This document shows, piece after piece, positions 1-64,000 of a DNA stretch of 64,000 nt (within the stretch, counting starts at the first letter, position 1; each line of letters starts with the position of its first letter). Origin of the DNA: G965261475 sp965261475 [NCBI: bacterium] (GTDB lineage: Bacteria > SAR324 > XYD2-FULL-50-16); assembly GCA_965261475.1 (NCBI GenBank), contig OZ253454.1, positions 372,001 to 436,000 of the forward strand, in the 5' to 3' direction. A model generated the notes under the pieces. It searched no databases. It saw only the letters and a program-made list of their open reading frames with translations, and was not told the DNA's origin. Made by a program: the position numbers and the translations under genes.

Positions 1-107
1 CTAAAATTAGTATATCTAATCTTAGCCTTTGGTGTATCTGTCGGCAAATCAAACATAACCATAATCCACATAGTTCTATAGCCTCCAAAAATTTTTGTTT
101 GCTTCAT
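1..107 (-). CDS. cas2: Cas2, CRISPR adaptation subunit (partial, runs off window start)
   Basis: Reading leftward from an ATG at 107-105, the frame stays open to the window edge and gives about 35 residues beginning MKQTKIFGGYRTMW and continuing VMFDLPTDTPKAK. A strand ending in (V/M)MFDLP followed by T and K is the hallmark first beta-strand of type II Cas2, with the conserved metal-site Asp. The start overlaps the cas1 stop by four bases (ATGA), so the two are translationally coupled. Cas2 forms the central dimer of the Cas1-Cas2 integrase that inserts new spacers. The rest of the gene, and probably the repeat-spacer array, lie beyond the left edge. Confidence 0.85.
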   Translation of the reverse strand, partial: MKQTKIFGGYRTMWIMVMFDLPTDTPKAKIRYTNF

Positions 108-994
108 TTTGCAAGAAATTTTGGTATCAAAAAATCTTTGCTTTGTTTTAAAAGTCTCTTCTTAAAAGATGCTACATAAATTTGCACGCCTGTAAATAGT
201 AGGTAGGAAGTTTCTGCTAATTGGCAGTAGTTAGTTAACAGCCCTAAAATCTTTTTTTTAATCTCTGGGGTGAGCTCGCTGGGAATTTCTTTGGAGCAAA
301 TTTGAAAAACTTGGCGATCGACCATAGGTCGTAAGGGCTCCATCAAATCGTCTGCTAGGCAAAAAACATTATACTGATTGCTGTGGTGGATGCCTATTGC
401 AGGGTGTAATCCTGTAGCAGCAATAGCACGAGCAACTAAACCTCGCATAATAGCGTAACCATAATTTAATAAAGAGTTGATTCCTATTTGTTGAAAATTT
501 CTACAAAATGTTTTTCCAAAGAGTTTTTTCCAGTAGATTTTTGCTGCTTGCCCCTCCAAATTAGAAGTATCACCGCTGAGAATTCTTTGAGATATTTGTT
601 GCAAACCAAAATTTTTGTGACAGCAGAGCTCTAGATTTTGAGCTTGCTCTTTGATTTTTGCTTGTATAATGGATTGCCATAGCCTTTTTTGTAATGCTTT
701 GCTTGCGCTAAATTGCTGATGAATGATTTTGTGGTGTAGTGTATTGCTAGAGGTTGGGTAGAGAATAGCGTGTGGCAGGTGCTGATTATTACACAGAATG
801 ACACAGGTATTGTTTGCTAAACACTGGTTTAGCAAGGACTGGCTATAGCTCAAAGCTGGGTTATCTAGCACTAAAACCCCGATGTCTTCTATAGGTATAG
901 AGCTCCTTGCTCCTTGCTCTTTTTTGAAGTAAAGTTGACGATTTCTAGTAAAAAGATAGCCCGCAGAGCTAATCTCTACAATTCTTTTAATCAT
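104..994 (-). CDS. cas1: Cas1, type II CRISPR integrase
   Basis: The 296-residue protein has the usual length of type II-C Cas1. It starts MIKRIVEISSAGYLF, contains the N-terminal beta-rich part with IPIEDIGVLVLDNP, and the helical catalytic part with NLEGQAAKIYWKKLFG (catalytic Glu of the E-G-x-A-A motif near residue 147). NSLLNYGYAIMRGLVARAI and GLHPAIGIHHSNQYNVFCLADDLMEP follow; the latter holds the metal-binding His and the downstream acidic residues. All active-site elements look intact. Cas1 joins prespacers to the leader end of the array. It lies 38 bp downstream of cas9 and overlaps cas2 by 4 bp, the standard cas9-cas1-cas2 order without csn2 or cas4, i.e. subtype II-C. Confidence 0.95.
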   Translation of the reverse strand: MIKRIVEISSAGYLFTRNRQLYFKKEQGARSSIPIEDIGVLVLDNPALSYSQSLLNQCLANNTCVILCNNQHLPHAILYPTSSNTLHHKIIHQQFSASKALQKRLWQSIIQAKIKEQAQNLELCCHKNFGLQQISQRILSGDTSNLEGQAAKIYWKKLFGKTFCRNFQQIGINSLLNYGYAIMRGLVARAIAATGLHPAIGIHHSNQYNVFCLADDLMEPLRPMVDRQVFQICSKEIPSELTPEIKKKILGLLTNYCQLAETSYLLFTGVQIYVASFKKRLLKQSKDFLIPKFLAK

Positions 995-1032
995 ATTTAA
1001 ACACTCCTAGTGCTTAAATAGCAATTTTTGTG

Positions 1033-3924
1033 CTAAACTTCAGAGTTTATAGCTTCTCCTAGAGAATTTAATTTTAGTTTTTGAGGCGAGTATTTAAGTA
1101 GACTAGTTTCTGTTAGCCGCAGTATACCTTTTGTACCCTCTCCTTGATCGCCTGTCTCTGCTCTGGTATGCTGCCTAAATGTAATTTTTGCAATTTTATC
1201 TTTTCCTTGAGAGAGTTTTTGCACTCTATAGTAATCATCTATGAGCTCACCCTTATCGGTTTTACCCTTCAAATAAAACATATCGTTAATCTTGAGGTGC
1301 AACAGGTACTTATATCCTGCTCTTTCTTTTTGAATAATGCTCTGTTTTTTTGCTTTTCTAGTAGCTGCTGTAAAAGTAGCTACCACTTGTGATTCTATTT
1401 TTTTGGTTTGAAGATTCTCAAAAATAATCAAATGGTGGTTGCTTCCTAGCTGGTAGTACTTATAAGGTACGCCTTGAGAGTTGCGAACTGGCATAACATT
1501 AGTCAATTGTTCTAAAACCCTGACCTTGCGAATAGCATTTTTATTTTGATGTATGAGACCTTGAGAGCATAATTCTTTCCGTTTTGTTTCAAACTTCTTA
1601 TTACCAGTAATTTTTGCTATTTGCTCTGTTATAAGCTCTCTGACATACTTATCGGTAATTTTTGCTAATTGAGCCTCGGTTAAATTTTCTAGGGCTACCC
1701 TATGAGTGTAGGAATACTCTTTATCTTTGATTTTTATAGGCTTTGGCATTTTACCGTAAGCAGTTTCTTTGTGTAGGGCACCTTTGAGATACTGATCTGG
1801 ACACTTGTAGTGGGATACTACAATTTTCGCTAGTTTTTCGTCTAATTGGTTTTTGCTAAAAGTATTTTTGATGTCCTCTGGGATTCTTAATCCCTTTTTT
1901 ATACCTATAATACTATTATTTTGATATTCCACAGAATCTTTGCTAATTTGCTGTACTAGTTTTATCTCTGTTAATCCTACCATAATAGCGTCTATGGCGT
2001 GGTGCCTGTGATCGTTTCTGTCTTTTTTAAAACCTAAAATTCCTCTTAAATTGGCTGTGAGGGTGCCATTGGCTACCTCAACTTTTGTACCTAAACATTT
2101 TAAATATTCTTTTTTTGTACCTAAACATTTTAAATATTCTTTTTTTGTACCTAAACATTTTAAATATTCTTTTGCTAGCTTTGAGATATAACGAGTGTCG
2201 TTTAAATGTCTAGTGGTAAATCTAGCAAGCAATTCTTTTACTTCTTGCTCTTTGAGAAAGAATTTCTTTTCTTTGTATGTTGGCATTGTTTTCATTGTAC
2301 GCAACCTTGTTTCTATTTGATTTAATTTATCTTTGGTGTAGCTCTCATCTGGTGTTTTATTTTTTTTGACTTCTCTGTTTTCTTTTGTGCAGCAGAGTGT
2401 TTTGTTTAAGTAAGAATTGTCTAGACTGCGAGAATAAGGAATAATATGCTCTACTTCAAATTGACCAGAAAATAAATTTTCAAAGCTAATAGTTTTTCCA
2501 GTATAAGGGCACATCTTTTCACACTCCTTCCAAAGTCGGTATTTTAAAATATCTGCACTCGTAGGCTGCTTGATTTGAGAATTTGCTACTAAATCTTCTT
2601 TTGCATCCTTTTTTTCTTTTGCTATTTTTCTATTTTTTTTGTCAATTTCCTCCCTTCTTTGTTTTCCGTTTTTGAGATCTCTAGCTAGCTCAACCCTGAT
2701 ATAATCAAATTTTTCATATTTGTCTAGTAGAGCGTTGATGACTTTTCTTAATTCTACGAGGGCTTTGACTACCACAGGGTTACGAATATCTTGGTTTTTA
2801 GCCTTTTTGGCTTTGTTTTTAGGGTTTTTTTCGTTGCATTGCGGGATATATGGCAACCTAGTTAAAATTTTTCTGGTCCTCTGGTCCTCTCTTTGGTAAC
2901 CCACTTCCTGGCAAGCATCGTGGTAATTTTTGCCCTGACTTAGAGGTACGAGTAATTTGTTAATGGCTTTGAGAGAAACACTAGCATAACCCTGACGAGC
3001 AAGCCCTAGCTTAATAAATTCAAAGGCGTCCTTTGGTGTAAACTCGTATTGTTTTTTTAATCTTTGATAGAGGGCTGTAGTTTTAACAATAGATACGCAA
3101 TCTTTGATAAAAGCACTTTGCTCGTCGTATGTTTTGAGCTTTTTCCAAAATACAGGGAATTTGCTTCTTATGTCGCAGGCGGTACTATTGCCTGATAGTG
3201 CTTTTTTGGTTTTTCTCTCTCCTTCAAGATTGATGGAGGTATTTCCTAGTTTTAAGAGGTTACGAAACGAGCTCCAAGATAAGGATTTAACCTCTTGTAA
3301 TTTTTGAAAAACTTTTTGTTTTTCTGCTAGATTCAAGTTTTTATACCCTGGAAGCTCAGGGTCATAATATTGGATATTATTGATATCTTGCCATATGCGG
3401 TATTGTTGAAACTCAAGCAAAGCCTTATTGCAACGTTTTTTGGTGGGCTCTAGGCTACATTTTCCTACCAAAAACTTTTGTATTTTTAGTGGGTTTTGAA
3501 AAAAAAGATTCTTACTAATTTCTTTTTTGAGGCTATCGTTGAGTAGTTTTGGGTGGTAGTATTTTTGTTTTTCCCACAGTGTTTCAAATTCTTGTTCGTA
3601 CATCTCTCTAGATGTATGTCTTCCTCTTTTTTTACTTCCCTTAGGCAAGCTATAAAGATATGCCCCTAGAGTTGATCCTTTGATTTGATGTTCTAAACTA
3701 GCAATATTTGCTAAAATTTTCTTTTCGTCTTTATCGTCTGTCTTTTTGTTTTTATCGTCTGTCTTTTCGTCTTTATCGTCTGTTTGTTGTCTTTTGACTT
3801 GTTTTGATAATGCTGCTTCTTCTGCTGCCAAAAGCTCTTTGATTTCTGGAGCACATTTATGATCTTTGAGTAAATCAGCAAATTCTGTTTTACGGTTACT
3901 ACGAAAACCTCTTCTTTTGCTCAA
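1033..3924 (-). pseudogene. cas9: cas9, major 3' part (RuvC-II, HNH, RuvC-III, PAM-interacting end) downstream of an in-frame stop
   Basis: The piece can be read from a TTG (LSKRRGF, the conserved Cas9 segment after the bridge helix) for 963 codons. It carries RuvC-II (RVELARDLKNG, about residue 410), an HNH core (FEVEHIIPYS, about 494, followed by the N and K residues) and RuvC-III (HRHHAIDAIM, about 640). It lies in the same frame as the N-terminal piece at 3976-4299: after a TAA at 3978-3976, seventeen sense codons (GLTKELDLNELARVFLH) bridge to the TTG. The intact gene would therefore encode about 1088 residues, the right size for II-C Cas9. Two internal tandem repeats are present: a three-copy 30-bp unit at 2083-2172 (EYLKCLGTKK) and a three-copy 21-bp unit near 3722-3784 (DDKDEKT). 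A separately translated product would lack RuvC-I and the arginine-rich bridge helix. Confidence 0.9.
2083..2172. repeat. three tandem 30-bp units inside cas9
   Basis: Three consecutive identical 30-bp units give EYLKCLGTKK repeated in frame between the HNH domain and RuvC-III. II-C relatives would be expected to have a single copy, so this looks like a local expansion. Confidence 0.85.
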
Positions 3925-3948
3925 GTGTAAAAATACTCTTGCTAACTC

Positions 3949-3980
3949 GTTAAGGTCTAACTCCTTTGTTAGACCTTAAC
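3949..3980. repeat. perfect 13-bp inverted repeat (6-nt loop) spanning the cas9 stop codon
   Basis: The arms gttaaggtctaac (3949-3961) and gttagaccttaac (3968-3980) are exact reverse complements separated by tccttt. The premature TAA of cas9 (minus strand, 3978-3976) lies inside one arm. A perfect 13-bp hairpin within otherwise conserved coding sequence is unlikely by chance. It is consistent with template-directed correction of an imperfect palindrome having produced the stop. Confidence 0.9.
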
Positions 3981-4299
3981 TTCTAAATTTGTAGGGATCA
4001 CTTTGGTAGAATTCATCTTTTGCTTTTTGTTTTTCTGGTAGCATTCCTTCTCTTTGGAGCAATTTGACTATTTTTTTAACTCGAGACGCTTTTCTTTGTA
4101 TAAGCCTTCTCGCTCCCCTAGCTTCCCTGCGTTGTTGGTTTTTCATTTTTTCTTGTTCGCCACCTGTCTTGCTGGTAACTCCTTGGAAAATCCTGACCCC
4201 GCAAGCTACTAATTTATGAGCTTTGTTGTTTTTGCCGTCTAGTACTGCCCAGCCTATGGAGTTTGTGCCTAGGTCTAGCCCTAAAATTTTTGTACCCAT
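3976..4299 (-). pseudogene. cas9: cas9, 5' part (RuvC-I and bridge helix) ending at premature TAA
   Basis: The reading starts at ATG 4299 with MGTKILGLDLGTNSIGWAV, the canonical Cas9 N-terminus with the RuvC-I catalytic Asp at residue 9. The frame is open upstream to 4377, but that stretch holds the cas9/tracrRNA promoters and has no Cas9 similarity. The arginine-rich bridge helix (NQQRREARGARRLIQRKASR) covers about residues 57-76. The piece ends DPYKFRS followed by TAA, exactly where relatives continue with a short link into a (L/A)KRRGF segment. One base change at the first position of the stop codon (AAA or GAA to TAA) restores one open frame with the downstream piece. No frameshift is needed. 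A sequencing error or stop-codon readthrough cannot be excluded. Confidence 0.9.
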
Positions 4300-4330
4300 A
4301 TTTTTTTTTAAGTAATTTTTGTTAAATAAT

Positions 4331-4358
4331 TTGACACTGGTCTTACTATCAGTATAAG
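4331..4358 (+). promoter_or_regulatory. sigma70-type promoter for tracrRNA
   Basis: A perfect -35 TTGACA (4331-4336), a 16-bp spacer and -10 TATAAG (4353-4358) predict a start near 4365, immediately before the anti-repeat-like sequence. Confidence 0.7.
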
Positions 4359-4377
4359 ATAAAAATGAGTTTGTCAA
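4351..4377 (-). promoter_or_regulatory. possible cas9 promoter, overlapping the tracrRNA promoter
   Basis: On the minus strand, TTGACA (4377-4372) and TATACT (4356-4351) are separated by 15 bp, slightly short of optimum. They would start transcription near 4344, about 45 nt upstream of the cas9 ATG. The -10 element occupies the same bases as the -10 of the opposite tracrRNA promoter. Confidence 0.45.
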
Positions 4378-4467
4378 TTTTTATCCTCACATCACAACAA
4401 GGCATCTTAATGATGCCGTAAGTTGTATAGCCCGTCTCGTGCTGAGTAAGCAATGGCGGGCTTTTTT
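4365..4467 (+). ncRNA. tracrRNA: tracrRNA of the type II-C CRISPR system
   Basis: The predicted transcript of about 103 nt begins after a good promoter and ends at a terminator. After an anti-repeat-like stretch (about 4365-4398, ending in atcacaac) comes aaggc-atc-ttaat-gat-gcc (4399-4417), a perfect small hairpin. This is followed by gtaagttgt and a GC-rich terminator hairpin. The order ACAAC-AAGGC...GCCG(T/C)AA matches the 3' layout of neisserial-type II-C tracrRNAs (ACAAU-AAGGC...GCCGCAAC). GTTGT at 4422-4426 can also pair with ACAAC at 4394-4398. Position just upstream of and divergent from cas9 is typical. From the anti-repeat, the missing CRISPR repeat should begin close to GTTGTG. Confidence 0.8.
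4429..4467 (+). terminator. intrinsic terminator of tracrRNA
   Basis: AGCCCG (4429-4434) pairs with CGGGCT (4457-4462). A nested TGCT/AGCA stem (4440-4443 with 4449-4452) lies inside, and the hairpin runs into six T residues. Confidence 0.85.
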
Positions 4468-4610
4468 GTTTGCTATTATGACAATATAGAATTGCAGTTG
4501 CGTAATTGTTGCTACAGTTTAGGTTGTAGAGGAGGCTAGGTAGTGAGTGCAAGCAGAGTAGGTTTGGTGATGAGGTTGACTACTTCGTAAAATTTTATTA
4601 AGAAGCAGTT

Positions 4611-4994
4611 ATGAAATGGTTTATATTAGCATTATTTAGAATTTTCGACTATAGGGGAAGAAGCAGGAGGAAAGAATTTTGGTATTTTTATTTGCTGTAT
4701 ATTATTTTTTCTGTGCTACTGACTACGCTAGAGCTATTGTATCCAAACGGTGTAGTGAAGTTTTTGGTTGGTACTATATTTTTTATTTTAGCTATTGTTT
4801 ACTTGCCATTACATATAAGGAGACTGCACGACCTCAATAAAAGTTGGTGGTGGATTTTAACTGTAATTCCTGCATTCGTATTTATGTTTTTTGATAGCTA
4901 TCAAGGAGCTAATAAATGGGGCAAATATCCTAAAAATGAAAACGGAGATTTAAAATCACTTTGTCGTTTTTATGGAGTAAAAAAATTCTGTTAG
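4611..4994 (+). CDS. DUF805 family inner-membrane protein
   Basis: The 127-residue protein opens with MKWFILALFRIFDYRGRSRRKEFWYF, the FxGRxxRxEFW-like entry of DUF805 proteins. It has three to four hydrophobic segments and the family's LHIRRLHDLNKSWWW motif after the second or third segment, then a WGKYP tail. DUF805 proteins are small integral membrane proteins of unknown molecular role. It stands alone between the CRISPR locus and a convergent holA-like gene. No clear ribosome-binding site is visible before the ATG. Confidence 0.8.
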   Translation: MKWFILALFRIFDYRGRSRRKEFWYFYLLYIIFSVLLTTLELLYPNGVVKFLVGTIFFILAIVYLPLHIRRLHDLNKSWWWILTVIPAFVFMFFDSYQGANKWGKYPKNENGDLKSLCRFYGVKKFC

Positions 4995-5008
4995 CAGATT
5001 AGATTTAT

Positions 5009-5098
5009 CAAATAACACACTATAGTGCTGCTTTGGTTACTGAGGTGATTTACCAAATAACACACTTAATTATCGCCTTGGTTACTGGACTGATGAGC
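5009..5098. repeat. two imperfect 45-bp direct repeats at the holA 3' end
   Basis: caaataacacac (5009 and 5054) and c(t/c)ttggttactg (5031 and 5076) recur with the same 45-bp period. The second copy covers the holA stop codon (5084-5082), so the tail of the gene appears to have been duplicated into the intergenic space. Confidence 0.6.
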
Positions 5099-6152
5099 AA
5101 AAGCTACCGCCGACGACTTGTAAGCAGAATTGTTGAAGCAAGACAGAGGCATTTTTACCTGCGTATTTGATAGCAAGATCATTTTTTTGTAAAAATAACA
5201 AAATATTTTCTACTTCTTCTGCACTAAATAGTTTGGCTTTCTGGATACTTTTGTTGATTAACCAATTTGGTGCTTTTAAGTAAGCTGTTGTTTTGTGTGG
5301 GTGTCCGCTACTTGCAAGCCATTTTATTTTGAGTATTCGACGAAACTCTAGGCAAAACAGAGCAAAGAGTTTTTGCATTTTTTCGATTGATTGCTTTTGG
5401 AAAAAAATAGCAAGATTTTTTTGTAAGAATGGTTTATTTTTGCTCATTATACCCTCTAAAAATACAATAACAGGAATTTCTGACATTTCTACCATTTTGT
5501 GAATATTTGCTGTAGTTAGCGGCTGCTCAAGTAATTTTAATTTTGTTATTTCTTGAGTAATTCTGGCTTTATTTGCTCCGCAGAGCTCTAGCAGAGTTTG
5601 CACTATTTTGGTTTCGTGATTGAGGTTGTTTTGCTGGAGTTGCGTAGTAATCCAATAAAAGAGATTTTGTCTTCTTACTTCTTTGCCAAAGCTATAGGTT
5701 TTGGTTTGGGTTTTGAGTACTGAGAGTAAACAATTATCCCACAGTAATTTATCGGAGTCACTTTCTAACAATAGTAGATGTTCTTTGGGTTTGTATTGTA
5801 AAGCTTTAATTAAAAATATAACTAGATGCACCCAAATATTGTTTGTAATTTGTGAGAGCTCTTTGAGGGTTAATTCTTTTTTTTGCTTGGTGATAAATTT
5901 TTTTTTTAAGGTAGCTAAAATATCTAGGTTTTTTAAATGAAAAATATATTTTTGTTGCTGGAAGTTTTGTGTTAAAAATTGCTCTTTGAGTAGCGCAAAG
6001 GTTTCTGGATTTTCTAGGCAATCAGCTAGAGAAAAAACTACCCGCTGAAAATTATTTTGGGTTTGAGTGATTTTTAGAAACTTTTGAACCGCTTGGGTTT
6101 TTTCAAAGGAATTTGCCCCGTAGAATAAATGGTGCTGAAGTTCTGCTTGCAT
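5082..6152 (-). CDS. holA: DNA polymerase III delta subunit-like protein (HolA)
   Basis: At 356 residues it has the length of bacterial HolA (about 340). The N-terminal part (QHHLFYGANSFEKTQAVQKFL) resembles the degenerate AAA+ nucleotide-binding region of delta, which opens the beta clamp. The C-terminal third, with alternating helices (FLEGIMSKNKPFLQ, LFCLEFRRILKIKWL, NDLAIKYAGKNASVLLQQFC), resembles the collar domain that packs into the clamp-loader ring. Sequence is divergent and no single motif is decisive. The call rests on length, overall pattern and the final NDLAIK...LLQQ helix, so it is moderate. It faces away from an upstream Nfu-type gene and is separated from it by 27 bp. Confidence 0.6.
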   Translation of the reverse strand: MQAELQHHLFYGANSFEKTQAVQKFLKITQTQNNFQRVVFSLADCLENPETFALLKEQFLTQNFQQQKYIFHLKNLDILATLKKKFITKQKKELTLKELSQITNNIWVHLVIFLIKALQYKPKEHLLLLESDSDKLLWDNCLLSVLKTQTKTYSFGKEVRRQNLFYWITTQLQQNNLNHETKIVQTLLELCGANKARITQEITKLKLLEQPLTTANIHKMVEMSEIPVIVFLEGIMSKNKPFLQKNLAIFFQKQSIEKMQKLFALFCLEFRRILKIKWLASSGHPHKTTAYLKAPNWLINKSIQKAKLFSAEEVENILLFLQKNDLAIKYAGKNASVLLQQFCLQVVGGSFCSSVQ

Positions 6153-6179
6153 TAGTTGGGTTGTGAATGTTTTTTGGCA

Positions 6180-7064
6180 TTATACTTCCTCTGGTTTGTA
6201 GTAAGGGTTAGTGCCTGATGCATGGTCTGTAGTATCTAAAATATGATTGATTTCAGCAACATTATCTTTGATAGCTGTTTCTACTCCTTTTTTAAGGGTT
6301 ACTGTAGACATACCACAGCCTTGACAGCCTCCTCCCATTTCAATATAAACTGTATCGTCTACTACATCAATTAAATTGATCACACCGCCGTGTGCTTCTA
6401 CCATAGGGTTTATTTGCTCATCTAGTATTTTTTGTATTCTTTCTTTGATAGTGCCTTGCAGTCTAGGCTCGTGCATCCTAGGGTGATCTATTTGTAGGCT
6501 AGCTTCTTGAAAATCTAGCTTGCTTCCTTGTAGTAGTCTTTGAGACTCAGGGTCAATGTATAAACTAAAGTCCGTAAACTCTAAGCAATACAAATTTTCT
6601 AAATCTTTTTTGTTTGCTAGAGGTACGAGGTTGTAATCTTGTCCTTTCACTTCTACTTTGATAGCGCCTATTTTTGAGGCTGTTTGAATGTATTTTTTAG
6701 CTTGGGTTTGTGCTTCTTTGCTGACTTCAAAAAGCCCTGACATTAGCGATTCAAAACCACCGTCTATGTAAAAAATCTCTGTAAAGCCATTTTCCCATAG
6801 CAAATACATATTATCTTTAATATCTGTATTGTCTTTGTCAGAATACAAAATAATGGTACCAAAAGGTGGAAGTTGGATAAGTCTTTCGTTAAACATCTCA
6901 GCAGGTAAGCTATAAGAGCCGTCTATGCTCATCGCTGATGAGATATCTAGGGGACGAATATCTAAAACTATAGGACGCGAGCCGTCTTTTTTTTTCTTGT
7001 AAAATTCTGCTGTAGTAATTTTGTACGATGTTAAATAAAAATCATTTTGATTGATGAATTTCAT
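6180..7064 (-). CDS. Rhodanese-like domain fused to an Nfu-type Fe-S scaffold domain
   Basis: The 294-residue protein has two recognisable ends. Residues about 15-115 look like a rhodanese fold (PIVLDIRPLDISSAMSIDGS ... GTIILYSDKD ... LLWENGFTEIFYIDGGFESLMSG), but the position of the catalytic Cys is occupied by YSDKD, so sulfurtransferase activity is doubtful. Residues about 205-280 are an NfuA/NifU C-terminal domain (INPMVEAHGGVINLIDV, then GGGCQGCGMS with the CxxC that binds a 4Fe-4S cluster, then LKKGVETAIKD). The middle part (about 120-200) is not identified. It probably stores or delivers Fe-S clusters. Confidence 0.75.
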   Translation of the reverse strand: MKFINQNDFYLTSYKITTAEFYKKKKDGSRPIVLDIRPLDISSAMSIDGSYSLPAEMFNERLIQLPPFGTIILYSDKDNTDIKDNMYLLWENGFTEIFYIDGGFESLMSGLFEVSKEAQTQAKKYIQTASKIGAIKVEVKGQDYNLVPLANKKDLENLYCLEFTDFSLYIDPESQRLLQGSKLDFQEASLQIDHPRMHEPRLQGTIKERIQKILDEQINPMVEAHGGVINLIDVVDDTVYIEMGGGCQGCGMSTVTLKKGVETAIKDNVAEINHILDTTDHASGTNPYYKPEEV

Positions 7065-7137
7065 AATTTAATAGATATAGGCAACTATTTTAGATACTAT
7101 ATGTATAGCAGAAAATTTATTTTTTTCAAAATTTTTT

Positions 7138-8112
7138 ATGAAGGATTCTGTAATTTTAGCTAACCTCAAGGAAGTACTTGCTATTGAGTTATCTTGTCTG
7201 CAGAGGCTGTTAGGGAGCATAGACAACAATTATATTGAAGTTGTCAAAGCAATTTATAGCAGCAGAGGCAAGCTAGTCATAGTTGGAATGGGAAAATCTG
7301 GGTATATTGCTAAGAAAATTGTTGCAACTATGGTGTCTGTAGGCACGAAAGCTAGTTTTTTGCATCCTAGCGAGGCTTGTCATGGAGATTTAGGAATACT
7401 CACAAGTCAAGACCTTGTAATGTTGATTAGTAATTCTGGAGAAACAGAAGAGGTGTTGAACTTACTTCCTTTTCTAAAATGTTTAAAAATACCTTTGATT
7501 GCTGTTTCTGCTCGTAAAAATTCTAGTCTTGTTCGTAATTGTCATCATTTTTTGTGGCTACCAGTTGAAAAAGAAGCTTGCTCTATGGATTTAGTGCCTA
7601 CTTCGTCAACATTATTATCTCTAGCGTTAGGTGATGCTTTGGCTATTGTTTTGATGAAAATGAAAAACTTCCACAAGAAAGAGTTTGCGCAATTTCACCC
7701 AGCTGGTAGTCTAGGAAAACGACTGTCGTTGAATGTAGCAGATTTAATGTTGCAAGGCTCTAAGATGCCCGTTGTTACTTCTAAACAAAAATTTGAGGAG
7801 GTGGTTTGTTCTATCTCTCAGGGGATGATCAATGCTACAGCCGTAGTAGGTGATCATATGGAATTATTAGGGCTGATTACTAGCTACAACCTGAGAAGTA
7901 TTTTTGCAGAGCAAAGAAAAGATATTTATAGCGTAACAGCTAAAGAAATGATGAATAATAAACCTGTAACTTTTCGAATAGATGCTAAAGCTTACGATGC
8001 GTTGAGTTTTATGAAGAGTAGCGAGCAAATTTTGAATGTACTACCCATTGTTGATGCTTGCAAACTTGTTGGCATTTTAAGCCTGCAATCTTTGATTAAG
8101 GCTGGACTATGA
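7138..8112 (+). CDS. kdsD: Arabinose-5-phosphate isomerase, KdsD/KpsF family (SIS + 2 CBS)
   Basis: The 324-residue protein has a SIS sugar-isomerase domain (about 35-170: GKLVIVGMGKSGYIAKKIV, FLHPSEACHGDLGI, ISNSGETEEVLN, ALGDALAI). GKRL at the end of the domain is followed by two CBS domains (about 200-324). It interconverts ribulose-5-phosphate and arabinose-5-phosphate, the first step to Kdo for lipopolysaccharide, so the cell has or had a Kdo-containing outer membrane. The stop overlaps the tmk start by four bases (ATGA). The glycosyltransferase at 26.6 kb fits the same pathway. Confidence 0.92.
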   Translation: MKDSVILANLKEVLAIELSCLQRLLGSIDNNYIEVVKAIYSSRGKLVIVGMGKSGYIAKKIVATMVSVGTKASFLHPSEACHGDLGILTSQDLVMLISNSGETEEVLNLLPFLKCLKIPLIAVSARKNSSLVRNCHHFLWLPVEKEACSMDLVPTSSTLLSLALGDALAIVLMKMKNFHKKEFAQFHPAGSLGKRLSLNVADLMLQGSKMPVVTSKQKFEEVVCSISQGMINATAVVGDHMELLGLITSYNLRSIFAEQRKDIYSVTAKEMMNNKPVTFRIDAKAYDALSFMKSSEQILNVLPIVDACKLVGILSLQSLIKAGL

Positions 8113-8726
8113 GAGGGTTATTTGTTAGTTTTGAGGGAGTTGATGGAGTAGGAAAAAGCAGTATTATGCAGGAGCTTGTCTTTTTTTTGCAGCAGTCTTA
8201 TAGGCTAAAACTTTTTTTAACCAAAGAGCCCACTGATAATAGAATTGGTAGTTATATTAAAAAAACTATATTTGATAGAGCTGATTTTGAAGAAACATAC
8301 CAATCTTATTTGTTTTTAGCAGATAGATTGCATCACTTGCAAGCAGAAATTAACCCTGCTATCCAAGAGGGTAAGTTGGTGCTGTGTGATAGGTACCATG
8401 ACTCTACTATTGCTTATCAAGGCACAACAAAAGAAAAAAGAGATTTTTTTTACAACATGTATAACTGGCAAATCCTACGAGTTCCAGATTTAACTATTTG
8501 GATAGATGCAAAAATAGATATTTTACAAAAACGTCTTGAGAGTAGAAAACAAAAAAATTCTTTTGACCAAGAATCTGCAGATTTTTTTTTACAAGTACAA
8601 CAAAATTACCGTTGGTTATTTACACAGGAATCAAAAAGGATTGTGCTTGTAGAGAATAATGCAGAAAAAAAGAAAGCTGTAGCAGCAGCAAAAGCAGCAA
8701 TTATAGATTTTATGGCTCTAAGCTAG
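8109..8726 (+). CDS. tmk: Thymidylate kinase
   Basis: The 205-residue protein matches Tmk in length. It has a P-loop FEGVDGVGKSS near the N-terminus, the TKEPTDNRIG segment, and the DRYHDSTIAYQG motif (about residues 95-106) that holds the DR(Y/F) catalytic pair. A lid region (KRLESRKQKNSFDQE) follows. It phosphorylates dTMP to dTDP for DNA synthesis. It overlaps kdsD by 4 bp and is followed by acyP 27 bp later, so these three genes are probably one transcript. Confidence 0.95.
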   Translation: MRGLFVSFEGVDGVGKSSIMQELVFFLQQSYRLKLFLTKEPTDNRIGSYIKKTIFDRADFEETYQSYLFLADRLHHLQAEINPAIQEGKLVLCDRYHDSTIAYQGTTKEKRDFFYNMYNWQILRVPDLTIWIDAKIDILQKRLESRKQKNSFDQESADFFLQVQQNYRWLFTQESKRIVLVENNAEKKKAVAAAKAAIIDFMALS

Positions 8727-8753
8727 GTTATAAAAATAAAAAAATTTGATATA

Positions 8754-9020
8754 GTGAAAGGATTGCATATTGTAGTGAAGGGTAGGGTACAAGGAGTTGG
8801 GTTTCGTTATCATACCAAAAATAGGGCGGATAATCTTGCGATTAGTGGCACTGTAGAAAATAAATACGACGGCACTGTAGAAATTTTTGCTTTTGGAGAA
8901 AAAAAAAATTTAGCAGTTTTTAGACAGTGGTGCCAGACAGGTCCAGCGCACTCTTATGTTAAATGTTTGAGCTCACAAGAAATCAACCATCAAAATTATA
9001 GGGATTTTAATATCTTATAA
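8754..9020 (+). CDS. acyP: Acylphosphatase
   Basis: The 88-residue protein starts at a GTG and contains the signature GRVQGVGFRYHTKNRADNL with the catalytic Arg, then GTVENKYDGTVEIFAFGE with the catalytic Asn. These are the complete acylphosphatase signatures. It hydrolyses carboxyl-phosphate bonds in small molecules. It is the last gene of the kdsD-tmk-acyP group. Confidence 0.93.
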   Translation: MKGLHIVVKGRVQGVGFRYHTKNRADNLAISGTVENKYDGTVEIFAFGEKKNLAVFRQWCQTGPAHSYVKCLSSQEINHQNYRDFNIL

Positions 9021-9044
9021 AGACATAAAATAAAATTTATTTTA

Positions 9045-9058
9045 CATTGTTGACAATG
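9045..9058. promoter_or_regulatory. palindrome CATTG-ttga-CAATG upstream of pstS
   Basis: A 5-4-5 inverted repeat embeds a TTGACA (9050-9055) that could be a -35 element. The 206-bp gap between acyP and pstS contains no convincing -10 or Pho box. A palindrome with the same half-sites and spacing is found upstream of purA (33350-33363). Confidence 0.35.
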
Positions 9059-9227
9059 CTTTTTATCTATGACATTAGGTAGAGTATTGTATGGCTAGCG
9101 AAGTAAGATAGCTAGCTGTGAGCCTAAGCATAGTCGAAAATTGTATAAGTACAGTTTATATTTATAGCAATGGCGTTAACGCAAAATATGCTAGCAAGCT
9201 AATTTTAAAAATTTATCATCAAAAATT

Positions 9228-10187
9228 ATGAGTAAAATAAAATATATTTTATTTGTTTTATTCTCAGCTCCTACTTTTTTAATAGCAGCAGTAGATGAAA
9301 AAATAGCAAGTTATCAAAAACAATCTGGCGTTAGTGGTGTATTAAATTCTGTCGGCTCTGATACTTTAAATAATTTAATGGCTTTATGGACAGAAGGTTT
9401 TCGGAAGTTTTATTCCAGTGTTCAAACGCAAGTAGAGGGTAAAGGCTCCAGCACAGCGCCACCTGCTCTCACAGAGGGCACAGCTCAATTAGGTCCTATG
9501 TCTCGTGCTATGAAACGAAGTGAAATAGAGAAATTTGAAAAAAAATATGGGTTTGCTCCTACTCGTTTTATTGTCGCTCTAGATGCTATAGTGGTTATAG
9601 TGAATCAAGATAACCCTATCAAAGAGCTCAGCTTGCCCCAAGTAGATGCTATTTTTTCTAGCACTCTCAAAGGAGGATCTTTGCAAACTATTACAAAATG
9701 GGGAGATTTAGGTTTAGCGGGAGTGTGGAAAAATCGCTATATTAGTCTTTACGGTAGAAACTCTGCTTCTGGTACCTATGGGTATTTTAAAAAGGTAGCT
9801 CTTTTTAAAGGTGATTATAATAAAACAGTGAAAGAACAACCGGGCTCTGCTTCTGTCGTACAAAGCATTGGTGTAGATAAATATGCCATTGGTTACTCGG
9901 GAATTGGCTTTTTAACTAGTTATGTCAAAGTAGTAAATATTGCTAAAAAAGAAGGCGGTCAATATTATTCTCCTTTGGAGTACAACAATATACTAAAAGG
10001 TAAGTATGCTTTAGCTAGGGGTTTAAATATTTATGTACTACGTGACCCCGTGCGAGGCATAGATCCGCTGGTCAAAGAATTTTTAAGGTATGTATTTTCT
10101 AAAGAAGGTCAAGAAGTTACCATCAAAGATGGATATTTACCGTTGAGCTACGAGTTGACACAAAAGTATAGTAAGCTATTGCAGTAA
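9228..10187 (+). CDS. pstS: Periplasmic phosphate-binding protein PstS
   Basis: The 319-residue protein has a cleavable-looking signal peptide (KIKYILFVLFSAPTFLIAA) without a lipobox Cys, so it should be a soluble periplasmic protein. The mature part has the PstS pattern: VLNSVGSDTLNNLM, the phosphate-binding stretch QLGPMSRAMK, and YGRNSASGTYGYFK (the SG-T loop). It captures phosphate for the PstCAB transporter encoded immediately downstream. A 180-bp spacer without a visible terminator separates it from pstC. Confidence 0.95.
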   Translation: MSKIKYILFVLFSAPTFLIAAVDEKIASYQKQSGVSGVLNSVGSDTLNNLMALWTEGFRKFYSSVQTQVEGKGSSTAPPALTEGTAQLGPMSRAMKRSEIEKFEKKYGFAPTRFIVALDAIVVIVNQDNPIKELSLPQVDAIFSSTLKGGSLQTITKWGDLGLAGVWKNRYISLYGRNSASGTYGYFKKVALFKGDYNKTVKEQPGSASVVQSIGVDKYAIGYSGIGFLTSYVKVVNIAKKEGGQYYSPLEYNNILKGKYALARGLNIYVLRDPVRGIDPLVKEFLRYVFSKEGQEVTIKDGYLPLSYELTQKYSKLLQ

Positions 10188-10425
10188 CTATGGGATTGTA
10201 GGTGCGTTGGAGTAAAAACGAGTTTAGCTAAAAAATATTTAGTTAATAGTAATATATACAGGTAAAACTTGAGTGGGATTAGATACCGATAAGGAGTTCT
10301 AGTTGCCTCAAAATAACGACTTGCTAAAATTTGAATAGGAAAAATTGAGATTATTAGCAAGGGTTTAATTGTTGGACGATTGTTTTTGCAGCAATATCAT
10401 AGCTGTAATGATTTTTTATTTAAAA

Positions 10426-12603
10426 ATGCTGAGTAATAAATCACAAAATAGAAAGGTCTATCTGTTAGATACATTGTTTCGCCGTACTATTGTACTAGCT
10501 GGAATAGGTACTATTTTGTGTGTTTTAGCTATTTTGTGGAGTATTCTCAAAGTAATATTTCCGCTTTTTTACGAGAATAAATTAGTAAATACTCCTTTTA
10601 CCTTACCTCATAAAGCGCCTTTGCTTTATTTAATTCCAGATAACCACCTAGAAACCTTAGTTGGTATTAGTCAAACCGGAGAGTTATTTTTGCAAGATCT
10701 CGCATCACAAAAAATTGTAGTACAAACCCAACTTCCTTTTTCAAAAATTACTTATTTTGATAATACTCTTCCTGAGTATTTTTTTATTCATACCGCTAAA
10801 AATACTTCTTTTTGGAATATCAAAAGCGAAAAATTTTTTTCTCACACAGGACAAAAGCAATTTCGCTTAAAAAAGGAATTGTTAGTAGAGTTTCCTAAGG
10901 TTATAACTCCTCATAAAATACTCTACGATACGGTAAGGCAGCTCAAAGTAAAAAATTTTTTAAGAGTAAGCGTTTTAGCAAATAAAACAATACTTCTCTC
11001 TACAGCAGGTGTTGAAATTGATTTTTTAGGACAAGAGCAAAGCTCGACAGAAAATTTGCGATTACAATCAAAATTATCAGGTAAAATAGTTGCTGTATTT
11101 TTAGCAAGAGATGGTAAGAATCTTTATCTTGCAAATAATCTAGGAGAGATCGAAAATTTTGTTCTGAATGATTTAGCAGAGATTACTGCTAGTATTTTTG
11201 CTATAGAAAATACTACCAAAAAAATAACTACTTTGAATAGTATTTTTGGAGATACTAGTTTGCTGGTAGGCTTTAGCGATGGCTCTATAGAAACTTTTTC
11301 TTATACTAGACAAAAACTTATCAAAAACAATGAGATACAATCTGGTAATGGTAGCATTTTGGCTCTTGTTCCATCGCTCAGAAATAAATCTTTCTTTAGC
11401 ATCAGCCAGCAAGGAAGTACTTTTTGGTATTTAACAAATACCAATAAAATTTTGAGTAGTCAGTGGCTCGAGCAACCAGAAAAATTATTTTTTAACGCCA
11501 ACGGCAGTGCTGTAGTGAGCCTCAACAAAGGCAATGTGGAGGTATGGCAAATTAAAGCACAACATTCAGATTTTAGCCTAGCGAGTATTTTTAAAAAAAC
11601 CCAATACGAAGGCTATACTAGCAAAGAATATATTTGGCAATCCTCTTCTAGTAGCGATGATTTTGAGCCAAAGTATAGCTTTATACCTCTGATTATTGGC
11701 AGTATCAAGGGTACGCTCTACGCTATGATTTTTGCCTTACCTTTGGCGATTTTTGGAGCTATCTATATCAATCAATTTGCCAAGCCTTGGCTACGGAATA
11801 TTGTCAAACCTAGCATAGAAATTATGGCTGCAATTCCTTCTGTAGTTATTGGTTTTTTAGCAGCTTTGTGGTTAGCACCTCTAGTTAGAGAACATTTGTT
11901 TAGCATTTTATTTTATCTAATTGCATATCCTTTCTTTTTTCTATTTTTATTTTTTCTATTCCATAAACCTTTCAAAAAAATTACTCAGAAGTATTGCGAA
12001 GCAGGGACAGAATTTTTATCTGTGATACCTTCTTTGATTATCTGTTTTTTATTTACTATCTGGGCTTCTACGCTACTACAAGAGTCCTTTTTTGGTGGAG
12101 ATTTTATTTTTTGGCTAGCTGATAATTTTGATATAGCCTATGAGCAAAGAAACGCAATTATTATTTCGTTTGCTTTAGGTTTTGCTGTAATTCCCATTAT
12201 TTTTACTATGACAGATGAAGCTTTGAGTAGTTTTCCTAGAAATTTAACTGTGGCATCTTTTGCTCTAGGGGCGAACCATTGGCAAACTCTAGCTAGGGTG
12301 ATTATACCCACCACAGCTAGCGGTATTTTTGCAGGTTTTATTATTGGCTTTGGAAGGGCTATTGGAGAAACTATGATTGTTTTGATGGCAACTGGTAACT
12401 CTCCAATAACTAGTTGGAGTTTATTTAACGGTATGAGAACTATTGCTGCTAATATCGCGGTAGAAATTCCAGAAGCTCCATTAGATGACACGCTTTATCG
12501 ACTGCTATTTTTATCTGCTGTGTTGCTATTTTTGTTAACTTTTACATTAAATTTAGTTGCGGAGTTGATTAGAAATCGTTTACGAAAAAAATACAGATTT
12601 TAA
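10426..12603 (+). CDS. pstC: Phosphate ABC transporter permease PstC (long form)
   Basis: The protein is about 725 residues from the ATG at 10426. In-frame starts also exist at 10408 (ATG) and 10369 (TTG), and none has a clear ribosome site. It has an N-terminal membrane segment (TIVLAGIGTILCVLAILWSIL). A periplasmic region of about 370 residues follows, with beta-propeller-like blades (repeated LLVGFSDGSIETF-type strands). The binding-protein-dependent transport permease domain comes next, with the coupling EAA-like loop ASFALGANHWQTLARVIIP. Most PstC proteins are about 300 residues; the long form is known from Pseudomonas and Vibrio relatives. It pairs with PstA to form the membrane channel. 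Confidence 0.9.
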   Translation: MLSNKSQNRKVYLLDTLFRRTIVLAGIGTILCVLAILWSILKVIFPLFYENKLVNTPFTLPHKAPLLYLIPDNHLETLVGISQTGELFLQDLASQKIVVQTQLPFSKITYFDNTLPEYFFIHTAKNTSFWNIKSEKFFSHTGQKQFRLKKELLVEFPKVITPHKILYDTVRQLKVKNFLRVSVLANKTILLSTAGVEIDFLGQEQSSTENLRLQSKLSGKIVAVFLARDGKNLYLANNLGEIENFVLNDLAEITASIFAIENTTKKITTLNSIFGDTSLLVGFSDGSIETFSYTRQKLIKNNEIQSGNGSILALVPSLRNKSFFSISQQGSTFWYLTNTNKILSSQWLEQPEKLFFNANGSAVVSLNKGNVEVWQIKAQHSDFSLASIFKKTQYEGYTSKEYIWQSSSSSDDFEPKYSFIPLIIGSIKGTLYAMIFALPLAIFGAIYINQFAKPWLRNIVKPSIEIMAAIPSVVIGFLAALWLAPLVREHLFSILFYLIAYPFFFLFLFFLFHKPFKKITQKYCEAGTEFLSVIPSLIICFLFTIWASTLLQESFFGGDFIFWLADNFDIAYEQRNAIIISFALGFAVIPIIFTMTDEALSSFPRNLTVASFALGANHWQTLARVIIPTTASGIFAGFIIGFGRAIGETMIVLMATGNSPITSWSLFNGMRTIAANIAVEIPEAPLDDTLYRLLFLSAVLLFLLTFTLNLVAELIRNRLRKKYRF

Positions 12604-12610
12604 AGCATTA

Positions 12611-14179
12611 ATGATTCAATTAAACAATAAATCTAAAGAATTGCTTTGTATTTGGACTACAGCTGTGTGTTTTAGTGTGGTTTTGTTGATTGTAGTTAGT
12701 TTAATTTTTATCATTGTTATCAATAGTGTAGGTCATTTTTGGACTCCTACTTTGCAGTTAGTAGAGCTCAAAAATGGTGAGAAGATTTTGGGTGTCATAC
12801 AAAAAGAAACAGATAGCTTGCAAGGGGTTAGCAAAGTTCAGCTCAAAGTCGGAAATAGAGATTTTTACAAGTTTGATTTTCGTTGGATTAACAAAGCAGA
12901 TATTCTACAAGTTTCTGCTCCAGAGCAAGTTTTTATTTTAGAAAGGGCAGAATACGGAGATTTTTACGGTAATTTTTTTCAAAATAATTTAGCAGAACAA
13001 CAAATTAAGCAAGATTTTATTTTGGTGCAATCTTTGTTGGTTAAGAAAAAAAAAATAGCTAAAACTATTGATAAGTTAAATTATTCAATTAGAAAAAAAG
13101 AGCTACAAATTCTTAAGAAAGAATTTAATAAGCTCAAAGAATCCTCTGCTATTTTAGATTTAAAAAAAGAAAAACATAATTTAGAAGAAAAATTTAAAAA
13201 AATAAGAATAACTCAAGATGATTTGTTAAGGCAGTTGCAAGAGTTTCGTGTTGTCTTGCAAGAAATAGGAGGTCAGCAAAAAGAATTATTGATTGAAAAT
13301 ATTGTACGTTATTACGCCCCTAACAAAATGAATCTACTAGCTAAAATGTTTCTTTATATTGAGAAATTTTGGGAATTTGTATCTAGTGAGCCACGAGAAG
13401 CTAATACAGAAGGTGGTATTTTGCCTATTATTTTTGGCACGGTAATGCTGGTGATGATTATGAGTATTTTTTGCTACCCTTTTGGTCTAGCAGCTGCTAT
13501 TTATTTGAGTGAATATGCTAGTAATAATTGGATTACTTATAGCGTTCGTATTGCTGTCAATAACCTTGCTGGTGTGCCATCTATTGTTTATGGTATCTTT
13601 GGGTTAAGTTTTTTTATATATGGAGTAGGTGGTTTTTTTGATAAAATTTTTTATCCAGAAAGATTGCCTACGCCTACTTTTGGTACTGGAGGTATTTTGT
13701 GGGCAAGTTTGACGCTTGCAGTACTTACGCTGCCTGTAGTCATTGTAGCCACAGAAGAAGCTCTAAACACTGTTCCTAAAAGCTTAAAAGAAGGATCACT
13801 AGCTTTGGGCTCTACTCCTACGCAAACTCTATGGCGGGTTTCACTCCCTATTGCTTTACCCGGAATTATTACAGGGTTTATTTTAGCGATTGCTAGAGCA
13901 GCTGGTGAAGTAGCTCCGCTCTTGATTACAGGAGTGGTAAAATTAGCACCTGCACTTCCTATAGATGGTAATTTTCCTTATCTTCATCTTGATAGAAAAT
14001 TTATGCATTTGGGTTTTCATATTTTTGATATTGCGTTTCAATCACCTAATGTTGAAGTATCTAGATCTATTGTTTTTGTTTCTACTTTTATCTTGCTAGC
14101 AATTGTTATTTTGCTTTGTAGTTTTGCTATGGTACTAAGAGAGAAAATGCGTAAAAAATATAAACACCAACAAATATAA
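12611..14179 (+). CDS. pstA: Phosphate ABC transporter permease PstA (long form)
   Basis: The 522-residue protein has an N-terminal membrane helix (VCFSVVLLIVVSLIFIIVINSVG). A lysine-rich, probably coiled-coil extracytoplasmic insertion follows at about residues 130-220 (KKKIAKTIDKLNYSIRKKE). The permease core comes after (GTVMLVMIMSIFCYPFGLAAAIYLSEY, NNLAGVPSIVYGIFGL) with the coupling loop GSLALGSTPTQTLWRVSLPIALPG. The extra domain makes it nearly twice the usual PstA length and matches the long PstC next door. It starts 7 bp after pstC. Confidence 0.93.
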   Translation: MIQLNNKSKELLCIWTTAVCFSVVLLIVVSLIFIIVINSVGHFWTPTLQLVELKNGEKILGVIQKETDSLQGVSKVQLKVGNRDFYKFDFRWINKADILQVSAPEQVFILERAEYGDFYGNFFQNNLAEQQIKQDFILVQSLLVKKKKIAKTIDKLNYSIRKKELQILKKEFNKLKESSAILDLKKEKHNLEEKFKKIRITQDDLLRQLQEFRVVLQEIGGQQKELLIENIVRYYAPNKMNLLAKMFLYIEKFWEFVSSEPREANTEGGILPIIFGTVMLVMIMSIFCYPFGLAAAIYLSEYASNNWITYSVRIAVNNLAGVPSIVYGIFGLSFFIYGVGGFFDKIFYPERLPTPTFGTGGILWASLTLAVLTLPVVIVATEEALNTVPKSLKEGSLALGSTPTQTLWRVSLPIALPGIITGFILAIARAAGEVAPLLITGVVKLAPALPIDGNFPYLHLDRKFMHLGFHIFDIAFQSPNVEVSRSIVFVSTFILLAIVILLCSFAMVLREKMRKKYKHQQI

Positions 14180-14182
14180 ATT

Positions 14183-14941
14183 ATGAAAGAACCAGTATTG
14201 TCTGTCAAAAACCTTAATTTTTATTATGGAGACAACCAAGTTCTCTATGATTTAAATTTTGCAATACTCCCTAAACAAGTTACTGCTTTTATAGGTCCTT
14301 CTGGGTGTGGTAAATCTACTTTTTTGCGATGTATTAACCGCATGAATGATCTAATTGACGATACAAAAGTGGAGGGTCAAATTATTTATAGAAAAAAAAA
14401 TATTTGTGATAAAACACTAGATGTCATTGAGCTTCGCAAAAAAATTGGCATGGTTTTTCAAAAATCTAATCCTTTTCCTAAATCTATCTTTGAGAATGTG
14501 GTTTATGGTTTACGAATTTCTGGCATCAAAGATAAGTCAATACTACACGAAATAGCACAAACTAGTTTGCAAGGAGCTGGGCTCTGGAGTGAGGTTAAGG
14601 ATAGGTTACAAGATTCTGCAATGGGACTTTCTGGAGGACAGATGCAAAGATTATGTATTGCTCGCACTATAGCTATTGAACCCGAAGTTATTTTAATGGA
14701 TGAGCCTTGCTCTGCTTTGGACCCTAGATCTTCTGCGAAGATCGAAGAATTAATTTATTACCTAAAAAAGAAGTACACAATTATTATTGTAACTCACAAT
14801 ATGCAGCAAGCATCTCGTGTTTCTAAAAAAACTGCTTTTTTTTATGAGGGAAAGCTGGTAGAGTTTGGAAGTACAATGAAGATATTTACAAAACCTAAAA
14901 ACAAACAAACAGAAAATTATATTACCGGGAGGTTTGGATAG
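14183..14941 (+). CDS. pstB: Phosphate ABC transporter ATPase PstB
   Basis: The 252-residue ABC ATPase has a Walker A (GPSGCGKST), a Q-loop ([13 protein letters not shown], the PstB-specific NPFP), the ABC signature [10 protein letters not shown], a Walker B ([13 protein letters not shown]) and a switch His ([10 protein letters not shown]). It powers phosphate import through PstCA. It begins 3 bp after pstA, and phoU begins 1 bp after its stop. Confidence 0.97.
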
Positions 14942-14942
14942 C

Positions 14943-15614
14943 ATGACAGACAGAATCACTACTTATTTTGAGAAAGAGTTATCAAAGCTCTGGGGCGTTT
15001 TTCAAGGCTATACTAGGCTAGTGCAATTAAATTTTCGTAACAGTATTCAAAGTTTGGAAACAGTTGACGAAGAGTTTGTACGTGAGATTATTAACAAAGA
15101 TCTAAAAATAGATGCTCAAGAAAAAGAAATAGAAGAATCTTGCTTGCAAATTCTTGCTCTTTACCAGCCAGTAGCTAAAGATTTACGATATATTATTGCT
15201 ATTTTAAAAATTAATGATGAATTAGAAAGAATTGCAGATTTGGGTTGTAATATAGCTACTAGATCTTTAAATTTAACAGCAAATAAACCGTTAGAGCTAC
15301 TAAAGAATTTACCTCCAATGGTAGAAGTAATGGAAGAGATGCTGATAAAAAGCGTGGATGCTGTTTTTAGTAAAGATATAGACCTTGCCAAAGAAGTTAT
15401 TGCTTTGGACGATAAGATAGATAAGATGCATAAGGAAAATTATAAAAAAGCAGAAATTCTTTATAACCAGGGAGACTACCCTATGCAGGATATTTTTAGT
15501 TTAATATCTGTTTCTCGTTTTATCGAAAGAGCTGCAGACCACACTGAAAATATTGCTGAGAATGTAATTTATTTTCTCACGGGTAATATTTATCGTTACA
15601 AAACTTTTCATTAG
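14943..15614 (+). CDS. phoU: Phosphate signalling/accessory protein PhoU
   Basis: The protein is about 223 residues from the ATG at 14943, chosen over an in-frame TTG at 14934 that would overlap pstB. It has the PhoU repeat of three-helix bundles. Each contains the metal-binding E/D-x-x-x-D signatures (INDELERIADLGCNIA around residue 95 and ISRFIERAADHTENIAEN-type near 205). PhoU links Pst to the PhoR sensor kinase and limits phosphate uptake. No phoB/phoR genes are in the window. Confidence 0.95.
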   Translation: MTDRITTYFEKELSKLWGVFQGYTRLVQLNFRNSIQSLETVDEEFVREIINKDLKIDAQEKEIEESCLQILALYQPVAKDLRYIIAILKINDELERIADLGCNIATRSLNLTANKPLELLKNLPPMVEVMEEMLIKSVDAVFSKDIDLAKEVIALDDKIDKMHKENYKKAEILYNQGDYPMQDIFSLISVSRFIERAADHTENIAENVIYFLTGNIYRYKTFH

Positions 15615-15630
15615 GAAAGTATAGAGTATT

Positions 15631-15651
15631 AAAACTATAGTAGTTTTGTTT
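15631..15651 (+). terminator. weak possible terminator after phoU
   Basis: AAAACTA (15631-15637) and TAGTTTT (15641-15647) form an AT-only stem followed by a short T-rich stretch. It is the only hairpin between phoU and the rpsP promoter, but it would be unstable. Confidence 0.3.
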
Positions 15652-15675
15652 TGTGTTAATTTTTTAAAAAGCTAC

Positions 15676-15704
15676 TTGACAAGTTTTTTTTTATGATATC
15701 TAAT
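15676..15704 (+). promoter_or_regulatory. sigma70 promoter of the rpsP-rimM-trmD-rplS operon
   Basis: TTGACA (15676-15681), a 17-bp spacer and TCTAAT (15699-15704) predict a start about 20 nt before the rpsP ATG. Confidence 0.7.
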
Positions 15705-15730
15705 TATAACATTTATTTATATAAATTTTT

Positions 15731-15979
15731 ATGACGGTAATGATTCGTCTTTCTCGTGGTGGTAGAAAGAAACATCCTTTTTATACTGTAGTTGCTGTAG
15801 ATAAGAGGGTAAAAAGAGATGGAAGATTTTTAGATAAGATTGGGACTTACAACCCTTTAACCAAGGATTTGCATATTAAGAAGGAGCTACTAGAAAAGTG
15901 GCTAGGTTTTGGAGCGCAATTATCTAGTAGAGTTGCTAGTTTATTAAAAAGGGAAGAAAAAGACATAACTAAAACTTAG
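15731..15979 (+). CDS. rpsP: 30S ribosomal protein S16
   Basis: The 82-residue protein shows the S16 pattern MIRLSRGGRKKHPFYTVVAVDKR with GRFLDKIGTYNPLT. Two in-frame ATGs (15731 and 15740) are possible; the first is given. It heads the conserved rpsP-rimM-trmD-rplS operon. Confidence 0.95.
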   Translation: MTVMIRLSRGGRKKHPFYTVVAVDKRVKRDGRFLDKIGTYNPLTKDLHIKKELLEKWLGFGAQLSSRVASLLKREEKDITKT

Positions 15980-16070
15980 GTTATGGACTCGATTTAATTC
16001 CAAGTCTCAAAAATACTTAAAAAAATGTTATTGACGCTTTAGTGCGAGGTATGATCAAAGTTTTTTTTTG

Positions 16071-16619
16071 ATGGAGCTAGTTACTATAGGTAAGGTGATT
16101 AAACCTAGGGGCGTGCGAGGAGAGATTAAAGTCTACCCTTATACAGAGGGCTATTGCATGGAGCATTATTGCTCCCTACCATCTTTGTTGCTAGGAATAA
16201 ACGAGCAAGAGCTCCAAGAATATATGCTTGTTCAAGCAAGAGTTTTTCAAAAATATTTTTTGTTTATTTTTGATGGAGTTAGTAGTTTTGAGGGTGCGTT
16301 TGCTCTAAGGCATAATTTTGTTTTTGTCTCTAGTAAGCAAAGAGCTGAGGTATCGAAAGACGAGGTTTTGGTCACAGACCTTGTAGGTAGTGAAGTTTTT
16401 CAAAAGGACGGAAAAAAACTAGGTGTAGTTATAGATTTTTTTCACAACGGAGCTAATGGTGTTTGCGAAGTTCAAATGCTAGAGAGTGATTTTGTGGAGA
16501 ATAAAAATACTACTAGTAAAAAAAATAGTTTTTTATTCCCTACTACTAAGGAAGTTTTGGTAGAAGTGTGCAAAGCGGAAAAAAAATTGATTATTGTTCC
16601 GCTAGAAGGTATGTTGTAA
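16071..16619 (+). CDS. rimM: 16S rRNA processing protein RimM
   Basis: The 182-residue protein starts at ATG 16071 with MELVTIGKVIKPRGVRGEIKVYPYTE, the diagnostic RimM N-terminus (G-x-(V/I)-x-(K/R)-x-x-G-(V/L)-(R/K)-G). A C-terminal PRC-barrel-like part follows (VTDLVGSEVFQKDGKKLGVVIDFFHNGANGVCEV). It binds S19 and assists 30S head maturation. The order rpsP-rimM-trmD-rplS is conserved across proteobacteria. A 91-bp gap separates it from rpsP. Confidence 0.93.
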   Translation: MELVTIGKVIKPRGVRGEIKVYPYTEGYCMEHYCSLPSLLLGINEQELQEYMLVQARVFQKYFLFIFDGVSSFEGAFALRHNFVFVSSKQRAEVSKDEVLVTDLVGSEVFQKDGKKLGVVIDFFHNGANGVCEVQMLESDFVENKNTTSKKNSFLFPTTKEVLVEVCKAEKKLIIVPLEGML

Positions 16620-16631
16620 GTTTATTAGGCG

Positions 16632-17273
16632 ATGATATTTCATGTTTTAGGTCTGTTTCCGGAGCTTTTTGATTCTTTTAAAAAGTGCAGTTTGTTTGGT
16701 AAGGCTCTAAGAGATAAAAGAATATTATTGTATTTGCATAATTTAAGGGATTTTGGTATAGGTAAGCATCAGAGAGTAGATGATAAGCCTTATGGAGTTA
16801 GTGAAGGAATGTTATTAAAACCAGAGCCCATTTATTATGGTTTGGAGTATATAGAAAAAAACTACCACAATAGTTATAAGATTTTACTAGATCCTAAAGG
16901 CGGGCTTTTTACGGATAAAAGGGCTGTGGGTCTTGCTAAAAAAAAAGCTATTACTTTTGTTTGTGGTAGGTACCAAGGTTTTGATGCGAGAGTCTCTTAT
17001 TTTGTAGATGAGAAGATTAGTATAGGAGATTATGTTCTTTTTGGAGGAGAGCTAGCAGCTATGGTTTTGATGGAAGCGATTTCTAGGAAAATTGATGGTG
17101 TTGTAGGTAACTCTAACTCCTTAGAAGCAGAGTCTCATCAAAAGGGTTTTTTGGAAGCTGATAAATATACGAGACCGAAGAGTTTTTTTGGATGGGAAGT
17201 CCCAGAGGTTTTAAGAGGTGGGCATCACGCAAAAATTGAGAAGTGGGGCAAAGAAAGTAGAAAAAAGAAATGA
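16632..17273 (+). CDS. trmD: tRNA (guanine-N1)-methyltransferase TrmD
   Basis: The 213-residue protein is somewhat shorter than the usual 240-255. It has the TrmD N-terminus (FHVLGLFPELFDSF), the trefoil-knot AdoMet site (FVCGRYQGFDARV, then ISIGDYVLFGGELAAMVLMEAI) and the C-terminal PEVLRGGHHAKIEKW. The usually glycine-rich D-D-x-P-Y-G-G-G-x-G-M segment reads DDKPYGVSEGM here, an unusual substitution. It makes m1G37 in tRNAs and prevents frameshifting. Confidence 0.95.
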   Translation: MIFHVLGLFPELFDSFKKCSLFGKALRDKRILLYLHNLRDFGIGKHQRVDDKPYGVSEGMLLKPEPIYYGLEYIEKNYHNSYKILLDPKGGLFTDKRAVGLAKKKAITFVCGRYQGFDARVSYFVDEKISIGDYVLFGGELAAMVLMEAISRKIDGVVGNSNSLEAESHQKGFLEADKYTRPKSFFGWEVPEVLRGGHHAKIEKWGKESRKKK

Positions 17274-17295
17274 TTATTTAAGCACTTAATTAAGT

Positions 17296-17646
17296 ATGAT
17301 TGATTTATTGACAAAATTTTCTAGTCAGTGGATTAGAAAGGATTTACCAAGGTTTGAAGTAGGCAATACTGTTCAAATAGATTATCGTATTGTAGAGGAA
17401 GACAAAGAAAGAATTCAGCCTTTTGTAGGACTAGTGATTGCTTTCCACAGAGGGTTTAACAATTTAGATGCTACTTTTACAGTTAGAAAAGAAGTTAGAG
17501 AATTTGCTGTAGAAAGAAAGTTTGCTTTGCATTCTCCTAGGATTGATAAGATTACTGTGTTAAAAAAAGGCTATGTTAGGAGAGCAAAACTTTATTATAT
17601 GCGTAAGCTATCTGGTAAAGCGGCGAGATTGAGTGAAAAAAAATAG
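17296..17646 (+). CDS. rplS: 50S ribosomal protein L19
   Basis: The 116-residue protein has the L19 pattern: PRFEVGNTVQIDYRIVEEDKERIQPFVGLVIA, FTVRKE and HSPRIDKITVLKKGYVRRAKLYYMRKLSGKAAR. It overlaps the start of the next gene (yraN) by 14 bp. Confidence 0.97.
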   Translation: MIDLLTKFSSQWIRKDLPRFEVGNTVQIDYRIVEEDKERIQPFVGLVIAFHRGFNNLDATFTVRKEVREFAVERKFALHSPRIDKITVLKKGYVRRAKLYYMRKLSGKAARLSEKK

Positions 17647-18007
17647 TAAGTTTTACTTTTCAAGTAAGCAAAAGGGCAAGTGGACCGAAAAAATTGCTTG
17701 TGGCTATTTAAGGTTGAAAGGATATACTATTATAGATAGGAATTTTGAAACTAATTTTGGCGAATTAGATATTATTGCCAAGAAGCGTGGTGTTGTTATT
17801 GTAGTTGAGGTTAAATCTCGGTTTCAAAAACATAGCTGGCACCCTTTGACGGCAATTGGAGCTAGAAAGAAGAAAAAGATAAACCAATTAGTACAATATT
17901 ATATTCAAAGAAACAATCTTTTTGACTATAATATTAGGATTGATGCTATTACTCTAGAGAGAAATTTTTTTTGGTTTACTATTAAGCATTATAAAAACAT
18001 TTTTTAA
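17633..18007 (+). CDS. yraN: YraN/UPF0102 family nuclease-like protein
   Basis: The 124-residue protein begins at a GTG inside the rplS 3' end. It has the UPF0102 core: GKWTEKIACGYLRLKGYTIIDRNFETNFGELDIIAKK followed by VVVEVKSR. The E-x-D and E-V-K residues are the expected PD-(D/E)xK metal-site positions. Its cellular role is not established; it is often found near the rpsP-rplS operon. Confidence 0.9.
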   Translation: MKKNSKFYFSSKQKGKWTEKIACGYLRLKGYTIIDRNFETNFGELDIIAKKRGVVIVVEVKSRFQKHSWHPLTAIGARKKKKINQLVQYYIQRNNLFDYNIRIDAITLERNFFWFTIKHYKNIF

Positions 18008-18019
18008 GAAACAATAACT

Positions 18020-18301
18020 ATGGCAAATCATATTTCTGCTTTAAAAAGAATTAAGCAAAATAAAAAAAAGAACATTAGGAATAGAGCTGTGCGCTCTAAA
18101 TTGAGAACAGAATTGAAGAAGTTCTGGCTTTTAATTTCTCAAAAGAAAGTAGAAGAGGGGCAAAAACAGCTTCCTTTGATACACAGTATTATTGATAAAG
18201 CTAGGACGAAAGGAGTAATTAACAAAAACTTATCATCTCGTAAGAAATCTCAAGTACATAGTTGGTTGCAGGAATTATTGACAAGTACGAACAAAGTTTA
18301 G
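18020..18301 (+). CDS. rpsT: 30S ribosomal protein S20
   Basis: The 93-residue basic protein starts MANHISALKRIKQNKKKNIRNRAVRSKLRTELKKF, the S20 signature. KGVINKNLSSRKKSQVHSWL is the C-terminal helix. It is the last gene before the transposon. Confidence 0.95.
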   Translation: MANHISALKRIKQNKKKNIRNRAVRSKLRTELKKFWLLISQKKVEEGQKQLPLIHSIIDKARTKGVINKNLSSRKKSQVHSWLQELLTSTNKV

Positions 18302-18405
18302 CTTGATAAATACTAGCTAAAAAATTGAATACTTTTAGATATGTATTTTTGCGTAATATTTTGCTGAGCTCACAATTACTCTAAACTTTTATTTGATGAC
18401 GAATT

Positions 18406-18413
18406 AATTTTAA
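18406..18413. repeat. 8-bp target-site duplication, left copy (aattttaa)
   Basis: It is identical to 22129-22136 on the other side of the element. IS1595-family insertions are known to make 8-bp duplications. Confidence 0.9.
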
Positions 18414-18436
18414 GGGAATTATACGCTTAAAAAACC
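18414..18436. repeat. left terminal inverted repeat (23 bp)
   Basis: It is the exact reverse complement of 22106-22128, beginning gggaattatacgcttaa. Confidence 0.95.
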
Positions 18437-18454
18437 AAAACAAGCAAAAACCTC

Positions 18455-18483
18455 TTGACAAATAAGGGTTTTTATGCTATCGT
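18455..18483 (+). promoter_or_regulatory. transposon-internal promoter
   Basis: TTGACA (18455-18460), a 17-bp spacer and TATCGT (18478-18483) lie just inside the left end and would drive the transposase and the coupled R-M gene. Confidence 0.55.
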
Positions 18484-18515
18484 ATAAGTATAAATTAAAT
18501 AAGGGAGAAAATCAA

Positions 18516-19460
18516 ATGAAAACTAAAAAAAGAATAGCAAACACTTTGTCAGTATGGGAATTTATGAAACAATTCCCGACTGAAAATAGTGCTAGAAAAT
18601 ACCTAGAAAATAAACTTTGGAATGGCAAACCAACCTGCCCTTTTTGTAAGCAAGATGATAAAAAAAGAATTTGGAAATCTGCAACACAAAAAGGTTTATA
18701 CAAATGCAAAGATTGTCGCAAAAATTTTACAGTAACAAAAGGTACTGTATTTGAAAGTAGTAAAATTGATTTAAAGAGTTGGTTATACACACAATATTTA
18801 GTAGTGACTGCAAGAAAAGGTATTTCTTCCTTACAATTATCAAAAGAAATAGGGGTTAGACAAGCTACAGCGTGGTTTATGCTACAAAGATTGCGTGAGG
18901 CATGTAATTCTCAAAGTGGTATGCTTTCTGGAGTGATAGAAATGGACGAAACCTATATCGGTGGTAAAGAAAAGAATAAGCATTCTAATAAAAGAATAAC
19001 AGGAACACAAGGTAGGAGTACAAAAACAAAAGCAGTAGTGGTAGGAATGCGAGAGCGAGGTGGTAAATTTAGAGCTGGTAAGATGGAGATTGTAAACAAA
19101 AAAACAATTCAAGAAAAGATTGACAAAAACATAGAAAAAGGTAGCATTATATGTACAGACGAAGCCAGACACTACAAACAAATAAGAGGCTATCATCATA
19201 AACTAGTCAATCATAGCGTAGGCGAATTTGTAAAAGGAATGGCAAGTACAAATGGAATAGAAAGTATGTGGGCGTTGCTAAAGCGAGGTTATCACGGCAC
19301 TTTTCATCACTTTAGCAAAAAACACATAGACCGCTATGTTGATGAATTTAGTTTTAGATTAAATTTTTGTAGTTGTGAGCTAGATACTATGGATAGAATA
19401 CAAAATTTATGTCAAGCTACACAAGGTAAGAGATTAACTTATAAAAGATTGATAAAATGA
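18516..19460 (+). CDS. IS1595-family transposase (DDE_ISXO2 type)
   Basis: The protein is about 314 residues from ATG 18516, which has a ribosome site GGGAG at 18503-18507; the frame is open from 18474 but that part overlaps the promoter. It has an N-terminal zinc ribbon (CPFC ... CKDC, about residues 36-65) that binds the transposon ends. The catalytic DDE_ISXO2 domain carries EMDETYIGGKEKNKH, ICTDEARHYKQ and STNGIESMWALLKRGYHGTFHHFSKKHIDRYVDEF. Its stop overlaps the start of the R-M gene (ATGA). It should mobilise the whole 3.7-kb unit. Confidence 0.93.
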   Translation: MKTKKRIANTLSVWEFMKQFPTENSARKYLENKLWNGKPTCPFCKQDDKKRIWKSATQKGLYKCKDCRKNFTVTKGTVFESSKIDLKSWLYTQYLVVTARKGISSLQLSKEIGVRQATAWFMLQRLREACNSQSGMLSGVIEMDETYIGGKEKNKHSNKRITGTQGRSTKTKAVVVGMRERGGKFRAGKMEIVNKKTIQEKIDKNIEKGSIICTDEARHYKQIRGYHHKLVNHSVGEFVKGMASTNGIESMWALLKRGYHGTFHHFSKKHIDRYVDEFSFRLNFCSCELDTMDRIQNLCQATQGKRLTYKRLIK

Positions 19461-21139
19461 ATGAGACTTTATCAACCATTAATATAAATAGCCAATTAGT
19501 AAATTTAGGTTGGTGTATCACTGGCAATAAGAGGAATGTTTTTGTAGAGGGGGAATGTAAGACGAAAGAACAAAAAAATCAACTTCAAAAAAAAAGACCT
19601 GATTATATCCTATATGAAAGTAATTCTATTAATCCGCTAGGTATTATAGAAGCAAAGAAACCAAATGGAGATTTAGACAAAGCATTAAAGCAAGGTTTTG
19701 ATTATGCTAAAAAAATAGGAGCTAAAATTATATTTGCATCAGATGGTTTTATAGTTAAAGCAATGAATATTTACAAAAAAACATTAACTATTGATGAAGA
19801 AAGAATAGAAGGATTTGTAAGTGAAAATATTTTAAAGAAATTAGTTTTAACTCCAAATTTGGAAACAGACAGTAATATTATAAAAAACAGAAATGAACTT
19901 ATTAAATTATTTGATAAAGCTAATAATAGTTTAAGAGCTGATGGTGTAGATGTAGGCATTGATAGTATTTATGAATTTTGTAGTATTCTTTTTATAAAAT
20001 TAAAATCTGAAACTGATAAAAAAATAGAAGAATATTATAGCTGGAATAATTTGGTGCAGAATAGTGGCCAGAACCTTTACAAAAAATATACAGAAATTAT
20101 TGGTTATTTTAAAAAAAAGTATAAAGGGATTTTTAGAGAAATAAAAATACAAAATCCAGCTACGCTTGAGAAAATTGTAATTAGTTTAAAAGCTCTAAAT
20201 ATTTCTAATACAAATATTGATATAAAAGGAGGCTCTTATGAATATTTTCTTAAAAGATATTCGTCCAAAAATAAAAGCGTTTTGGGTCAATATTTTACTC
20301 CTAGACATATTACACAAATGTTAACTATTTTATTAAATCCTAAAATAGATGAAAAAATATATGATCCTTTTTGTGGAACTGGTGGGATGCTAACAGAATG
20401 CTATAAGTTTATTAGAAAAAATATTACTCAAAATAACCAAATAAAAAAACTTAATTTAAAAACACTGTTTGGGAATGATATTACACTTGGAGCATCTCAA
20501 TTAGCTAAAATGAATATGGTTTTGTTAGGCGACGGACACTCTAATATCCAAAAATTAGATAGTTTAAATAATCCCGTAAATAATAAATATGATTGTGTAA
20601 TTACCAATATACCATTTAATTTACCGCAAACAGACAAAGGTCGTTTATATAATTCAGGTGATACTAACTCTAATAATATTTGTTTGAGACATTGTATTCA
20701 ATCTATAAAAAAGGGAGGGAGAGCTTGTATTATTATTCCAGAAAATATTTGTTATGATAACCATTATCAAAGTATAAGGAAATTTTTATCAGAGAATGGG
20801 AATATAAAAGCAGTTATAAGATTACCACGAGAAACATTCAAAACTTACACTACAGCTAGAACTTGTATTTTATATATTACAGACATAAAACAAAGTAAAA
20901 CAAAGAATTATTCTTATATAGAAATAAAAAATGACGGATACTCCAAAACTGCTTGGAGAGAACCTACATTAAAAAATGATATTCCAAAGATTTTAGAATA
21001 CAGAGAAGAATTAGGTAAAAAATCTATTAGAAAATTAAATTCTAATTATCATTTTATTGTGGAAAGAAAATGCTCTGTTAAAACTACTAAAAAGAGACAG
21101 GGGGGGGGGGGTATTATTTACGAGATGTTCTTGAATTAA
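19457..21139 (+). CDS. Restriction-modification protein, nuclease + N6-adenine methylase part, currently truncated at a poly-G tract
   Basis: The 560-residue product has three parts. Residues about 1-130 form a type I HsdR-N-like nuclease domain (KRPDYILYES ... GIIEAKKP, i.e. D...E-x-K). Residues about 150-260 form a helical HsdM-N-like part. About 265-520 is an N6-adenine methylase with SVLGQYFTPRHI, DPFCGTGGMLTE (AdoMet motif I) and TNIPFNLP (an NPPF variant, I for the first P). At G12 (21100-21111) the frame passes into GGGGIIYEMFLN and stops. With a G count one more or two fewer, translation would continue into the specificity segment at 21112-21612. The architecture is a single-chain R-M-S (type IIG-like) enzyme. 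It is coupled to the transposase by ATGA. Confidence 0.85.
   Translation: MNETLSTININSQLVNLGWCITGNKRNVFVEGECKTKEQKNQLQKKRPDYILYESNSINPLGIIEAKKPNGDLDKALKQGFDYAKKIGAKIIFASDGFIVKAMNIYKKTLTIDEERIEGFVSENILKKLVLTPNLETDSNIIKNRNELIKLFDKANNSLRADGVDVGIDSIYEFCSILFIKLKSETDKKIEEYYSWNNLVQNSGQNLYKKYTEIIGYFKKKYKGIFREIKIQNPATLEKIVISLKALNISNTNIDIKGGSYEYFLKRYSSKNKSVLGQYFTPRHITQMLTILLNPKIDEKIYDPFCGTGGMLTECYKFIRKNITQNNQIKKLNLKTLFGNDITLGASQLAKMNMVLLGDGHSNIQKLDSLNNPVNNKYDCVITNIPFNLPQTDKGRLYNSGDTNSNNICLRHCIQSIKKGGRACIIIPENICYDNHYQSIRKFLSENGNIKAVIRLPRETFKTYTTARTCILYITDIKQSKTKNYSYIEIKNDGYSKTAWREPTLKNDIPKILEYREELGKKSIRKLNSNYHFIVERKCSVKTTKKRQGGGGIIYEMFLN
21100..21111 (+). repeat. G12 mononucleotide tract, likely phase-variation switch
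   Basis: Twelve consecutive G residues sit at the junction of the methylase and specificity parts. The downstream frame is joined when the count is 10 or 13, and not with the 12 seen here. Such long G runs are otherwise absent from this AT-rich window. Confidence 0.85.
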
Positions 21140-21612
21140 AAGAAAATAAACAAAAATTAAAAGAAAATAAAATTTATTACGAACCTAGATTATCCTCTGC
21201 TACAAATACTATTACAAAAAGAGGAAGTGGAAGATTAGGTAAGAATATAAAGAAAGATAAAATAATTATAAAACCAGGAGATTTAGTTATTGGGACTTTA
21301 CATACTCAAAGCGGAAATGGACTTTTTGGGATTAGCGATGATTATTATATTGCTACATCTCAAATAGTAGGTAGAATAAACGAAAATGTTATAAATAAGG
21401 AATATTTGATACTCCAATTAAAAAAAATACTTCCAGAATTAAAGTCAAACGATTTGGTAGGTAGAGAAACATATAGACCAGAAAAAATATTATCATTAAC
21501 AATACCTAGACAGCCCGACAATTTTATAAAAGATTTACAAGAAATTAAAAAATTAAAAGATAAAAAAGAAGAAACAGAAAAACAAATTAGGAAATTAGAA
21601 AATAAATATTAA
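21112..21612 (+). pseudogene. Specificity (HsdS-like target-recognition) part of the R-M gene, out of frame in this state
   Basis: From the end of the G tract the frame reads YYLRDVLELKENKQ, then through YEPRLSSATNTITKRGSGR, IIIKPGDLVIGTLHTQSGNGLFGISDDYYIATSQI and EYLILQLKK to a C-terminal coiled coil (LQEIKKLKDKKEETEKQIRKLENKY). IKPGDLVIGT...Y(I/V)AT followed by a terminal helix is the layout of one HsdS half (target-recognition domain plus conserved helix). It has no start codon of its own that would give the whole domain. It is best read as the switched-off 3' end of the upstream gene rather than a dead gene. Confidence 0.8.
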
Positions 21613-21675
21613 CTAAATAATAATAAAACAGAAATAAGAATGTATAGAACACAACCAGAATTAGGACAATAAATT

Positions 21676-21873
21676 ATGAAAAAGAATAAAACAACAATCC
21701 CAGTTAAAAAGAAAAAAAGATATTATAATTATACAGGAGGAATGTCTGCTGATTGTATGGACGGAGATGAAATGGCAAAAGCAAAGCATTATTGTTTAGA
21801 TTGTGAAAAATATTTTAGTAGATGTAGAAGTTTCACTTGCCCTTGTTGTGGAGCAGAAATGCAGGAGCTATAA
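21676..21873 (+). CDS. Small zinc-ribbon protein (transposon passenger)
   Basis: The 65-residue protein has a lysine-rich N-terminus, a GGMSADCMDGDEM segment and a C-terminal zinc-ribbon-like HYCLDCEKYFSRC...FTCPCCGAEM with two CxxC pairs. I do not recognise the family. It lies inside the transposon, 63 bp after the R-M reading frame, and may be co-transcribed. A DNA-binding accessory or controller role is possible but not shown. Confidence 0.6.
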   Translation: MKKNKTTIPVKKKKRYYNYTGGMSADCMDGDEMAKAKHYCLDCEKYFSRCRSFTCPCCGAEMQEL

Positions 21874-21924
21874 AATAGAAAAAAATTGATTTTCGCTTAA
21901 TAAAAGAAATAGTAAAAATAATCA

Positions 21925-22089
21925 ATGAAAAAACAAAAAAAGACTAGCTGGGGTGAGGGAAGTATGCACCTTACAGAAAAACAAAGGGAAAGGGCAGAAA
22001 AAGCAATAGGAAAAGAAAATATGAAAGCAATAGATGAGGCTTTAACAGAAGGTTTTCAAAAGATGGGACTTATTAAAGATAAAAAATAA
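21925..22089 (+). CDS. Small hypothetical helical protein (transposon passenger)
   Basis: The 54-residue frame runs from ATG 21925: MKKQKKTSWGEGSMHLTEKQ, then charged helix-forming sequence (RERAEKAIGKENMKAIDEALTEGFQKMG). It ends 16 bp before the right inverted repeat. It has good helix periodicity and lies in line with the other passengers, but no known family is recognised and no strong ribosome site is seen. Confidence 0.5.
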   Translation: MKKQKKTSWGEGSMHLTEKQRERAEKAIGKENMKAIDEALTEGFQKMGLIKDKK

Positions 22090-22105
22090 AATTTTTTTCA
22101 TAAAT

Positions 22106-22128
22106 GGTTTTTTAAGCGTATAATTCCC
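22106..22128. repeat. right terminal inverted repeat (23 bp)
   Basis: It is the exact reverse complement of 18414-18436. Confidence 0.95.
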
Positions 22129-22136
22129 AATTTTAA
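22129..22136. repeat. 8-bp target-site duplication, right copy (aattttaa)
   Basis: It is identical to 18406-18413 and lies only 4 bp before the dnaG ATG. Confidence 0.9.
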
Positions 22137-22140
22137 TATA

Positions 22141-23895
22141 ATGTATTCTAAGGAACAAATTAGATTTATAGTGCATGGTGTAGATTTAGTTACTCTGATT
22201 GGACAGCGTGTCCATTTAAAGAAAACTGGGAAAAGCTATTTGGGGTTGTGTCCTTTCCATCAAGAAAAAACACCTTCTTTCCATGTAGATCCAGTAAAAA
22301 AATTTTATCATTGTTTTGGTTGTAAAAAACACGGAGATGCTTTGCAGTTTTTGGTGGATGATGGCAATAGCACTTTTTTAGAAGCAATAGAACAACTAGC
22401 TGTAATGCAAGGTATAGCTTTGCAAGCTAATAAAAAAAATTTTCATCCTAGTAGAAAAATTTTGGAGGTAGCACAAAATTTTTTTTTAGAAAATGCACGA
22501 AATTTGCCTGTTGAAGTTAGAGCGTACTTAGAGAGTAGAAAGTTTCATTTAGATAGTATCAAAAAGTTTGAAATAGGTTATGCTCCTAACGCTTGGGACG
22601 GTTTGAAGAATTATTTACCTCAGGATTCTTTTTTAGACGCTCAAAAGGTTGGGTTATTAAGAAAATCTGATAAAAACAAGAATCATTATTATGATTTTTT
22701 TCGACATAGAATTATGTTTCCGTTTAGAGATTATCAGGGAGCTTTGATTGGTTTTGCTGGCAGAAGTGTAAAAGCAGAAGATCAGCCTAAATACTTAAAT
22801 TCACCAGAGATCGAATTATTTCAAAAAAATTCTTTTTTCTATGGGTTATATCAAGCAAAACAAGCGATTCAAAAAAAAAAGCGTGTAGTAGTGGTAGAAG
22901 GATATACAGATGTTATGAGAATGTCAGAAAAAGGGGTAGAAGAAGTAATTGCTGTTGCTGGTACTGCAATTACAGAAAAGCATATTTATGCCCTAAAACA
23001 AAAAATGACAGAAGTAATTTTTTTATTTGACGCAGATTCGGCAGGGAACAAGGCAGCTATGAGGGCAACTCGTATGTCTCTCAGTTATGGTTTGGATGCT
23101 AAAATTGCTATTTTACCTGCTAATAGTGACCCAGATAGTTTTTTGTTAACTCACAGCCTAGATGCAATGTGTGAGCTATTGACGAGGGCAGAAGATGTAT
23201 TGCAATATATTTTGACTCAGCAAAAGAATTTGTATCAAGCCAGCGGTTTGTCGCAAAAGAATAAAATTTTGAATGATTTATTAGAGTTTGGAGGTAGTAT
23301 AGTAGAAACTAGCAAGCAGAGTATTTTTTTATCAGAGGTTGCTAAACACTTTGAAATAGATGTGCGAGTATTGCAACAAAAATTTTATCCTACTGTTGAA
23401 AGTGAAAAGCAAAAAATAAATTTTAACAGGGTAGAGAATACAGAAACTAAATTGCTCAAAGCTGTTTTACAAAATTTAGAGACTTTTCCTTTGTTAAGAA
23501 AATATTTACAACCTCAAGATTTTTCCAATCAACTAATTCAGAGGTTACTACAAAGGCTGTTTTCTATACAGGATCAGGAGATTATGGCTTCTAGTATATC
23601 AGAGTTTTTACAAATCTTTTGTGATGATCAGAAGATTGTATCTTTACTTTTATTTTGTAGCAAACACGAAGATCTTACGCAACCACAAGGCAAACTAGAG
23701 CAATGGGTTTATGATATCAAGAAAAAAAGTATTTACCAAAATTATGCTAGTAGCATTTACGCTCATTATTCTAGAGCAAAGCAAAAAGAGTTATGGCAAG
23801 TCTATAAAGCAAAATTAAAAAAAATTGAGCATTTAGCATCAAACACAGAGTATAAGAGGGTAGCCTCTTTTACAAATTATAAACAAAATATATAA
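22141..23895 (+). CDS. dnaG: DNA primase
   Basis: The 584-residue protein has a zinc-binding domain ([13 protein letters not shown] ... [12 protein letters not shown]) and the RNA polymerase/TOPRIM core ([11 protein letters not shown] with the catalytic Glu, then [13 protein letters not shown] with the DxD). A C-terminal DnaB-interacting helical part follows. It makes primers for lagging-strand synthesis. The IS1595-type transposon ends 12 bp before its ATG, so its native upstream promoter has been displaced and transcription must come from the element's right end or from read-through. It is followed by rpoD 5 bp later. Confidence 0.96.
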
Positions 23896-23900
23896 AAAAT

Positions 23901-25664
23901 ATGATACAAAAAAAAAATACTCGGATGAGTGTGATTACACAAAAGGTAATGAATATTGTCAATAATAAAGAATCTATTATAGACGGCAATGCACTTAATA
24001 AAATATTGGAAGGACATTGTAGCGACGATGAGATTCAAATGATTTATGTTACTTTATCCAAAAAAAATATAGAGGTAGTAGATAATTTTGATCTTCAAGG
24101 ATCAGCTGCTAGCATAGAGAAAGCGTTAGATGAAAACGATACTAAGGATGACGCCGAAGAAAAAAAGAATTTTAAAGATCATGTCAAGGTTTATTTAAAA
24201 GAGATGGGCAATATCAAATTACTTACTAGAGAGGGCGAAGTTGAAATTGCACAAAAAATAGAAGAAAACCAACAAGAAATGCTCAGCATTCTTTTTTGCT
24301 CTGATTTAGTCTTAAACTATCTATTTAATTTTTTAAATACATTTGATCAAAAAGAAGTACGCATCAAGGATGTTGTCTCTGGAATGGACGAATACGATAA
24401 TGTAATTGAAGACGACCAAGGCTCTTTGAATGGTGTAATAGCTAAGTTGAGCAAAATCAAAAAACTACAAAAAAAGAAAAAATCAATTACTAATAAAATC
24501 GTTGCTACTGTAGAGACAGAAGCCAAAAAAGTGCTAGAGCAAGAGCAAAGAGAACTAGACCAAAAAATATTGGCATTACTCAAATTGATCAATTTTAATA
24601 CTAAACAGATTGAGATTTTTTTAAAAGTTATCCTAGATCACAATGATAAAATTGATAAAGTTTTACAAGATCTTAGTCAATACCAAAAAGGTCTTGTTAT
24701 TTCTCCTAAATTGGCAAAGGAATTTGTAGATAGCTATGAGCAAAAAGATCAAAAACATTTTAACAAAATACAAAAACAAGTTGCTAAAGAAACTCCAAGC
24801 AGTTTTTTTATTATTAGAAGGTATCTAGAAAAGATTCAGTTAGGAGAGGAAAAGTTTCATAGAATGTTAACAGAAACCAATTCTTCTTTGATAGTATTTC
24901 GTGATACTATTAAGACACTCAAGAAAGTTCAACGCAAAGTACAAGCAGCAAAGGGCAAATTGATTGAGGCTAATTTAAGATTGGTAATTAGTTTATCAAA
25001 AAAATACATGAACAGAGGGTTGCAATTTTTAGATTTAATTCAAGAAGGCAATCTAGGTTTGATGCGTGCAGTAGATAAGTTTGAGTATCGCAGGGGGTAT
25101 AAATTTTCTACCTATGCTACTTGGTGGATTAGACAGTCTATTACCCGCGCTATTGCCGATCAAGCAAGAATTATTAGAATACCTGTGCATATGCTAGAAA
25201 CTATTAACAAGCTCAAAAAGGCAATTCGTAGTCTCTCGCAAGAGTATGGTAGGGAGCCTTTTCCAGATGAACTTGCAGAGGTTATGGAAATGCCAGTTGG
25301 AAAAATTAAAAAAATATTAAAAATAGCAAAAGATCCTATTTCGTTAGAAGCACCTGTAGGTGATGAAGAAAATTCTCATTTTGGTGATTTTATTCAAGAC
25401 AACAGCTCTCCACTTCCTTCTGATGTGGTAGCTAGTGTTTATTTAGGAGATGTGATACACAATGTGTTAGATACACTAACTACTAGAGAAGCTAAAGTGC
25501 TAAAAATGAGGTTTGGTATAGGCGAAAAAAAAGATCATACACTAGAAGAAGTTGGGCAAGATTTTGATGTTACTAGGGAAAGGATTCGTCAAATTGAAGC
25601 CAAAGCTCTAAGAAAGTTGCGTCACCCAACAAGAAGTAAGCATTTAAAAAGTTTTTACGAGTAA
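23901..25664 (+). CDS. rpoD: Primary sigma factor RpoD (sigma-70)
   Basis: The 587-residue protein has an N-terminal region 1.1, region 1.2 ([29 protein letters not shown]) and a charged non-conserved region. Region 2 follows ([61 protein letters not shown]), then region 3 and region 4 ([30 protein letters not shown]). It directs RNA polymerase to housekeeping promoters. TTGACA/TATAAT-like boxes found in this window fit this factor. It is in one operon with dnaG and ruvB (10-bp gap). Confidence 0.97.
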
Positions 25665-25674
25665 GATTCGTAAA

Positions 25675-26652
25675 ATGGAAAAGTTGAACAATCATTCTGT
25701 TTTTCCTAAAGAAGCTAGCCTCAGACCGCGAAAGCTAGATGATTTTATTGGACAAGAGTTGCTGAAGAAGAATTTAAAAGTTTTTCTTCAAGCTGCGTTT
25801 AATAGAGGAGATAATTTAGATCATATTCTGTTAGGCGGACCTCCTGGCTTGGGTAAAACCTCTTTAGCACAAATTATAGCGAACGAATTTCAAAAACCAT
25901 TATTTAAAACCTCAGGTCCTGTTTTAGAACGACAAGGTGATATTGCCTCTATTTTGACTTCTTTAGATGAACCACACGGGTTTCTTTTTATAGATGAGAT
26001 TCATCGTATGAATCATTCTGTAGAGGAGATGCTCTATCCTGCTATGGAAGATTTTTATTTAGACGTTGTTGTCGGACAAGGTATTGGAGCTAAGTCAGTT
26101 AAAGTTGACTTAGAGCGTTTTACCTTGATCGGAGCAACTACTCGTGTTGGCTTATTAAGCTCTCCGCTAAGAGATAGGTTTGGTATTTTTTTTCATTTAG
26201 ATTTTTATAGTGCTACAGAATTGTCTAAAATTATTTTTAATTCTGCTCAAATTTTAAATTTATCAATAGAGCAAAGTGCAGCTATAGAAATAGGCAAACG
26301 CTCAAGAGGTACTCCTCGTATTGCTAATAGGTTATTAAAAAGAGTATCAGATTTTAGTTCTGTAGAAAATCAGCCTGTAATTACCTTGCAATTAGCAAAA
26401 ACTGCATTGCAAAAATTACGGATTGATTTTGAAGGTTTGGACGAATTAGATCAGAAAATTTTGCGGGTTATTGTAGATCTATACCAAGGAGGACCTGTTG
26501 GTATTCAAAATCTTTGCACTGTGCTCTCTGAAGAGCAAGACATTATCGAAAATTACAAAGAGCCATTTTTGATTAGACAGGGTTTCTTACAAAGAACTAA
26601 CAGAGGCAGAGTGATTACCAAAAAGGGTAGAAAACATTTATCTCAGATTTAA
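25675..26652 (+). CDS. ruvB: Holliday junction branch-migration helicase RuvB
   Basis: The 325-residue AAA+ protein begins with LRPRKLDDFIGQELLKKNLKVFLQAA. It has Walker A GGPPGLGKTSLAQ, Walker B FLFIDEIHRM, sensor 1 LIGATTRVGLLSSPLRDRFG and sensor 2 RSRGTPRIANRLLKRVSDF. The C-terminal winged helix follows (GGPVGIQNLCTVLSEEQDIIENYKEPFLIRQGFLQRTNRGR). It drives branch migration with RuvA. Its stop overlaps the stop of the convergent glycosyltransferase gene. Confidence 0.97.
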   Translation: MEKLNNHSVFPKEASLRPRKLDDFIGQELLKKNLKVFLQAAFNRGDNLDHILLGGPPGLGKTSLAQIIANEFQKPLFKTSGPVLERQGDIASILTSLDEPHGFLFIDEIHRMNHSVEEMLYPAMEDFYLDVVVGQGIGAKSVKVDLERFTLIGATTRVGLLSSPLRDRFGIFFHLDFYSATELSKIIFNSAQILNLSIEQSAAIEIGKRSRGTPRIANRLLKRVSDFSSVENQPVITLQLAKTALQKLRIDFEGLDELDQKILRVIVDLYQGGPVGIQNLCTVLSEEQDIIENYKEPFLIRQGFLQRTNRGRVITKKGRKHLSQI

Positions 26653-27419
26653 TGACCTCTACCTTTTTGGTACTCTTTATTTTCTTGTATTTCTAACATT
26701 TTGATATATTTAGCAAAGGTATGAAAGCTGATAGTTATACTACTCATTAACCCATTCTTGCCTTTCCATAATCCTCCTTGTAGTATTAGTTTTTTAATTA
26801 AAGTAGCTAGACTATGACCTATGATAGTAGCGTATGTTATGCGTTTGCCTTTTCTATAAATAATTTGATGCTCTGCTTCTTTGGTAGAATAAAAGTTGAG
26901 TTTTGCAATCCAATCTGTATAGTTTACAAATGTTTGGTGAATAATATCTATAGGCAGGTTTTGTCTTTTAGCAGAGTGAACCCTAGAGTGTATCATACTA
27001 TCATCGTAGCTAGAGAATTTTCTATGATACAGGCGAATTTTGTAGTCAGGGTAAATATTTTGGAGCCATTTTGTCCCTAAAAAATTTTTTCTTCTAAAAG
27101 CATAGCCTATTTTTTTATTTGGTAGTGCTAGCTTTTTAAGATAGTTAATAGTAGTTTGCGTTAGTTTTTCATCAGCATCTATAGATAGAATCCAATCATT
27201 TTTTGCTAGACTTGCTGATTTTTTTTTTTGCGGACCATCGCCTAAAAAGGTTTGAGTATAGACTGTAGCGCCTAGTTCTTTTGCTATTTTTATAGTATGA
27301 TCTGTACTTTGAGAATCTAAAATTAAAATTTCATCGCAAATTAGTTGTAAGCTTAAGATACAATCTTTGATTGTTTTTTCTTCATTTAAAGTAATAATTG
27401 TAGCGCTAATTGGTTGCAT
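26649..27419 (-). CDS. Glycosyltransferase family 2 (LPS core WaaE/KdtX-like)
   Basis: The 256-residue protein has the GT-A fold start ISATIITLNEEKTIKDCILSLQ, the donor-site DSQSTDHTIKIAKELGA and the metal-binding DADE in WILSIDADEKL. It continues with AFRRKNFLGTKWLQ and the IRLYHRKFSSYDDSMIHSRV segment typical of WaaE/KdtX-type LPS-core beta-glucosyltransferases. The acceptor cannot be told from sequence. It is convergent with ruvB and divergent from cvpA. Confidence 0.85.
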   Translation of the reverse strand: MQPISATIITLNEEKTIKDCILSLQLICDEILILDSQSTDHTIKIAKELGATVYTQTFLGDGPQKKKSASLAKNDWILSIDADEKLTQTTINYLKKLALPNKKIGYAFRRKNFLGTKWLQNIYPDYKIRLYHRKFSSYDDSMIHSRVHSAKRQNLPIDIIHQTFVNYTDWIAKLNFYSTKEAEHQIIYRKGKRITYATIIGHSLATLIKKLILQGGLWKGKNGLMSSITISFHTFAKYIKMLEIQENKEYQKGRGH

Positions 27420-27482
27420 TAGAAAAAAGTTGTTTTTTTTATTATTTTTTACTAAAATCTACCTTGTTGTACTTTTAAGTTT

Positions 27483-27917
27483 ATGTTTAATAATTTTTTT
27501 GATATTGCTATTATCTTTGTTCTTATTATTACCACTCTTTGGGGTTTTACGCTAGGCTTTATTGCTTCGCTGCTCTTTTTGGGTATAATTTTTTTTGGTG
27601 GATTATTTTTTAATTTTATAGCAGCACAAGTCTCTTTATTTTTTGCTTCGTCAAATTTTGATTCTTTAGTTCAGATACTTTTTACTTTAGGTATGATTGT
27701 ATTGATCGCAAAAATTTGTCAAATGCTATTTAGTATGTTTTTGACTAATGCTATTTTTAGCAAAGTAGCAGGAGGATTGTTGGGTTTTTTGACGGGAATA
27801 GTTATTAGCATTTTTGCAGTTAAGTATCTAAAGCAATTTTATTTTTTTCAAGATGAAATTGCACGCTCTACTGTTATTCCGTATATTGTTCAAATTTCTC
27901 AATTTTTTTCGTTATGA
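27483..27917 (+). CDS. cvpA: CvpA family inner-membrane protein
   Basis: The 144-residue protein has four hydrophobic segments and the CvpA opening FDIAIIFVLIITTLWGFTLGFIASLLFL. GGLLGFLTGIVISIFAVKYL is the later conserved segment. CvpA is linked to colicin V export and envelope stress; the mechanism is unknown. It overlaps the pilin-like gene by four bases. Confidence 0.8.
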   Translation: MFNNFFDIAIIFVLIITTLWGFTLGFIASLLFLGIIFFGGLFFNFIAAQVSLFFASSNFDSLVQILFTLGMIVLIAKICQMLFSMFLTNAIFSKVAGGLLGFLTGIVISIFAVKYLKQFYFFQDEIARSTVIPYIVQISQFFSL

Positions 27918-28294
27918 ACAAAAAGCAAACGGGGTTTACTCTGATTGAGATTTCAGTTGTTATTGTCATTTTAGCTATTATTGCGAGCCTAGTGTTTCCT
28001 AGTTACCGAAAATTAATAGGCAAAGCAAAACAATCAGAGGCAAAAGTAATTCTACAATCCATTTATACCGCACAAAATCTGTATTTTGCAGAAAACAATA
28101 GCTACGCAGATGAGCTGCAAAAATTAGATATAGAAATTCCAGCAGATGCTAGATATCAATACACGATGAATATTGATCATAACAGCTATCTTGCTACTGC
28201 CAAAGCTAATATTGATACTGATGAAGAATTGGATACTTGGACTATTGACGAGCATAAAGCATTAAGTAATGTTATCAACGATATTTATGAATAG
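27914..28294 (+). CDS. Type IV pilin / type II secretion pseudopilin-like protein
   Basis: The 126-residue protein has a short basic leader and the prepilin-peptidase motif K-Q-T-G/F-T-L-I-E (cleavage after Gly8, Glu at +5). The hydrophobic helix ISVVIVILAIIASLVFPSYRK follows, then a small globular part rich in YFAENNSYADEL-type PilE/GspG sequence. It could be a major or minor pilin or a GspG-type pseudopilin. The secretin and another pilin-like protein at 59-63 kb make a secretion or pilus system likely. Prepilin peptidase is not in the window. Confidence 0.8.
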   Translation: MNKKQTGFTLIEISVVIVILAIIASLVFPSYRKLIGKAKQSEAKVILQSIYTAQNLYFAENNSYADELQKLDIEIPADARYQYTMNIDHNSYLATAKANIDTDEELDTWTIDEHKALSNVINDIYE

Positions 28295-29474
28295 GTGTTA
28301 CCTAATTGTCTTTTTTCTTTTTTCTTTTTTACAGCCCATTTTTGCTAGTTTGATTGGAGAGGGAAGGGCGTATATTTTTAGAAATCAGGTACATGAAGCT
28401 AGGAAGCAGGCATTCGAAAATGCTAAAAATGATATTTTACTACAATCAATCCGCAAAAAGTTAGCAACAGAAACTATTGAGCGTAATTGGGTAGTACTGA
28501 GGCAAGATATTTTAGCCAACACTAATAAATATTTGAGAAGGATTAAGGTTTTATCGGATCAAAGACAAGAATATTCTTATTTTTTTAAAATCCGAGCAGA
28601 AGTTTTAACTAAAAATATTGATAGTTATCTACAAAAACAAAATTTTATTGAAGCGAATAATCATAAAAAAGTTTTTGTTATTTATTTTCCTAACCGTAAC
28701 TCTTACTCTATCAATACTCCTGAGGTGAGGTATTTTTTTAAAAATCTACAAAGTAATTATACAAAAATTAGCCTCACACAAGATATTGGACTAAATAAAC
28801 CTTGGAGTGATAAAAAATTATTTTTAGATAAATTAGCAATCTTTGAGGCAACAAGAGATTTAGCTCAAGTTGCAGACAAGAGTAAACTTTTTTTAGATTC
28901 CATTTTGGCAGATTTAAGACAGCGAGGCTATCAAGCCGCCGTCTTTATAGATTTGACATTATCAAAAGACAATTCGCATCATGGTAATAAGTTTGTTTTT
29001 AGCAAAAAGAATCTAGCATTAAATATTAAAATATACGATTTAGATATTGGGCTTGTGCAAGCAAAAAATATTCGTTTGCCCTTTTTTTCTAACAATAAGA
29101 AGAATGACATGGGTGTAGCACTCACAAATATCATCACAGAGGGTAAGGATTTTTTTGTATCTTTTCTAGATGACTATTTTGGAAGTTATTATTTTCAATG
29201 GGATAATAAAAAGTACTACATTACCTTTAATAATTTTAATCAACTAGAGGAGCAAAGTATCAAAGATATATTAGTAAATCTGAGAGGTTATAAAAATCTT
29301 TTTTCTCAACGAAGCAGGAATAAATTAAAAATTTCTTACTACTCTAGCCTTTCTTCTGAGAGAATCTACCAACTAATGAGTGCAGCTTTGAAAGAAGCTC
29401 AAATAGATATCCAGTTGCAAAGTCAAAATTCTGATACTATTAGCTTTAATAAAATCTCAAATGTTAAAAGATAA
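28287..29474 (+). CDS. Secreted protein of unknown function (FlgT-N-like start)
   Basis: The protein is about 395 residues from ATG 28287, which overlaps the end of the pilin-like gene. An Sec signal peptide (CYLIVFFLFSFLQPIFA) is followed by LIGEGRAYIFRNQVHEARKQAFENAKNDIL. That is the G-x-G-x-A...AR-x-x-A-x-x-x-A pattern found at the start of FlgT and similar outer-membrane assembly proteins. The rest, with EVLTKNID and long alpha/beta alternation, is not recognised. It probably acts in the periplasm. It overlaps the next gene by 14 bp. Confidence 0.6.
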   Translation: MNRCYLIVFFLFSFLQPIFASLIGEGRAYIFRNQVHEARKQAFENAKNDILLQSIRKKLATETIERNWVVLRQDILANTNKYLRRIKVLSDQRQEYSYFFKIRAEVLTKNIDSYLQKQNFIEANNHKKVFVIYFPNRNSYSINTPEVRYFFKNLQSNYTKISLTQDIGLNKPWSDKKLFLDKLAIFEATRDLAQVADKSKLFLDSILADLRQRGYQAAVFIDLTLSKDNSHHGNKFVFSKKNLALNIKIYDLDIGLVQAKNIRLPFFSNNKKNDMGVALTNIITEGKDFFVSFLDDYFGSYYFQWDNKKYYITFNNFNQLEEQSIKDILVNLRGYKNLFSQRSRNKLKISYYSSLSSERIYQLMSAALKEAQIDIQLQSQNSDTISFNKISNVKR

Positions 29475-30240
29475 AAAAAATGGTAGTTGGACGCACAGCA
29501 TTAGCAGAGTAATTAGCAAGTTACTAAAATGTAAAAAGGTACAAGCAGAAAACAATACTCATATTCCAAATTTGCTACAAAGTTTTTTTGGTAAGAAAAA
29601 GATCCATCAAGTGTCTGTTCCTCGTGCTAAAATGGATTGCTTACCAGAAGATAAATTCTTAAAAGACATTATTAAAACTATCATCAAATCAGGTCGTTCT
29701 AGATTCCCTGTACTTAACAAACAATATCAAGTTGTAGGAGTTTTATTCGTTAAAGATATTTTTTCTTATATCTCTAAGCTGTCCTCTAAGAAAGTAAAAA
29801 ACATAATGAAACCAGTGGTTAAAATTTCTTATACTGCTTCTATACAAAGCGTGTTGCAAGAAATGAAAAAAACAAAATGTCATATGCTGATGGTGGTAGA
29901 TGAATATGGCAGTGTAGATGGTATTGTAACTATGGAGGATATTGTAGAGGAACTTATTGGAGATATTGAAGACGAATTTGATACAATCAAACCTCAATAT
30001 ATCAAACAAGGTAGTAGTGCTATTATCAATTCTGATATGCCTTTAGCAGAGTTTAACAAAGTTTTTGAATTTTCTTTGCATAAGGATCACGTAGACACTA
30101 TAGGAGGTTATATCTGTTTTTTAGAAGGCAGAATTCCATCTAGCAAAGAAATTATTGCTCTTGAAGGAAGAAAAGTAGAAATTATTAAGGCAAGTAAAAA
30201 ACAGCTAAAACAAATTAAACTTTTGCCTTATCAGAAATAA
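29461..30240 (+). CDS. CorC/HlyC-type CBS-domain protein
   Basis: The 259-residue protein has two CBS domains (about 45-180: VSVPRAKMDCLPED, RSRFPVLNKQYQVVGVLFVKDIFSY, MLMVVDEYGSVDGIVTMEDIVEELIGDIEDEFD). The CorC/HlyC C-terminal domain follows (INSDMPLAEFNKVF ... DTIGGYICFLEGRIPSSKEII). VDEYGSVDGIVTMEDI(V/L)EELIGDI is the strongest family marker. The full-length hemolysin-type membrane domain is absent, as in CorC. It is associated with magnesium/cobalt efflux in enterobacteria. Confidence 0.9.
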   Translation: MLKDKKNGSWTHSISRVISKLLKCKKVQAENNTHIPNLLQSFFGKKKIHQVSVPRAKMDCLPEDKFLKDIIKTIIKSGRSRFPVLNKQYQVVGVLFVKDIFSYISKLSSKKVKNIMKPVVKISYTASIQSVLQEMKKTKCHMLMVVDEYGSVDGIVTMEDIVEELIGDIEDEFDTIKPQYIKQGSSAIINSDMPLAEFNKVFEFSLHKDHVDTIGGYICFLEGRIPSSKEIIALEGRKVEIIKASKKQLKQIKLLPYQK

Positions 30241-30253
30241 ATTCTTAGCCAAC

Positions 30254-31825
30254 ATGCCTTTTTTTTGCCCTAAAATTTATGCTAAATTACAAGCAAAACA
30301 GCAAGAATTAGCGAAAACAACAATTGCTACACTGTTTGACAAAGATGCTAGGAGGGAAGTAAATTTTAGCCTAGAGAATGATGGACTTTTGTATGATTTT
30401 TCCAAGAATATATTGGACGCGGAGACTTTGTTATTGCTAGAGCAACAATCCAATCAAATTGACTTAAGACAGAAAATAGCAGAGCTTTGTGCTGGGAAAA
30501 CAACCAATCCTACAGAACAGAACAGCATCTCGCACATTCAAGCTAGAAACACCCATCAAAATAAGCAAGAATTAGCAAAACTCAACAGTTTTGTGAGCGA
30601 CTTACATCAAAAAAAATGTATTGGAAGCACCGGTAAACCAATAGATACTATTGTTAATTTGGGTATAGGAGGCTCTCAGTTAGGGGTACAAATGACTCAG
30701 TTTGCACTTAGTTTTTTTAGGGTTACTACAGAATTAAATTTTTTTTTTGCATCTGATTATTCTGCTGTGGACTTACATGAAATTTTACAGCAGTGTAACT
30801 GTGAGACCTGTATGTTTTTGGTGTGCTCTAAGAGTTTTACAACTCCCGAAACTCTGAGTAATGCTCACCTAGCAAAAAAATGGCTTGCTTGTAAATTAGG
30901 TGATAATTTTGCTATGCAAAATCATTTTGTTGCAATTACAGCTAATTTTGCGCAAGCGAGAGCTTTTGGTATTGTAGAGCAAAATATTTTTACTATTGGC
31001 AAAGGAGTAGGAGGTAGGTTTTCCATTGCTTCTAGTATGGGTTTAAGTCTAGTTTGTTTGATAGGCATAGCAAATTATCAACAATTTATAGCTGGGTTTC
31101 AATTAGCAGATAAAAATTTTTTAACCAAGCCGCTCAGAGAAAATATTCCCGTTGTGATGGCTTGGATAGGTATTTGGTATAGGAATTTTTTTGGACTATC
31201 CAATTATGCTATCCTACCTTATGCTGCACAGTTAGCACATCTACCTTCTTACCTACAACAGTTAGAAATGGAAAGCAACGGCAAAACTTTTAATTTGCAA
31301 GGAGATAAGATTGATTACGATACAGCGCCAGTTATTTTTGGACAAAGATGCACTGATGCTCAGCATTCTTTTTTTCAGTTGTTGCATCAAGGTAGTATCA
31401 AAATTCCTATTGATTTTATTGGTTTTGCTAAAATTCCTAGTAAACTCAAAGAGCTTACATTCCACCATCAAAAACTTATTGCTAACTTATTTGCACAGCA
31501 GCAAATATTAGCTTTTGGACGAGTAGCCGGTGAGCTGCATAATTTTCAAAAACTAGAGGGTAGTAAACCTAGCAGTTGCTTGTTATTTGATGAGTTATCT
31601 CCACAAAGACTAGGACAACTGATAGCTACTTACGAGCACAAGGTAGCCGTACAAGGAATGCTTTGGAATATCTGCTCTTTTGACCAATGGGGAGTAGAGT
31701 ACGGCAAGCAAATAGCAAAAACTATTTTGCCTTCATTAACACCTAGCGCAGCAAAGAAATTGCGGGGACTTACAAGACAACAAGAATTTTGGTATGCTCA
31801 AGGAAACTTTGAGGCATCGAGCTAG
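30254..31825 (+). CDS. pgi: Glucose-6-phosphate isomerase
   Basis: The 523-residue protein has the Pgi SIS domains: VNLGIGGSQLGVQM, LVCSKSFTTPETL, GVGGRFSIASSMGLSL, LQQLEMESNGKTF and FGQRCTDAQHSFFQLLHQG. The SFDQWGVEYGKQIAK signature is at the C-terminal end. It interconverts glucose-6-phosphate and fructose-6-phosphate in glycolysis/gluconeogenesis. It lies 13 bp after the CorC-type gene, and the convergent rpmG-purA pair follows. Confidence 0.97.
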   Translation: MPFFCPKIYAKLQAKQQELAKTTIATLFDKDARREVNFSLENDGLLYDFSKNILDAETLLLLEQQSNQIDLRQKIAELCAGKTTNPTEQNSISHIQARNTHQNKQELAKLNSFVSDLHQKKCIGSTGKPIDTIVNLGIGGSQLGVQMTQFALSFFRVTTELNFFFASDYSAVDLHEILQQCNCETCMFLVCSKSFTTPETLSNAHLAKKWLACKLGDNFAMQNHFVAITANFAQARAFGIVEQNIFTIGKGVGGRFSIASSMGLSLVCLIGIANYQQFIAGFQLADKNFLTKPLRENIPVVMAWIGIWYRNFFGLSNYAILPYAAQLAHLPSYLQQLEMESNGKTFNLQGDKIDYDTAPVIFGQRCTDAQHSFFQLLHQGSIKIPIDFIGFAKIPSKLKELTFHHQKLIANLFAQQQILAFGRVAGELHNFQKLEGSKPSSCLLFDELSPQRLGQLIATYEHKVAVQGMLWNICSFDQWGVEYGKQIAKTILPSLTPSAAKKLRGLTRQQEFWYAQGNFEASS

Positions 31826-31857
31826 ATTGGTCTTTATACAAGAATTGTGAAGAGAGT

Positions 31858-32019
31858 TTATTTGTACTCTTTGTAGGTTACGTGTTTTCTAACTACGGGG
31901 TCGTATTTTTTAAGCTCTAGCTTGTCTAGAGTATTTTTCTTGTTTTTCATACTGTAGTAAATATGTGGGCTCTGTGAGCTTTTTAGTTTTACTTGTACTC
32001 TATCTGTTTTTTTTGCCAT
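31858..32019 (-). CDS. rpmG: 50S ribosomal protein L33 (zinc-free form)
   Basis: The 53-residue basic protein reads [20 protein letters not shown], then [10 protein letters not shown] and [19 protein letters not shown](S/T)xKNK(K/R)xx...KKYDPxVRKHVxYKE is the L33 signature. It lacks the CxxC pairs of the zinc-binding form. It starts 8 bp after the purA stop, so the two are probably co-transcribed. Confidence 0.95.
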
Positions 32020-32027
32020 TTTACCAT

Positions 32028-33323
32028 CTAAAAGAAATTTTTTGTTAAAATATAATTCTCCTTTTTAGGAGAATTAGACAAGAAAACTATAGGGGATTTT
32101 AATTCTTTTTGCAAGAACTTTATGTAATTTTTGCAGTTCTTTGGTAGCTCTGCTAGAGTTTTAATTTTTGAAGTATCTTGTTGCCACCCTGTAAATGTTT
32201 GATATTGAGGTTGTAGGTACTGCCACAAACTAGTATTATTGGGTGGCGTAGTAATGTTTTTGCCTTGTAATTTATAGTGTGTACAAACCTTGATTTGTCC
32301 TAGAAAATCTAGGACATCTAGTTTCATAATTCCTAAATAACTTACTCCGTTAATCAGCATTGTTTTTCTAAGCAAGCATAAATCTAACCAACCACATCTA
32401 CGATTTCTTCCTGTAGTGGCACCGTATTCGTTGCCTGTGTTTTGTAAAAATTTACCGTCTTTGTTATTTAATTCTGTAGGAAAAGGTCCTTGACCCACTC
32501 TAGTAGTGTAAGCCTTAAACAAACCTAAGACGCCGTCAATATCTCTGATAGACAGACCACTTCCAATAGCTGCACCTCCTGCTATAGTGTTCGATGAAGT
32601 TACAAAAGGATAGCTACCATAATCTAGATCTAGTAGGCTGCCCTGTGCTCCTTCTAGGAGAATTTTTGCACCAGTTTTTTTTCTCTCTTGTACGAATTCT
32701 AGAGGATCTCGTAGGTTATTTTTTAGTTTTTGATAGTTGAGCATTAACTGCTGGTAGCTCTGCTCAATGTTTGGGAGTTTGAGCTTGAAGTTTTGGCAAT
32801 CTGATTCTATCTCTAGGTATGTTTTTTCCATTTTTGCAATAAATTTTTTATAAAATTCTGTGTCTTCTGCTAGTTCACATACTCTTATTCCTTGTCTGCA
32901 TACTTTATCTACGTAGGCAGGTCCTATACCTTTTTTAGTAGTACCTATAGAATTTTTACCTAATTTATTTTCTGAAACTGCATCTTTAATTTTATGAATT
33001 GGTAGAATTAAATGTGCTAATTCGCTAATAAAAATTCTTTCCTTGCAAGAAATTTTTTGCTGTTGTAGCTCAGCAATCTCTTTGTTTAACTCCCATAAAT
33101 CTATCACCATACCACTGCCTAAAAAAACTTGGCACTGAGGGTTAAGAATACCAGACGGCACTTGATGCAGTACAAATTTTTTATCATCAAATTCTATAGT
33201 ATGCCCTGCGTTGCTGCCACCTTGAAAACGAATTACCAGGTCTGCTCTGCTAGATAAAATATCTACTACCTTGCCTTTACCTTCATCGCCCCATTGTAAT
33301 CCCACTAAAACAAGAGTTTGCAT
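32028..33323 (-). CDS. purA: Adenylosuccinate synthetase
   Basis: The 431-residue protein has the GTP/IMP site [13 protein letters not shown] at the N-terminus, [44 protein letters not shown] and [31 protein letters not shown] is also present. All catalytic elements are there. It makes adenylosuccinate from IMP and aspartate. A 10-bp perfect stem (32053-32076) lies in its last codons, just before rpmG. Confidence 0.97.
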
Positions 33324-33348
33324 ATATTCGTAAATATTCGTTTTAATA

Positions 33349-33418
33349 ACATTGCAAGCAATGTCATTGACTAGTTTTGAGTAAAACCGTAATTTTACTC
33401 GATAATCAAAATTTTGAT
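33349..33418. promoter_or_regulatory. three adjacent palindromes in the divergent purA-coaE intergenic region
   Basis: ACATTGC-aa-GCAATGT (33349-33364), GAGTAAAA-ccgtaa-TTTTACTC (33379-33400) and ATCAAAATTTTGAT (33405-33418) follow each other within 70 bp between divergent genes. The first contains CATTGnnnnCAATG, also present upstream of pstS. They may be operators or cruciform elements. Confidence 0.4.
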
Positions 33419-33484
33419 ATTTTTATTTTGTATTGTCATAATACAAGTATTTTGCTTAGTAAGCAAAAATTTTATCAGCAAATT

Positions 33485-34099
33485 ATGAAAATTATTGGAC
33501 TAACAGGTAGTATGTGTAGCGGCAAGAGCACTATTGCTAGATTCTTTTGGGAGCTAGACTACATTATTGTTTCTGCAGATTGTTTAGCAAAACTAATTTT
33601 AAAAGAGCCTAGTATTATACAAGCAATTAAGCAGAATTTTGGTACAGAAGTTTTGGAGCAAGGGCAGGTTTGTTTTGCGAAACTTGCGACGCAAAGTTTT
33701 GCTAGCAAAGAGAATATTGCTAGGCTGAACTCTATTATGCACCCTAGAATCTCACAAAGATTTGCTATTGAGCTCGCAAAAGCAAAGCAACACAATCCTC
33801 AAGCTAGCGTCATCTATGATGCTCCCTTGCTCTTTGAAAGCAATGCCTACCAAGCGGTAGATAAAATCATTTTAGTAGTTACCGCCTATGAGGTTATTAC
33901 GCAAAGATGGCGACAAAAAATATCTCAAAAAAATACCCATTTTAAAGAGTCTGATTTAAAAACTAGAATTAAATATCAAATACCACAACACAAAGCTCAA
34001 AAAATGGCAGATTTTATTATTGATGGCAATCAAGAGCTCCCACAAGTCAAAAAACAGGTATTTAAAATTCATCAACAAATTAGTAAGGGAGTTGAATAA
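33485..34099 (+). CDS. coaE: Dephospho-CoA kinase
   Basis: The 204-residue protein starts at ATG 33485 with MKIIGLTGSMCSGKSTIARFF (P-loop). The frame is open from 33377, but that part covers palindromic intergenic sequence. It continues with VSADCLAKLILKEP, the conserved LNSIMHPRI, YDAPLLFESN and the lid region RWRQKISQKN. It phosphorylates dephospho-CoA, the last step of coenzyme A synthesis. Confidence 0.94.
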   Translation: MKIIGLTGSMCSGKSTIARFFWELDYIIVSADCLAKLILKEPSIIQAIKQNFGTEVLEQGQVCFAKLATQSFASKENIARLNSIMHPRISQRFAIELAKAKQHNPQASVIYDAPLLFESNAYQAVDKIILVVTAYEVITQRWRQKISQKNTHFKESDLKTRIKYQIPQHKAQKMADFIIDGNQELPQVKKQVFKIHQQISKGVE

Positions 34100-34247
34100 A
34101 TTCCCAGAGTATATTTGTTTGTTTTGCTAATAATTTTTTGATATTTTTGTACTGTTACTAAACGACAATTTTTATCGTACGATTAAGTTTGTTATGAGAA
34201 GCAACCTCAAAAATACTGCTATTGTTTTAGCACTATTTGAGCTAAAA

Positions 34248-34913
34248 CTAGTTACTACTAGCAATATTACTTGCTTGATTTGTGATAGCAGAGTTTGAGA
34301 GTTTTTTGATTTCTTGACGGGCTAATTGATCGCATAGCTCGTTTTCTACTATTTTGCTATGCGCTTTAACCCAGTGCCATGTTATATTTTTCTTATTTTT
34401 TTGTTGGTCTAATTTCATCCACAATTCTTGGTTGAGCACAGGTTTACCATCTGTTTTTTTCCAGTTTTTTTTCTTCCAACCTACAATCCACTCTGTCATA
34501 CCTCTTTTAAGATATTGACTATCTGTGTAAAGATGCACTTTTGCTCCTTGAGGAATTTTTTGCAGTGCTTCAATAGCAGCGGTTAGTTCCATAATGTTAT
34601 TGGTAGTATTTGTGGAGCTACCAGAAATTTTAGTATCTGATACTTGTTTGTTGTCTTGCCTACTACGAATTAAAGCAGCCCAGCCACCTACGCCCGGGTT
34701 GCGGGAGCAAGCACCATCAGTCCAAACTTGATAGCAGTCAATTTTTATATTTTCTGCTGCAATTTTTGCTAAAAACTCAGACCTACTTGTTTTGATAAGA
34801 TCAATTTGTTTGTTTAAATTTGTGATAGCTTCTTGGAGTTCATCTATATTGCCAAGATCTATATTTTTGAGTGCTGCTAAATTTTTTTCAATAACTTCTT
34901 TGTTTATTGCCAT
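34248..34913 (-). CDS. rnhA: Ribonuclease HI with N-terminal helical extension
   Basis: Of 221 residues, about 60-205 are RNase HI: VWTDGACSRNPGVGGWAAL (first Asp), IMELTAAIEAL (Glu), LYTDSQYLKRGMTEWI (Asp), WHWVKAHSKIVENELCDQLA (His loop and last Asp). All four acidic residues are present. The first about 58 residues (EKNLAALKNIDLGNIDELQEA...) form a charged, probably coiled-coil extension not present in standard RnhA. It is not the canonical hybrid-binding domain. It removes RNA from RNA-DNA hybrids. Confidence 0.94.
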   Translation of the reverse strand: MAINKEVIEKNLAALKNIDLGNIDELQEAITNLNKQIDLIKTSRSEFLAKIAAENIKIDCYQVWTDGACSRNPGVGGWAALIRSRQDNKQVSDTKISGSSTNTTNNIMELTAAIEALQKIPQGAKVHLYTDSQYLKRGMTEWIVGWKKKNWKKTDGKPVLNQELWMKLDQQKNKKNITWHWVKAHSKIVENELCDQLARQEIKKLSNSAITNQASNIASSN

Positions 34914-35134
34914 TTTTTATTTGCTTAAGTAAACATAATACCAACTACATAAAATGTAGCATTTTTACAAAAAATTGCAAGCTACAATCTAGTACAAACA
35001 GTAGCAGCCACCACTCTATTTACAATGTTTTGATAAATTGATAGCTTGCGGGTTTAAGTTGTAATTATTTTTTTTATTATTATGCTACATTTAGTTGGTA
35101 TAAAATCAAGTAAAATATTGATAGCTAGTTTTGA

Positions 35135-35164
35135 TTGACAGCTAGCTAATTGGCAGTTGATAAT
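35135..35164 (+). promoter_or_regulatory. sigma70-type promoter of gshB
   Basis: TTGACA (35135-35140), an 18-bp spacer and GATAAT (35159-35164) lie about 30 bp before the gshB start. The rest of the 282-bp gap between rnhA and gshB (34914-35134) shows no gene. Confidence 0.6.
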
Positions 35165-35195
35165 ATACTCTAAGTAAGGTTTTTATAGTTATATT

Positions 35196-36149
35196 TTGAA
35201 ATTTATATTTTTAGTAGATGCTCCTCAAAGTATGCAAATAGCAAAGGATACTAGCTTTGCTATGATGCTAGAGTCTCAACTTCGCTCTCACAAAATTTAT
35301 TATTTACCGCGTGGTGGGATGTTTTTTCAAAAGGGAGTATTTTTTTGCGTACAAGAAATTGTGCTCACTCGGCGCAAAACAAATTTTATTACTTTTGCAA
35401 AGACGGAGATTCTTAGTTGTAGCGAGGTTGACGCAATTTTTGTACGCCTTGAGCCGCCTTTTAATGAGGAGTACTTACAACAAACTTGGCTCTTGGACTT
35501 AGCAAAGAAAGATTGTTTTATCATCAATGATCCTCAAGGCATTAGAAATGCCAACGAAAAACTATGGGCTCTGAGGTTTACAGATTTACTACCAAAAACA
35601 CTTGTGAGCCGTAGCAAAGCTAAGTTTTTAGATTTTCTACAAGCAAACAAAACAATCATTGCTAAACCCCTAGATGGGTTTGGGGGCAGCTCTATTTTTA
35701 AACTTGCTATAGGAGATAGCAATGCTAATGTTGCCCTAGAAGTTTTAAGCCAAAATTTTACTAAAGAAATTATGCTACAAGAATATATTGCTGCTGCTAG
35801 CAAGGGAGATAAAAGAATTTTACTACTAGATGGGGAGATTTTAGGAGCAGTGCTCAGGGTGCAACAAGGAGCAGAGCATCGCAATAATTTTTTTGCAGGA
35901 GGCAAGCCACAACAAACTACAATAACCGCTAGAGACCAAGTGATAGTTCAGCGTCTCAAACCCTACCTCCAAAAAGAAGGTCTTTATTTTACCGGCATAG
36001 ATATTATTGGGGAGTATTTAATAGAGGTAAATGTTACTTCTCCTACTTGCATACAAGAGGCTAGCTCGTTTCTCAAAGAAAATTTAAGCTCTCAGGTGAT
36101 AGATTTTGTAGAACAGAGAGTACAAAAAATAGCTAAACTCTCTATTTGA
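35196..36149 (+). CDS. gshB: Glutathione synthetase
   Basis: The 317-residue protein starts at a TTG (MKFIFLVDAPQSMQIAKDTSFAMMLE), matching the prokaryotic GshB N-terminal domain. It has the ATP-grasp elements: IAKPLDGFGGSSIFKL, MLQEYIAAASKGDKRILLLDGEILGAVLRV, and TGIDIIGEYLIEVNVTSPT with the metal ligands. It adds glycine to gamma-glutamylcysteine. Prokaryotic GshB of this type is characteristic of proteobacteria and cyanobacteria. The zorA promoter overlaps its stop codon. Confidence 0.93.
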   Translation: MKFIFLVDAPQSMQIAKDTSFAMMLESQLRSHKIYYLPRGGMFFQKGVFFCVQEIVLTRRKTNFITFAKTEILSCSEVDAIFVRLEPPFNEEYLQQTWLLDLAKKDCFIINDPQGIRNANEKLWALRFTDLLPKTLVSRSKAKFLDFLQANKTIIAKPLDGFGGSSIFKLAIGDSNANVALEVLSQNFTKEIMLQEYIAAASKGDKRILLLDGEILGAVLRVQQGAEHRNNFFAGGKPQQTTITARDQVIVQRLKPYLQKEGLYFTGIDIIGEYLIEVNVTSPTCIQEASSFLKENLSSQVIDFVEQRVQKIAKLSI

Positions 36150-36174
36150 CAATATTTTATTTACTACACATAAC
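36146..36174 (+). promoter_or_regulatory. possible promoter of the Zorya operon
   Basis: TTGACA (36146-36151), a 17-bp spacer and CATAAC (36169-36174) place the start only about 2 nt before the zorA ATG, implying an almost leaderless mRNA. Confidence 0.4.
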
Positions 36175-36182
36175 TTAAAATT

Positions 36183-38075
36183 ATGAATTTTTTACTAGAT
36201 GACCCGATTATTAACATATTCTTTGCTATTATTGCTGGAGTGTTTATTTTGTGTATCTGTGTTTTTCACTATTTTCCTCAAAATAGATTGTATTCTATAG
36301 CTAATCAAGGCTCTTCCTTGCTGGTTACTCTAGGTATTTTGGGTACTTTCGTAGGAATCAGTATAGCTCTTACTAACTTTGATACTTCAAATATCAACCA
36401 AGCTATCCCTCTACTATTATCTGGGCTAAAAACTGCATTTTATACTAGTGTTGCTGGTTTATTAGCGTCTCTTATATTTAGGGTAATAAAATCTTGCTTA
36501 AGCAAGGATAAGTCAGCTGGCGATTCGCATGCAGTACTAGTGCAGATTAGTGATAATATTGTTGATGTTAGAGACGCTCTGATAGGAGAAGGCGATGCTA
36601 GTCTCTCTACACAAATGAGCAAAGTTAGAGACGCTCTGATAGGAGAAGGCGATGCTAGTCTCTCTACACAAATAGGAAAATTAAGGCTAGATTTTCAAAG
36701 TTTTGCAGAAAAAATAACCAAAGATAGCTCAAAGGCACTGATTGAAGCACTAGAGAATGTAATTAAAGATTTTAATGCCAAAATTAATGAGCAATTTGGA
36801 GAGAATTTTAAACGTTTAAATGAAGCGGTTGGTAAGCTTTTAGCTTGGCAAATAGAATACAAACAGCAAGTTCAAGAACTCACGGCAATTTTTGAGGAAG
36901 CAAAAACAGGCATTGTGGTAGCACAAGAAAGCATCACAAAAATTGAAAAATCAAGTTCTAAAATTCCCGAGCAAATGGCAAAAATAGCAGAAGTTTTTGA
37001 GCTCACAGATACACGCATGAAAGAGCTATATAATGGTTTGTCTAGTCTAGCTGAGCTACGCCTGCAAGCAGAAGCAGCAGTGCCTTTTCTCCAAAAGCAG
37101 TTTGAAACTATGACAGGTAATTTTAAAACTATAGCAGATGATTTTCAAGCTAGTGTAGCAGAGCAATTAACAGCTATCCAAACTACACAATCAGAATTCC
37201 AAGATAACAATAAGGCAGAGCTTGAAAAAATAACAGAAGGTTTTGCTACTACAAACAAAGATATACAAGGTATGCTCTCAAAATCTACTACAGATACCAG
37301 TGAGATGCTCAATAAATCTGTAGCGTCTCTAGATCAGATTATCAAAGATAAATTAACAGTTATCCAAACTACACAATCAGAATTCCAAGATAACAATAAG
37401 GCAGAGCTTGAAAAAATAACAGAAGGCTTTGCTACTACAAACAAAGATATACAAGGTATGCTCAATAAATCTGTAGCGTCTCTAGATCAGATTATCAAAG
37501 ATAAATTAACAGCTATCCAAACTACACAATCAGAATTCCAAGATAACAATAAGGCAGAGCTTGAAAAAATAACAGAAGGTTTTGCTACTACAAACAAAGA
37601 TATACAAGGTATGCTCTCAAAATCTACTACAGATACCAGTGAGATGCTCAATAAATCTGTAGCGTCTCTAGATCAGATTATCAAAGAGCAATTAACAGCT
37701 ATCCAAGCTACACAATCAGAATTCCAAGATAACAATAAGGCAGAGCTTAAAAAAATAACAGAAGGTTTTGCTACTACAAACAAAGATATACAAGGTATGC
37801 TCTCAAAATCTACTACAGATACCAGTGAGATGCTCACTGGCTCAATATTGGAGTTATCGGAAAAAATAGAAGGTCAGATTTCAAAATCTACTCAAACAAC
37901 CAGTGAGATGCTCAATCAATCCATCCAGCAGCTAGATAGTAGTATGGAAAAAGAATTAGAAAGGGCGTTAAACAGACTAGGGAATAGTTTGATTGCGATT
38001 ACAACAAAATTAGTAAAGAGCTATGAAGAGCATTCTGAGCATATTAGCAGCCAATTAGACAAGCGTCAATCTTAG
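36183..38075 (+). CDS. zorA: ZorA-like MotA/TolQ/ExbB proton-channel subunit with long repetitive tail
   Basis: The 630-residue protein has membrane segments at about 8-28, 38-60 (SLLVTLGILGTFVGISIAL) and 82-105 (LLLSGLKTAFYTSVAGLLASLIF). The GILGTFVGI...GLKTAFYTSVAGL block is the MotA/TolQ/ExbB signature as seen in ZorA. The remaining about 500 residues are a predicted cytoplasmic coiled-coil tail. It contains a 57-bp duplication (36567-36680, VRDALIGEGDASLSTQ twice) and three-and-a-half near-identical units of up to 62 residues (37167-37840, LTAIQTTQSEFQDNNKAELE...). Known ZorA proteins form a pentameric motor around ZorB with a long intracellular tail. It is followed 2 bp later by zorB. 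Confidence 0.85.
   Translation: MNFLLDDPIINIFFAIIAGVFILCICVFHYFPQNRLYSIANQGSSLLVTLGILGTFVGISIALTNFDTSNINQAIPLLLSGLKTAFYTSVAGLLASLIFRVIKSCLSKDKSAGDSHAVLVQISDNIVDVRDALIGEGDASLSTQMSKVRDALIGEGDASLSTQIGKLRLDFQSFAEKITKDSSKALIEALENVIKDFNAKINEQFGENFKRLNEAVGKLLAWQIEYKQQVQELTAIFEEAKTGIVVAQESITKIEKSSSKIPEQMAKIAEVFELTDTRMKELYNGLSSLAELRLQAEAAVPFLQKQFETMTGNFKTIADDFQASVAEQLTAIQTTQSEFQDNNKAELEKITEGFATTNKDIQGMLSKSTTDTSEMLNKSVASLDQIIKDKLTVIQTTQSEFQDNNKAELEKITEGFATTNKDIQGMLNKSVASLDQIIKDKLTAIQTTQSEFQDNNKAELEKITEGFATTNKDIQGMLSKSTTDTSEMLNKSVASLDQIIKEQLTAIQATQSEFQDNNKAELKKITEGFATTNKDIQGMLSKSTTDTSEMLTGSILELSEKIEGQISKSTQTTSEMLNQSIQQLDSSMEKELERALNRLGNSLIAITTKLVKSYEEHSEHISSQLDKRQS
36567..36680 (+). repeat. 57-bp tandem duplication in zorA
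   Basis: Two copies begin gttagagacgctctg at 36567 and 36624; they differ only at the end of the second copy. Confidence 0.9.
37167..37840 (+). repeat. tandem 186/153/186-bp repeats encoding the zorA tail
   Basis: Units start at 37167, 37353, 37506 and 37692. The second lacks 33 bp (11 codons), and all spacings are multiples of three. The units are almost identical in DNA, so they arose recently. Confidence 0.9.
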
Positions 38076-38077
38076 CA

Positions 38078-38767
38078 ATGGCAACTAACAAAATCTTAAC
38101 TCCACAAACTAGCGAGGAGGATTCTTGGATGTCTATTTCGGATATGATGGCAGGGCTAATGTTAGTTTTTTTGTTTATTGCTATTGTTTATATTCGCAAC
38201 ATTGGTCAACATGCCAATGAAATCAATGATACACAAGAGAAAATTTGTAATGAGCTCAAACAAGAATTTAGAGAAGTTGAAACAGCATGGAGAATGTCTA
38301 TTTGTGAGAATGGACTAGTAATAAAATTTAGGAATGAAGCTATTTTTACACAGGGCAATGATAGAATCGCACCAGAATTTCAAGTTATACTTCGTGATTT
38401 TTATCCAAGATTTATGAAAATAATTTGGCTAAATCAAGCAAAAATTAGCGAGCTTCGTATTGAGGGGAATACCTCAAGCGAGGGGGCAAGAGGTATGGAT
38501 CAGTTTGATGCTTATCTCTACAATACTCAATTATCGCAAAATAGATCAATCAATGTGATGTATTTTGTTTTAAATATAGCAAAAATAAAAACAAACTCAG
38601 ATTATCTTATCTGGTCGTATCAGAATTTAACTGCTCATGGTTTGTCCTCGTCTAATTTGGTAATTAGTCAAAATCTTGAAGATAGAGTGAACTCTAGAAG
38701 AGTTGAGTTTAGGCTAAAAACAACAGCACAAGACGAGCTCTTGCAACTCATTAAAACTATTCAGTGA
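38078..38767 (+). CDS. zorB: ZorB-like MotB/OmpA-domain stator subunit
   Basis: The 229-residue protein has a short cytoplasmic N-terminus and one membrane helix, SWMSISDMMAGLMLVFLFIAIVYI. The Asp in SDMMAGLM occupies the proton-relay position of MotB and ZorB. The periplasmic domain is OmpA/MotB-like (LRIEGNTSSEGARG ... NTQLSQNRSINVMYFVL ... NSRRVEFRLK). It should anchor the motor to peptidoglycan. It overlaps the HNH gene by four bases (GTGA). Confidence 0.85.
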   Translation: MATNKILTPQTSEEDSWMSISDMMAGLMLVFLFIAIVYIRNIGQHANEINDTQEKICNELKQEFREVETAWRMSICENGLVIKFRNEAIFTQGNDRIAPEFQVILRDFYPRFMKIIWLNQAKISELRIEGNTSSEGARGMDQFDAYLYNTQLSQNRSINVMYFVLNIAKIKTNSDYLIWSYQNLTAHGLSSSNLVISQNLEDRVNSRRVEFRLKTTAQDELLQLIKTIQ

Positions 38768-39597
38768 AGCTGTTTATAAATTCGTTTATCGAGCTCGACA
38801 AACTTCGTCAAAGGCTTGGAGCACCTAAAACGAGCTATGAGTTTAGCACTCCATTAGATAAGACAGCAAAAATAAAAATTGAGCTTAAAAACAGCGGTAT
38901 TGAAGTTAGCGCAGACGAATTGGAAAAAGTTGGTCCTTTTTTGTCTTATAAAGATAATCTAGTAATGCATTATATTAAAGACAGTAGATACTCACGCGAA
39001 GATTTATTAAATACTACAGTAAACAAGCGCGCTCCAAAATTTCACTTTTACAACCAGTGTCGTACTCTAGTAGAGATGGAACAAAAAGGCAAAAAAAATC
39101 GGTATGTAGCCTTTACATCTACAACTAATAAATTTAAGGTCAAAGATAGTGATAATAAGGAAATACCAGATGTTATACTCTATGTTTGTCAAAATTGTTT
39201 AAATGGCTCTGGTTATAGAGGATTTTCTTACAAGTTTTTAAAAGATAAACGCATTCAAGCAGTTAAAGATTTTGATATTCCAACTTTTTTAGCAGAAAAT
39301 CACAGCACCTATGGTGATCTGCTGAATATTAAACCTAGTGAGAGAGATGAGTATCCTGCTGATTGGATGGAAGTTTCTAGGAAAACTAGGCAAAATGCAA
39401 AATGGAAATGCTCAAAGTGCTATGTAGATATGTCAAAAAGAATGGATGGGTTGCATACACACCACATAGATAAAGATAAAACAAATAATAGAGATGATAA
39501 TTTACAAGTGCTATGTGCTCTATGCCATCAAAAACACCATCCAACAATGAATGTAACAAAAAGAATTCAAAGACATATTCTACAGCAACGCCAATAG
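38764..39597 (+). CDS. zorE: HNH endonuclease, ZorE-like effector of Zorya type II
   Basis: The 277-residue protein starts at a GTG overlapping zorB. The C-terminal 60 residues are a complete HNH domain with structural zinc: CSKCYVDMSKRMDG, then LHTHHIDKDKTNNRDDNLQVLCALCHQKHHP (His-His, Asn, His, plus the second CxxC). The N-terminal two thirds is not recognised but has another CxxC (VCQNC, about residue 137). In Zorya type II the third gene after zorA and zorB is an HNH nuclease (ZorE), so synteny supports the name. It would nick or cut invading DNA when the membrane motor signals infection. Confidence 0.75.
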   Translation: MKLFINSFIELDKLRQRLGAPKTSYEFSTPLDKTAKIKIELKNSGIEVSADELEKVGPFLSYKDNLVMHYIKDSRYSREDLLNTTVNKRAPKFHFYNQCRTLVEMEQKGKKNRYVAFTSTTNKFKVKDSDNKEIPDVILYVCQNCLNGSGYRGFSYKFLKDKRIQAVKDFDIPTFLAENHSTYGDLLNIKPSERDEYPADWMEVSRKTRQNAKWKCSKCYVDMSKRMDGLHTHHIDKDKTNNRDDNLQVLCALCHQKHHPTMNVTKRIQRHILQQRQ

Positions 39598-39691
39598 TTT
39601 TGCTGGTGGCTCTAGGTATTTTGGTTGGTAGTGTACTTTGCGAAGCTCACTTGAAAATACTATGCAAAACAAGTACAGGGCACTAGTAAAA

Positions 39692-41215
39692 CTAATTATA
39701 GCCTTTGAGCTCGCACCAAGCATCACTCATACAAGACAAGAGGTCGCTAGCTAGCACAGATTCTGCTGCTTTTTTGGCAATACTAAGCTCACCGCATAGT
39801 CCGTGTAAATAAACACCAATTAAACAGGTATTTTTTGGGGTATAGCCTTGTGCTAGCAGGGCTACTAAAATTCCTGTTAAGAGGTCTCCGCTACCACCTT
39901 TTGCCATAGTATGGCTACCTGTAGAATTAAAATAAATTTTTCCATCAGGGCTCGCAATGCTAGTATAGGCTCCTTTGAGTACTAGGTATACTTGGTATTG
40001 TTTGGCAAACTTTATTTGTTTTGCTAGTTTATCAAAATCATCTGTATATACACCAGCTAGCCTTTGAAATTCTTTCGGGTGCGGCGTTAAAATACTGTCT
40101 TTGGGAAGTTCTAAAAGCCATTTGGGGTGTTTAGCTAGGATATTCAAAGCATCGGCGTCTAGTACCAAAGGTTTATTTGCTCTTTTGATGAGAGTATAAA
40201 CAAATCTTTGGGTTTCTTTTGCTAGTCCAATACCGCAACCTATGCCAATAGCTGAGTATTCCCCTCGCACTGCTCCTTTGAGATAATACTCCCCAGCGTT
40301 CAGCTCTACTATAGCCTCTGGGAGTGATATTTGAGCTATTTGATAGCCACAAGCTGGTATATGCAGTGTTGTTAAGCCCACTCCTGAGCGTAGGCTAGCT
40401 GCCGCACATAGTACAGCTGCCCCCATTTTACCTAGCATACCAGCTACAATCAAGCAGTGTCCGTAAGTACCCTTATGAGAAAATTTTGTTCTTTTTTTGA
40501 TTAAAGGACGAATGTCTGTGAGTGTTACAAACTCGTAAGATGTATTTTGTTTGGAGATAAAATTATCATTTAACCCTATAGGCAGCAAGTGCCAGTCTCC
40601 TACAAAAATATTGTTCTCAGGCAATAAAAAAGCAATTTTTGGCAGTTGAAACGCTAGGGTATAATTTGCTTTGATAGCACTAGCAGTTGTTTTTGTCTCG
40701 CAGTATAGACCAGATGGAATATCTATTGCCACAATGGTTTTGTTTGTTTGGTTTAGCTGTTTAATTAGCTCTGCAAGCCATCCTATTATTGGGCGATTTA
40801 ACCCTGAACCAAAAATAGCGTCAATTATAATATATGCTTTATCACAAACAAAATGCTCTTTTACCAACATTGGTAAATTTGTAGCACTTGTTATTTTCTG
40901 CCTTGTGATGCCTAGCTTAAGCAATCTTTGTTTGTTGGTCTCAAACTCTAAAGAATTGCTCTTAGAGCTTGCAACTAGGTAGCAACAAACGCTATATCCG
41001 CTCTCAAATAGCAAACGACTAATAGCTAGTCCGTCACCTCCATTATTTCCTGTGCCACAAAAAACATAAAATTTATATTTTTTATCAAACCTCTTTTGCA
41101 ACCATTCGCTACAGCGACTAGCTGCTCGCTCCATTAAATCTATAGCAGCAATAGGCTCATTATCAATGGTAAATTTATCAGCATTGCGAATTTGCTCAGA
41201 GCTCAAAATTTTCAT
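39692..41215 (-). CDS. nnr: Bifunctional NAD(P)HX epimerase / ADP-dependent dehydratase
   Basis: The 507-residue protein has an N-terminal YjeF_N epimerase domain (about 1-215: MKILSSEQIRNADKFTI, VFCGTGNNGGDGLAISRLL, AIDIPSGL). A C-terminal ribokinase-like dehydratase domain follows (about 240-505: GHCLIVAGMLGKMGAAVLCAAASLRSGVGLTTL, TPHPKEFQRL, AKGGSGDLLTGILVALLAQG). It repairs hydrated NAD(P)H. It lies 18 bp downstream of polA. Confidence 0.96.
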   Translation of the reverse strand: MKILSSEQIRNADKFTIDNEPIAAIDLMERAASRCSEWLQKRFDKKYKFYVFCGTGNNGGDGLAISRLLFESGYSVCCYLVASSKSNSLEFETNKQRLLKLGITRQKITSATNLPMLVKEHFVCDKAYIIIDAIFGSGLNRPIIGWLAELIKQLNQTNKTIVAIDIPSGLYCETKTTASAIKANYTLAFQLPKIAFLLPENNIFVGDWHLLPIGLNDNFISKQNTSYEFVTLTDIRPLIKKRTKFSHKGTYGHCLIVAGMLGKMGAAVLCAAASLRSGVGLTTLHIPACGYQIAQISLPEAIVELNAGEYYLKGAVRGEYSAIGIGCGIGLAKETQRFVYTLIKRANKPLVLDADALNILAKHPKWLLELPKDSILTPHPKEFQRLAGVYTDDFDKLAKQIKFAKQYQVYLVLKGAYTSIASPDGKIYFNSTGSHTMAKGGSGDLLTGILVALLAQGYTPKNTCLIGVYLHGLCGELSIAKKAAESVLASDLLSCMSDAWCELKGYN

Positions 41216-41233
41216 ATTATAACTAGCTTTAGA

Positions 41234-43900
41234 CTAGTGTGCTGCGTTCCAATTATTACCTTTTTTTATTTCTACTTTGAGAGGTACTAGTAGCTGATAG
41301 GCTGTTTGCATTTGCTCTTTGATAAGTAGCATCTTACTGTCTGCGGTCGGGAGAGGTGTTTCAAAAACTAACTCGTCGTGAATTTGCATTATCATCTGGT
41401 TTGCTAGGCGTGCTTCTTTGTCAATTTTAATCATAGCAAGTTTTATTAAATCTGCTGCGCTTCCTTGAATTTTTGTATTGACAGCAATTCTTTCCATAGC
41501 AGAGCGAAGCATTGCATTTTTATCGTTGATAGCTTTTACTCTTCTAATTCTTCCTAAAATAGTAGTAACAACTTCTTGTTTTCTAGCGCATATAATAGTA
41601 TTTTCGATAAACTCTTGAATTTTGGGGTATTTAGCAAAGTAGGTTGCTATAAATTCGCTTGCTTCTTTTCTACTAACTTTGATTTCTTGAGCAAGTTTTG
41701 TTGCTCCCATACCATAAATAATACCGAAGTTGATTGCTTTAGCTACTGAGCGCATCTCTTTATCTACCTTGTCTTGTGGAATTTTAAAAATAGCACTAGC
41801 AGTTTCGCTATGAATATCTTTTTGCTCTTGGAAAGCTCTGATGAGTTTCTCGTCTTTGCAAAAATGCGCAAGTAGTCGCAATTCTATTTGAGAATAGTCC
41901 GCACATATCAAACAATAACCTTCTTGGGCAATAAAAGCTGTTCTAATACGCTCGCCGTCTTCGCCTCTAATAGGAATATTTTGTAAATTTGGGTCTTTAG
42001 AGCTTAGCCTACCGGTTGCTGTGATACTTTGCTGGTAGGAAGTATGAATTCTCCCTGTTTGAGCTCGCACTAGATGAGGCAGTACCTCTAAGTAACTATT
42101 TATAAGTTTTTGTTTGCTACGATAAATATGTATTTTTTTAGCAATGGGGTATTTAAAAGAGAGTTTTTCTAAAATATCGGCGCTGGTAGCATAACCTGTT
42201 TTTGTTCTTTTACAGTGCTCTGTAATAGCCATTTTTTCAAATAAAACCTCTCCTAGCTGTTTGGGAGAATTGATATTAAATTCGCCTCCTGTTTCTTTAT
42301 AGATTGCTTTTGCTATTTGCTCTGCTTGGGTTTTGATTGTTTTTGATAAATCATACAAAATTTGCTTGTTGATTTTCACTCCTTTGCTTTCTATTTTAGC
42401 TAAAATTAGACACAAAGGAATTTCTACTTCTTTGTAGAGTTTAGTTAAATTTTTTTTTGCTAGAGCTAAGGTAAAAATGTTATAGAGCTGCAAAGTAACA
42501 TCTGCATCTTCTGCTGCGTAAATATAGGCTTCTTTGATTGGTACTTCGTCAAACTGTGCTCTATTTTTGTTGGTGACTACCCTCTCAAAAGGAATACACT
42601 GGTAGTTCAAAAAAATATCTGCTAGCCTAGTGAGCCCGTGCTGATGAGTATCTGAGTACAATAGATAAGATTGCAACATAGTATCTTCTAATTGATTGCG
42701 AGGCTCTATATTATAATTCTTCAACACAGCAACTTCGTATTTTAGATTGTGGGCAATTAGTGTAATTTGAGGATTATCAAAAATTTTTTGCAGAGCTCGC
42801 AGAGTTTCTGTGAGCTCTAATTGTGGGCTATCTTCTTGATGGCTAATAGGTATATATCCAGCAGGTAGCCCTGCTACAGCCAGAGCAATTCCGACAATTT
42901 TTGCCTCTGGTACTACTAGTGAGGTCGTCTCTAAATCAAAGGCAAAATATTTTTTATCCTCGATGTGTTCAAGATAGTTTTGTAGTATTGCTTTAGTGTT
43001 GATGAGCCTATAATCTCTTTTGATTTCTTTTTGAGCTTGTGCTTCTTGGGAAGAGCCATTTAGCAGAGAATCCTCAGCAAACCCGTAGTTGTAGTAAAAT
43101 TTTCTTAAACTTGTTTGCTCAGGAGTGCCTAAAATACAGTCTGTGAGCTGACAGTCTAAATTTAATTGATGGTTGAGCTTTGTAAGTTTAAGACTAAGAT
43201 CAACATTTTGTTTGGCATCTACTAATTTTTTACTCACAGATTTTTTGATATTTGCTAGGTTTTGATAGATATTTGCTAGACTCTGGTATTCGTCTAGCAG
43301 AGCCCCTGCTGTTTTTGGACCTATGCCCCTAGCGCCGGGAATATTATCAGCACTATCACCAATCAAGGCTAAATATTCTGCTATTTGCTCGGGGTAAACT
43401 CCGTGTTTTTGCTTGACCTCTTCTTTGCGGTATTTAATATTTTTCATACTATCGTACATTGAAACCTTGTCATTGATTAGCTGGGTTAAATCCTTATCAC
43501 CAGAAACTATCACGACCTCGTCCACCTCTCTTGCAAATTTTCTGGAAAGCTCAGCAATCAAATCATCTGCTTCCCAGCCATCTTTTTTAATGGATGCAAT
43601 ATTCAAAACCCGTACTAATTCAAAAATAGGTTGAAACTGTTGCTTTAAATCTTCTGGAGCAGCTTGCCTGTTTGCTTTGTATGCAGGATAAATATCACTA
43701 CGAAAAGTCTTGCTATCAGCGTCAAAAACTAGCAATAGATATTGCAATTCTTTTTGCTCCAAAATTCTGCGTAACATATTCTTAAAACCGTAGATTGCAT
43801 TGGTAGGAAAGCCTTCTTTGTTTGTTAAACTACTATTAAAACTATAGTAGGCACGAAAAACATAGGACATAGCGTCTATGAGGTATATTTTTTTTGTCAT
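41234..43900 (-). CDS. polA: DNA polymerase I
   Basis: The 888-residue protein has all three domains. The 5'-3' exonuclease is first (VFRAYYSFNSSLTNKEGFPTNAIYGF, VSGDKDLTQLI, YLALIGDSADNIPGARGIGPKTA). The 3'-5' proofreading domain keeps its acidic residues (FAFDLETTSL, HNLKYE, YAAEDAD). The polymerase follows (ICADYSQIELRLLAH, KAINFGIIYGMG, QIHDELVFE). It acts in Okazaki-fragment maturation and repair. The upstream 297-bp gap to mod (43901-44197) shows no gene. Confidence 0.97.
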   Translation of the reverse strand: MTKKIYLIDAMSYVFRAYYSFNSSLTNKEGFPTNAIYGFKNMLRRILEQKELQYLLLVFDADSKTFRSDIYPAYKANRQAAPEDLKQQFQPIFELVRVLNIASIKKDGWEADDLIAELSRKFAREVDEVVIVSGDKDLTQLINDKVSMYDSMKNIKYRKEEVKQKHGVYPEQIAEYLALIGDSADNIPGARGIGPKTAGALLDEYQSLANIYQNLANIKKSVSKKLVDAKQNVDLSLKLTKLNHQLNLDCQLTDCILGTPEQTSLRKFYYNYGFAEDSLLNGSSQEAQAQKEIKRDYRLINTKAILQNYLEHIEDKKYFAFDLETTSLVVPEAKIVGIALAVAGLPAGYIPISHQEDSPQLELTETLRALQKIFDNPQITLIAHNLKYEVAVLKNYNIEPRNQLEDTMLQSYLLYSDTHQHGLTRLADIFLNYQCIPFERVVTNKNRAQFDEVPIKEAYIYAAEDADVTLQLYNIFTLALAKKNLTKLYKEVEIPLCLILAKIESKGVKINKQILYDLSKTIKTQAEQIAKAIYKETGGEFNINSPKQLGEVLFEKMAITEHCKRTKTGYATSADILEKLSFKYPIAKKIHIYRSKQKLINSYLEVLPHLVRAQTGRIHTSYQQSITATGRLSSKDPNLQNIPIRGEDGERIRTAFIAQEGYCLICADYSQIELRLLAHFCKDEKLIRAFQEQKDIHSETASAIFKIPQDKVDKEMRSVAKAINFGIIYGMGATKLAQEIKVSRKEASEFIATYFAKYPKIQEFIENTIICARKQEVVTTILGRIRRVKAINDKNAMLRSAMERIAVNTKIQGSAADLIKLAMIKIDKEARLANQMIMQIHDELVFETPLPTADSKMLLIKEQMQTAYQLLVPLKVEIKKGNNWNAAH

Positions 43901-44197
43901 TGGTATTTTGATGCGGTTGAGTTCTTAAAATAGCTATATTTTTATTAAAATACAAGCAATTTTACCAAGCTGATTATTTGCTATCAAAAGCTATTCTCCG
44001 CCAAAATCTTGGCTGCTATGAGTTAAGAGAGTGCTATAGAGAATGCAGTATTTATGTGTTATGCTAAGCATAAAATTTATAAAAACATCAAGTTTGATAT
44101 TTTATTTATCATTTTTGTATATTTATGATATTTTTACTCACGAGCAAGATATTTTTTGCTATTATTTTTCTAAAACAAAATTATTTATCAAGGATAA

Positions 44198-46294
44198 ATG
44201 CTAAAACTAAGCGAGCAAGAAAAAGCAGAGATACTCCGCTATTTAAATGAGAATAAGGAATTACCAGAGAAATATCGTTTTTTGTTGTTTGGTGATAAAC
44301 AAGAGATAGAGTTAGTGTGGCGTGAGAAGAGCAATGAAGTATGCAATGTGGTACTTCCTTTTCAAATCATTGAAAATATAGACGAGCCTAGAGCAGAAAA
44401 AGTAGAAGCACCACAGCTAGATTTTGGTTGCGATACGCGCGGTCGCCAGCTTCAAGGTTGGACTAACAAACTAATCTGGGGTGATAACAAGTTGATTCTC
44501 TCCTCCCTTAAAAATGGCGCTTTGCGTGAGGAAATCGAGGAACAAGGTGGTATCAAACTTATCTATATTGACCCACCTTTTGATGTAGGGGCAGATTTTA
44601 GTATGGATATTGAGATTGGAGATGATACTTTCACCAAAAAGCCAAATATTCTAGAGGAGATTGCCTACCGTGATACCTGGGGCAAGGGTGCGGATTCGTT
44701 TATTGCTATGATCTATGAACGGCTGGTGTTGATGCGCGACCTACTGGCTGAGAATGGCAGCATTTATGTGCATTGCGACTGGCGGGTGAATAGTTATCTG
44801 CGGTTGGTACTGGATGAGGTTTTTGGGAGAGATAATTTTAGGAATGAGATTATATGGGGCTATGCTACTGGAGGAATAGGAAAAACAACTTTTGCAAAGA
44901 AGCATGACACTATATTATTTTTTTCAAATAATGATAGTTATCAATTTTATCAAAAGAAAATACCATCAAAAGACCCTAAAAGATTTAATTTGATTGATGA
45001 AGATAGTAGGAAATATTATATTAAGGCTGGAAATAAATATTATTTAGATGAAGGGGTTGCTATGTCTGATGTATGGGTTGATATTTATCCAGTTAGAAAT
45101 GTATCAAAAGAAAAAGCTGGCTATCCCACCCAAAAACCCGAAGCTCTACTGGAGCGCATTATCAAAGCCTCCTCCAACGAGGGCGATCTAGTAGCTGATT
45201 TTTTCTGTGGCTCTGGCACTACCGCTGCTGTAGCTGAAAAGCTCGGGCGTCAGTGGATTGCTAGTGATCTGGGTAAATTTGCTATCCACACCACCCGCAA
45301 GCGTATGATTGGCGTCCAACGAGAGCTTAAAAAAGCAGACTCCAACTACCGTGCTTTTGAGATTTTGAACCTTGGTAAATACGAGCGCCAGCGCTACTTG
45401 GAAGTTAATCCAAATTTGAGAGAGCAAGAGCAGCAAAAACAATTGCAAACCAAAGAGCAAGATTTTGTGAAGCTAATTTTATGTGCTTACCGCGCTGAGG
45501 CTATAACAAACCATTCTCACTTTCAAGGCAAGAAAAATCAGCGGTTTATCGCAGTGGGACCTATTAACTTGCAAGTAACAAGAGCTTTGGTAGCAGAGAT
45601 TATTGCAGTATGCTGCACGGAGCGAATTACTAAAGTAGATATACTAGGTTTTGAGTTTGAGATGGGTTTGTTTCCTAATTTAATAGACGAGGCGCGCAGC
45701 AAAGGCATTGACCTTGCTCCAAAATATATTCCAGTAGAGGTTTTTGATCAAAAAGCTGTAGCTAACAACCAAGTAGTATTTTATGATGTAGCCTATATTG
45801 AAGCTGAAGCTATTATCAATCAAGAAAAAGAACAAAAACCTACAATCAAGGTACAGCTCACAGATTTTTCAGTATTTTATTCACAAGATGCTAAAGCTTA
45901 CACAGAGCAAACCCTCAAAAAAAATAGTGCTAAAATCGTAGTTGACGAGGGTCAGGTAGTCAAGCTCAGCAAAGACTATGATGGCAAAATTACCCGCGAC
46001 ATCCTCACCAAAAAATGGACTGATTGGATTGACTACTGGTCGGTGGATTTTGATTTTGAGAGCAAGCGCGAGATGATTCGCGTACAAAACTCAAATAGCG
46101 GTGAGTGGGAAGAACAGTGGAGCGGTGAGTATGTCTTTGAGAACGAATGGCAGAGCTTTCGCAGCAAAAAAAACCGAACTCTAGAGTTAACCAGCATTGC
46201 CCACGAATGCCAACTAGGAGAGCGCAAGATTGCCGTTAAGGTGATAGATATTTTTGGCAACGATACAATGCGTATTGTAAAAGTAAAAGTTTAG
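44198..46294 (+). CDS. mod: Type III restriction-modification DNA methyltransferase (Mod)
   Basis: The 698-residue protein has an N-terminal part, then motif IV IYIDPPFDVGADFS (about residue 125) preceding motif I LVADFFCGSGTTAAVAEKLGR (about 333). This is the beta-class order of type III Mod N6-adenine methylases. Between them, about residues 212-305, lies the target-recognition region. Its DNA (44835-45110) is far AT-richer than the flanks: about 23% G+C in 44941-45000 against 52% in 45121-45180. It has a ribosome site aagga. Mod alone methylates, and with Res it forms the restriction enzyme. Confidence 0.9.
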   Translation: MLKLSEQEKAEILRYLNENKELPEKYRFLLFGDKQEIELVWREKSNEVCNVVLPFQIIENIDEPRAEKVEAPQLDFGCDTRGRQLQGWTNKLIWGDNKLILSSLKNGALREEIEEQGGIKLIYIDPPFDVGADFSMDIEIGDDTFTKKPNILEEIAYRDTWGKGADSFIAMIYERLVLMRDLLAENGSIYVHCDWRVNSYLRLVLDEVFGRDNFRNEIIWGYATGGIGKTTFAKKHDTILFFSNNDSYQFYQKKIPSKDPKRFNLIDEDSRKYYIKAGNKYYLDEGVAMSDVWVDIYPVRNVSKEKAGYPTQKPEALLERIIKASSNEGDLVADFFCGSGTTAAVAEKLGRQWIASDLGKFAIHTTRKRMIGVQRELKKADSNYRAFEILNLGKYERQRYLEVNPNLREQEQQKQLQTKEQDFVKLILCAYRAEAITNHSHFQGKKNQRFIAVGPINLQVTRALVAEIIAVCCTERITKVDILGFEFEMGLFPNLIDEARSKGIDLAPKYIPVEVFDQKAVANNQVVFYDVAYIEAEAIINQEKEQKPTIKVQLTDFSVFYSQDAKAYTEQTLKKNSAKIVVDEGQVVKLSKDYDGKITRDILTKKWTDWIDYWSVDFDFESKREMIRVQNSNSGEWEEQWSGEYVFENEWQSFRSKKNRTLELTSIAHECQLGERKIAVKVIDIFGNDTMRIVKVKV
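44835..45110 (+). other. AT-rich target-recognition segment inside mod (possible domain swap)
   Basis: The base composition changes abruptly near both ends of this segment, and the reading frame is kept. It falls exactly between catalytic motifs IV and I, where the specificity domain of beta-class Mod proteins sits. Confidence 0.6.
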
Positions 46295-46422
46295 AGCTAT
46301 GGAAATACAAAAAAGCTTCAACTGCTTCAACCGATCAATAGGTCTGCAATATAAGCTATGAATTATCAGCGAAGGAATTTATATTTTTATCATAAACCAG
46401 AAACTACTATAGTATATATCAA

Positions 46423-49089
46423 ATGAAACTAGGCAAAGATTTGCCAAAATCTCCTTATGACATCTTGGATCCAGCGGTGCGTTTGTTTTCAGCAGATGAC
46501 GGACAAGGCAATATGGCAAGCTTATTACCTCCACTGGTAGTAAAACTGCGTCAAAAAGTTAAAGAATTTAGAGATAGTAATTATCAAAAGGCAAGTAAAA
46601 CTAGCAGAGCTTTGCTTTGTTGGTGGTTTCAAAATCATAATTCATCGCCTGAAGGAGCAAATAACACAAATTTTCAGTATTATTTTGCTCAAAGAGAAGC
46701 TATGGAGACGATTATTTATTTATACGATGTAGTAAAAGCTAGGAGTAAATACCACCTCTCAAAGCTTGCCGCTACAGGTAATGAGGATTGGCTGCGGTTT
46801 GTCATAAAAATGGCAACTGGTAGCGGCAAAACCAAAGTAATGAGTCTAGTATTGGCTTGGAGTTTTTTTCATAAGCTCTACGAGGAAGGCTCTTTGCTCG
46901 CTAGAAATTTTTTGATGATTGCTCCTAATATTATTGTGCTTGATCGTCTTTATAATGATTTTCAGGGACTAAATATTTTCTCTAAAGATCCAGTATTGCC
47001 AGATAACGGGTTTGAGGGGCACAATTGGAGAGATGATTTTCAACTTACTTTGCATAAACAAGATGAGATAAGGGTTATACGCCCTACTGGTAATATATTT
47101 TTAACCAATATCCATCGAGTATATACTGGAGAGTCAAAACCTGCCTCACCACAAGACAAGAACACAATGGAGTATTTTCTAGGTAAAAAACCTGTTGGTA
47201 AAACTACTGATTCTAAGGTAGATCTAGGCGTGATTGTGCGAGCTGTTTCAGAATTGATGATTTTAAACGACGAGGCTCATCATATACACGATGAAAAACT
47301 AGCGTGGTTTCAGTCTATTCAAGATATTCATAACCACCTAGTACAAAAGGGTAAAACACTAAGTCTACAAATAGATGTTACTGCTACCCCTAGGCACAAT
47401 AATGGCGCTATTTTCGTACAAACTATTTCTGATTATCCATTAGTAGAGGCTATTAAACAAAATGTAGTCAAGCACCCTGTGATTCCAGACAGTGCTAGTC
47501 TTAGCAAATTAAAAGAAAAACAAAGCACTAGCTTTACACAGAGGTATGCAGATTATATTAACCTAGGGGTAATAGAGTGGCGCAAAACATATCAGGAATA
47601 TCTCAAATTAGGTAAAAAAACAATTTTATTTGTAATGACTACTGATACTAGGCAGTGCGATGAGGTAGCTGAGTATTTACCAAAAATTTGTGCTGAGCTC
47701 AAAGATGCTGTGCTCGTTATTCACACCAATAACAATGGAGATATTTCTGAGGCTGCTACTGGAAAAAAACAAGCAGAATTAGATAAGCTGAGAAAACTAG
47801 CCGCAACAATTGATAATTATGATAACCCTTACAAAGCAGTAGTTTCAGTAATGATGCTCAAAGAAGGTTGGGACGTACGCAATGTTACTACTATTGTCGG
47901 TTTACGCCCCTACAGCGCTAAAAGTAACATCCTACCAGAGCAAACCCTAGGCAGAGGTTTAAGAAGAATATGTGCTGACAAGATAATTGAAAAAGTAAGC
48001 GTTATAGGTACTCAGGCTTTTATGGAGTTTATAAAAACTATTAACAACGAAGGAGTAGTTTTGGGACGCCAAGCTATGGGTGATACTACACCTCCAACTG
48101 CTCCACTTGTTGTAGAAGTAGATACAAAGAACTCCAGCAAGGATCTAGCAAAATTAGATATAGAAATACCTGTGTTGAGCCCTAGATATCAACGAGAATA
48201 TAAAAATTTAACAAAACTTGAGCTCACAGAATTTAATTATAAAAAAATTAAATACCAAAAATTTAATAAAGAACAACAGACAAATATTGTTTTTAACACC
48301 ATTCCTGATAACAAATATGACCATAGCACAAGGTTAGATGGAGTAAGAGGCGATGATTATCGCCTAGTAATCGGATTCTTTGCAAATTATATTATGCGAG
48401 ATTTAGGATTGATTGGTGGTTATGATATTCTCTACGGGAAGCTCAAGGAGTTTATACTAGATCATTTATTTACAGATAAAATCAAGCTAGATGATCCTAA
48501 CACTATCAGAAATTTATCAGAAATAGAAGCTACCAATAGCATTATTGAAACCTTCAAAATAGCTATTAACAAACTTACAGTGCAATACACAGGAAGTACA
48601 AAAATTATTAGCAGTATTAAACTTAGTGAGGTAGGTCCCTTTGCGCTCAAACACCAAAACTTTATTGTCCCCAAAAAAAGCGTTTTTAACCTTATTTGTG
48701 GAGATAGCCATTTTGAATTAGATTTTGCTAAGTTTTTAGAAAGATGTGAGGATGTGCTATCTTACGCCAAGAATTATTTGCAAGTGCATTTTAAATTAGA
48801 TTATGTAAGCAAAGACGGTAATCTTGCTAATTATTATCCAGATTTTATTGTGAGGCAACCTGGTAATAAAGTTACCATTGTTGAAACCAAGGGATTGGAG
48901 GATTTAGATGTACCTAGTAAAATGCGACGGCTACAACAATGGTGCAAAGATGTTAATAATGCATCAAATGGAGTTTTTTATGACTTTGTTTTTGTAGATG
49001 ATAAGGGTTTTAGAGAATACAACCCACAAAGCTTTAGAGAGCTACTTGCTATATTTACAAAGTATAAAAATACTGACAATATGAGTTAG
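46423..49089 (+). CDS. res: Type III restriction enzyme helicase-nuclease subunit (Res)
   Basis: The 888-residue SF2 helicase has Walker A MATGSGKTKVM (about 131-136), DEAH box LNDEAHHIHDEK (about 283), motif III IDVTATPRH and motif VI PEQTLGRGLRRI. The C-terminal nuclease has the PD-(D/E)xK pattern YYPDFIV...VETKG (about residues 806-822). With Mod it cuts DNA carrying unmethylated sites. It starts 128 bp after mod. That gap holds only a possible 19-codon frame (46300-46359, MEIQKSFNCFNRSIG) of unknown meaning. Confidence 0.92.
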   Translation: MKLGKDLPKSPYDILDPAVRLFSADDGQGNMASLLPPLVVKLRQKVKEFRDSNYQKASKTSRALLCWWFQNHNSSPEGANNTNFQYYFAQREAMETIIYLYDVVKARSKYHLSKLAATGNEDWLRFVIKMATGSGKTKVMSLVLAWSFFHKLYEEGSLLARNFLMIAPNIIVLDRLYNDFQGLNIFSKDPVLPDNGFEGHNWRDDFQLTLHKQDEIRVIRPTGNIFLTNIHRVYTGESKPASPQDKNTMEYFLGKKPVGKTTDSKVDLGVIVRAVSELMILNDEAHHIHDEKLAWFQSIQDIHNHLVQKGKTLSLQIDVTATPRHNNGAIFVQTISDYPLVEAIKQNVVKHPVIPDSASLSKLKEKQSTSFTQRYADYINLGVIEWRKTYQEYLKLGKKTILFVMTTDTRQCDEVAEYLPKICAELKDAVLVIHTNNNGDISEAATGKKQAELDKLRKLAATIDNYDNPYKAVVSVMMLKEGWDVRNVTTIVGLRPYSAKSNILPEQTLGRGLRRICADKIIEKVSVIGTQAFMEFIKTINNEGVVLGRQAMGDTTPPTAPLVVEVDTKNSSKDLAKLDIEIPVLSPRYQREYKNLTKLELTEFNYKKIKYQKFNKEQQTNIVFNTIPDNKYDHSTRLDGVRGDDYRLVIGFFANYIMRDLGLIGGYDILYGKLKEFILDHLFTDKIKLDDPNTIRNLSEIEATNSIIETFKIAINKLTVQYTGSTKIISSIKLSEVGPFALKHQNFIVPKKSVFNLICGDSHFELDFAKFLERCEDVLSYAKNYLQVHFKLDYVSKDGNLANYYPDFIVRQPGNKVTIVETKGLEDLDVPSKMRRLQQWCKDVNNASNGVFYDFVFVDDKGFREYNPQSFRELLAIFTKYKNTDNMS

Positions 49090-49146
49090 TTTGTCACAGC
49101 TATTGCCAAAAAACCTCAGAGTGCCGTTAGTTAGTATATTGTGAAT

Positions 49147-49962
49147 TTATCTATCATTGTTTTTATAGTAGTAAACCAAAAAAACAGCACTAGCTACAAT
49201 AATTAGCATCATATTACCTACAAGCCACATAATCAAGCCGCCAATTTTTTGATCGTTGAGGGCTGTGAGCAGTAGCTCTTTGTTTGTTTGTCCGTACTGG
49301 TAGTACGCCCTAGGAGTAAACACAATCAAAGCAGAAAGTGCAGAGTTTGCTATAGTTAGTAAAAATACCCATAAAATTCTCAGTAGATGGAAGAATTTTG
49401 ATTTTTGAGGGCGTGGATCAATAATAGACCACCATAAAAAGATGGCAGAGCTAAAAAATGTAAAATGTTGTAGGTAGTGCACTTTTTCAGATTGTAGAGC
49501 AGAGTCATAAAAAAAAGGTAGATGCCAGCCCCAGAATATTGCGAGATAGACTAAAATAGCGATTGTTGGCTTAGTAAAAAATCGTAAAATACTGCGGTAG
49601 CTCTTCCATCTTAGTAGTCCTTTCGCAATTTTAGGGAATTGTTTATTGACTCCGCTAATTACCGGCGTACTAGGGGCACCAAGCAAAATAGCTGGAGCCG
49701 CTAGCATTACAATTAGCAGGTGCTGTATCATATGGAATAAAAAATAATTATCTGCTAGATGATTGATAGGAGAGCACAAACCTAGCACTAAAAAAACTAT
49801 ACCTAGAATTAAAAATACAATATTGAAAGGAGAATAATTTTTTCTGTATTTTTTTAATCCACGAAAATAAAAATAAACAAGAACTATAATGAGTATCAAA
49901 CTAGGATCAAAATTCCAAGCTAGCCAAATATTGTGAGCTACAGTGTGTGAAGTTGGGTGCAT
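49147..49962 (-). CDS. ctaG: Cytochrome c oxidase assembly factor CtaG (caa3 type)
   Basis: The 271-residue polytopic protein has about seven hydrophobic segments. It carries the caa3_CtaG pattern: WNFDPSLILIIVLVYFYFRG, LGLCSPINHLADNYFLFHMIQHLLIVMLAAPAILLGAP and YLQHFTFFSSAIFLWW. The conserved His residues (HMIQHLL) are present. It delivers copper for caa3-type oxidase, so the cell should respire aerobically. It ends 57 bp from res, convergently. Confidence 0.88.
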   Translation of the reverse strand: MHPTSHTVAHNIWLAWNFDPSLILIIVLVYFYFRGLKKYRKNYSPFNIVFLILGIVFLVLGLCSPINHLADNYFLFHMIQHLLIVMLAAPAILLGAPSTPVISGVNKQFPKIAKGLLRWKSYRSILRFFTKPTIAILVYLAIFWGWHLPFFYDSALQSEKVHYLQHFTFFSSAIFLWWSIIDPRPQKSKFFHLLRILWVFLLTIANSALSALIVFTPRAYYQYGQTNKELLLTALNDQKIGGLIMWLVGNMMLIIVASAVFLVYYYKNNDR

Positions 49963-49964
49963 AA

Positions 49965-50750
49965 TCAGCTAAAATTTTTGATACTAATACTTCCGTGAAA
50001 CAAACTCTCAATCTGGTTATCTGCTTTTTTTACTAGTAGGTTACCTGTTTGATAATCAATTCCTTGAATTCTTCCTGCTTGTGTTTGACCTGTTTGTTGG
50101 TTAGTGTAAAAAATATTTTTATAAGAACTAGAATAGCTTTTCCATTGTGCTAGCACTTCTTTTGTGCGCCCTGCTTCTAGTGCTAATAAAATTTTATCTA
50201 AAATCAAAGTGCAGACTTCTAAAACTAAAAAATTATTTATGCTATTGCCTAGTGCTAAAAACAAGGAGCTAGCTTTGGCTTGAATCTCTTTGGGGAAGTC
50301 AGTTATTTTTTGATTGACATTGATACCTACCCCGATTACTACTCCTTTAGGGAATGACTCACACAGAATACCTCCAATTTTCTTTTTATCTAGTAAAATA
50401 TCGTTTGGCCATTTGAGAGTAATGCCTGCTATTTCCCAATTACGCAGTGCTTCGCAGATTGCTACTCCTACTCCTAAACTTATCAAGTGCAAAGGAAAAT
50501 TTTCTGGGGGGCGGTAGAGTACAGAAAACATAGTGCTTAAGCCTTTTTTTGCTTGCCATTTTTTGCCTAAGCGCCCTTTGCCTTGAGTTTGAAACTCTGT
50601 ACTGATAATGCTACCTTGCACGCAATTATCTTGAGCATTACAAGCTAGCCAATTATTAGTAGAGTCTATGCAGGAGCAGTGTAGCACATAATTTTGTAGA
50701 ATTTTTCTTTTTCCTGTGAGCCATTTTTTTTCAAAAGATAATTCTTTCAT
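49965..50750 (-). CDS. birA: Biotin-[acetyl-CoA-carboxylase] ligase (BirA catalytic domain)
   Basis: The protein is about 262 residues from ATG 50750; the frame extends to 50798 inside argJ, so the internal start is preferred. It has the biotin ligase core: IDSTNNWL, STEFQTQGKGRLGKKWQAKKG (the GRGRx-like biotinyl-AMP loop), ITLKWPNDILLDKKKIGGILCES and VIGVGINVNQ. No helix-turn-helix repressor domain is present, so it should not regulate biotin genes directly. It begins just downstream of argJ. Confidence 0.93.
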   Translation of the reverse strand: MKELSFEKKWLTGKRKILQNYVLHCSCIDSTNNWLACNAQDNCVQGSIISTEFQTQGKGRLGKKWQAKKGLSTMFSVLYRPPENFPLHLISLGVGVAICEALRNWEIAGITLKWPNDILLDKKKIGGILCESFPKGVVIGVGINVNQKITDFPKEIQAKASSLFLALGNSINNFLVLEVCTLILDKILLALEAGRTKEVLAQWKSYSSSYKNIFYTNQQTGQTQAGRIQGIDYQTGNLLVKKADNQIESLFHGSISIKNFS

Positions 50751-50766
50751 TGCTGATAGCTTAAAA

Positions 50767-51945
50767 CTAAGTGCGGTAATCGGCGTTAATCGCAACATAT
50801 TCTCGTGATAGGTCGCAACCCCAACCTCTCAGGTTATGCTGACCGCTCAGCAAATCTATTGTTAAATTAACTTGAAAGTTTTGCATTTTTTTTTGTAGTA
50901 GTGTCTCATCAAATACCGCAGGCTGATTTTGATTAAAAACAGTGATACCTTGCATTTTGATTATAACAGGTGTAAATATTGCTTGCTTGTTTTGCGCTAA
51001 TCCATTGCCTAGAGCTACCAATATTCTACCCCAATTAGGGTCCTCACCGTTGATAGCACACTTCAGCAAAGGAGAATTTAGCACTCTTTGTAGTATGGTT
51101 TTTGCTAATTTTTTGCTAGTTGCTCTTTGTATTGTGAGCTCTATGATGTGCTCTGCTCCTTCTGCGTCAGCTGCAATTTGTTTTGCTAGGTCTTGCGCTA
51201 CTAGCAGTATATTTGCGATTGCTACTTTTTTTGCTATTCGAGGTTTTTTTTTGCTAGGGGCGCTTAGTAGGTAAAAACTATCGTTAGTAGAAGTATCAAA
51301 ATCAACGCTGAGGCAATTAAAACTTTGTTGCGACACCCCTTGAGCTATTTTTTGTAGTTTATCAGTAGTAAAAGGGTAGTCTGTTAAAATATAGCTCAAC
51401 ATTGTAGCCATATTGGGCGCAATCATACCTGAGCCTTTACAAATACCTATCACAAAATATTTTTCTGCTGCAGATGAAAAAAAACCAATAGAGGTTTTTA
51501 TTTTACTGTCTGTTGTTAAAATAGCTTCTGCAAAATCTCTAAAGTCTGTATTTAAATTATTTTTTAAGCTAGTTATAGCTTTTTGTATGGCACTTACAGA
51601 TGGTATATCACCTACCTTGCCTGTAGCAGAGGTTAGTATAGCCGCTGGGTTTAATTCTAGTTTTTTGGCTGTTGCTGCTATGATTTGTGCGTTTGCTTTG
51701 ATCCCGTTTTTGCCTGTTCCTGCCATAGCTTGCCCTGAGTTGACTATAATAGCTTGAATATTCTCACTAGGTAAAAGTTTTTTAGCGTAAATTATATGGG
51801 GGGCAGGGTAGTTGTTTTGTGTAAAAACTGCTGCTGCTGTGCAAGGCTGAATGCAATAGATTAGCCCTAAATCTTTTTTTTTACTTTCTTTTAATCCAGC
51901 AGAGATACCTGAGAATAAAAATTTATTTTGATTTAGCATTGTCAT
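50767..51945 (-). CDS. argJ: Ornithine acetyltransferase / N-acetylglutamate synthase
   Basis: The 392-residue protein shows FLFSGISAGLKESKKKDLGLI, AAVFTQN, NSGQAMAGTGKNG, then the autocleavage site GSGMIAPNMATMLSYILTD (cleavage before the Thr of ATML). NGEDPNWGRILVALG and the C-terminal GWGCDLSREYVAINADYRT complete the signature. It recycles the acetyl group in arginine synthesis. It overlaps or abuts birA. Confidence 0.97.
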   Translation of the reverse strand: MTMLNQNKFLFSGISAGLKESKKKDLGLIYCIQPCTAAAVFTQNNYPAPHIIYAKKLLPSENIQAIIVNSGQAMAGTGKNGIKANAQIIAATAKKLELNPAAILTSATGKVGDIPSVSAIQKAITSLKNNLNTDFRDFAEAILTTDSKIKTSIGFFSSAAEKYFVIGICKGSGMIAPNMATMLSYILTDYPFTTDKLQKIAQGVSQQSFNCLSVDFDTSTNDSFYLLSAPSKKKPRIAKKVAIANILLVAQDLAKQIAADAEGAEHIIELTIQRATSKKLAKTILQRVLNSPLLKCAINGEDPNWGRILVALGNGLAQNKQAIFTPVIIKMQGITVFNQNQPAVFDETLLQKKMQNFQVNLTIDLLSGQHNLRGWGCDLSREYVAINADYRT

Positions 51946-51955
51946 TGATTTTGAG

Positions 51956-52768
51956 CTAATTGTGACGCTTTTCCCAGTTAAAGAATTTTCTTAAAAAACC
52001 ACTAGTACTATCTTGATTTTGCTCTATATAAAATTTTTCTAAAATAGCTCTGATTTGTTTTGTTGTTTTGCCTCTAGGCTCATAGACAACAATAGGCTCT
52101 CTTTCTTGGATAGCTCGCTTGATTTGAGGGTTTGTTTCCACATATCCTAGATATTTTAGCTCAAAATCTATCTGACTGACATTTTTTGCTACGTGGAGCA
52201 AGTTATCAAATAGTAGTAGAGAATCGTTTTTATAACAACGGTTATAAATAATACTAAACTTTTTGATATGGTAGTGGATATACATAGTTTTCATCAAGGC
52301 AAAGGCATCTGTAATGGAAGTTGGCTCTGGGTTCATAATGATAATAATTTCATCTGCAGACGCGTTCATTCTTAATACAGAATTATGAATACCCGCACCT
52401 GTATCTATAAACAAAAAATCGTAATTTGGTAAAATTTCTCCAATTTTGTCCATCAAATGTAGTAATTGACTCTTAGTTAATTCTGTAATTTCTTTAATAC
52501 CAGAGACGCCGGGAATAATATGAAAATAATCTTCTAAACCCGTAAATTTATGAATAATATCCTGAATGTCTGTAGTAGATAAAAAAAGATCTAACAGTGT
52601 TTTTTTTACCTCAAGGTTAATGACAATATCTATATTTGCGAGACCAAAATCTGCATCAAATAATAAAACTTTTTTTTGTGAGAGTGCTAGCAACAAAGCC
52701 ATATTGGCGGCTATATTTGTTTTTCCAACACCTCCTTTTCCCGAGCTAAAACTAATTGTTTTATACAT
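51956..52768 (-). CDS. MinD/FlhG-family ATPase
   Basis: The 270-residue P-loop ATPase has a deviant Walker A FSSGKGGVGKTNIAANMALLLA, the switch FDADFGLANIDI, IIPGVSGIKEI, FIDTGAGIHNSVL and MNPEPTSITDAFALMKTM. GLANIDI and the STPEPT(S/A)ITDAYA-like stretch match FlhG/YlxH more than MinD. No flagellar gene is near, and no MinC/MinE is visible. It may position an envelope machine such as pili. FlhG is the likeliest name. Confidence 0.8.
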   Translation of the reverse strand: MYKTISFSSGKGGVGKTNIAANMALLLALSQKKVLLFDADFGLANIDIVINLEVKKTLLDLFLSTTDIQDIIHKFTGLEDYFHIIPGVSGIKEITELTKSQLLHLMDKIGEILPNYDFLFIDTGAGIHNSVLRMNASADEIIIIMNPEPTSITDAFALMKTMYIHYHIKKFSIIYNRCYKNDSLLLFDNLLHVAKNVSQIDFELKYLGYVETNPQIKRAIQEREPIVVYEPRGKTTKQIRAILEKFYIEQNQDSTSGFLRKFFNWEKRHN

Positions 52769-52913
52769 TATAAATTGAATTATACTTTAGTGTAGTTATT
52801 ATTTTTATGTTATATTTGTTGTTTGTGATGTCGTTTTAAGAGTACTGACTTACTTTTGGTAAAAGAAAGCAATTTTATAACCTACTCTTGTTATAGATAA
52901 ACTTTTATTTAGA

Positions 52914-53858
52914 ATGTTTCAAATAAAACATCGTTTGCAATTTTCTTACTGTGCCGATACAGATATTGCGAGTATTTGTCTCAAAGATAAAAAAAGAAAT
53001 CCTGCTATTGCTCCGGTTCCAATCCATACTTTGCATTTGATTAGTAGCGTTAGAGCAAAATTAAATCTTATTAGAAAAAAAGAAATAGTGTTAAAAAGTA
53101 GCACACAAAAAAAATTAGCGATTTTTATTCCCTATAGAAATCGTCTAGAGCACCTCAAAATTTTTATTCCTAAAATAACTAAATTTTTTGAGAAAACAAA
53201 AATACACTTTCGTATTTTCGTGATAGAGCAACAAGATCATAGTTTTTTTAACAGAGCTGCTTTGCTAAACCTAGGTGTCAGAGAATTTGGAGATAATTTT
53301 GATTACTACTGTTTTCACGATGTAGATTTAATTCCGCTCAAAGCTGATTATGCCTGTTATAATCAGCCTTTGCGTCTAGTTTCTGCTATTGCAGATGCTA
53401 AAAATAAAATTCCAAAACAACCGGGCAAAGGAATTTATAATCACCATTTTGCTAGTGTGGTCAGTATTACTAAAGAGGCTTTTTTGGATATTAACGGCTT
53501 TAGCAACCTATATCACCACTACGGACTAGAAGATGACGATTTTTTTTTTAGACTACTACTAAAAAAATATATTCCTTGTGTTAATTTATCAGGCTATTAC
53601 CTGAGTTTACCTCACAGTGCAAGCCAGAAAATATTGCCTGATGGAAAAGTGTCTCGCACTTTTTTAGAAAAACGACAACTTAAAAATCAAATAAAAAAAA
53701 ACAAAAAACTTTTTTCTTCGGTAAAAAGAGGGTTAAAAAATCCTTTTACAGAGGGCTTAAATACACTAGAATATAAAATAATGAGCGTGCAAGATAATAA
53801 AGATTATGTTTTTTGCTCTGCTTATCTTTTGGCTAGTGCCAATTCTAATTCAAAATAA
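52914..53858 (+). CDS. Beta-1,4-galactosyltransferase-like glycosyltransferase (GT7, animal-type)
   Basis: The 314-residue protein has an N-terminal region of about 70 residues not recognised. It is followed by the GT7 core: LAIFIPYRNRLEHLKIFIPKI, IFVIEQQD, FNRAALLNLGV, CFHDVDLIPL (the DxD motif), HHFASVVSITKEAFLDINGFSN and HYGLEDDDFFFRLL (compare the GWGGEDDD motif). These motifs in this order are those of animal B4GALT enzymes. There is no signal peptide or membrane anchor, so it would be cytosolic. The acceptor is unknown. Confidence 0.85.
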   Translation: MFQIKHRLQFSYCADTDIASICLKDKKRNPAIAPVPIHTLHLISSVRAKLNLIRKKEIVLKSSTQKKLAIFIPYRNRLEHLKIFIPKITKFFEKTKIHFRIFVIEQQDHSFFNRAALLNLGVREFGDNFDYYCFHDVDLIPLKADYACYNQPLRLVSAIADAKNKIPKQPGKGIYNHHFASVVSITKEAFLDINGFSNLYHHYGLEDDDFFFRLLLKKYIPCVNLSGYYLSLPHSASQKILPDGKVSRTFLEKRQLKNQIKKNKKLFSSVKRGLKNPFTEGLNTLEYKIMSVQDNKDYVFCSAYLLASANSNSK

Positions 53859-53860
53859 CT

Positions 53861-54919
53861 ATGGACCCTCTAGAAAGCAAAATACGCACTCAGCTTGCCA
53901 AGCTTAAAATAGCCGATAAGAGTGTTTTGCAAAGCGGAGTTATTGACTCTCTAGAAGTCAAAGATACTACAGCCTACATTCATTTATTGTTGCCTGATAA
54001 ATTAAAGCAGCACGCTCAAAGCGTGCAAAAAGATATTGCATCTAGCCTACAAGGGCTCATAGAGATTAAAGAGGTAAAATTTAGCGTCAGCACACAAAAA
54101 GAAGAGGCAAAAGCTCAAAGACAAACTGCTCCTGCTGTGTTAGCAGCAAACCCCAAAAATAGTAGTTTATTGCAAAACTATAAGCATATTATTGTGATAG
54201 CTAGCGGCAAGGGTGGTGTTGGCAAATCTACTGTAGCTCTCAATTTAGCTCTGGCATTAAAAAAGTTAAAATTTATTGTAGCTCTTTTTGATGCTGATAT
54301 TTATGGTCCTTCTATTCCTATGATGATGGGAATGAGGAATCATAAACCAGAGACTGTTGGTGAAAATCTTGTCCCTTTAAATAATTTTGGTATAGAATAT
54401 ATTTCAATGGGGAATTTAGTTGCTGAGGGAGATTCTATTGTGTGGCGAGGACCTATGGTGCATCAAGCAGTGCAGCAATTACTAAGAGATACTAGTTGGT
54501 CGGGAGGTGATTTTATGATTATTGACCTACCTCCCGGTACAGGCGATATACAGATTTCTATTTCACAAATTACTGCTATTACTGGTGCTGTCATTGTTTG
54601 TACTCCGCAAGATTTAGCACTAATTGATGCTAGAAGAGCTATGGCAATGTTTGAGAAGGTGAATATTCCTATTTTAGGAATGGTTGAAAATATGAGTTAT
54701 TTTATTTGCCCTAGCTGCAAGCAACAAACAGCTATTTTTGGCACAGGAGGTGCTCAGCAAGAAAGTAAAAATTTAGGATTTACTTTTTTAGGTAAGATAC
54801 CTCTTGATTTAAAAATACGAGAAGGAGGTGATAGGGGAGTACCAGTGATGATTGAAGAGCATAGTTATTTAACTTCTTCTTATCAAAGCATAGCAGGTGA
54901 GTTATTAAAAACACTATAA
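53861..54919 (+). CDS. mrp: Mrp/ApbC/NBP35-type Fe-S cluster carrier ATPase
   Basis: The 352-residue protein has an N-terminal DUF59/MIP18-like domain (about 1-95). A P-loop ATPase domain follows with VIASGKGGVGKSTVALNLAL, FDADIYGPSIPMMMG, IIDLPPGTGDIQISISQ and VENMSYFICPSCKQQTAIFG (CxxC cluster ligands). It loads Fe-S clusters onto client proteins. It starts 2 bp after the GT7 gene, and a DUF971 protein, a frequent partner of Mrp, follows 39 bp later. Confidence 0.94.
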   Translation: MDPLESKIRTQLAKLKIADKSVLQSGVIDSLEVKDTTAYIHLLLPDKLKQHAQSVQKDIASSLQGLIEIKEVKFSVSTQKEEAKAQRQTAPAVLAANPKNSSLLQNYKHIIVIASGKGGVGKSTVALNLALALKKLKFIVALFDADIYGPSIPMMMGMRNHKPETVGENLVPLNNFGIEYISMGNLVAEGDSIVWRGPMVHQAVQQLLRDTSWSGGDFMIIDLPPGTGDIQISISQITAITGAVIVCTPQDLALIDARRAMAMFEKVNIPILGMVENMSYFICPSCKQQTAIFGTGGAQQESKNLGFTFLGKIPLDLKIREGGDRGVPVMIEEHSYLTSSYQSIAGELLKTL

Positions 54920-54958
54920 AATAGCATATCAATTTTTGTACTGCTTTAATTTTTAAAA

Positions 54959-55249
54959 ATGAGCTACTCTTTTAGAGATATTTTTTTTGACAAAGGTTTT
55001 TTGCATATAGATTGGAAAGATGGAGGTAGTAGGCAGTATGCTTATCGTTTGCTGCGTATTTGTTGTCCTTGTGCTAGTTGTATAGACGAGTGGAGCGGTC
55101 AAAAAATACTAGATGAAACAACAATACCGACGAATATTATTCCTAGAAAAAGTAATTTTGTAGGTAATTATGCTATTCAAATTGAGTGGAGTGACGGTCA
55201 TAATACAGGTATTTATTCTTGGAAACTTCTGTATAAGATAAATAATTAA
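54959..55249 (+). CDS. DUF971 domain protein
   Basis: The 96-residue protein has the DUF971 pattern: LHIDWKDGGSRQYAYRLLRICCPCASCIDEWSGQ and YAIQIEWSDGHNTGIYSWKLL. The CxxC at RICCPCASC matches the family's zinc-type ligands. DUF971 is often fused to or next to Mrp-type ATPases, so an Fe-S role is likely but unproved. Confidence 0.88.
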   Translation: MSYSFRDIFFDKGFLHIDWKDGGSRQYAYRLLRICCPCASCIDEWSGQKILDETTIPTNIIPRKSNFVGNYAIQIEWSDGHNTGIYSWKLLYKINN

Positions 55250-55313
55250 AACCTTTGCTTGTAATAGTTAGTTTTAAATTCGAAAATTCATAATAATTTT
55301 TTAGAGAGCAAAA

Positions 55314-58064
55314 ATGTTGCTTAGTGTAAAGTTGTTAGAAAAAAAATGGAAAGCATCGCAAATAGTAAAACTCAAATTTACGCAACAAGCTTCAGCCTTT
55401 AGTAAAGATAGAGGTCGTACAGAATTACCACATACCGTACAAGCTTGGTTTTTTAATCTTTATCAAAAAGGAGCAAAGATTTGGAACGAATTTTTCGAAT
55501 TCAATATCAAAAACAAGGATCCTATTTGTGTTGATTTTTCTTATTTTCAGTTTTTATCTAGTGTAGATTTTTCAGGTTACTTGCTTGTAGGAGTAGATTT
55601 TTCTTATTGCAGATTTCAGAAGTCTGTTAAATTCGATAATATTAAAGGAGCTTCTGTTAATTTTTTTAATGCAAATTTTTTAAAAGATTTATCTTTTACT
55701 TCTAGTATTTTCGAAAATATCAATTTTACTAAAGCTACTTTTCACCAACAAACAAATTTTTTTGCAACACATTTCAAAACAGCCGATTTTAGTCAAGCAA
55801 AATTTTTAAAGCAAGTAAAATTTGAGAAAACAACATTTCATAGCCCATTGCTCTTTGATAGAAAAATTTTTGCAGAATGTGATTTAACCTTTAGTGGCGT
55901 CAGTTTTATGCAAGATGTTATTTTTAAAAATTGTGCTTTTGATAGTATAAAATTGTTAAATACAGCATTTCAAAAAGATTGTTATTTTCAAGAATCTTGC
56001 TTTTATAATGATGTTGATTTTTTTAACACTAAATTTTTAGGCAATGTGAGTTTTGCTAATTCCGTGTTTCAAAGTAAAACAGATTTTTATAAAGTCGTTT
56101 TTGCAAAGGGAATAAATTTTATTGCTAGTAAGTTTAAAAAAGAGGTCAGTTTTTACGAGGTAGAGCTAGCCTCTTTAAAAGGAATGAATTTTTACCAAAC
56201 CTATTTTGCTGATAAAAATGTCTTTCAAATAAATCAATCTGATGCTAGGACAAGTTTTCATAATGTTGTTTTTAAAAACATTCCAGAATTTGATTTAAAT
56301 GTTATTCAAGACTCAAAATTTTTGCAATTTTGTGCAGTTGAGTTTGTATTGCTAAACAAAAGCACTAGTTGGTTGGTAGAAAATAATATTCTCAATAAGA
56401 TTATACAATTAAGTTTGATTGCTGAAACTCTTCAAGATAAAGATTTAATCAAGAAAATTTTTGATTTGAAGAAAACAATAAATACCAAAATTCAATTTTA
56501 TTTTTTGTTGCAATCATTGTCTGTGAGCTGGTCTACTAGCGATTTTAATTTATTTATAAAATTACTATTATTGCCTCTATTTGTTATTTTTTGGGTTTTT
56601 CAGATGATTTCTTGGACTCTAAAGCAGCTGTTTGGTTTTATTTGGGATTATGGTTTTAGTTGTGGGAGAAGCTATCTTAAGCCAATGCTTTATCTAACCT
56701 CTCTTTATCCACTATTTTATTTTCTCTATAGTAAAATCGGCAAGTTTGGAGTTTGTACAACGGCAGAAACACAAAATTTTCTACTTTCTCACTACATACC
56801 ATTTAGTAGTAATTTTGCATTTTTTCAGAATATCCAAGCTAAGTGTTTTCAATATACACAAAATCTATCTGTTTTTTATTTATCTTTTTTACAAACAGTT
56901 CTTAGTGTAACTTTGCTGATACTGACTATGATTGCACTATACAATAGATTTTTTGTCTTAATTACCAAATACAAGCTATGGCATAGTACTAATTTATCTC
57001 AAACAAAGAATTTAGCTCCATTACAATTAACAACAAGCATAGAAGCAGAAAGTCAAAAAACTCAAAATACAAAAACTACAAGCATAGAAGCAGAAAGTCA
57101 AAAAACTCAAAATACAAAAACTAATAATGCGAGTATTGTCTTATCTGCTAGTCAAAAAACTCCAAAAGAGACAGAGCCTATGCTAGATTCAAAGCAGAAA
57201 ATTACAAAACAACCAGTTTCACCAACAATTCAAGCTGATTGTAATATATTCCTTGAAAGAAAAAGAAAAGCTACACAAGCTGTAGTACGCAACTTACGCA
57301 ATACACAAAACAATCAAAACCAAGCTATTGATTCTAGGGCGCCCATGGATCAACAAGGAATTACAGCTTTGCAACAAAGAATAGAAAAATATATAAAGAA
57401 TATCTCACCTCAACCATCTACTAAAAAGTTTTCTACTAATTGGCCATTTACTCAAATTAGCGGCGCAAACACTGTATCCAGCTCTGATAGCTTGCAACAA
57501 GATGTGCCCGCGCTTAGCAAACAAGCAGATAAAAACCAAGAAAATTTATCTTCTTCGTCCACACAAGCTAGCTTGATAGATAAAAATATTGCTACAGAAA
57601 ACAAGCAACAAAAAAATACAGATTTGAAAGAGCAAGAAGTTGTCAAACAAACACCAGACAACAAGCAAGCTATAACTAACACTCCAGACAACAAGCAAGC
57701 TATAGCTAACACTCCAGACAACAAGCAAGCTCTAACTAACACTCCAGACAACAAGCAAGCTATGACTAACACTCCAGACAACAAGCAAGCTATGACTAAC
57801 ACTCCAGACAACAAGCAAGCTATGACTAACACTCCAGACAACAAGCAAGCTATGACTAACACTCCAGACAACAAGCAAGCTATGACTAACACTCCAGACA
57901 ACAAGCAAGCTATGACTAACACTCCAGACAACAAGCAAGCTATGACTAACACTCCAGACAACAAGCAAGCTATGACTAACACTCCAGACAACAAGCAAGC
58001 TATGACTAACACTCCAGACAACAAGCAAGCTATGACTAATATTTTTGATCTTGACGAGTGCTAG
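55314..58064 (+). CDS. Pentapeptide-repeat-like membrane protein with decapeptide tail
   Basis: The 916-residue protein has three parts. Residues about 75-320 are a pentapeptide-repeat-like stack (VDFSG, FSYCRF, NFFNANF, NFTKATF, DFSQAKF with Phe at the central positions), a right-handed beta-helix fold. About 405-450, 475-495 and 530-560 are hydrophobic membrane segments. About 575-916 is a polar, Gln/Asn/Lys-rich disordered tail with a 45-bp duplication near 57030-57120. It ends in 13 decapeptide units DNKQA(I/L/M)(T/A)NTP (57661-58050). The fold is recognised but the function is not. The tail should be cytoplasmic or extracellular; topology is uncertain. Confidence 0.75.
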   Translation: MLLSVKLLEKKWKASQIVKLKFTQQASAFSKDRGRTELPHTVQAWFFNLYQKGAKIWNEFFEFNIKNKDPICVDFSYFQFLSSVDFSGYLLVGVDFSYCRFQKSVKFDNIKGASVNFFNANFLKDLSFTSSIFENINFTKATFHQQTNFFATHFKTADFSQAKFLKQVKFEKTTFHSPLLFDRKIFAECDLTFSGVSFMQDVIFKNCAFDSIKLLNTAFQKDCYFQESCFYNDVDFFNTKFLGNVSFANSVFQSKTDFYKVVFAKGINFIASKFKKEVSFYEVELASLKGMNFYQTYFADKNVFQINQSDARTSFHNVVFKNIPEFDLNVIQDSKFLQFCAVEFVLLNKSTSWLVENNILNKIIQLSLIAETLQDKDLIKKIFDLKKTINTKIQFYFLLQSLSVSWSTSDFNLFIKLLLLPLFVIFWVFQMISWTLKQLFGFIWDYGFSCGRSYLKPMLYLTSLYPLFYFLYSKIGKFGVCTTAETQNFLLSHYIPFSSNFAFFQNIQAKCFQYTQNLSVFYLSFLQTVLSVTLLILTMIALYNRFFVLITKYKLWHSTNLSQTKNLAPLQLTTSIEAESQKTQNTKTTSIEAESQKTQNTKTNNASIVLSASQKTPKETEPMLDSKQKITKQPVSPTIQADCNIFLERKRKATQAVVRNLRNTQNNQNQAIDSRAPMDQQGITALQQRIEKYIKNISPQPSTKKFSTNWPFTQISGANTVSSSDSLQQDVPALSKQADKNQENLSSSSTQASLIDKNIATENKQQKNTDLKEQEVVKQTPDNKQAITNTPDNKQAIANTPDNKQALTNTPDNKQAMTNTPDNKQAMTNTPDNKQAMTNTPDNKQAMTNTPDNKQAMTNTPDNKQAMTNTPDNKQAMTNTPDNKQAMTNTPDNKQAMTNTPDNKQAMTNIFDLDEC
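57661..58050 (+). repeat. thirteen 30-bp units encoding DNKQAMTNTP
   Basis: Units recur every 30 bp from 57661. The first three differ slightly (ITN, IAN, LTN), units 4-12 are identical, and the last is cut short. Near identity implies active copy-number change without loss of frame. Confidence 0.95.
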
Positions 58065-58142
58065 CCTTATGGTATTTTTTTACTAGCTATTAGAGATAGA
58101 TAATTCAATCTTGCTCTTACTAACTACAATTTAACCTCTCTT

Positions 58143-59087
58143 GTGGAACATAATCTTTACTGTCAGCTTCAAGCATACCTCCAATATTATTTTAGCAAAC
58201 AAAATTTTATTCCTCTTGCTCAGGACAAAGTAGAAAAAAAAGAATTCATTCTACCGAGCATAAAGGAGTCCGACATTACCCAGAAACCAGCAGCTCAAGT
58301 AGCTATTAACCCGAATATAACTCGTCAAAATTTTATTCCTCTTGCTCAGGACAAAGTAGAAAAAAAAGAATTCATTCTACCGAGCATAAAGGAGTCCGAC
58401 ATTACCCAGAAACCAGCAGCTCAAGTAGCTATTAACCCTAATATCACTCGTCAAAATTTTAAGAATTTATCTCTTAGAGCTAACAAGAGCTATGATGCAA
58501 AACAAGTTAGCATCTCAGAATCACTCGATTCGCTCAGATTAAGAATACACGAGTGCCAAGAATGTAATTTGTGTTTAGGTAGAAAAAATATAGTCTATGG
58601 ACAAGGAAACCAAAGAGCAAATTTACTTATTATTGGAGAAGCGCCAGGCGCAGAAGAAGATAAAAAAGGAATTCCGTTTGTAGGCAAAGCAGGACAACTC
58701 TTAGATAAGATGTTGCTAGCTATTGCGGTTGCTAGAGAAGCAGTTTATGTTACCAACCTTGTAAAATGCCGACCACCAAATAATAGAAATCCATACTTTG
58801 ATGAAATGCAAACATGTTTTACAATTTTAAAAAAACAAATTCATTTTATCTCACCTCAACTTATTGTGCTTTTAGGCTCTGTGGCATTTAAATGGATTTT
58901 TCCTCAAGAAGGAGGAATTATCAAAAATCATGGCAAGTTATTCTCTTATACTTGCAAAGATATAAAAATTCCAACAATTGCTACTTTTCACCCTGCCTAT
59001 CTTTTAAGGAAACCGGAGGAACTTCCTGTAGCGTGGCAGGATTTTCGTAAAATTAGACAATTAATTCTTCGTTTAGGGATTGTATAG
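58143..59087 (+). CDS. Uracil-DNA glycosylase family 4-like, with duplicated N-terminal linker
   Basis: The 314-residue protein starts at a GTG. The C-terminal about 200 residues are a UDG of family 4: CQECNLCLGRKNIVYGQGN (4Fe-4S ligands), LLIIGEAPGAEEDKKGIPFVGKAGQLLDKML (catalytic loop), VYVTNLVKCRPPNNRNP, SPQLIVLLGSVA and FHPAYLLRKP. It removes uracil from DNA. The N-terminal part holds two near-identical 126-bp copies (58200-58451, QNFIPLAQDKVEKKEFILPS...) between helix and catalytic domain, not seen in usual family-4 enzymes. Confidence 0.9.
   Translation: MEHNLYCQLQAYLQYYFSKQNFIPLAQDKVEKKEFILPSIKESDITQKPAAQVAINPNITRQNFIPLAQDKVEKKEFILPSIKESDITQKPAAQVAINPNITRQNFKNLSLRANKSYDAKQVSISESLDSLRLRIHECQECNLCLGRKNIVYGQGNQRANLLIIGEAPGAEEDKKGIPFVGKAGQLLDKMLLAIAVAREAVYVTNLVKCRPPNNRNPYFDEMQTCFTILKKQIHFISPQLIVLLGSVAFKWIFPQEGGIIKNHGKLFSYTCKDIKIPTIATFHPAYLLRKPEELPVAWQDFRKIRQLILRLGIV
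58200..58451 (+). repeat. two tandem 126-bp units in the uracil-DNA glycosylase gene
   Basis: Copies start at 58200 and 58326 and differ at only a few bases. 126 bp is 42 codons, so the frame is kept. A third partial start (QNF) follows. Confidence 0.92.
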
Positions 59088-59507
59088 TAAGACTCTACGA
59101 AAATATAGTTTTTTAGGAACATAATAAAAATCAAAAATAATAGGATCACCAGAAACATCTTGTGCTCTTTTATGAATTTTCCACCTTTGCTTTTTATCTA
59201 CGCTCAGAGGTAAAAAGTTTTCTATTTCTACTGCTACTTGTTTTGGGCTCAGACTTGCTAATCTTTTTCGTAATTCTATTAAAATAGAATCTATTTCTAA
59301 AAATAAAACTCTTCTTTGTAGCCAAGATTTATTTAAATTATCTACATAAATTGTTTTATAAAAAATTAAACCCGCGATACTCAAAAGCAAAAAACTCAAG
59401 ATAGTAACGCTAATCAAGATAAAACCTCTGTGGGTTTTTTTAATTTTACTACAATTACTAGATATTTTTTGCGTAAGAAAGCAATGTTTGAGTGGACGCA
59501 TTAGCAA
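59073..59507 (-). CDS. Pilin-like / minor pseudopilin protein
   Basis: The 144-residue protein has a basic leader ending in HRG, then FILISVTILSFLLLSIAGLIFYKTIYV. This is a prepilin-like segment with Gly before the hydrophobic helix, but Ser where the usual Glu(+5) sits, as in minor pseudopilins such as GspK/PilX. The rest is short and not recognised. It overlaps scpA by 50 bp and is the last gene of the secretin operon; its 3' end overlaps the uracil-DNA glycosylase by 15 bp. The start is uncertain. Confidence 0.55.
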   Translation of the reverse strand: MLMRPLKHCFLTQKISSNCSKIKKTHRGFILISVTILSFLLLSIAGLIFYKTIYVDNLNKSWLQRRVLFLEIDSILIELRKRLASLSPKQVAVEIENFLPLSVDKKQRWKIHKRAQDVSGDPIIFDFYYVPKKLYFRRVLLYNP

Positions 59508-60234
59508 ATTTTGTAGTAGTGTAACAAAAAATTTCTCCTAAGTACTCTTTTTGTTCTATTCTAATCCAGTGCAGGCGACAAAGCTCTAGCATTAAAATCA
59601 AAGCAGCTATTTTCTCTTGCAAAAGGTAAAATAAACAAAATAATTCTTGTAAGCTGAAAGAGTTTTTTTGCTTGAAGTTTGCTAGTATTTTGCTAAAAAT
59701 ATTTTCGCTATTTACACGGAATTCAGGAAGGTTAAATTTGGGAGGTTCTTTTTTTGTTTGCTCTTTGATATTTTTATAGATACTCAGTAAATCTGGAATA
59801 TTGAGCTCTACTTCATCTTTTTGTTTGTGAGTTTTTGCTCTTGGAAAAGTGTCTGTATAAAGCCACTTCATTTTTGCAAGCAAATTGCTTATTTTTTTGA
59901 TTTTATCATATTCTATTAACTGTTTTCTTAGTGTTTCTTCGGTCTCAATTTCTTCTTCATCTTTGATTTTTGTATGAGGGAGCAGGCTTCTAGTTTTCAT
60001 AGCAACCAAACTAGCAGCTATAGAAACAAAATGCCCTACATTTTCTAAATTAAATTTTTTTGCTTCTTTTATATACTCTAAGAATGGTACGCAAAGCTCT
60101 ACTAGAGGCACTGTTTGGATATCTAATTTTTTTTTTTTGATGAGATGCAATAAAACATCTAGAGGTCCCTGAAAGATTTTGATGCTAACTTGTAGTGGAT
60201 TGAATAATTCGGTATTATAGAAGTTTTTATTCAT
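59458..60234 (-). CDS. scpA: Segregation and condensation protein A
   Basis: The 258-residue protein has the ScpA pattern: FQGPLDVLLHLIKKKKLDIQTVPLVELCVPFLEYI, VSIAASLVAMKTRSLLP and a C-terminal winged-helix region. It is the kleisin of the SMC-ScpAB chromosome-condensing complex. scpB and smc are not in the window. It is unusually located between a secretin gene (8-bp overlap) and a pilin-like gene. Confidence 0.9.
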   Translation of the reverse strand: MNKNFYNTELFNPLQVSIKIFQGPLDVLLHLIKKKKLDIQTVPLVELCVPFLEYIKEAKKFNLENVGHFVSIAASLVAMKTRSLLPHTKIKDEEEIETEETLRKQLIEYDKIKKISNLLAKMKWLYTDTFPRAKTHKQKDEVELNIPDLLSIYKNIKEQTKKEPPKFNLPEFRVNSENIFSKILANFKQKNSFSLQELFCLFYLLQEKIAALILMLELCRLHWIRIEQKEYLGEIFCYTTTKFANASTQTLLSYAKNI

Positions 60235-62779
60235 CCTTTAGAATATTATCAATATCAACTTTGATGTTTTTACGCAGATCTTTTAGAGGAGTGTTTATTT
60301 GTTCTATTGCTTTTTTATTGATATTCGCTTGGTCCTCTGCGGTTCTAACAATGGTAGGGGTAATAAAAATCACTAAATTTACTTTCCTAGAGCTACTAGT
60401 TTTGGTTTTAAATAAATAACCTAGGAATGGAATATCACCTAAGCAAGGCACTTTCCTCTCTATTGTTTGTTTTTCGTCATTCACTAACCCTCCTAAAGCA
60501 AGTGTTTCTCCGCTTTTGACTATTACTTCTGTTGTTAGTGCTCTTTTGAGCGTAGTTGGTAGAGTATCATCGTCATTATTGGTACCTGCAACACTAGTAT
60601 TTTCTTGAGATATTTCCAGAGTAATATAATCACCAGAGTTAATGTGTGGTAAAATTTCTATTTTTACACCTATGTCTTTGTAATCATAATTTGGAGTTAC
60701 AGTGCCATTACTACTAATAGAAGTAGAAGTCAAGATTGGTCTATTTTCACCAACATTAATGACTGCCTTTTTGTTGTTGAGTGTGATGATTTTAGGGTTA
60801 GAGAGGATATTTACCTCTGTGTCTGTAGCTAGTGCTCTAATAAAAGAAGAGTATCCCACATAATCAGCACCGCCATAGCTAAATACATCTCCAAAGACCC
60901 CCGCTATAGCTCCTGTACCTAAACCTGCGATACCTCCCGCTCCCGCTTCTGCGGTCCCTGTTTGCACCCCTCCTATCGTAGAAGGCAGAGGTCTCGCGCC
61001 ACTATTACCAGGAGTAGTAAAGTTAAAAACTCCTGTAGGCTTATTTTCACTGCCTACAATTCCAGACCTACTATAGTTCAAACCCAGATCTAGTGTTTTA
61101 TTCAAAGAAACTTCTACAATTAGAGCTTCTACAAATACCTGAGGTCTCACTATATCTAAATCTTTAATTGCATTGATTATAATATTATATTGTGCTTGGT
61201 TAGCGTAAATAATTAAAGAATTTGTTTCATCATCTGCTACAATAGAAAGCTGGTTTTCTTTACCTGCTTCCTTGTTAGTAGTTTTGATTGGAGTAGCTAC
61301 CGCTTTTTTGTTTTTTTTTGTTTTAATAAGCTGTTCTGTTTTTGCTTCTGCTATTGATGATACAGCTTGTTTAGTGATATTAGAGCTAATGTTGCTTAAA
61401 ATAGCAGCTATATTTGTTGCTCTTGCGTGCTTGACGGGATAAAAATAAAATTTAAATCCTTGAGAATCTGTTACAGTTCTAGGCTTATCAAACTGCAGCA
61501 CAAAATTTCTAATTTTTTCAATAGTTTTGGCGGTCCCTAAGAGGATCAAAGAATTAGTGCCGCTTTCTACAAAAGTTTTTAATTTCAAAGGAGACGCCGC
61601 AGCTACTCTACTTTGAAAGACTTGGTTAACTAGTTTGGAGACTGTATTAGCATCGCTGTGTAAAATAGGAATTACTTCCAAAACAATATTTTCTGTTGCT
61701 TGGTCTATTTTTTTGACATAGCGGACTAGTTTTTCAATGGTTTTGTCTGGTCCATAAGCAATAAAACTATTGGTATCCTCAATAGGTATAATGATACTAC
61801 CTTCTATAGTAATAGTTCCTCCTTTCTTAGGAGCTGCAGTTTTGAATACTTTTTGCAAAAAATTAATTACATCGTTTACTTTTAGATATTGAATCGCAAT
61901 GAATTGTATCTTAAAACCTGCGATTTCAAGATCCGCAACACTAACATCGAGTTTTTTAATTAAATCTTCTAAAATTTTAATTTCATTCGCTCTAGCTACA
62001 GCAATAATTTCATTTTTCTCTTTATTGTAAGAAAAAAACTGCTCTCTACTAGTTGTAGTGTTTTTGTTAATTACTTTTTGTAAAACAACTTTTAATTGGT
62101 TGACAGGTATATATTTGAGGGGATATTTTTTGACTTGATAATCTGTTTTGGTATCAAAGACCTTGACTAACTCTGCGATGCGTTTTGTATTCTCAAGTGT
62201 ATCTTTGATAATAAAAGAATTGGTTGGGTCAAATCTGATGATGGTTCCAGATTTAGAAAGAAAAGGGTTGATTGCCTTAAAAACCGTATTGATATTAGTA
62301 TTTTCTACTAAAATAACGCGAGTAACTATAATATTAGAGCCAAAATCAGCACTATCCTTTGATTCTGTATTACTAATCAAAGCTTTTTTAGCGTCATTCA
62401 CATTGACAACTCTGATAATATTATTTGCTTCTTGAATCAATCTTAAATCATTTACTACTAATATTTTTTCAAAAATATCGTAAGCCTCTTCAATAGAATA
62501 TTTTTTAGGAGAAATGAGGGTGATGCGACGATTTTTTAAATCTCTTTCGTGGAAAAGAAAAGATTTTCTTGTAAATTGACTAATCACATCTAGTAAGGTG
62601 CGTACTTCTATATTTTGAAAGTTTAACTCTACTAGCTCTCCTGCTTCAGGCGCACTTCCTTTTTGGGGGATTATTAACTCAGTCCCTTTTTCTCTAGTTT
62701 GAGCTATGACATCTGTTATTACTAGCATAGATATTATCACACATAGTAAAATACAAATTTTTTTAAAATTTTGATTCAT
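60227..62779 (-). CDS. gspD: General secretion pathway secretin GspD (long form)
   Basis: The 850-residue protein has a signal peptide (KICILLCVIISMLVITDVIA). An N0 domain (VELNFQNIEVRTLLDVISQFT) and several N1-like repeated KH domains (VNQLKVVLQKVI, VNDVINFLQKVF, NTVSKLVNQVF, ATNIAAILSNI) follow. The secretin barrel comes next, starting VFVEALIVEVSLNKTLDLG and including NILSNPKIITLNNKKAVINVGENRP and VVIFITPTIVR. It is longer than the usual 650-710. It forms the outer-membrane pore of a type II secretion or pilus system. It overlaps the upstream TPR protein by 17 bp. Confidence 0.93.
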   Translation of the reverse strand: MNQNFKKICILLCVIISMLVITDVIAQTREKGTELIIPQKGSAPEAGELVELNFQNIEVRTLLDVISQFTRKSFLFHERDLKNRRITLISPKKYSIEEAYDIFEKILVVNDLRLIQEANNIIRVVNVNDAKKALISNTESKDSADFGSNIIVTRVILVENTNINTVFKAINPFLSKSGTIIRFDPTNSFIIKDTLENTKRIAELVKVFDTKTDYQVKKYPLKYIPVNQLKVVLQKVINKNTTTSREQFFSYNKEKNEIIAVARANEIKILEDLIKKLDVSVADLEIAGFKIQFIAIQYLKVNDVINFLQKVFKTAAPKKGGTITIEGSIIIPIEDTNSFIAYGPDKTIEKLVRYVKKIDQATENIVLEVIPILHSDANTVSKLVNQVFQSRVAAASPLKLKTFVESGTNSLILLGTAKTIEKIRNFVLQFDKPRTVTDSQGFKFYFYPVKHARATNIAAILSNISSNITKQAVSSIAEAKTEQLIKTKKNKKAVATPIKTTNKEAGKENQLSIVADDETNSLIIYANQAQYNIIINAIKDLDIVRPQVFVEALIVEVSLNKTLDLGLNYSRSGIVGSENKPTGVFNFTTPGNSGARPLPSTIGGVQTGTAEAGAGGIAGLGTGAIAGVFGDVFSYGGADYVGYSSFIRALATDTEVNILSNPKIITLNNKKAVINVGENRPILTSTSISSNGTVTPNYDYKDIGVKIEILPHINSGDYITLEISQENTSVAGTNNDDDTLPTTLKRALTTEVIVKSGETLALGGLVNDEKQTIERKVPCLGDIPFLGYLFKTKTSSSRKVNLVIFITPTIVRTAEDQANINKKAIEQINTPLKDLRKNIKVDIDNILKDE

Positions 62780-63512
62780 TGTTTACTCCAAATTTTTTTT
62801 CAAATAACCGTATAAAAATTTTTTTTTCTTTTGTCAGTATCTCTTGGTTATATTTTTCTGCTTGCTCTTTTGCTCCTCTCATACCTCCTAAATAAAATTG
62901 ATACTCAAAAAAGAAGGTTAAATAAGATATAGCATATTGCTCAGCTTCCCAAGTTTCTATTATATAATAAATAAGACTTGTATTCAATAAAAAACTAGCA
63001 AAAGCCAATATGTAATTATTACTATACGCAAATCCTAAACCAGGGACTATAGATAGCAGCAAGGCTTTTTCAGGGTCTAATAATTCTATATTTTTTGAAG
63101 TATAAAAATTATCTTTTATTTTTGCAGCCTCCCAATAAAATTGTGCATTATTTAAATTGTTAAGTTGTAAATATGCTAGTGAGGTTAACCCTAAAATTTC
63201 AATATTCTTGTTTTGGGCAATTTGTTTGTTTCCAAGTTTTATGAGTTTATTATAATCTCTAATCAAATAGTAATTTTTTGCCAAGAACTTATCTAGCGCT
63301 AAACTTCTTTGGTGATAATAGAACTTCAATCTATTTAACTCTGAAATAGAGCGGTAATAGTCTTTTTGTAAAAAAAAAGATTCCGCTAAACTCCAATGAA
63401 ACTCCAATTCTTCTGTAGAAAATGCTTTTGTTTGAGCAAAAAGAATATTAGCCCAACAAATACACAAAACAAACAGCAACAATATTTTGTGGTAATTACT
63501 AAGTTGTCTCAA
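62763..63512 (-). CDS. TPR-like exported protein with C-terminal hydrophobic helices
   Basis: The 249-residue protein has a signal peptide (HKILLLFVLCICWANILFAQ). A helical repeat region follows (about 30-150: AESFFLQKDYYRSISELNRLKFYY, LGLTSLAYLQLNNLNNAQFYWEAAKI), then PEKALLLSIVPGLGFAYSNNYILAFASFLLNTSLIYYII with hydrophobic helices. TPR-like repeats plus a small membrane part upstream of a secretin suggest a pilotin- or assembly-type role. The family is not recognised. Confidence 0.55.
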   Translation of the reverse strand: MRQLSNYHKILLLFVLCICWANILFAQTKAFSTEELEFHWSLAESFFLQKDYYRSISELNRLKFYYHQRSLALDKFLAKNYYLIRDYNKLIKLGNKQIAQNKNIEILGLTSLAYLQLNNLNNAQFYWEAAKIKDNFYTSKNIELLDPEKALLLSIVPGLGFAYSNNYILAFASFLLNTSLIYYIIETWEAEQYAISYLTFFFEYQFYLGGMRGAKEQAEKYNQEILTKEKKIFIRLFEKKFGVNNESKF

Positions 63513-63618
63513 AAGTAGGTTTGCAGTATAAAAAAGCTTATGGTTTACAAGTATTAGCTAGTAATATGATATTAGGTTGCAAACTACACCTGCAATTATT
63601 TAAACAATTTTTATACTT

Positions 63619-64000
63619 TTAAGGAATAGGAATATTTTGCTTTCCTTCTCTTAGAGAAAAAATTAAATTTGTGTCGTCTAGCCATTGCAGTGAAACCCTA
63701 GAGCTTTTACTTTCAAAAGATTTTGGAATTTTAATAATTACATTGCTGTTGTCTTTCAACAGACTAACTCTAAAAACAAATGTAGAATATTCTTTGCCTT
63801 CGTCGTAATTTTCGGGGTCATAGCTAACAATACGGTAAAAAGCTAAAGTATCTTTTTGATTATGCACAAAACCTGCAGCACTGAGATAAGGAATATCAAT
63901 TTTTTCTAGCTTACTTTCTTGCTCTTGATATCTAACAAGATGCTTATCTTCTTCGAGAGTAAATTGAAAGTATGTTGGTGCAATGAATTGAAACTCTTTA
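63619..64000 (-). CDS. Protein of unknown function (partial, runs off window end)
   Basis: The frame is open to the right edge, giving about 126 residues (KEFQFIAPTYFQFTLEEDKH ... IPYLSAAGFVHNQKDTLAFYRIVSYDPENY ... VIIKIPKSFESK ... WLDDTNLIFSLREGKQNIPIP). The beta-strand-rich pattern is not recognised. A TTG/GTG at 63867 could be an internal start, but the continuing frame argues for a longer gene. It lies 106 bp upstream of the TPR-like gene, on the same strand. Confidence 0.5.
   Translation of the reverse strand, partial: KEFQFIAPTYFQFTLEEDKHLVRYQEQESKLEKIDIPYLSAAGFVHNQKDTLAFYRIVSYDPENYDEGKEYSTFVFRVSLLKDNSNVIIKIPKSFESKSSRVSLQWLDDTNLIFSLREGKQNIPIP

What the first reader, a model, noticed from the sequence alone, without database searches (positions are those of the whole stretch)
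18406..22136. Intact IS1595-type transposon carrying a restriction-modification system as passenger
Perfect 23-bp terminal inverted repeats, an 8-bp target duplication (aattttaa) and an ISXO2 transposase enclose a full R-M gene plus two small genes. This is a self-mobile defence cargo unit in which the R-M gene is translationally coupled (ATGA) to the transposase. IS1595 elements with passenger genes are known; this specific combination seems unusual.
Basis: partly seen in the sequence, partly recalled or inferred. Interest (0 to 1): 0.85.

Follow-up and report, generated by a model that had tools for sequence, protein, structure and literature searches.

The report
Jumping gene carrying a switchable restriction system
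A small jumping gene carries its own DNA-cutting and DNA-marking enzyme, apparently with an on/off switch built into it, and related jumping genes carry different enzymes of this sort in the same slot.

Summary
In detail: a 3,715-bp IS1595-family transposon with perfect 24-bp ends and an 8-bp target duplication lies between rpsT and dnaG. The reading needs two corrections.

First, the R-M gene is not one open frame. A run of 12 G sits where the methyltransferase part meets the C-terminal specificity-like part; one frame closes 25 bp after it, the other opens 9 bp before it. This is the anatomy of a phase-variable type IIG-like enzyme, split as assembled.

Second, the combination recurs. Among 76 related elements with ends and duplication, at least 22 carry a DNA methyltransferase, in at least 10 phyla. 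The window's three nearest transposases lie before three different methyltransferase systems. Two further elements have octamer arrays ahead of a methyltransferase. In some elements, not the window's, cargo proteins of unrelated families begin with a short peptide that smaller relatives encode as a separate ORF.

IS1595 transposons with passengers and poly-G-switched type IIG genes are each known; my searches found no report of this R-M slot or the leader, but key subscription papers were unread. Mobility, activity and switching are untested.

The parts
18406..18413 (.). 8-bp target duplication, left copy (AATTTTAA)
18414..18437 (+). left terminal inverted repeat, 24 bp
   Evidence: 24/24 complementary to the right end; outer bases fit the commonest bases GGGAATTATA of 76 relatives
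18455..18483 (+). promoter-like site TTGACA-17-TATCGT with TG before the second hexamer
   Evidence: consensus scan; 29 sites found in the region against a mean of 22.1 in shuffles, so weak by itself
18516..19460 (+). IS1595-family transposase, 314 aa
   Evidence: Pfam and NCBIfam; in one SH-aLRT 99 clade with L084, L085, L086
19457..21139 (+). R-M protein, N-terminal part: HsdR_N-like nuclease motif PD..EAK, N6_Mtase domain with DPFCGTGG and NIPF; 560 aa, ends shortly after the G run
21100..21111 (+). run of 12 G at the methyltransferase / specificity boundary, where the reading frame changes
21112..21612 (+). C-terminal specificity-like part in another frame (166 aa; frame open from 21091)
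   Evidence: weak homology to the C-termini of two single-chain relatives; no Pfam match
21676..21873 (+). 65-aa ORF with CxxC pairs, function unknown
   Evidence: no family above cut-off, no plasmid match
21925..22089 (+). 54-aa ORF, function unknown
   Evidence: no family match
22105..22128 (-). right terminal inverted repeat, 24 bp
22129..22136 (.). 8-bp target duplication, right copy (AATTTTAA)

Best explanation
This is an IS1595-family transposon that inserted between rpsT and dnaG and carries a type IIG-like restriction-modification enzyme (nuclease, adenine methyltransferase and specificity region) as cargo. The cargo starts at the transposase stop codon by an ATGA overlap, so its translation probably depends on translation of the transposase. 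A 12-G run at the hinge between catalytic and specificity parts acts as a slippage switch: one of three length classes gives a full enzyme, the other two a protein without its specificity part. The assembled copy is in a split state. The element belongs to a broad group of IS1595 transposons whose slot behind the transposase is repeatedly refilled with different R-M or methyltransferase systems, P63C/KilA-type proteins or other cargo. Shown from sequence: ends, duplication, domains, overlap, G run, frames, relatives. Inferred: mobility, translational coupling, enzyme activity, that the run varies in length, and that the split state is off.
For: Ends and duplication. Transposase family. R-M part 38% identical over residues 10-509 to a 755-aa single-chain Acinetobacter N-6 DNA methylase. 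The post-run frame begins YLRDVLEL, aligning with IYLRDVIQE in the Geobacillus relative. The two frames hand over inside 21091-21136, which holds the run, the only G/C run of 7 or more in 64 kb. Nearest transposases (SH-aLRT 99) lie before other systems: L084 C5 methyltransferase; L085 N6_N4 methyltransferase plus MTaX1/HNH; L086 N6_Mtase plus Methylase_S. Of 76 elements, 57 have an ORF of 36 aa or more starting -16 to +11 from the transposase stop against 140 of 352 long ORFs in the flanks, and 39 of 76 against 52 of 352 for ORFs of 200 aa or more. Octamer arrays in L114 (15 copies, before a C5 methyltransferase in another frame than its leader) and in L122 (before an N6_N4 methyltransferase-HNH protein).
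Against: Homology of the C-terminal part is weak (E 0.004 and 0.010 in single comparisons), with no Pfam match, and its model failed (pLDDT 46). The nuclease domain is below Pfam's cut-off in the window (22.5 against 25), though above it in two relatives. The best PADLOC matches are Type I methyltransferase and mad2 models; the type IIG model comes lower at 5e-22. The run length comes from one assembly and could be wrong. No close relative of the host was found, so neither an empty site nor a second tract length was seen. Start-stop overlap is common: 45 of 352 flank ORFs have it at -4, so the overlap alone is weak evidence of coupling. L085 failed the end filter and its first cargo ORF starts 46 bp after the stop; L086 has 16/16 ends but a duplication of only 6/8. 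No second close copy of the transposase was found in the genomes of L084, L085 and L086.
Confidence: 0.72

Rival explanations
1. The R-M cargo is a pseudogene: the G run is a chance frameshift and the C-terminal frame is a remnant.
For: As assembled the protein is truncated, and the C-terminal part has only weak homology.
Against: Both frames are open up to the run and hand over within 46 bp; catalytic motifs are present. A 12-G run in 34% GC DNA is not expected by chance, and two relatives have octamer arrays ahead of a methyltransferase.
Confidence: 0.12
2. The run length is a sequencing or assembly error and the gene is really one open frame.
For: Long homopolymers are error-prone (recalled); the assembly's source and platform are unknown.
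Against: None from these calls; but a run near that length would still be a candidate mutable tract.
Confidence: 0.2
3. Slippage of RNA polymerase or ribosome on the run makes some full enzyme from the split gene, so the run is a constant-ratio device rather than a switch.
For: Homopolymers of this length can allow slippage (recalled, no call).
Against: Octamer arrays in two related elements fit DNA-level switching better, but this is indirect.
Confidence: 0.15
4. The R-M gene is ordinary host or prophage cargo that an IS1595 element picked up once, with no wider pattern.
For: Its best homologues found are on an Acinetobacter plasmid and in Acinetobacter phage records, and it lacks the shared leader.
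Against: All three nearest transposases are also followed by methyltransferase genes, and at least 22 of 76 elements carry one.
Confidence: 0.1

Closest known systems
IS1595-family transposons with passenger genes (tIS; MTnSag1 and tISCpe8)
   Same: IS1595 DDE transposase, terminal inverted repeats (25 bp in these), target duplication, passenger genes (passages of PMC5704250 seen)
   Different: Those are described as mobilizable elements, and tISCpe8 as a lincomycin resistance element in a title of that paper's reference list. Here the cargo is R-M, overlaps the transposase stop and holds a long G run.
Phase-variable type IIG enzyme Cj0031 of Campylobacter jejuni
   Same: type IIG R-M gene with a polymorphic poly-G tract of 8-10 bases in the coding sequence (passages of PMC4335053 and PMC6321876 seen)
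   Different: No transposon is mentioned in the passages seen; here the gene lies inside a transposon behind its transposase.
Single-chain N-6 DNA methylases WP_000065151 (Acinetobacter) and WP_172418938 (Geobacillus)
   Same: HsdR_N plus N6_Mtase plus a C-terminal region in one chain; 38% identity over about 500 residues for the Acinetobacter protein
   Different: One open frame of 752-755 aa; no transposase among the genes listed within 4 kb (that gene table is incomplete).
BcgI-like two-gene systems (name recalled), compare cargo L086
   Same: N6_Mtase protein with a Methylase_S partner
   Different: In L086 the specificity protein is a separate 315-aa gene, and no simple repeat was found in that element.

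Membership tests
IS1595 family transposon | IS1595 DDE domain with N-terminal zinc ribbon | tested here: met
   PF12762, PF12760 and NF033547 above cut-offs; D144, D215, N246, E249, K256 invariant in four aligned relatives (their catalytic reading is recalled)
IS1595 family transposon | terminal inverted repeats and 8-bp target duplication | tested here: met
   24/24 ends, 8/8 duplication
IS1595 family transposon | transposition by this transposase on these ends | not testable with these tools
   needs an assay
Type IIG-like R-M enzyme | nuclease motif and N6 methyltransferase motifs in one chain | tested here: met
   PD..EAK at 48, DPFCGTGG at 303, NIPF at 384; N6_Mtase E 7.7e-48; HSDR_N below cut-off
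Type IIG-like R-M enzyme | specificity region in the same open frame | tested here: not met
   separated by the 12-G run in the assembled copy; so it is called type IIG-like, not filed as a complete type IIG enzyme
Phase-variable gene | simple-sequence tract in the coding region with frames handing over at it | tested here: met
Phase-variable gene | tract length differs between cells or strains | not testable with these tools
   one assembly only; no close relative found
IS1595 elements with orf2 leader fused to cargo | cargo N-terminus matches the orf2 or leader profile | tested here: not met
   the window R-M N-part was in the searched set and is not among the matches to either profile

The most novel reading that the evidence does not exclude
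A group of IS1595 transposons spread across phyla has a standard cargo slot: a short transposon-encoded leader, started at the transposase stop, onto which unrelated DNA methyltransferases and P63C/KilA-type proteins are fused in frame. The leader is functional, for example holding the cargo enzyme to the transposase or the transposon ends so that the new copy or its target is marked during transposition. In part of the group slippery tracts let an R-M system enter a naive genome in an off state. The window element is a leaderless, poly-G-switched member.
Probability: 0.2. Interest if true: 0.85.

Novelty: new variant of a known kind. Interest (0 to 1): 0.62.

Why it matters
How R-M systems move and establish themselves without killing a new host is an open question. 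A transposon that carries R-M behind its own transposase, in three cases with a candidate mutable tract, makes this testable: entry in an off state and later switching on would avoid the establishment problem. The repeated swapping of methyltransferase types on related transposases gives natural replicates. The leader shared by unrelated cargo proteins is a concrete and unexplained feature that a pull-down or deletion could test. Because cargo often starts at the transposase stop codon, such defence genes may be missed or misnamed in annotation.

Tried and rejected
Exact search of 18 bases of the window's end in viral contigs: none. Viral-contig search with the window R-M protein: none. Host identification and the empty-site test: no own genome; dnaG searches of 14 and then 398 genomes gave only distant matches, and rpsT was not found by tblastn in the 12 short loci that held a dnaG match. 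Structure of the C-terminal part: pLDDT 46, not searched further. Small ORFs: no match in other loci, in plasmids (65-aa ORF only) or above cut-off in family libraries.

Other tracts: C8 in L059 and G13 in L162 were looked at and dropped; at G13 no long frame continues. C8 in L110 was listed but not examined. In L122 a run of N lies between the two octamer arrays, so the frame relation to the methyltransferase cannot be told.

Rows left out: L053 was left out of the Pfam tally as a near copy of L039 (40 of 41). Identical elements were counted once; near copies such as L039 and L053 both count among the 76. The 76 were selected for ends of at least 12/16, a duplication of at least 7/8 and outer bases GG or GA...CC, so they cannot prove that such features are universal; 163 loci were scanned, and the rest failed, were duplicates or ran off contigs. 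A tree of 80 of 141 transposase rows was built, keeping the labelled rows and 25 others.

Control that weakens a point: start-stop overlap is common. 140 of 352 long flank ORFs meet the coupling criterion that 57 of 76 transposases meet; position -8 (7 of 352 against 20 of 76) and cargo of 200 aa or more (52 of 352 against 39 of 76) differ most. My confidence in the best explanation was lowered from 0.75 to 0.72 for this.

Papers: ten searches. Seen as passages only: PMC9296519, PMC6563490, PMC7371123, PMC5704250, PMC12707154, PMC6321876, PMC4335053. The two works most likely to hold prior reports, Siguier et al. 2009 on IS1595 (seen as a reference) and a survey of mobile R-M forms (recalled title), were not read.
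Full report
What is there. The 24-bp ends at 18414-18437 and 22105-22128 are perfectly complementary, with AATTTTAA on both sides. The 23-bp end occurs only at these two places in the window. Inside lie a 314-aa IS1595 transposase, an R-M reading frame that starts at the ATGA of the transposase stop, and two small ORFs. Without the element and one duplication copy, rpsT and dnaG would be 116 bp apart. A promoter-like site lies just inside the left end, but such sites are common in this AT-rich DNA.

The R-M gene. The 560-aa frame holds a nuclease motif PD..EAK and methyltransferase motifs DPFCGTGG and NIPF. N6_Mtase scores E 7.7e-48; the HsdR_N domain is below Pfam's cut-off but above it in two homologues. 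Among PADLOC models, Type I methyltransferase and mad2 score above type IIG. It is 38% identical over residues 10-509 to a 755-aa Acinetobacter protein. The frame ends 25 bp after 12 G at 21100-21111. A second frame, open from 21091 to 21612, continues after the run with YLRDVLEL, matching IYLRDVIQE of the Geobacillus protein. Its homology is weak (E 0.004 and 0.010), it has no Pfam match, and its single-sequence model is useless. The run is the only G or C run of 7 or more in 64 kb. I read this as a slippage switch between catalytic and specificity parts; the assembled copy is split. Sequencing error and polymerase slippage are not excluded.

Relatives. A first scan gave L001-L005. A profile from the window and L001 transposases then gave 78 loci in viral contigs and 80 in genomes (both lists capped at 80, so only the best are held). 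Of these 163 loci, 76 distinct elements passed ends of at least 12/16 and a duplication of at least 7/8: 73 with 8/8 and 3 with 7/8. Their duplications are 84% AT against 47.5% in the flanks. 57 of 76 have an ORF of at least 36 aa starting -16 to +11 from the transposase stop, 23 at -4 and 20 at -8. By the same rule 140 of 352 flank ORFs of 250 aa or more do, 45 at -4 and 7 at -8; for a following ORF of 200 aa or more it is 39 of 76 against 52 of 352. So overlap at the stop is enriched but not special to these elements.

Cargo. Of 40 coupled first cargo proteins scanned, 12 matched P63C, 9 N6_N4_Mtase, 7 C5 methylase, 2 D12, 1 N6_Mtase, 1 Eco57I, 2 RhuM, 1 KilA-N and 1 Bro-N (one protein can match several). 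The tally does not name members; with motifs I assign 19 of 40 to DNA methyltransferases. Adding L114, L122 and the second ORF of L055 gives at least 22 of 76 elements. Of 29 second ORFs, 5 matched MvaI_BcnI, 2 PDDEXK_11 and 1 BglII; others matched toxin-antitoxin and other families. By record titles the methyltransferase carriers among the 76 lie in 10 phyla, 11 with L086; most are metagenome bins, so single placements may be wrong. L001 lies on a contig with terminase genes, so such an element can ride in phage DNA.

Place of the window element. Its transposase falls in a four-member clade (SH-aLRT 99) with L084, L085 and L086. L084 is followed by a C5 methyltransferase and an ORF of unknown family; L085 by an N6_N4 methyltransferase and an MTaX1/HNH protein; L086 by an N6_Mtase protein and a Methylase_S protein. 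L086's N6_Mtase protein is 27% identical to the window's over residues 254-497. L085 failed the end filter, and L086's duplication is 6/8. Each of the three genomes holds one close copy of the transposase, and one also a 30% relative. The tree needs at least 12 changes of cargo class over 42 labelled rows; P63C-like and N4/N6 classes are clustered on it, the C5 class is not. Cargo is therefore swapped, though not freely.

Switch-like tracts elsewhere. L114 has 15 copies of an octamer between its leader ORF and a C5 methyltransferase that is open in another frame. L122 has octamer arrays either side of a run of N, directly after the transposase stop and ahead of an N6_N4 methyltransferase-HNH protein; its frame relation cannot be told. 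With the window that is three elements with three different tracts.

The leader. Small relatives (L012, L016, L017, L018, L022) have an ATGA-coupled 42-46-aa ORF. A profile from ten such ORFs (39-74 aa; L088 cut to 46) was run on 114 cargo proteins, the window's included, and matched the N-terminus of five: L001 34.4, L099 23.7, L093 20.0, L021 19.4 and L097 11.0 bits. L001 and L021 are C5, L097 N6_N4 and L099 P63C; L093 I class as C5. A second profile, from the N-termini of 16 cargo proteins that I had classed as non-methyltransferase, was run on the other 98: it matched L053 (a near copy of a seed, 41.6) and the N-termini of methyltransferases L112 26.4, L118 23.9, L154 14.3, L133 11.4 and L108 7.4 bits; L115 at 5.0 equals the best of 20 shuffles. 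In 1,827 ORFs outside the elements the best scores were 5.8 and 5.1 bits. Plasmid homologues, six listed rows each, mostly begin after the leader: query residue 28 in five rows and 24 in one for L084; 45-53 for L001; 47 in two rows, 25-31 in three and 10 in one for L112; 26-29 in four and 10 in two for L154. The window R-M protein shows neither leader.

Novelty. IS1595 transposons with passengers and type IIG genes with poly-G tracts are each known. Ten searches of an open-licence library listed no paper that by title or start of abstract reports R-M cargo on IS1595 elements, the coupled slot or the leader; seven papers were looked into by passages, and the key subscription papers were not available. 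I rate it a new variant of a known kind.

Unknown. The host lineage, the empty site, mobility, enzyme activity, target sequence, actual tract variation, and the role of the leader and of the two small ORFs.

Noticed in passing
window 36183-39597: Three adjacent genes match ZorA2, ZorB2 and ZorE2, a Zorya type II set.
   Followed up: partly
window 104-4377: cas1 and a Cas9 gene split into two ORFs (1033-3924 and 3976-4377, minus strand) that both match Cas9. By eye, the break holds a short inverted repeat and no simple repeat (sequence).
   Followed up: partly
window 44198-49089: Type III R-M pair: methyltransferase and restriction subunit.
   Followed up: no
window 55314-58064: ORF of 916 aa ending in many copies of a TPDNKQAMTN-like repeat.
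   Followed up: no
L001 4499-6431: Terminase small and large subunits beside an IS1595 element with C5 methyltransferase cargo: an R-M transposon in phage DNA.
   Followed up: partly
L098, L158: Leader-like ORFs standing alone (55 and 61 aa) behind the transposase, of two types other than the main one.
   Followed up: partly
L162 9618-9630: Run of 13 G inside another IS1595 element, with no long frame continuing across it.
   Followed up: partly
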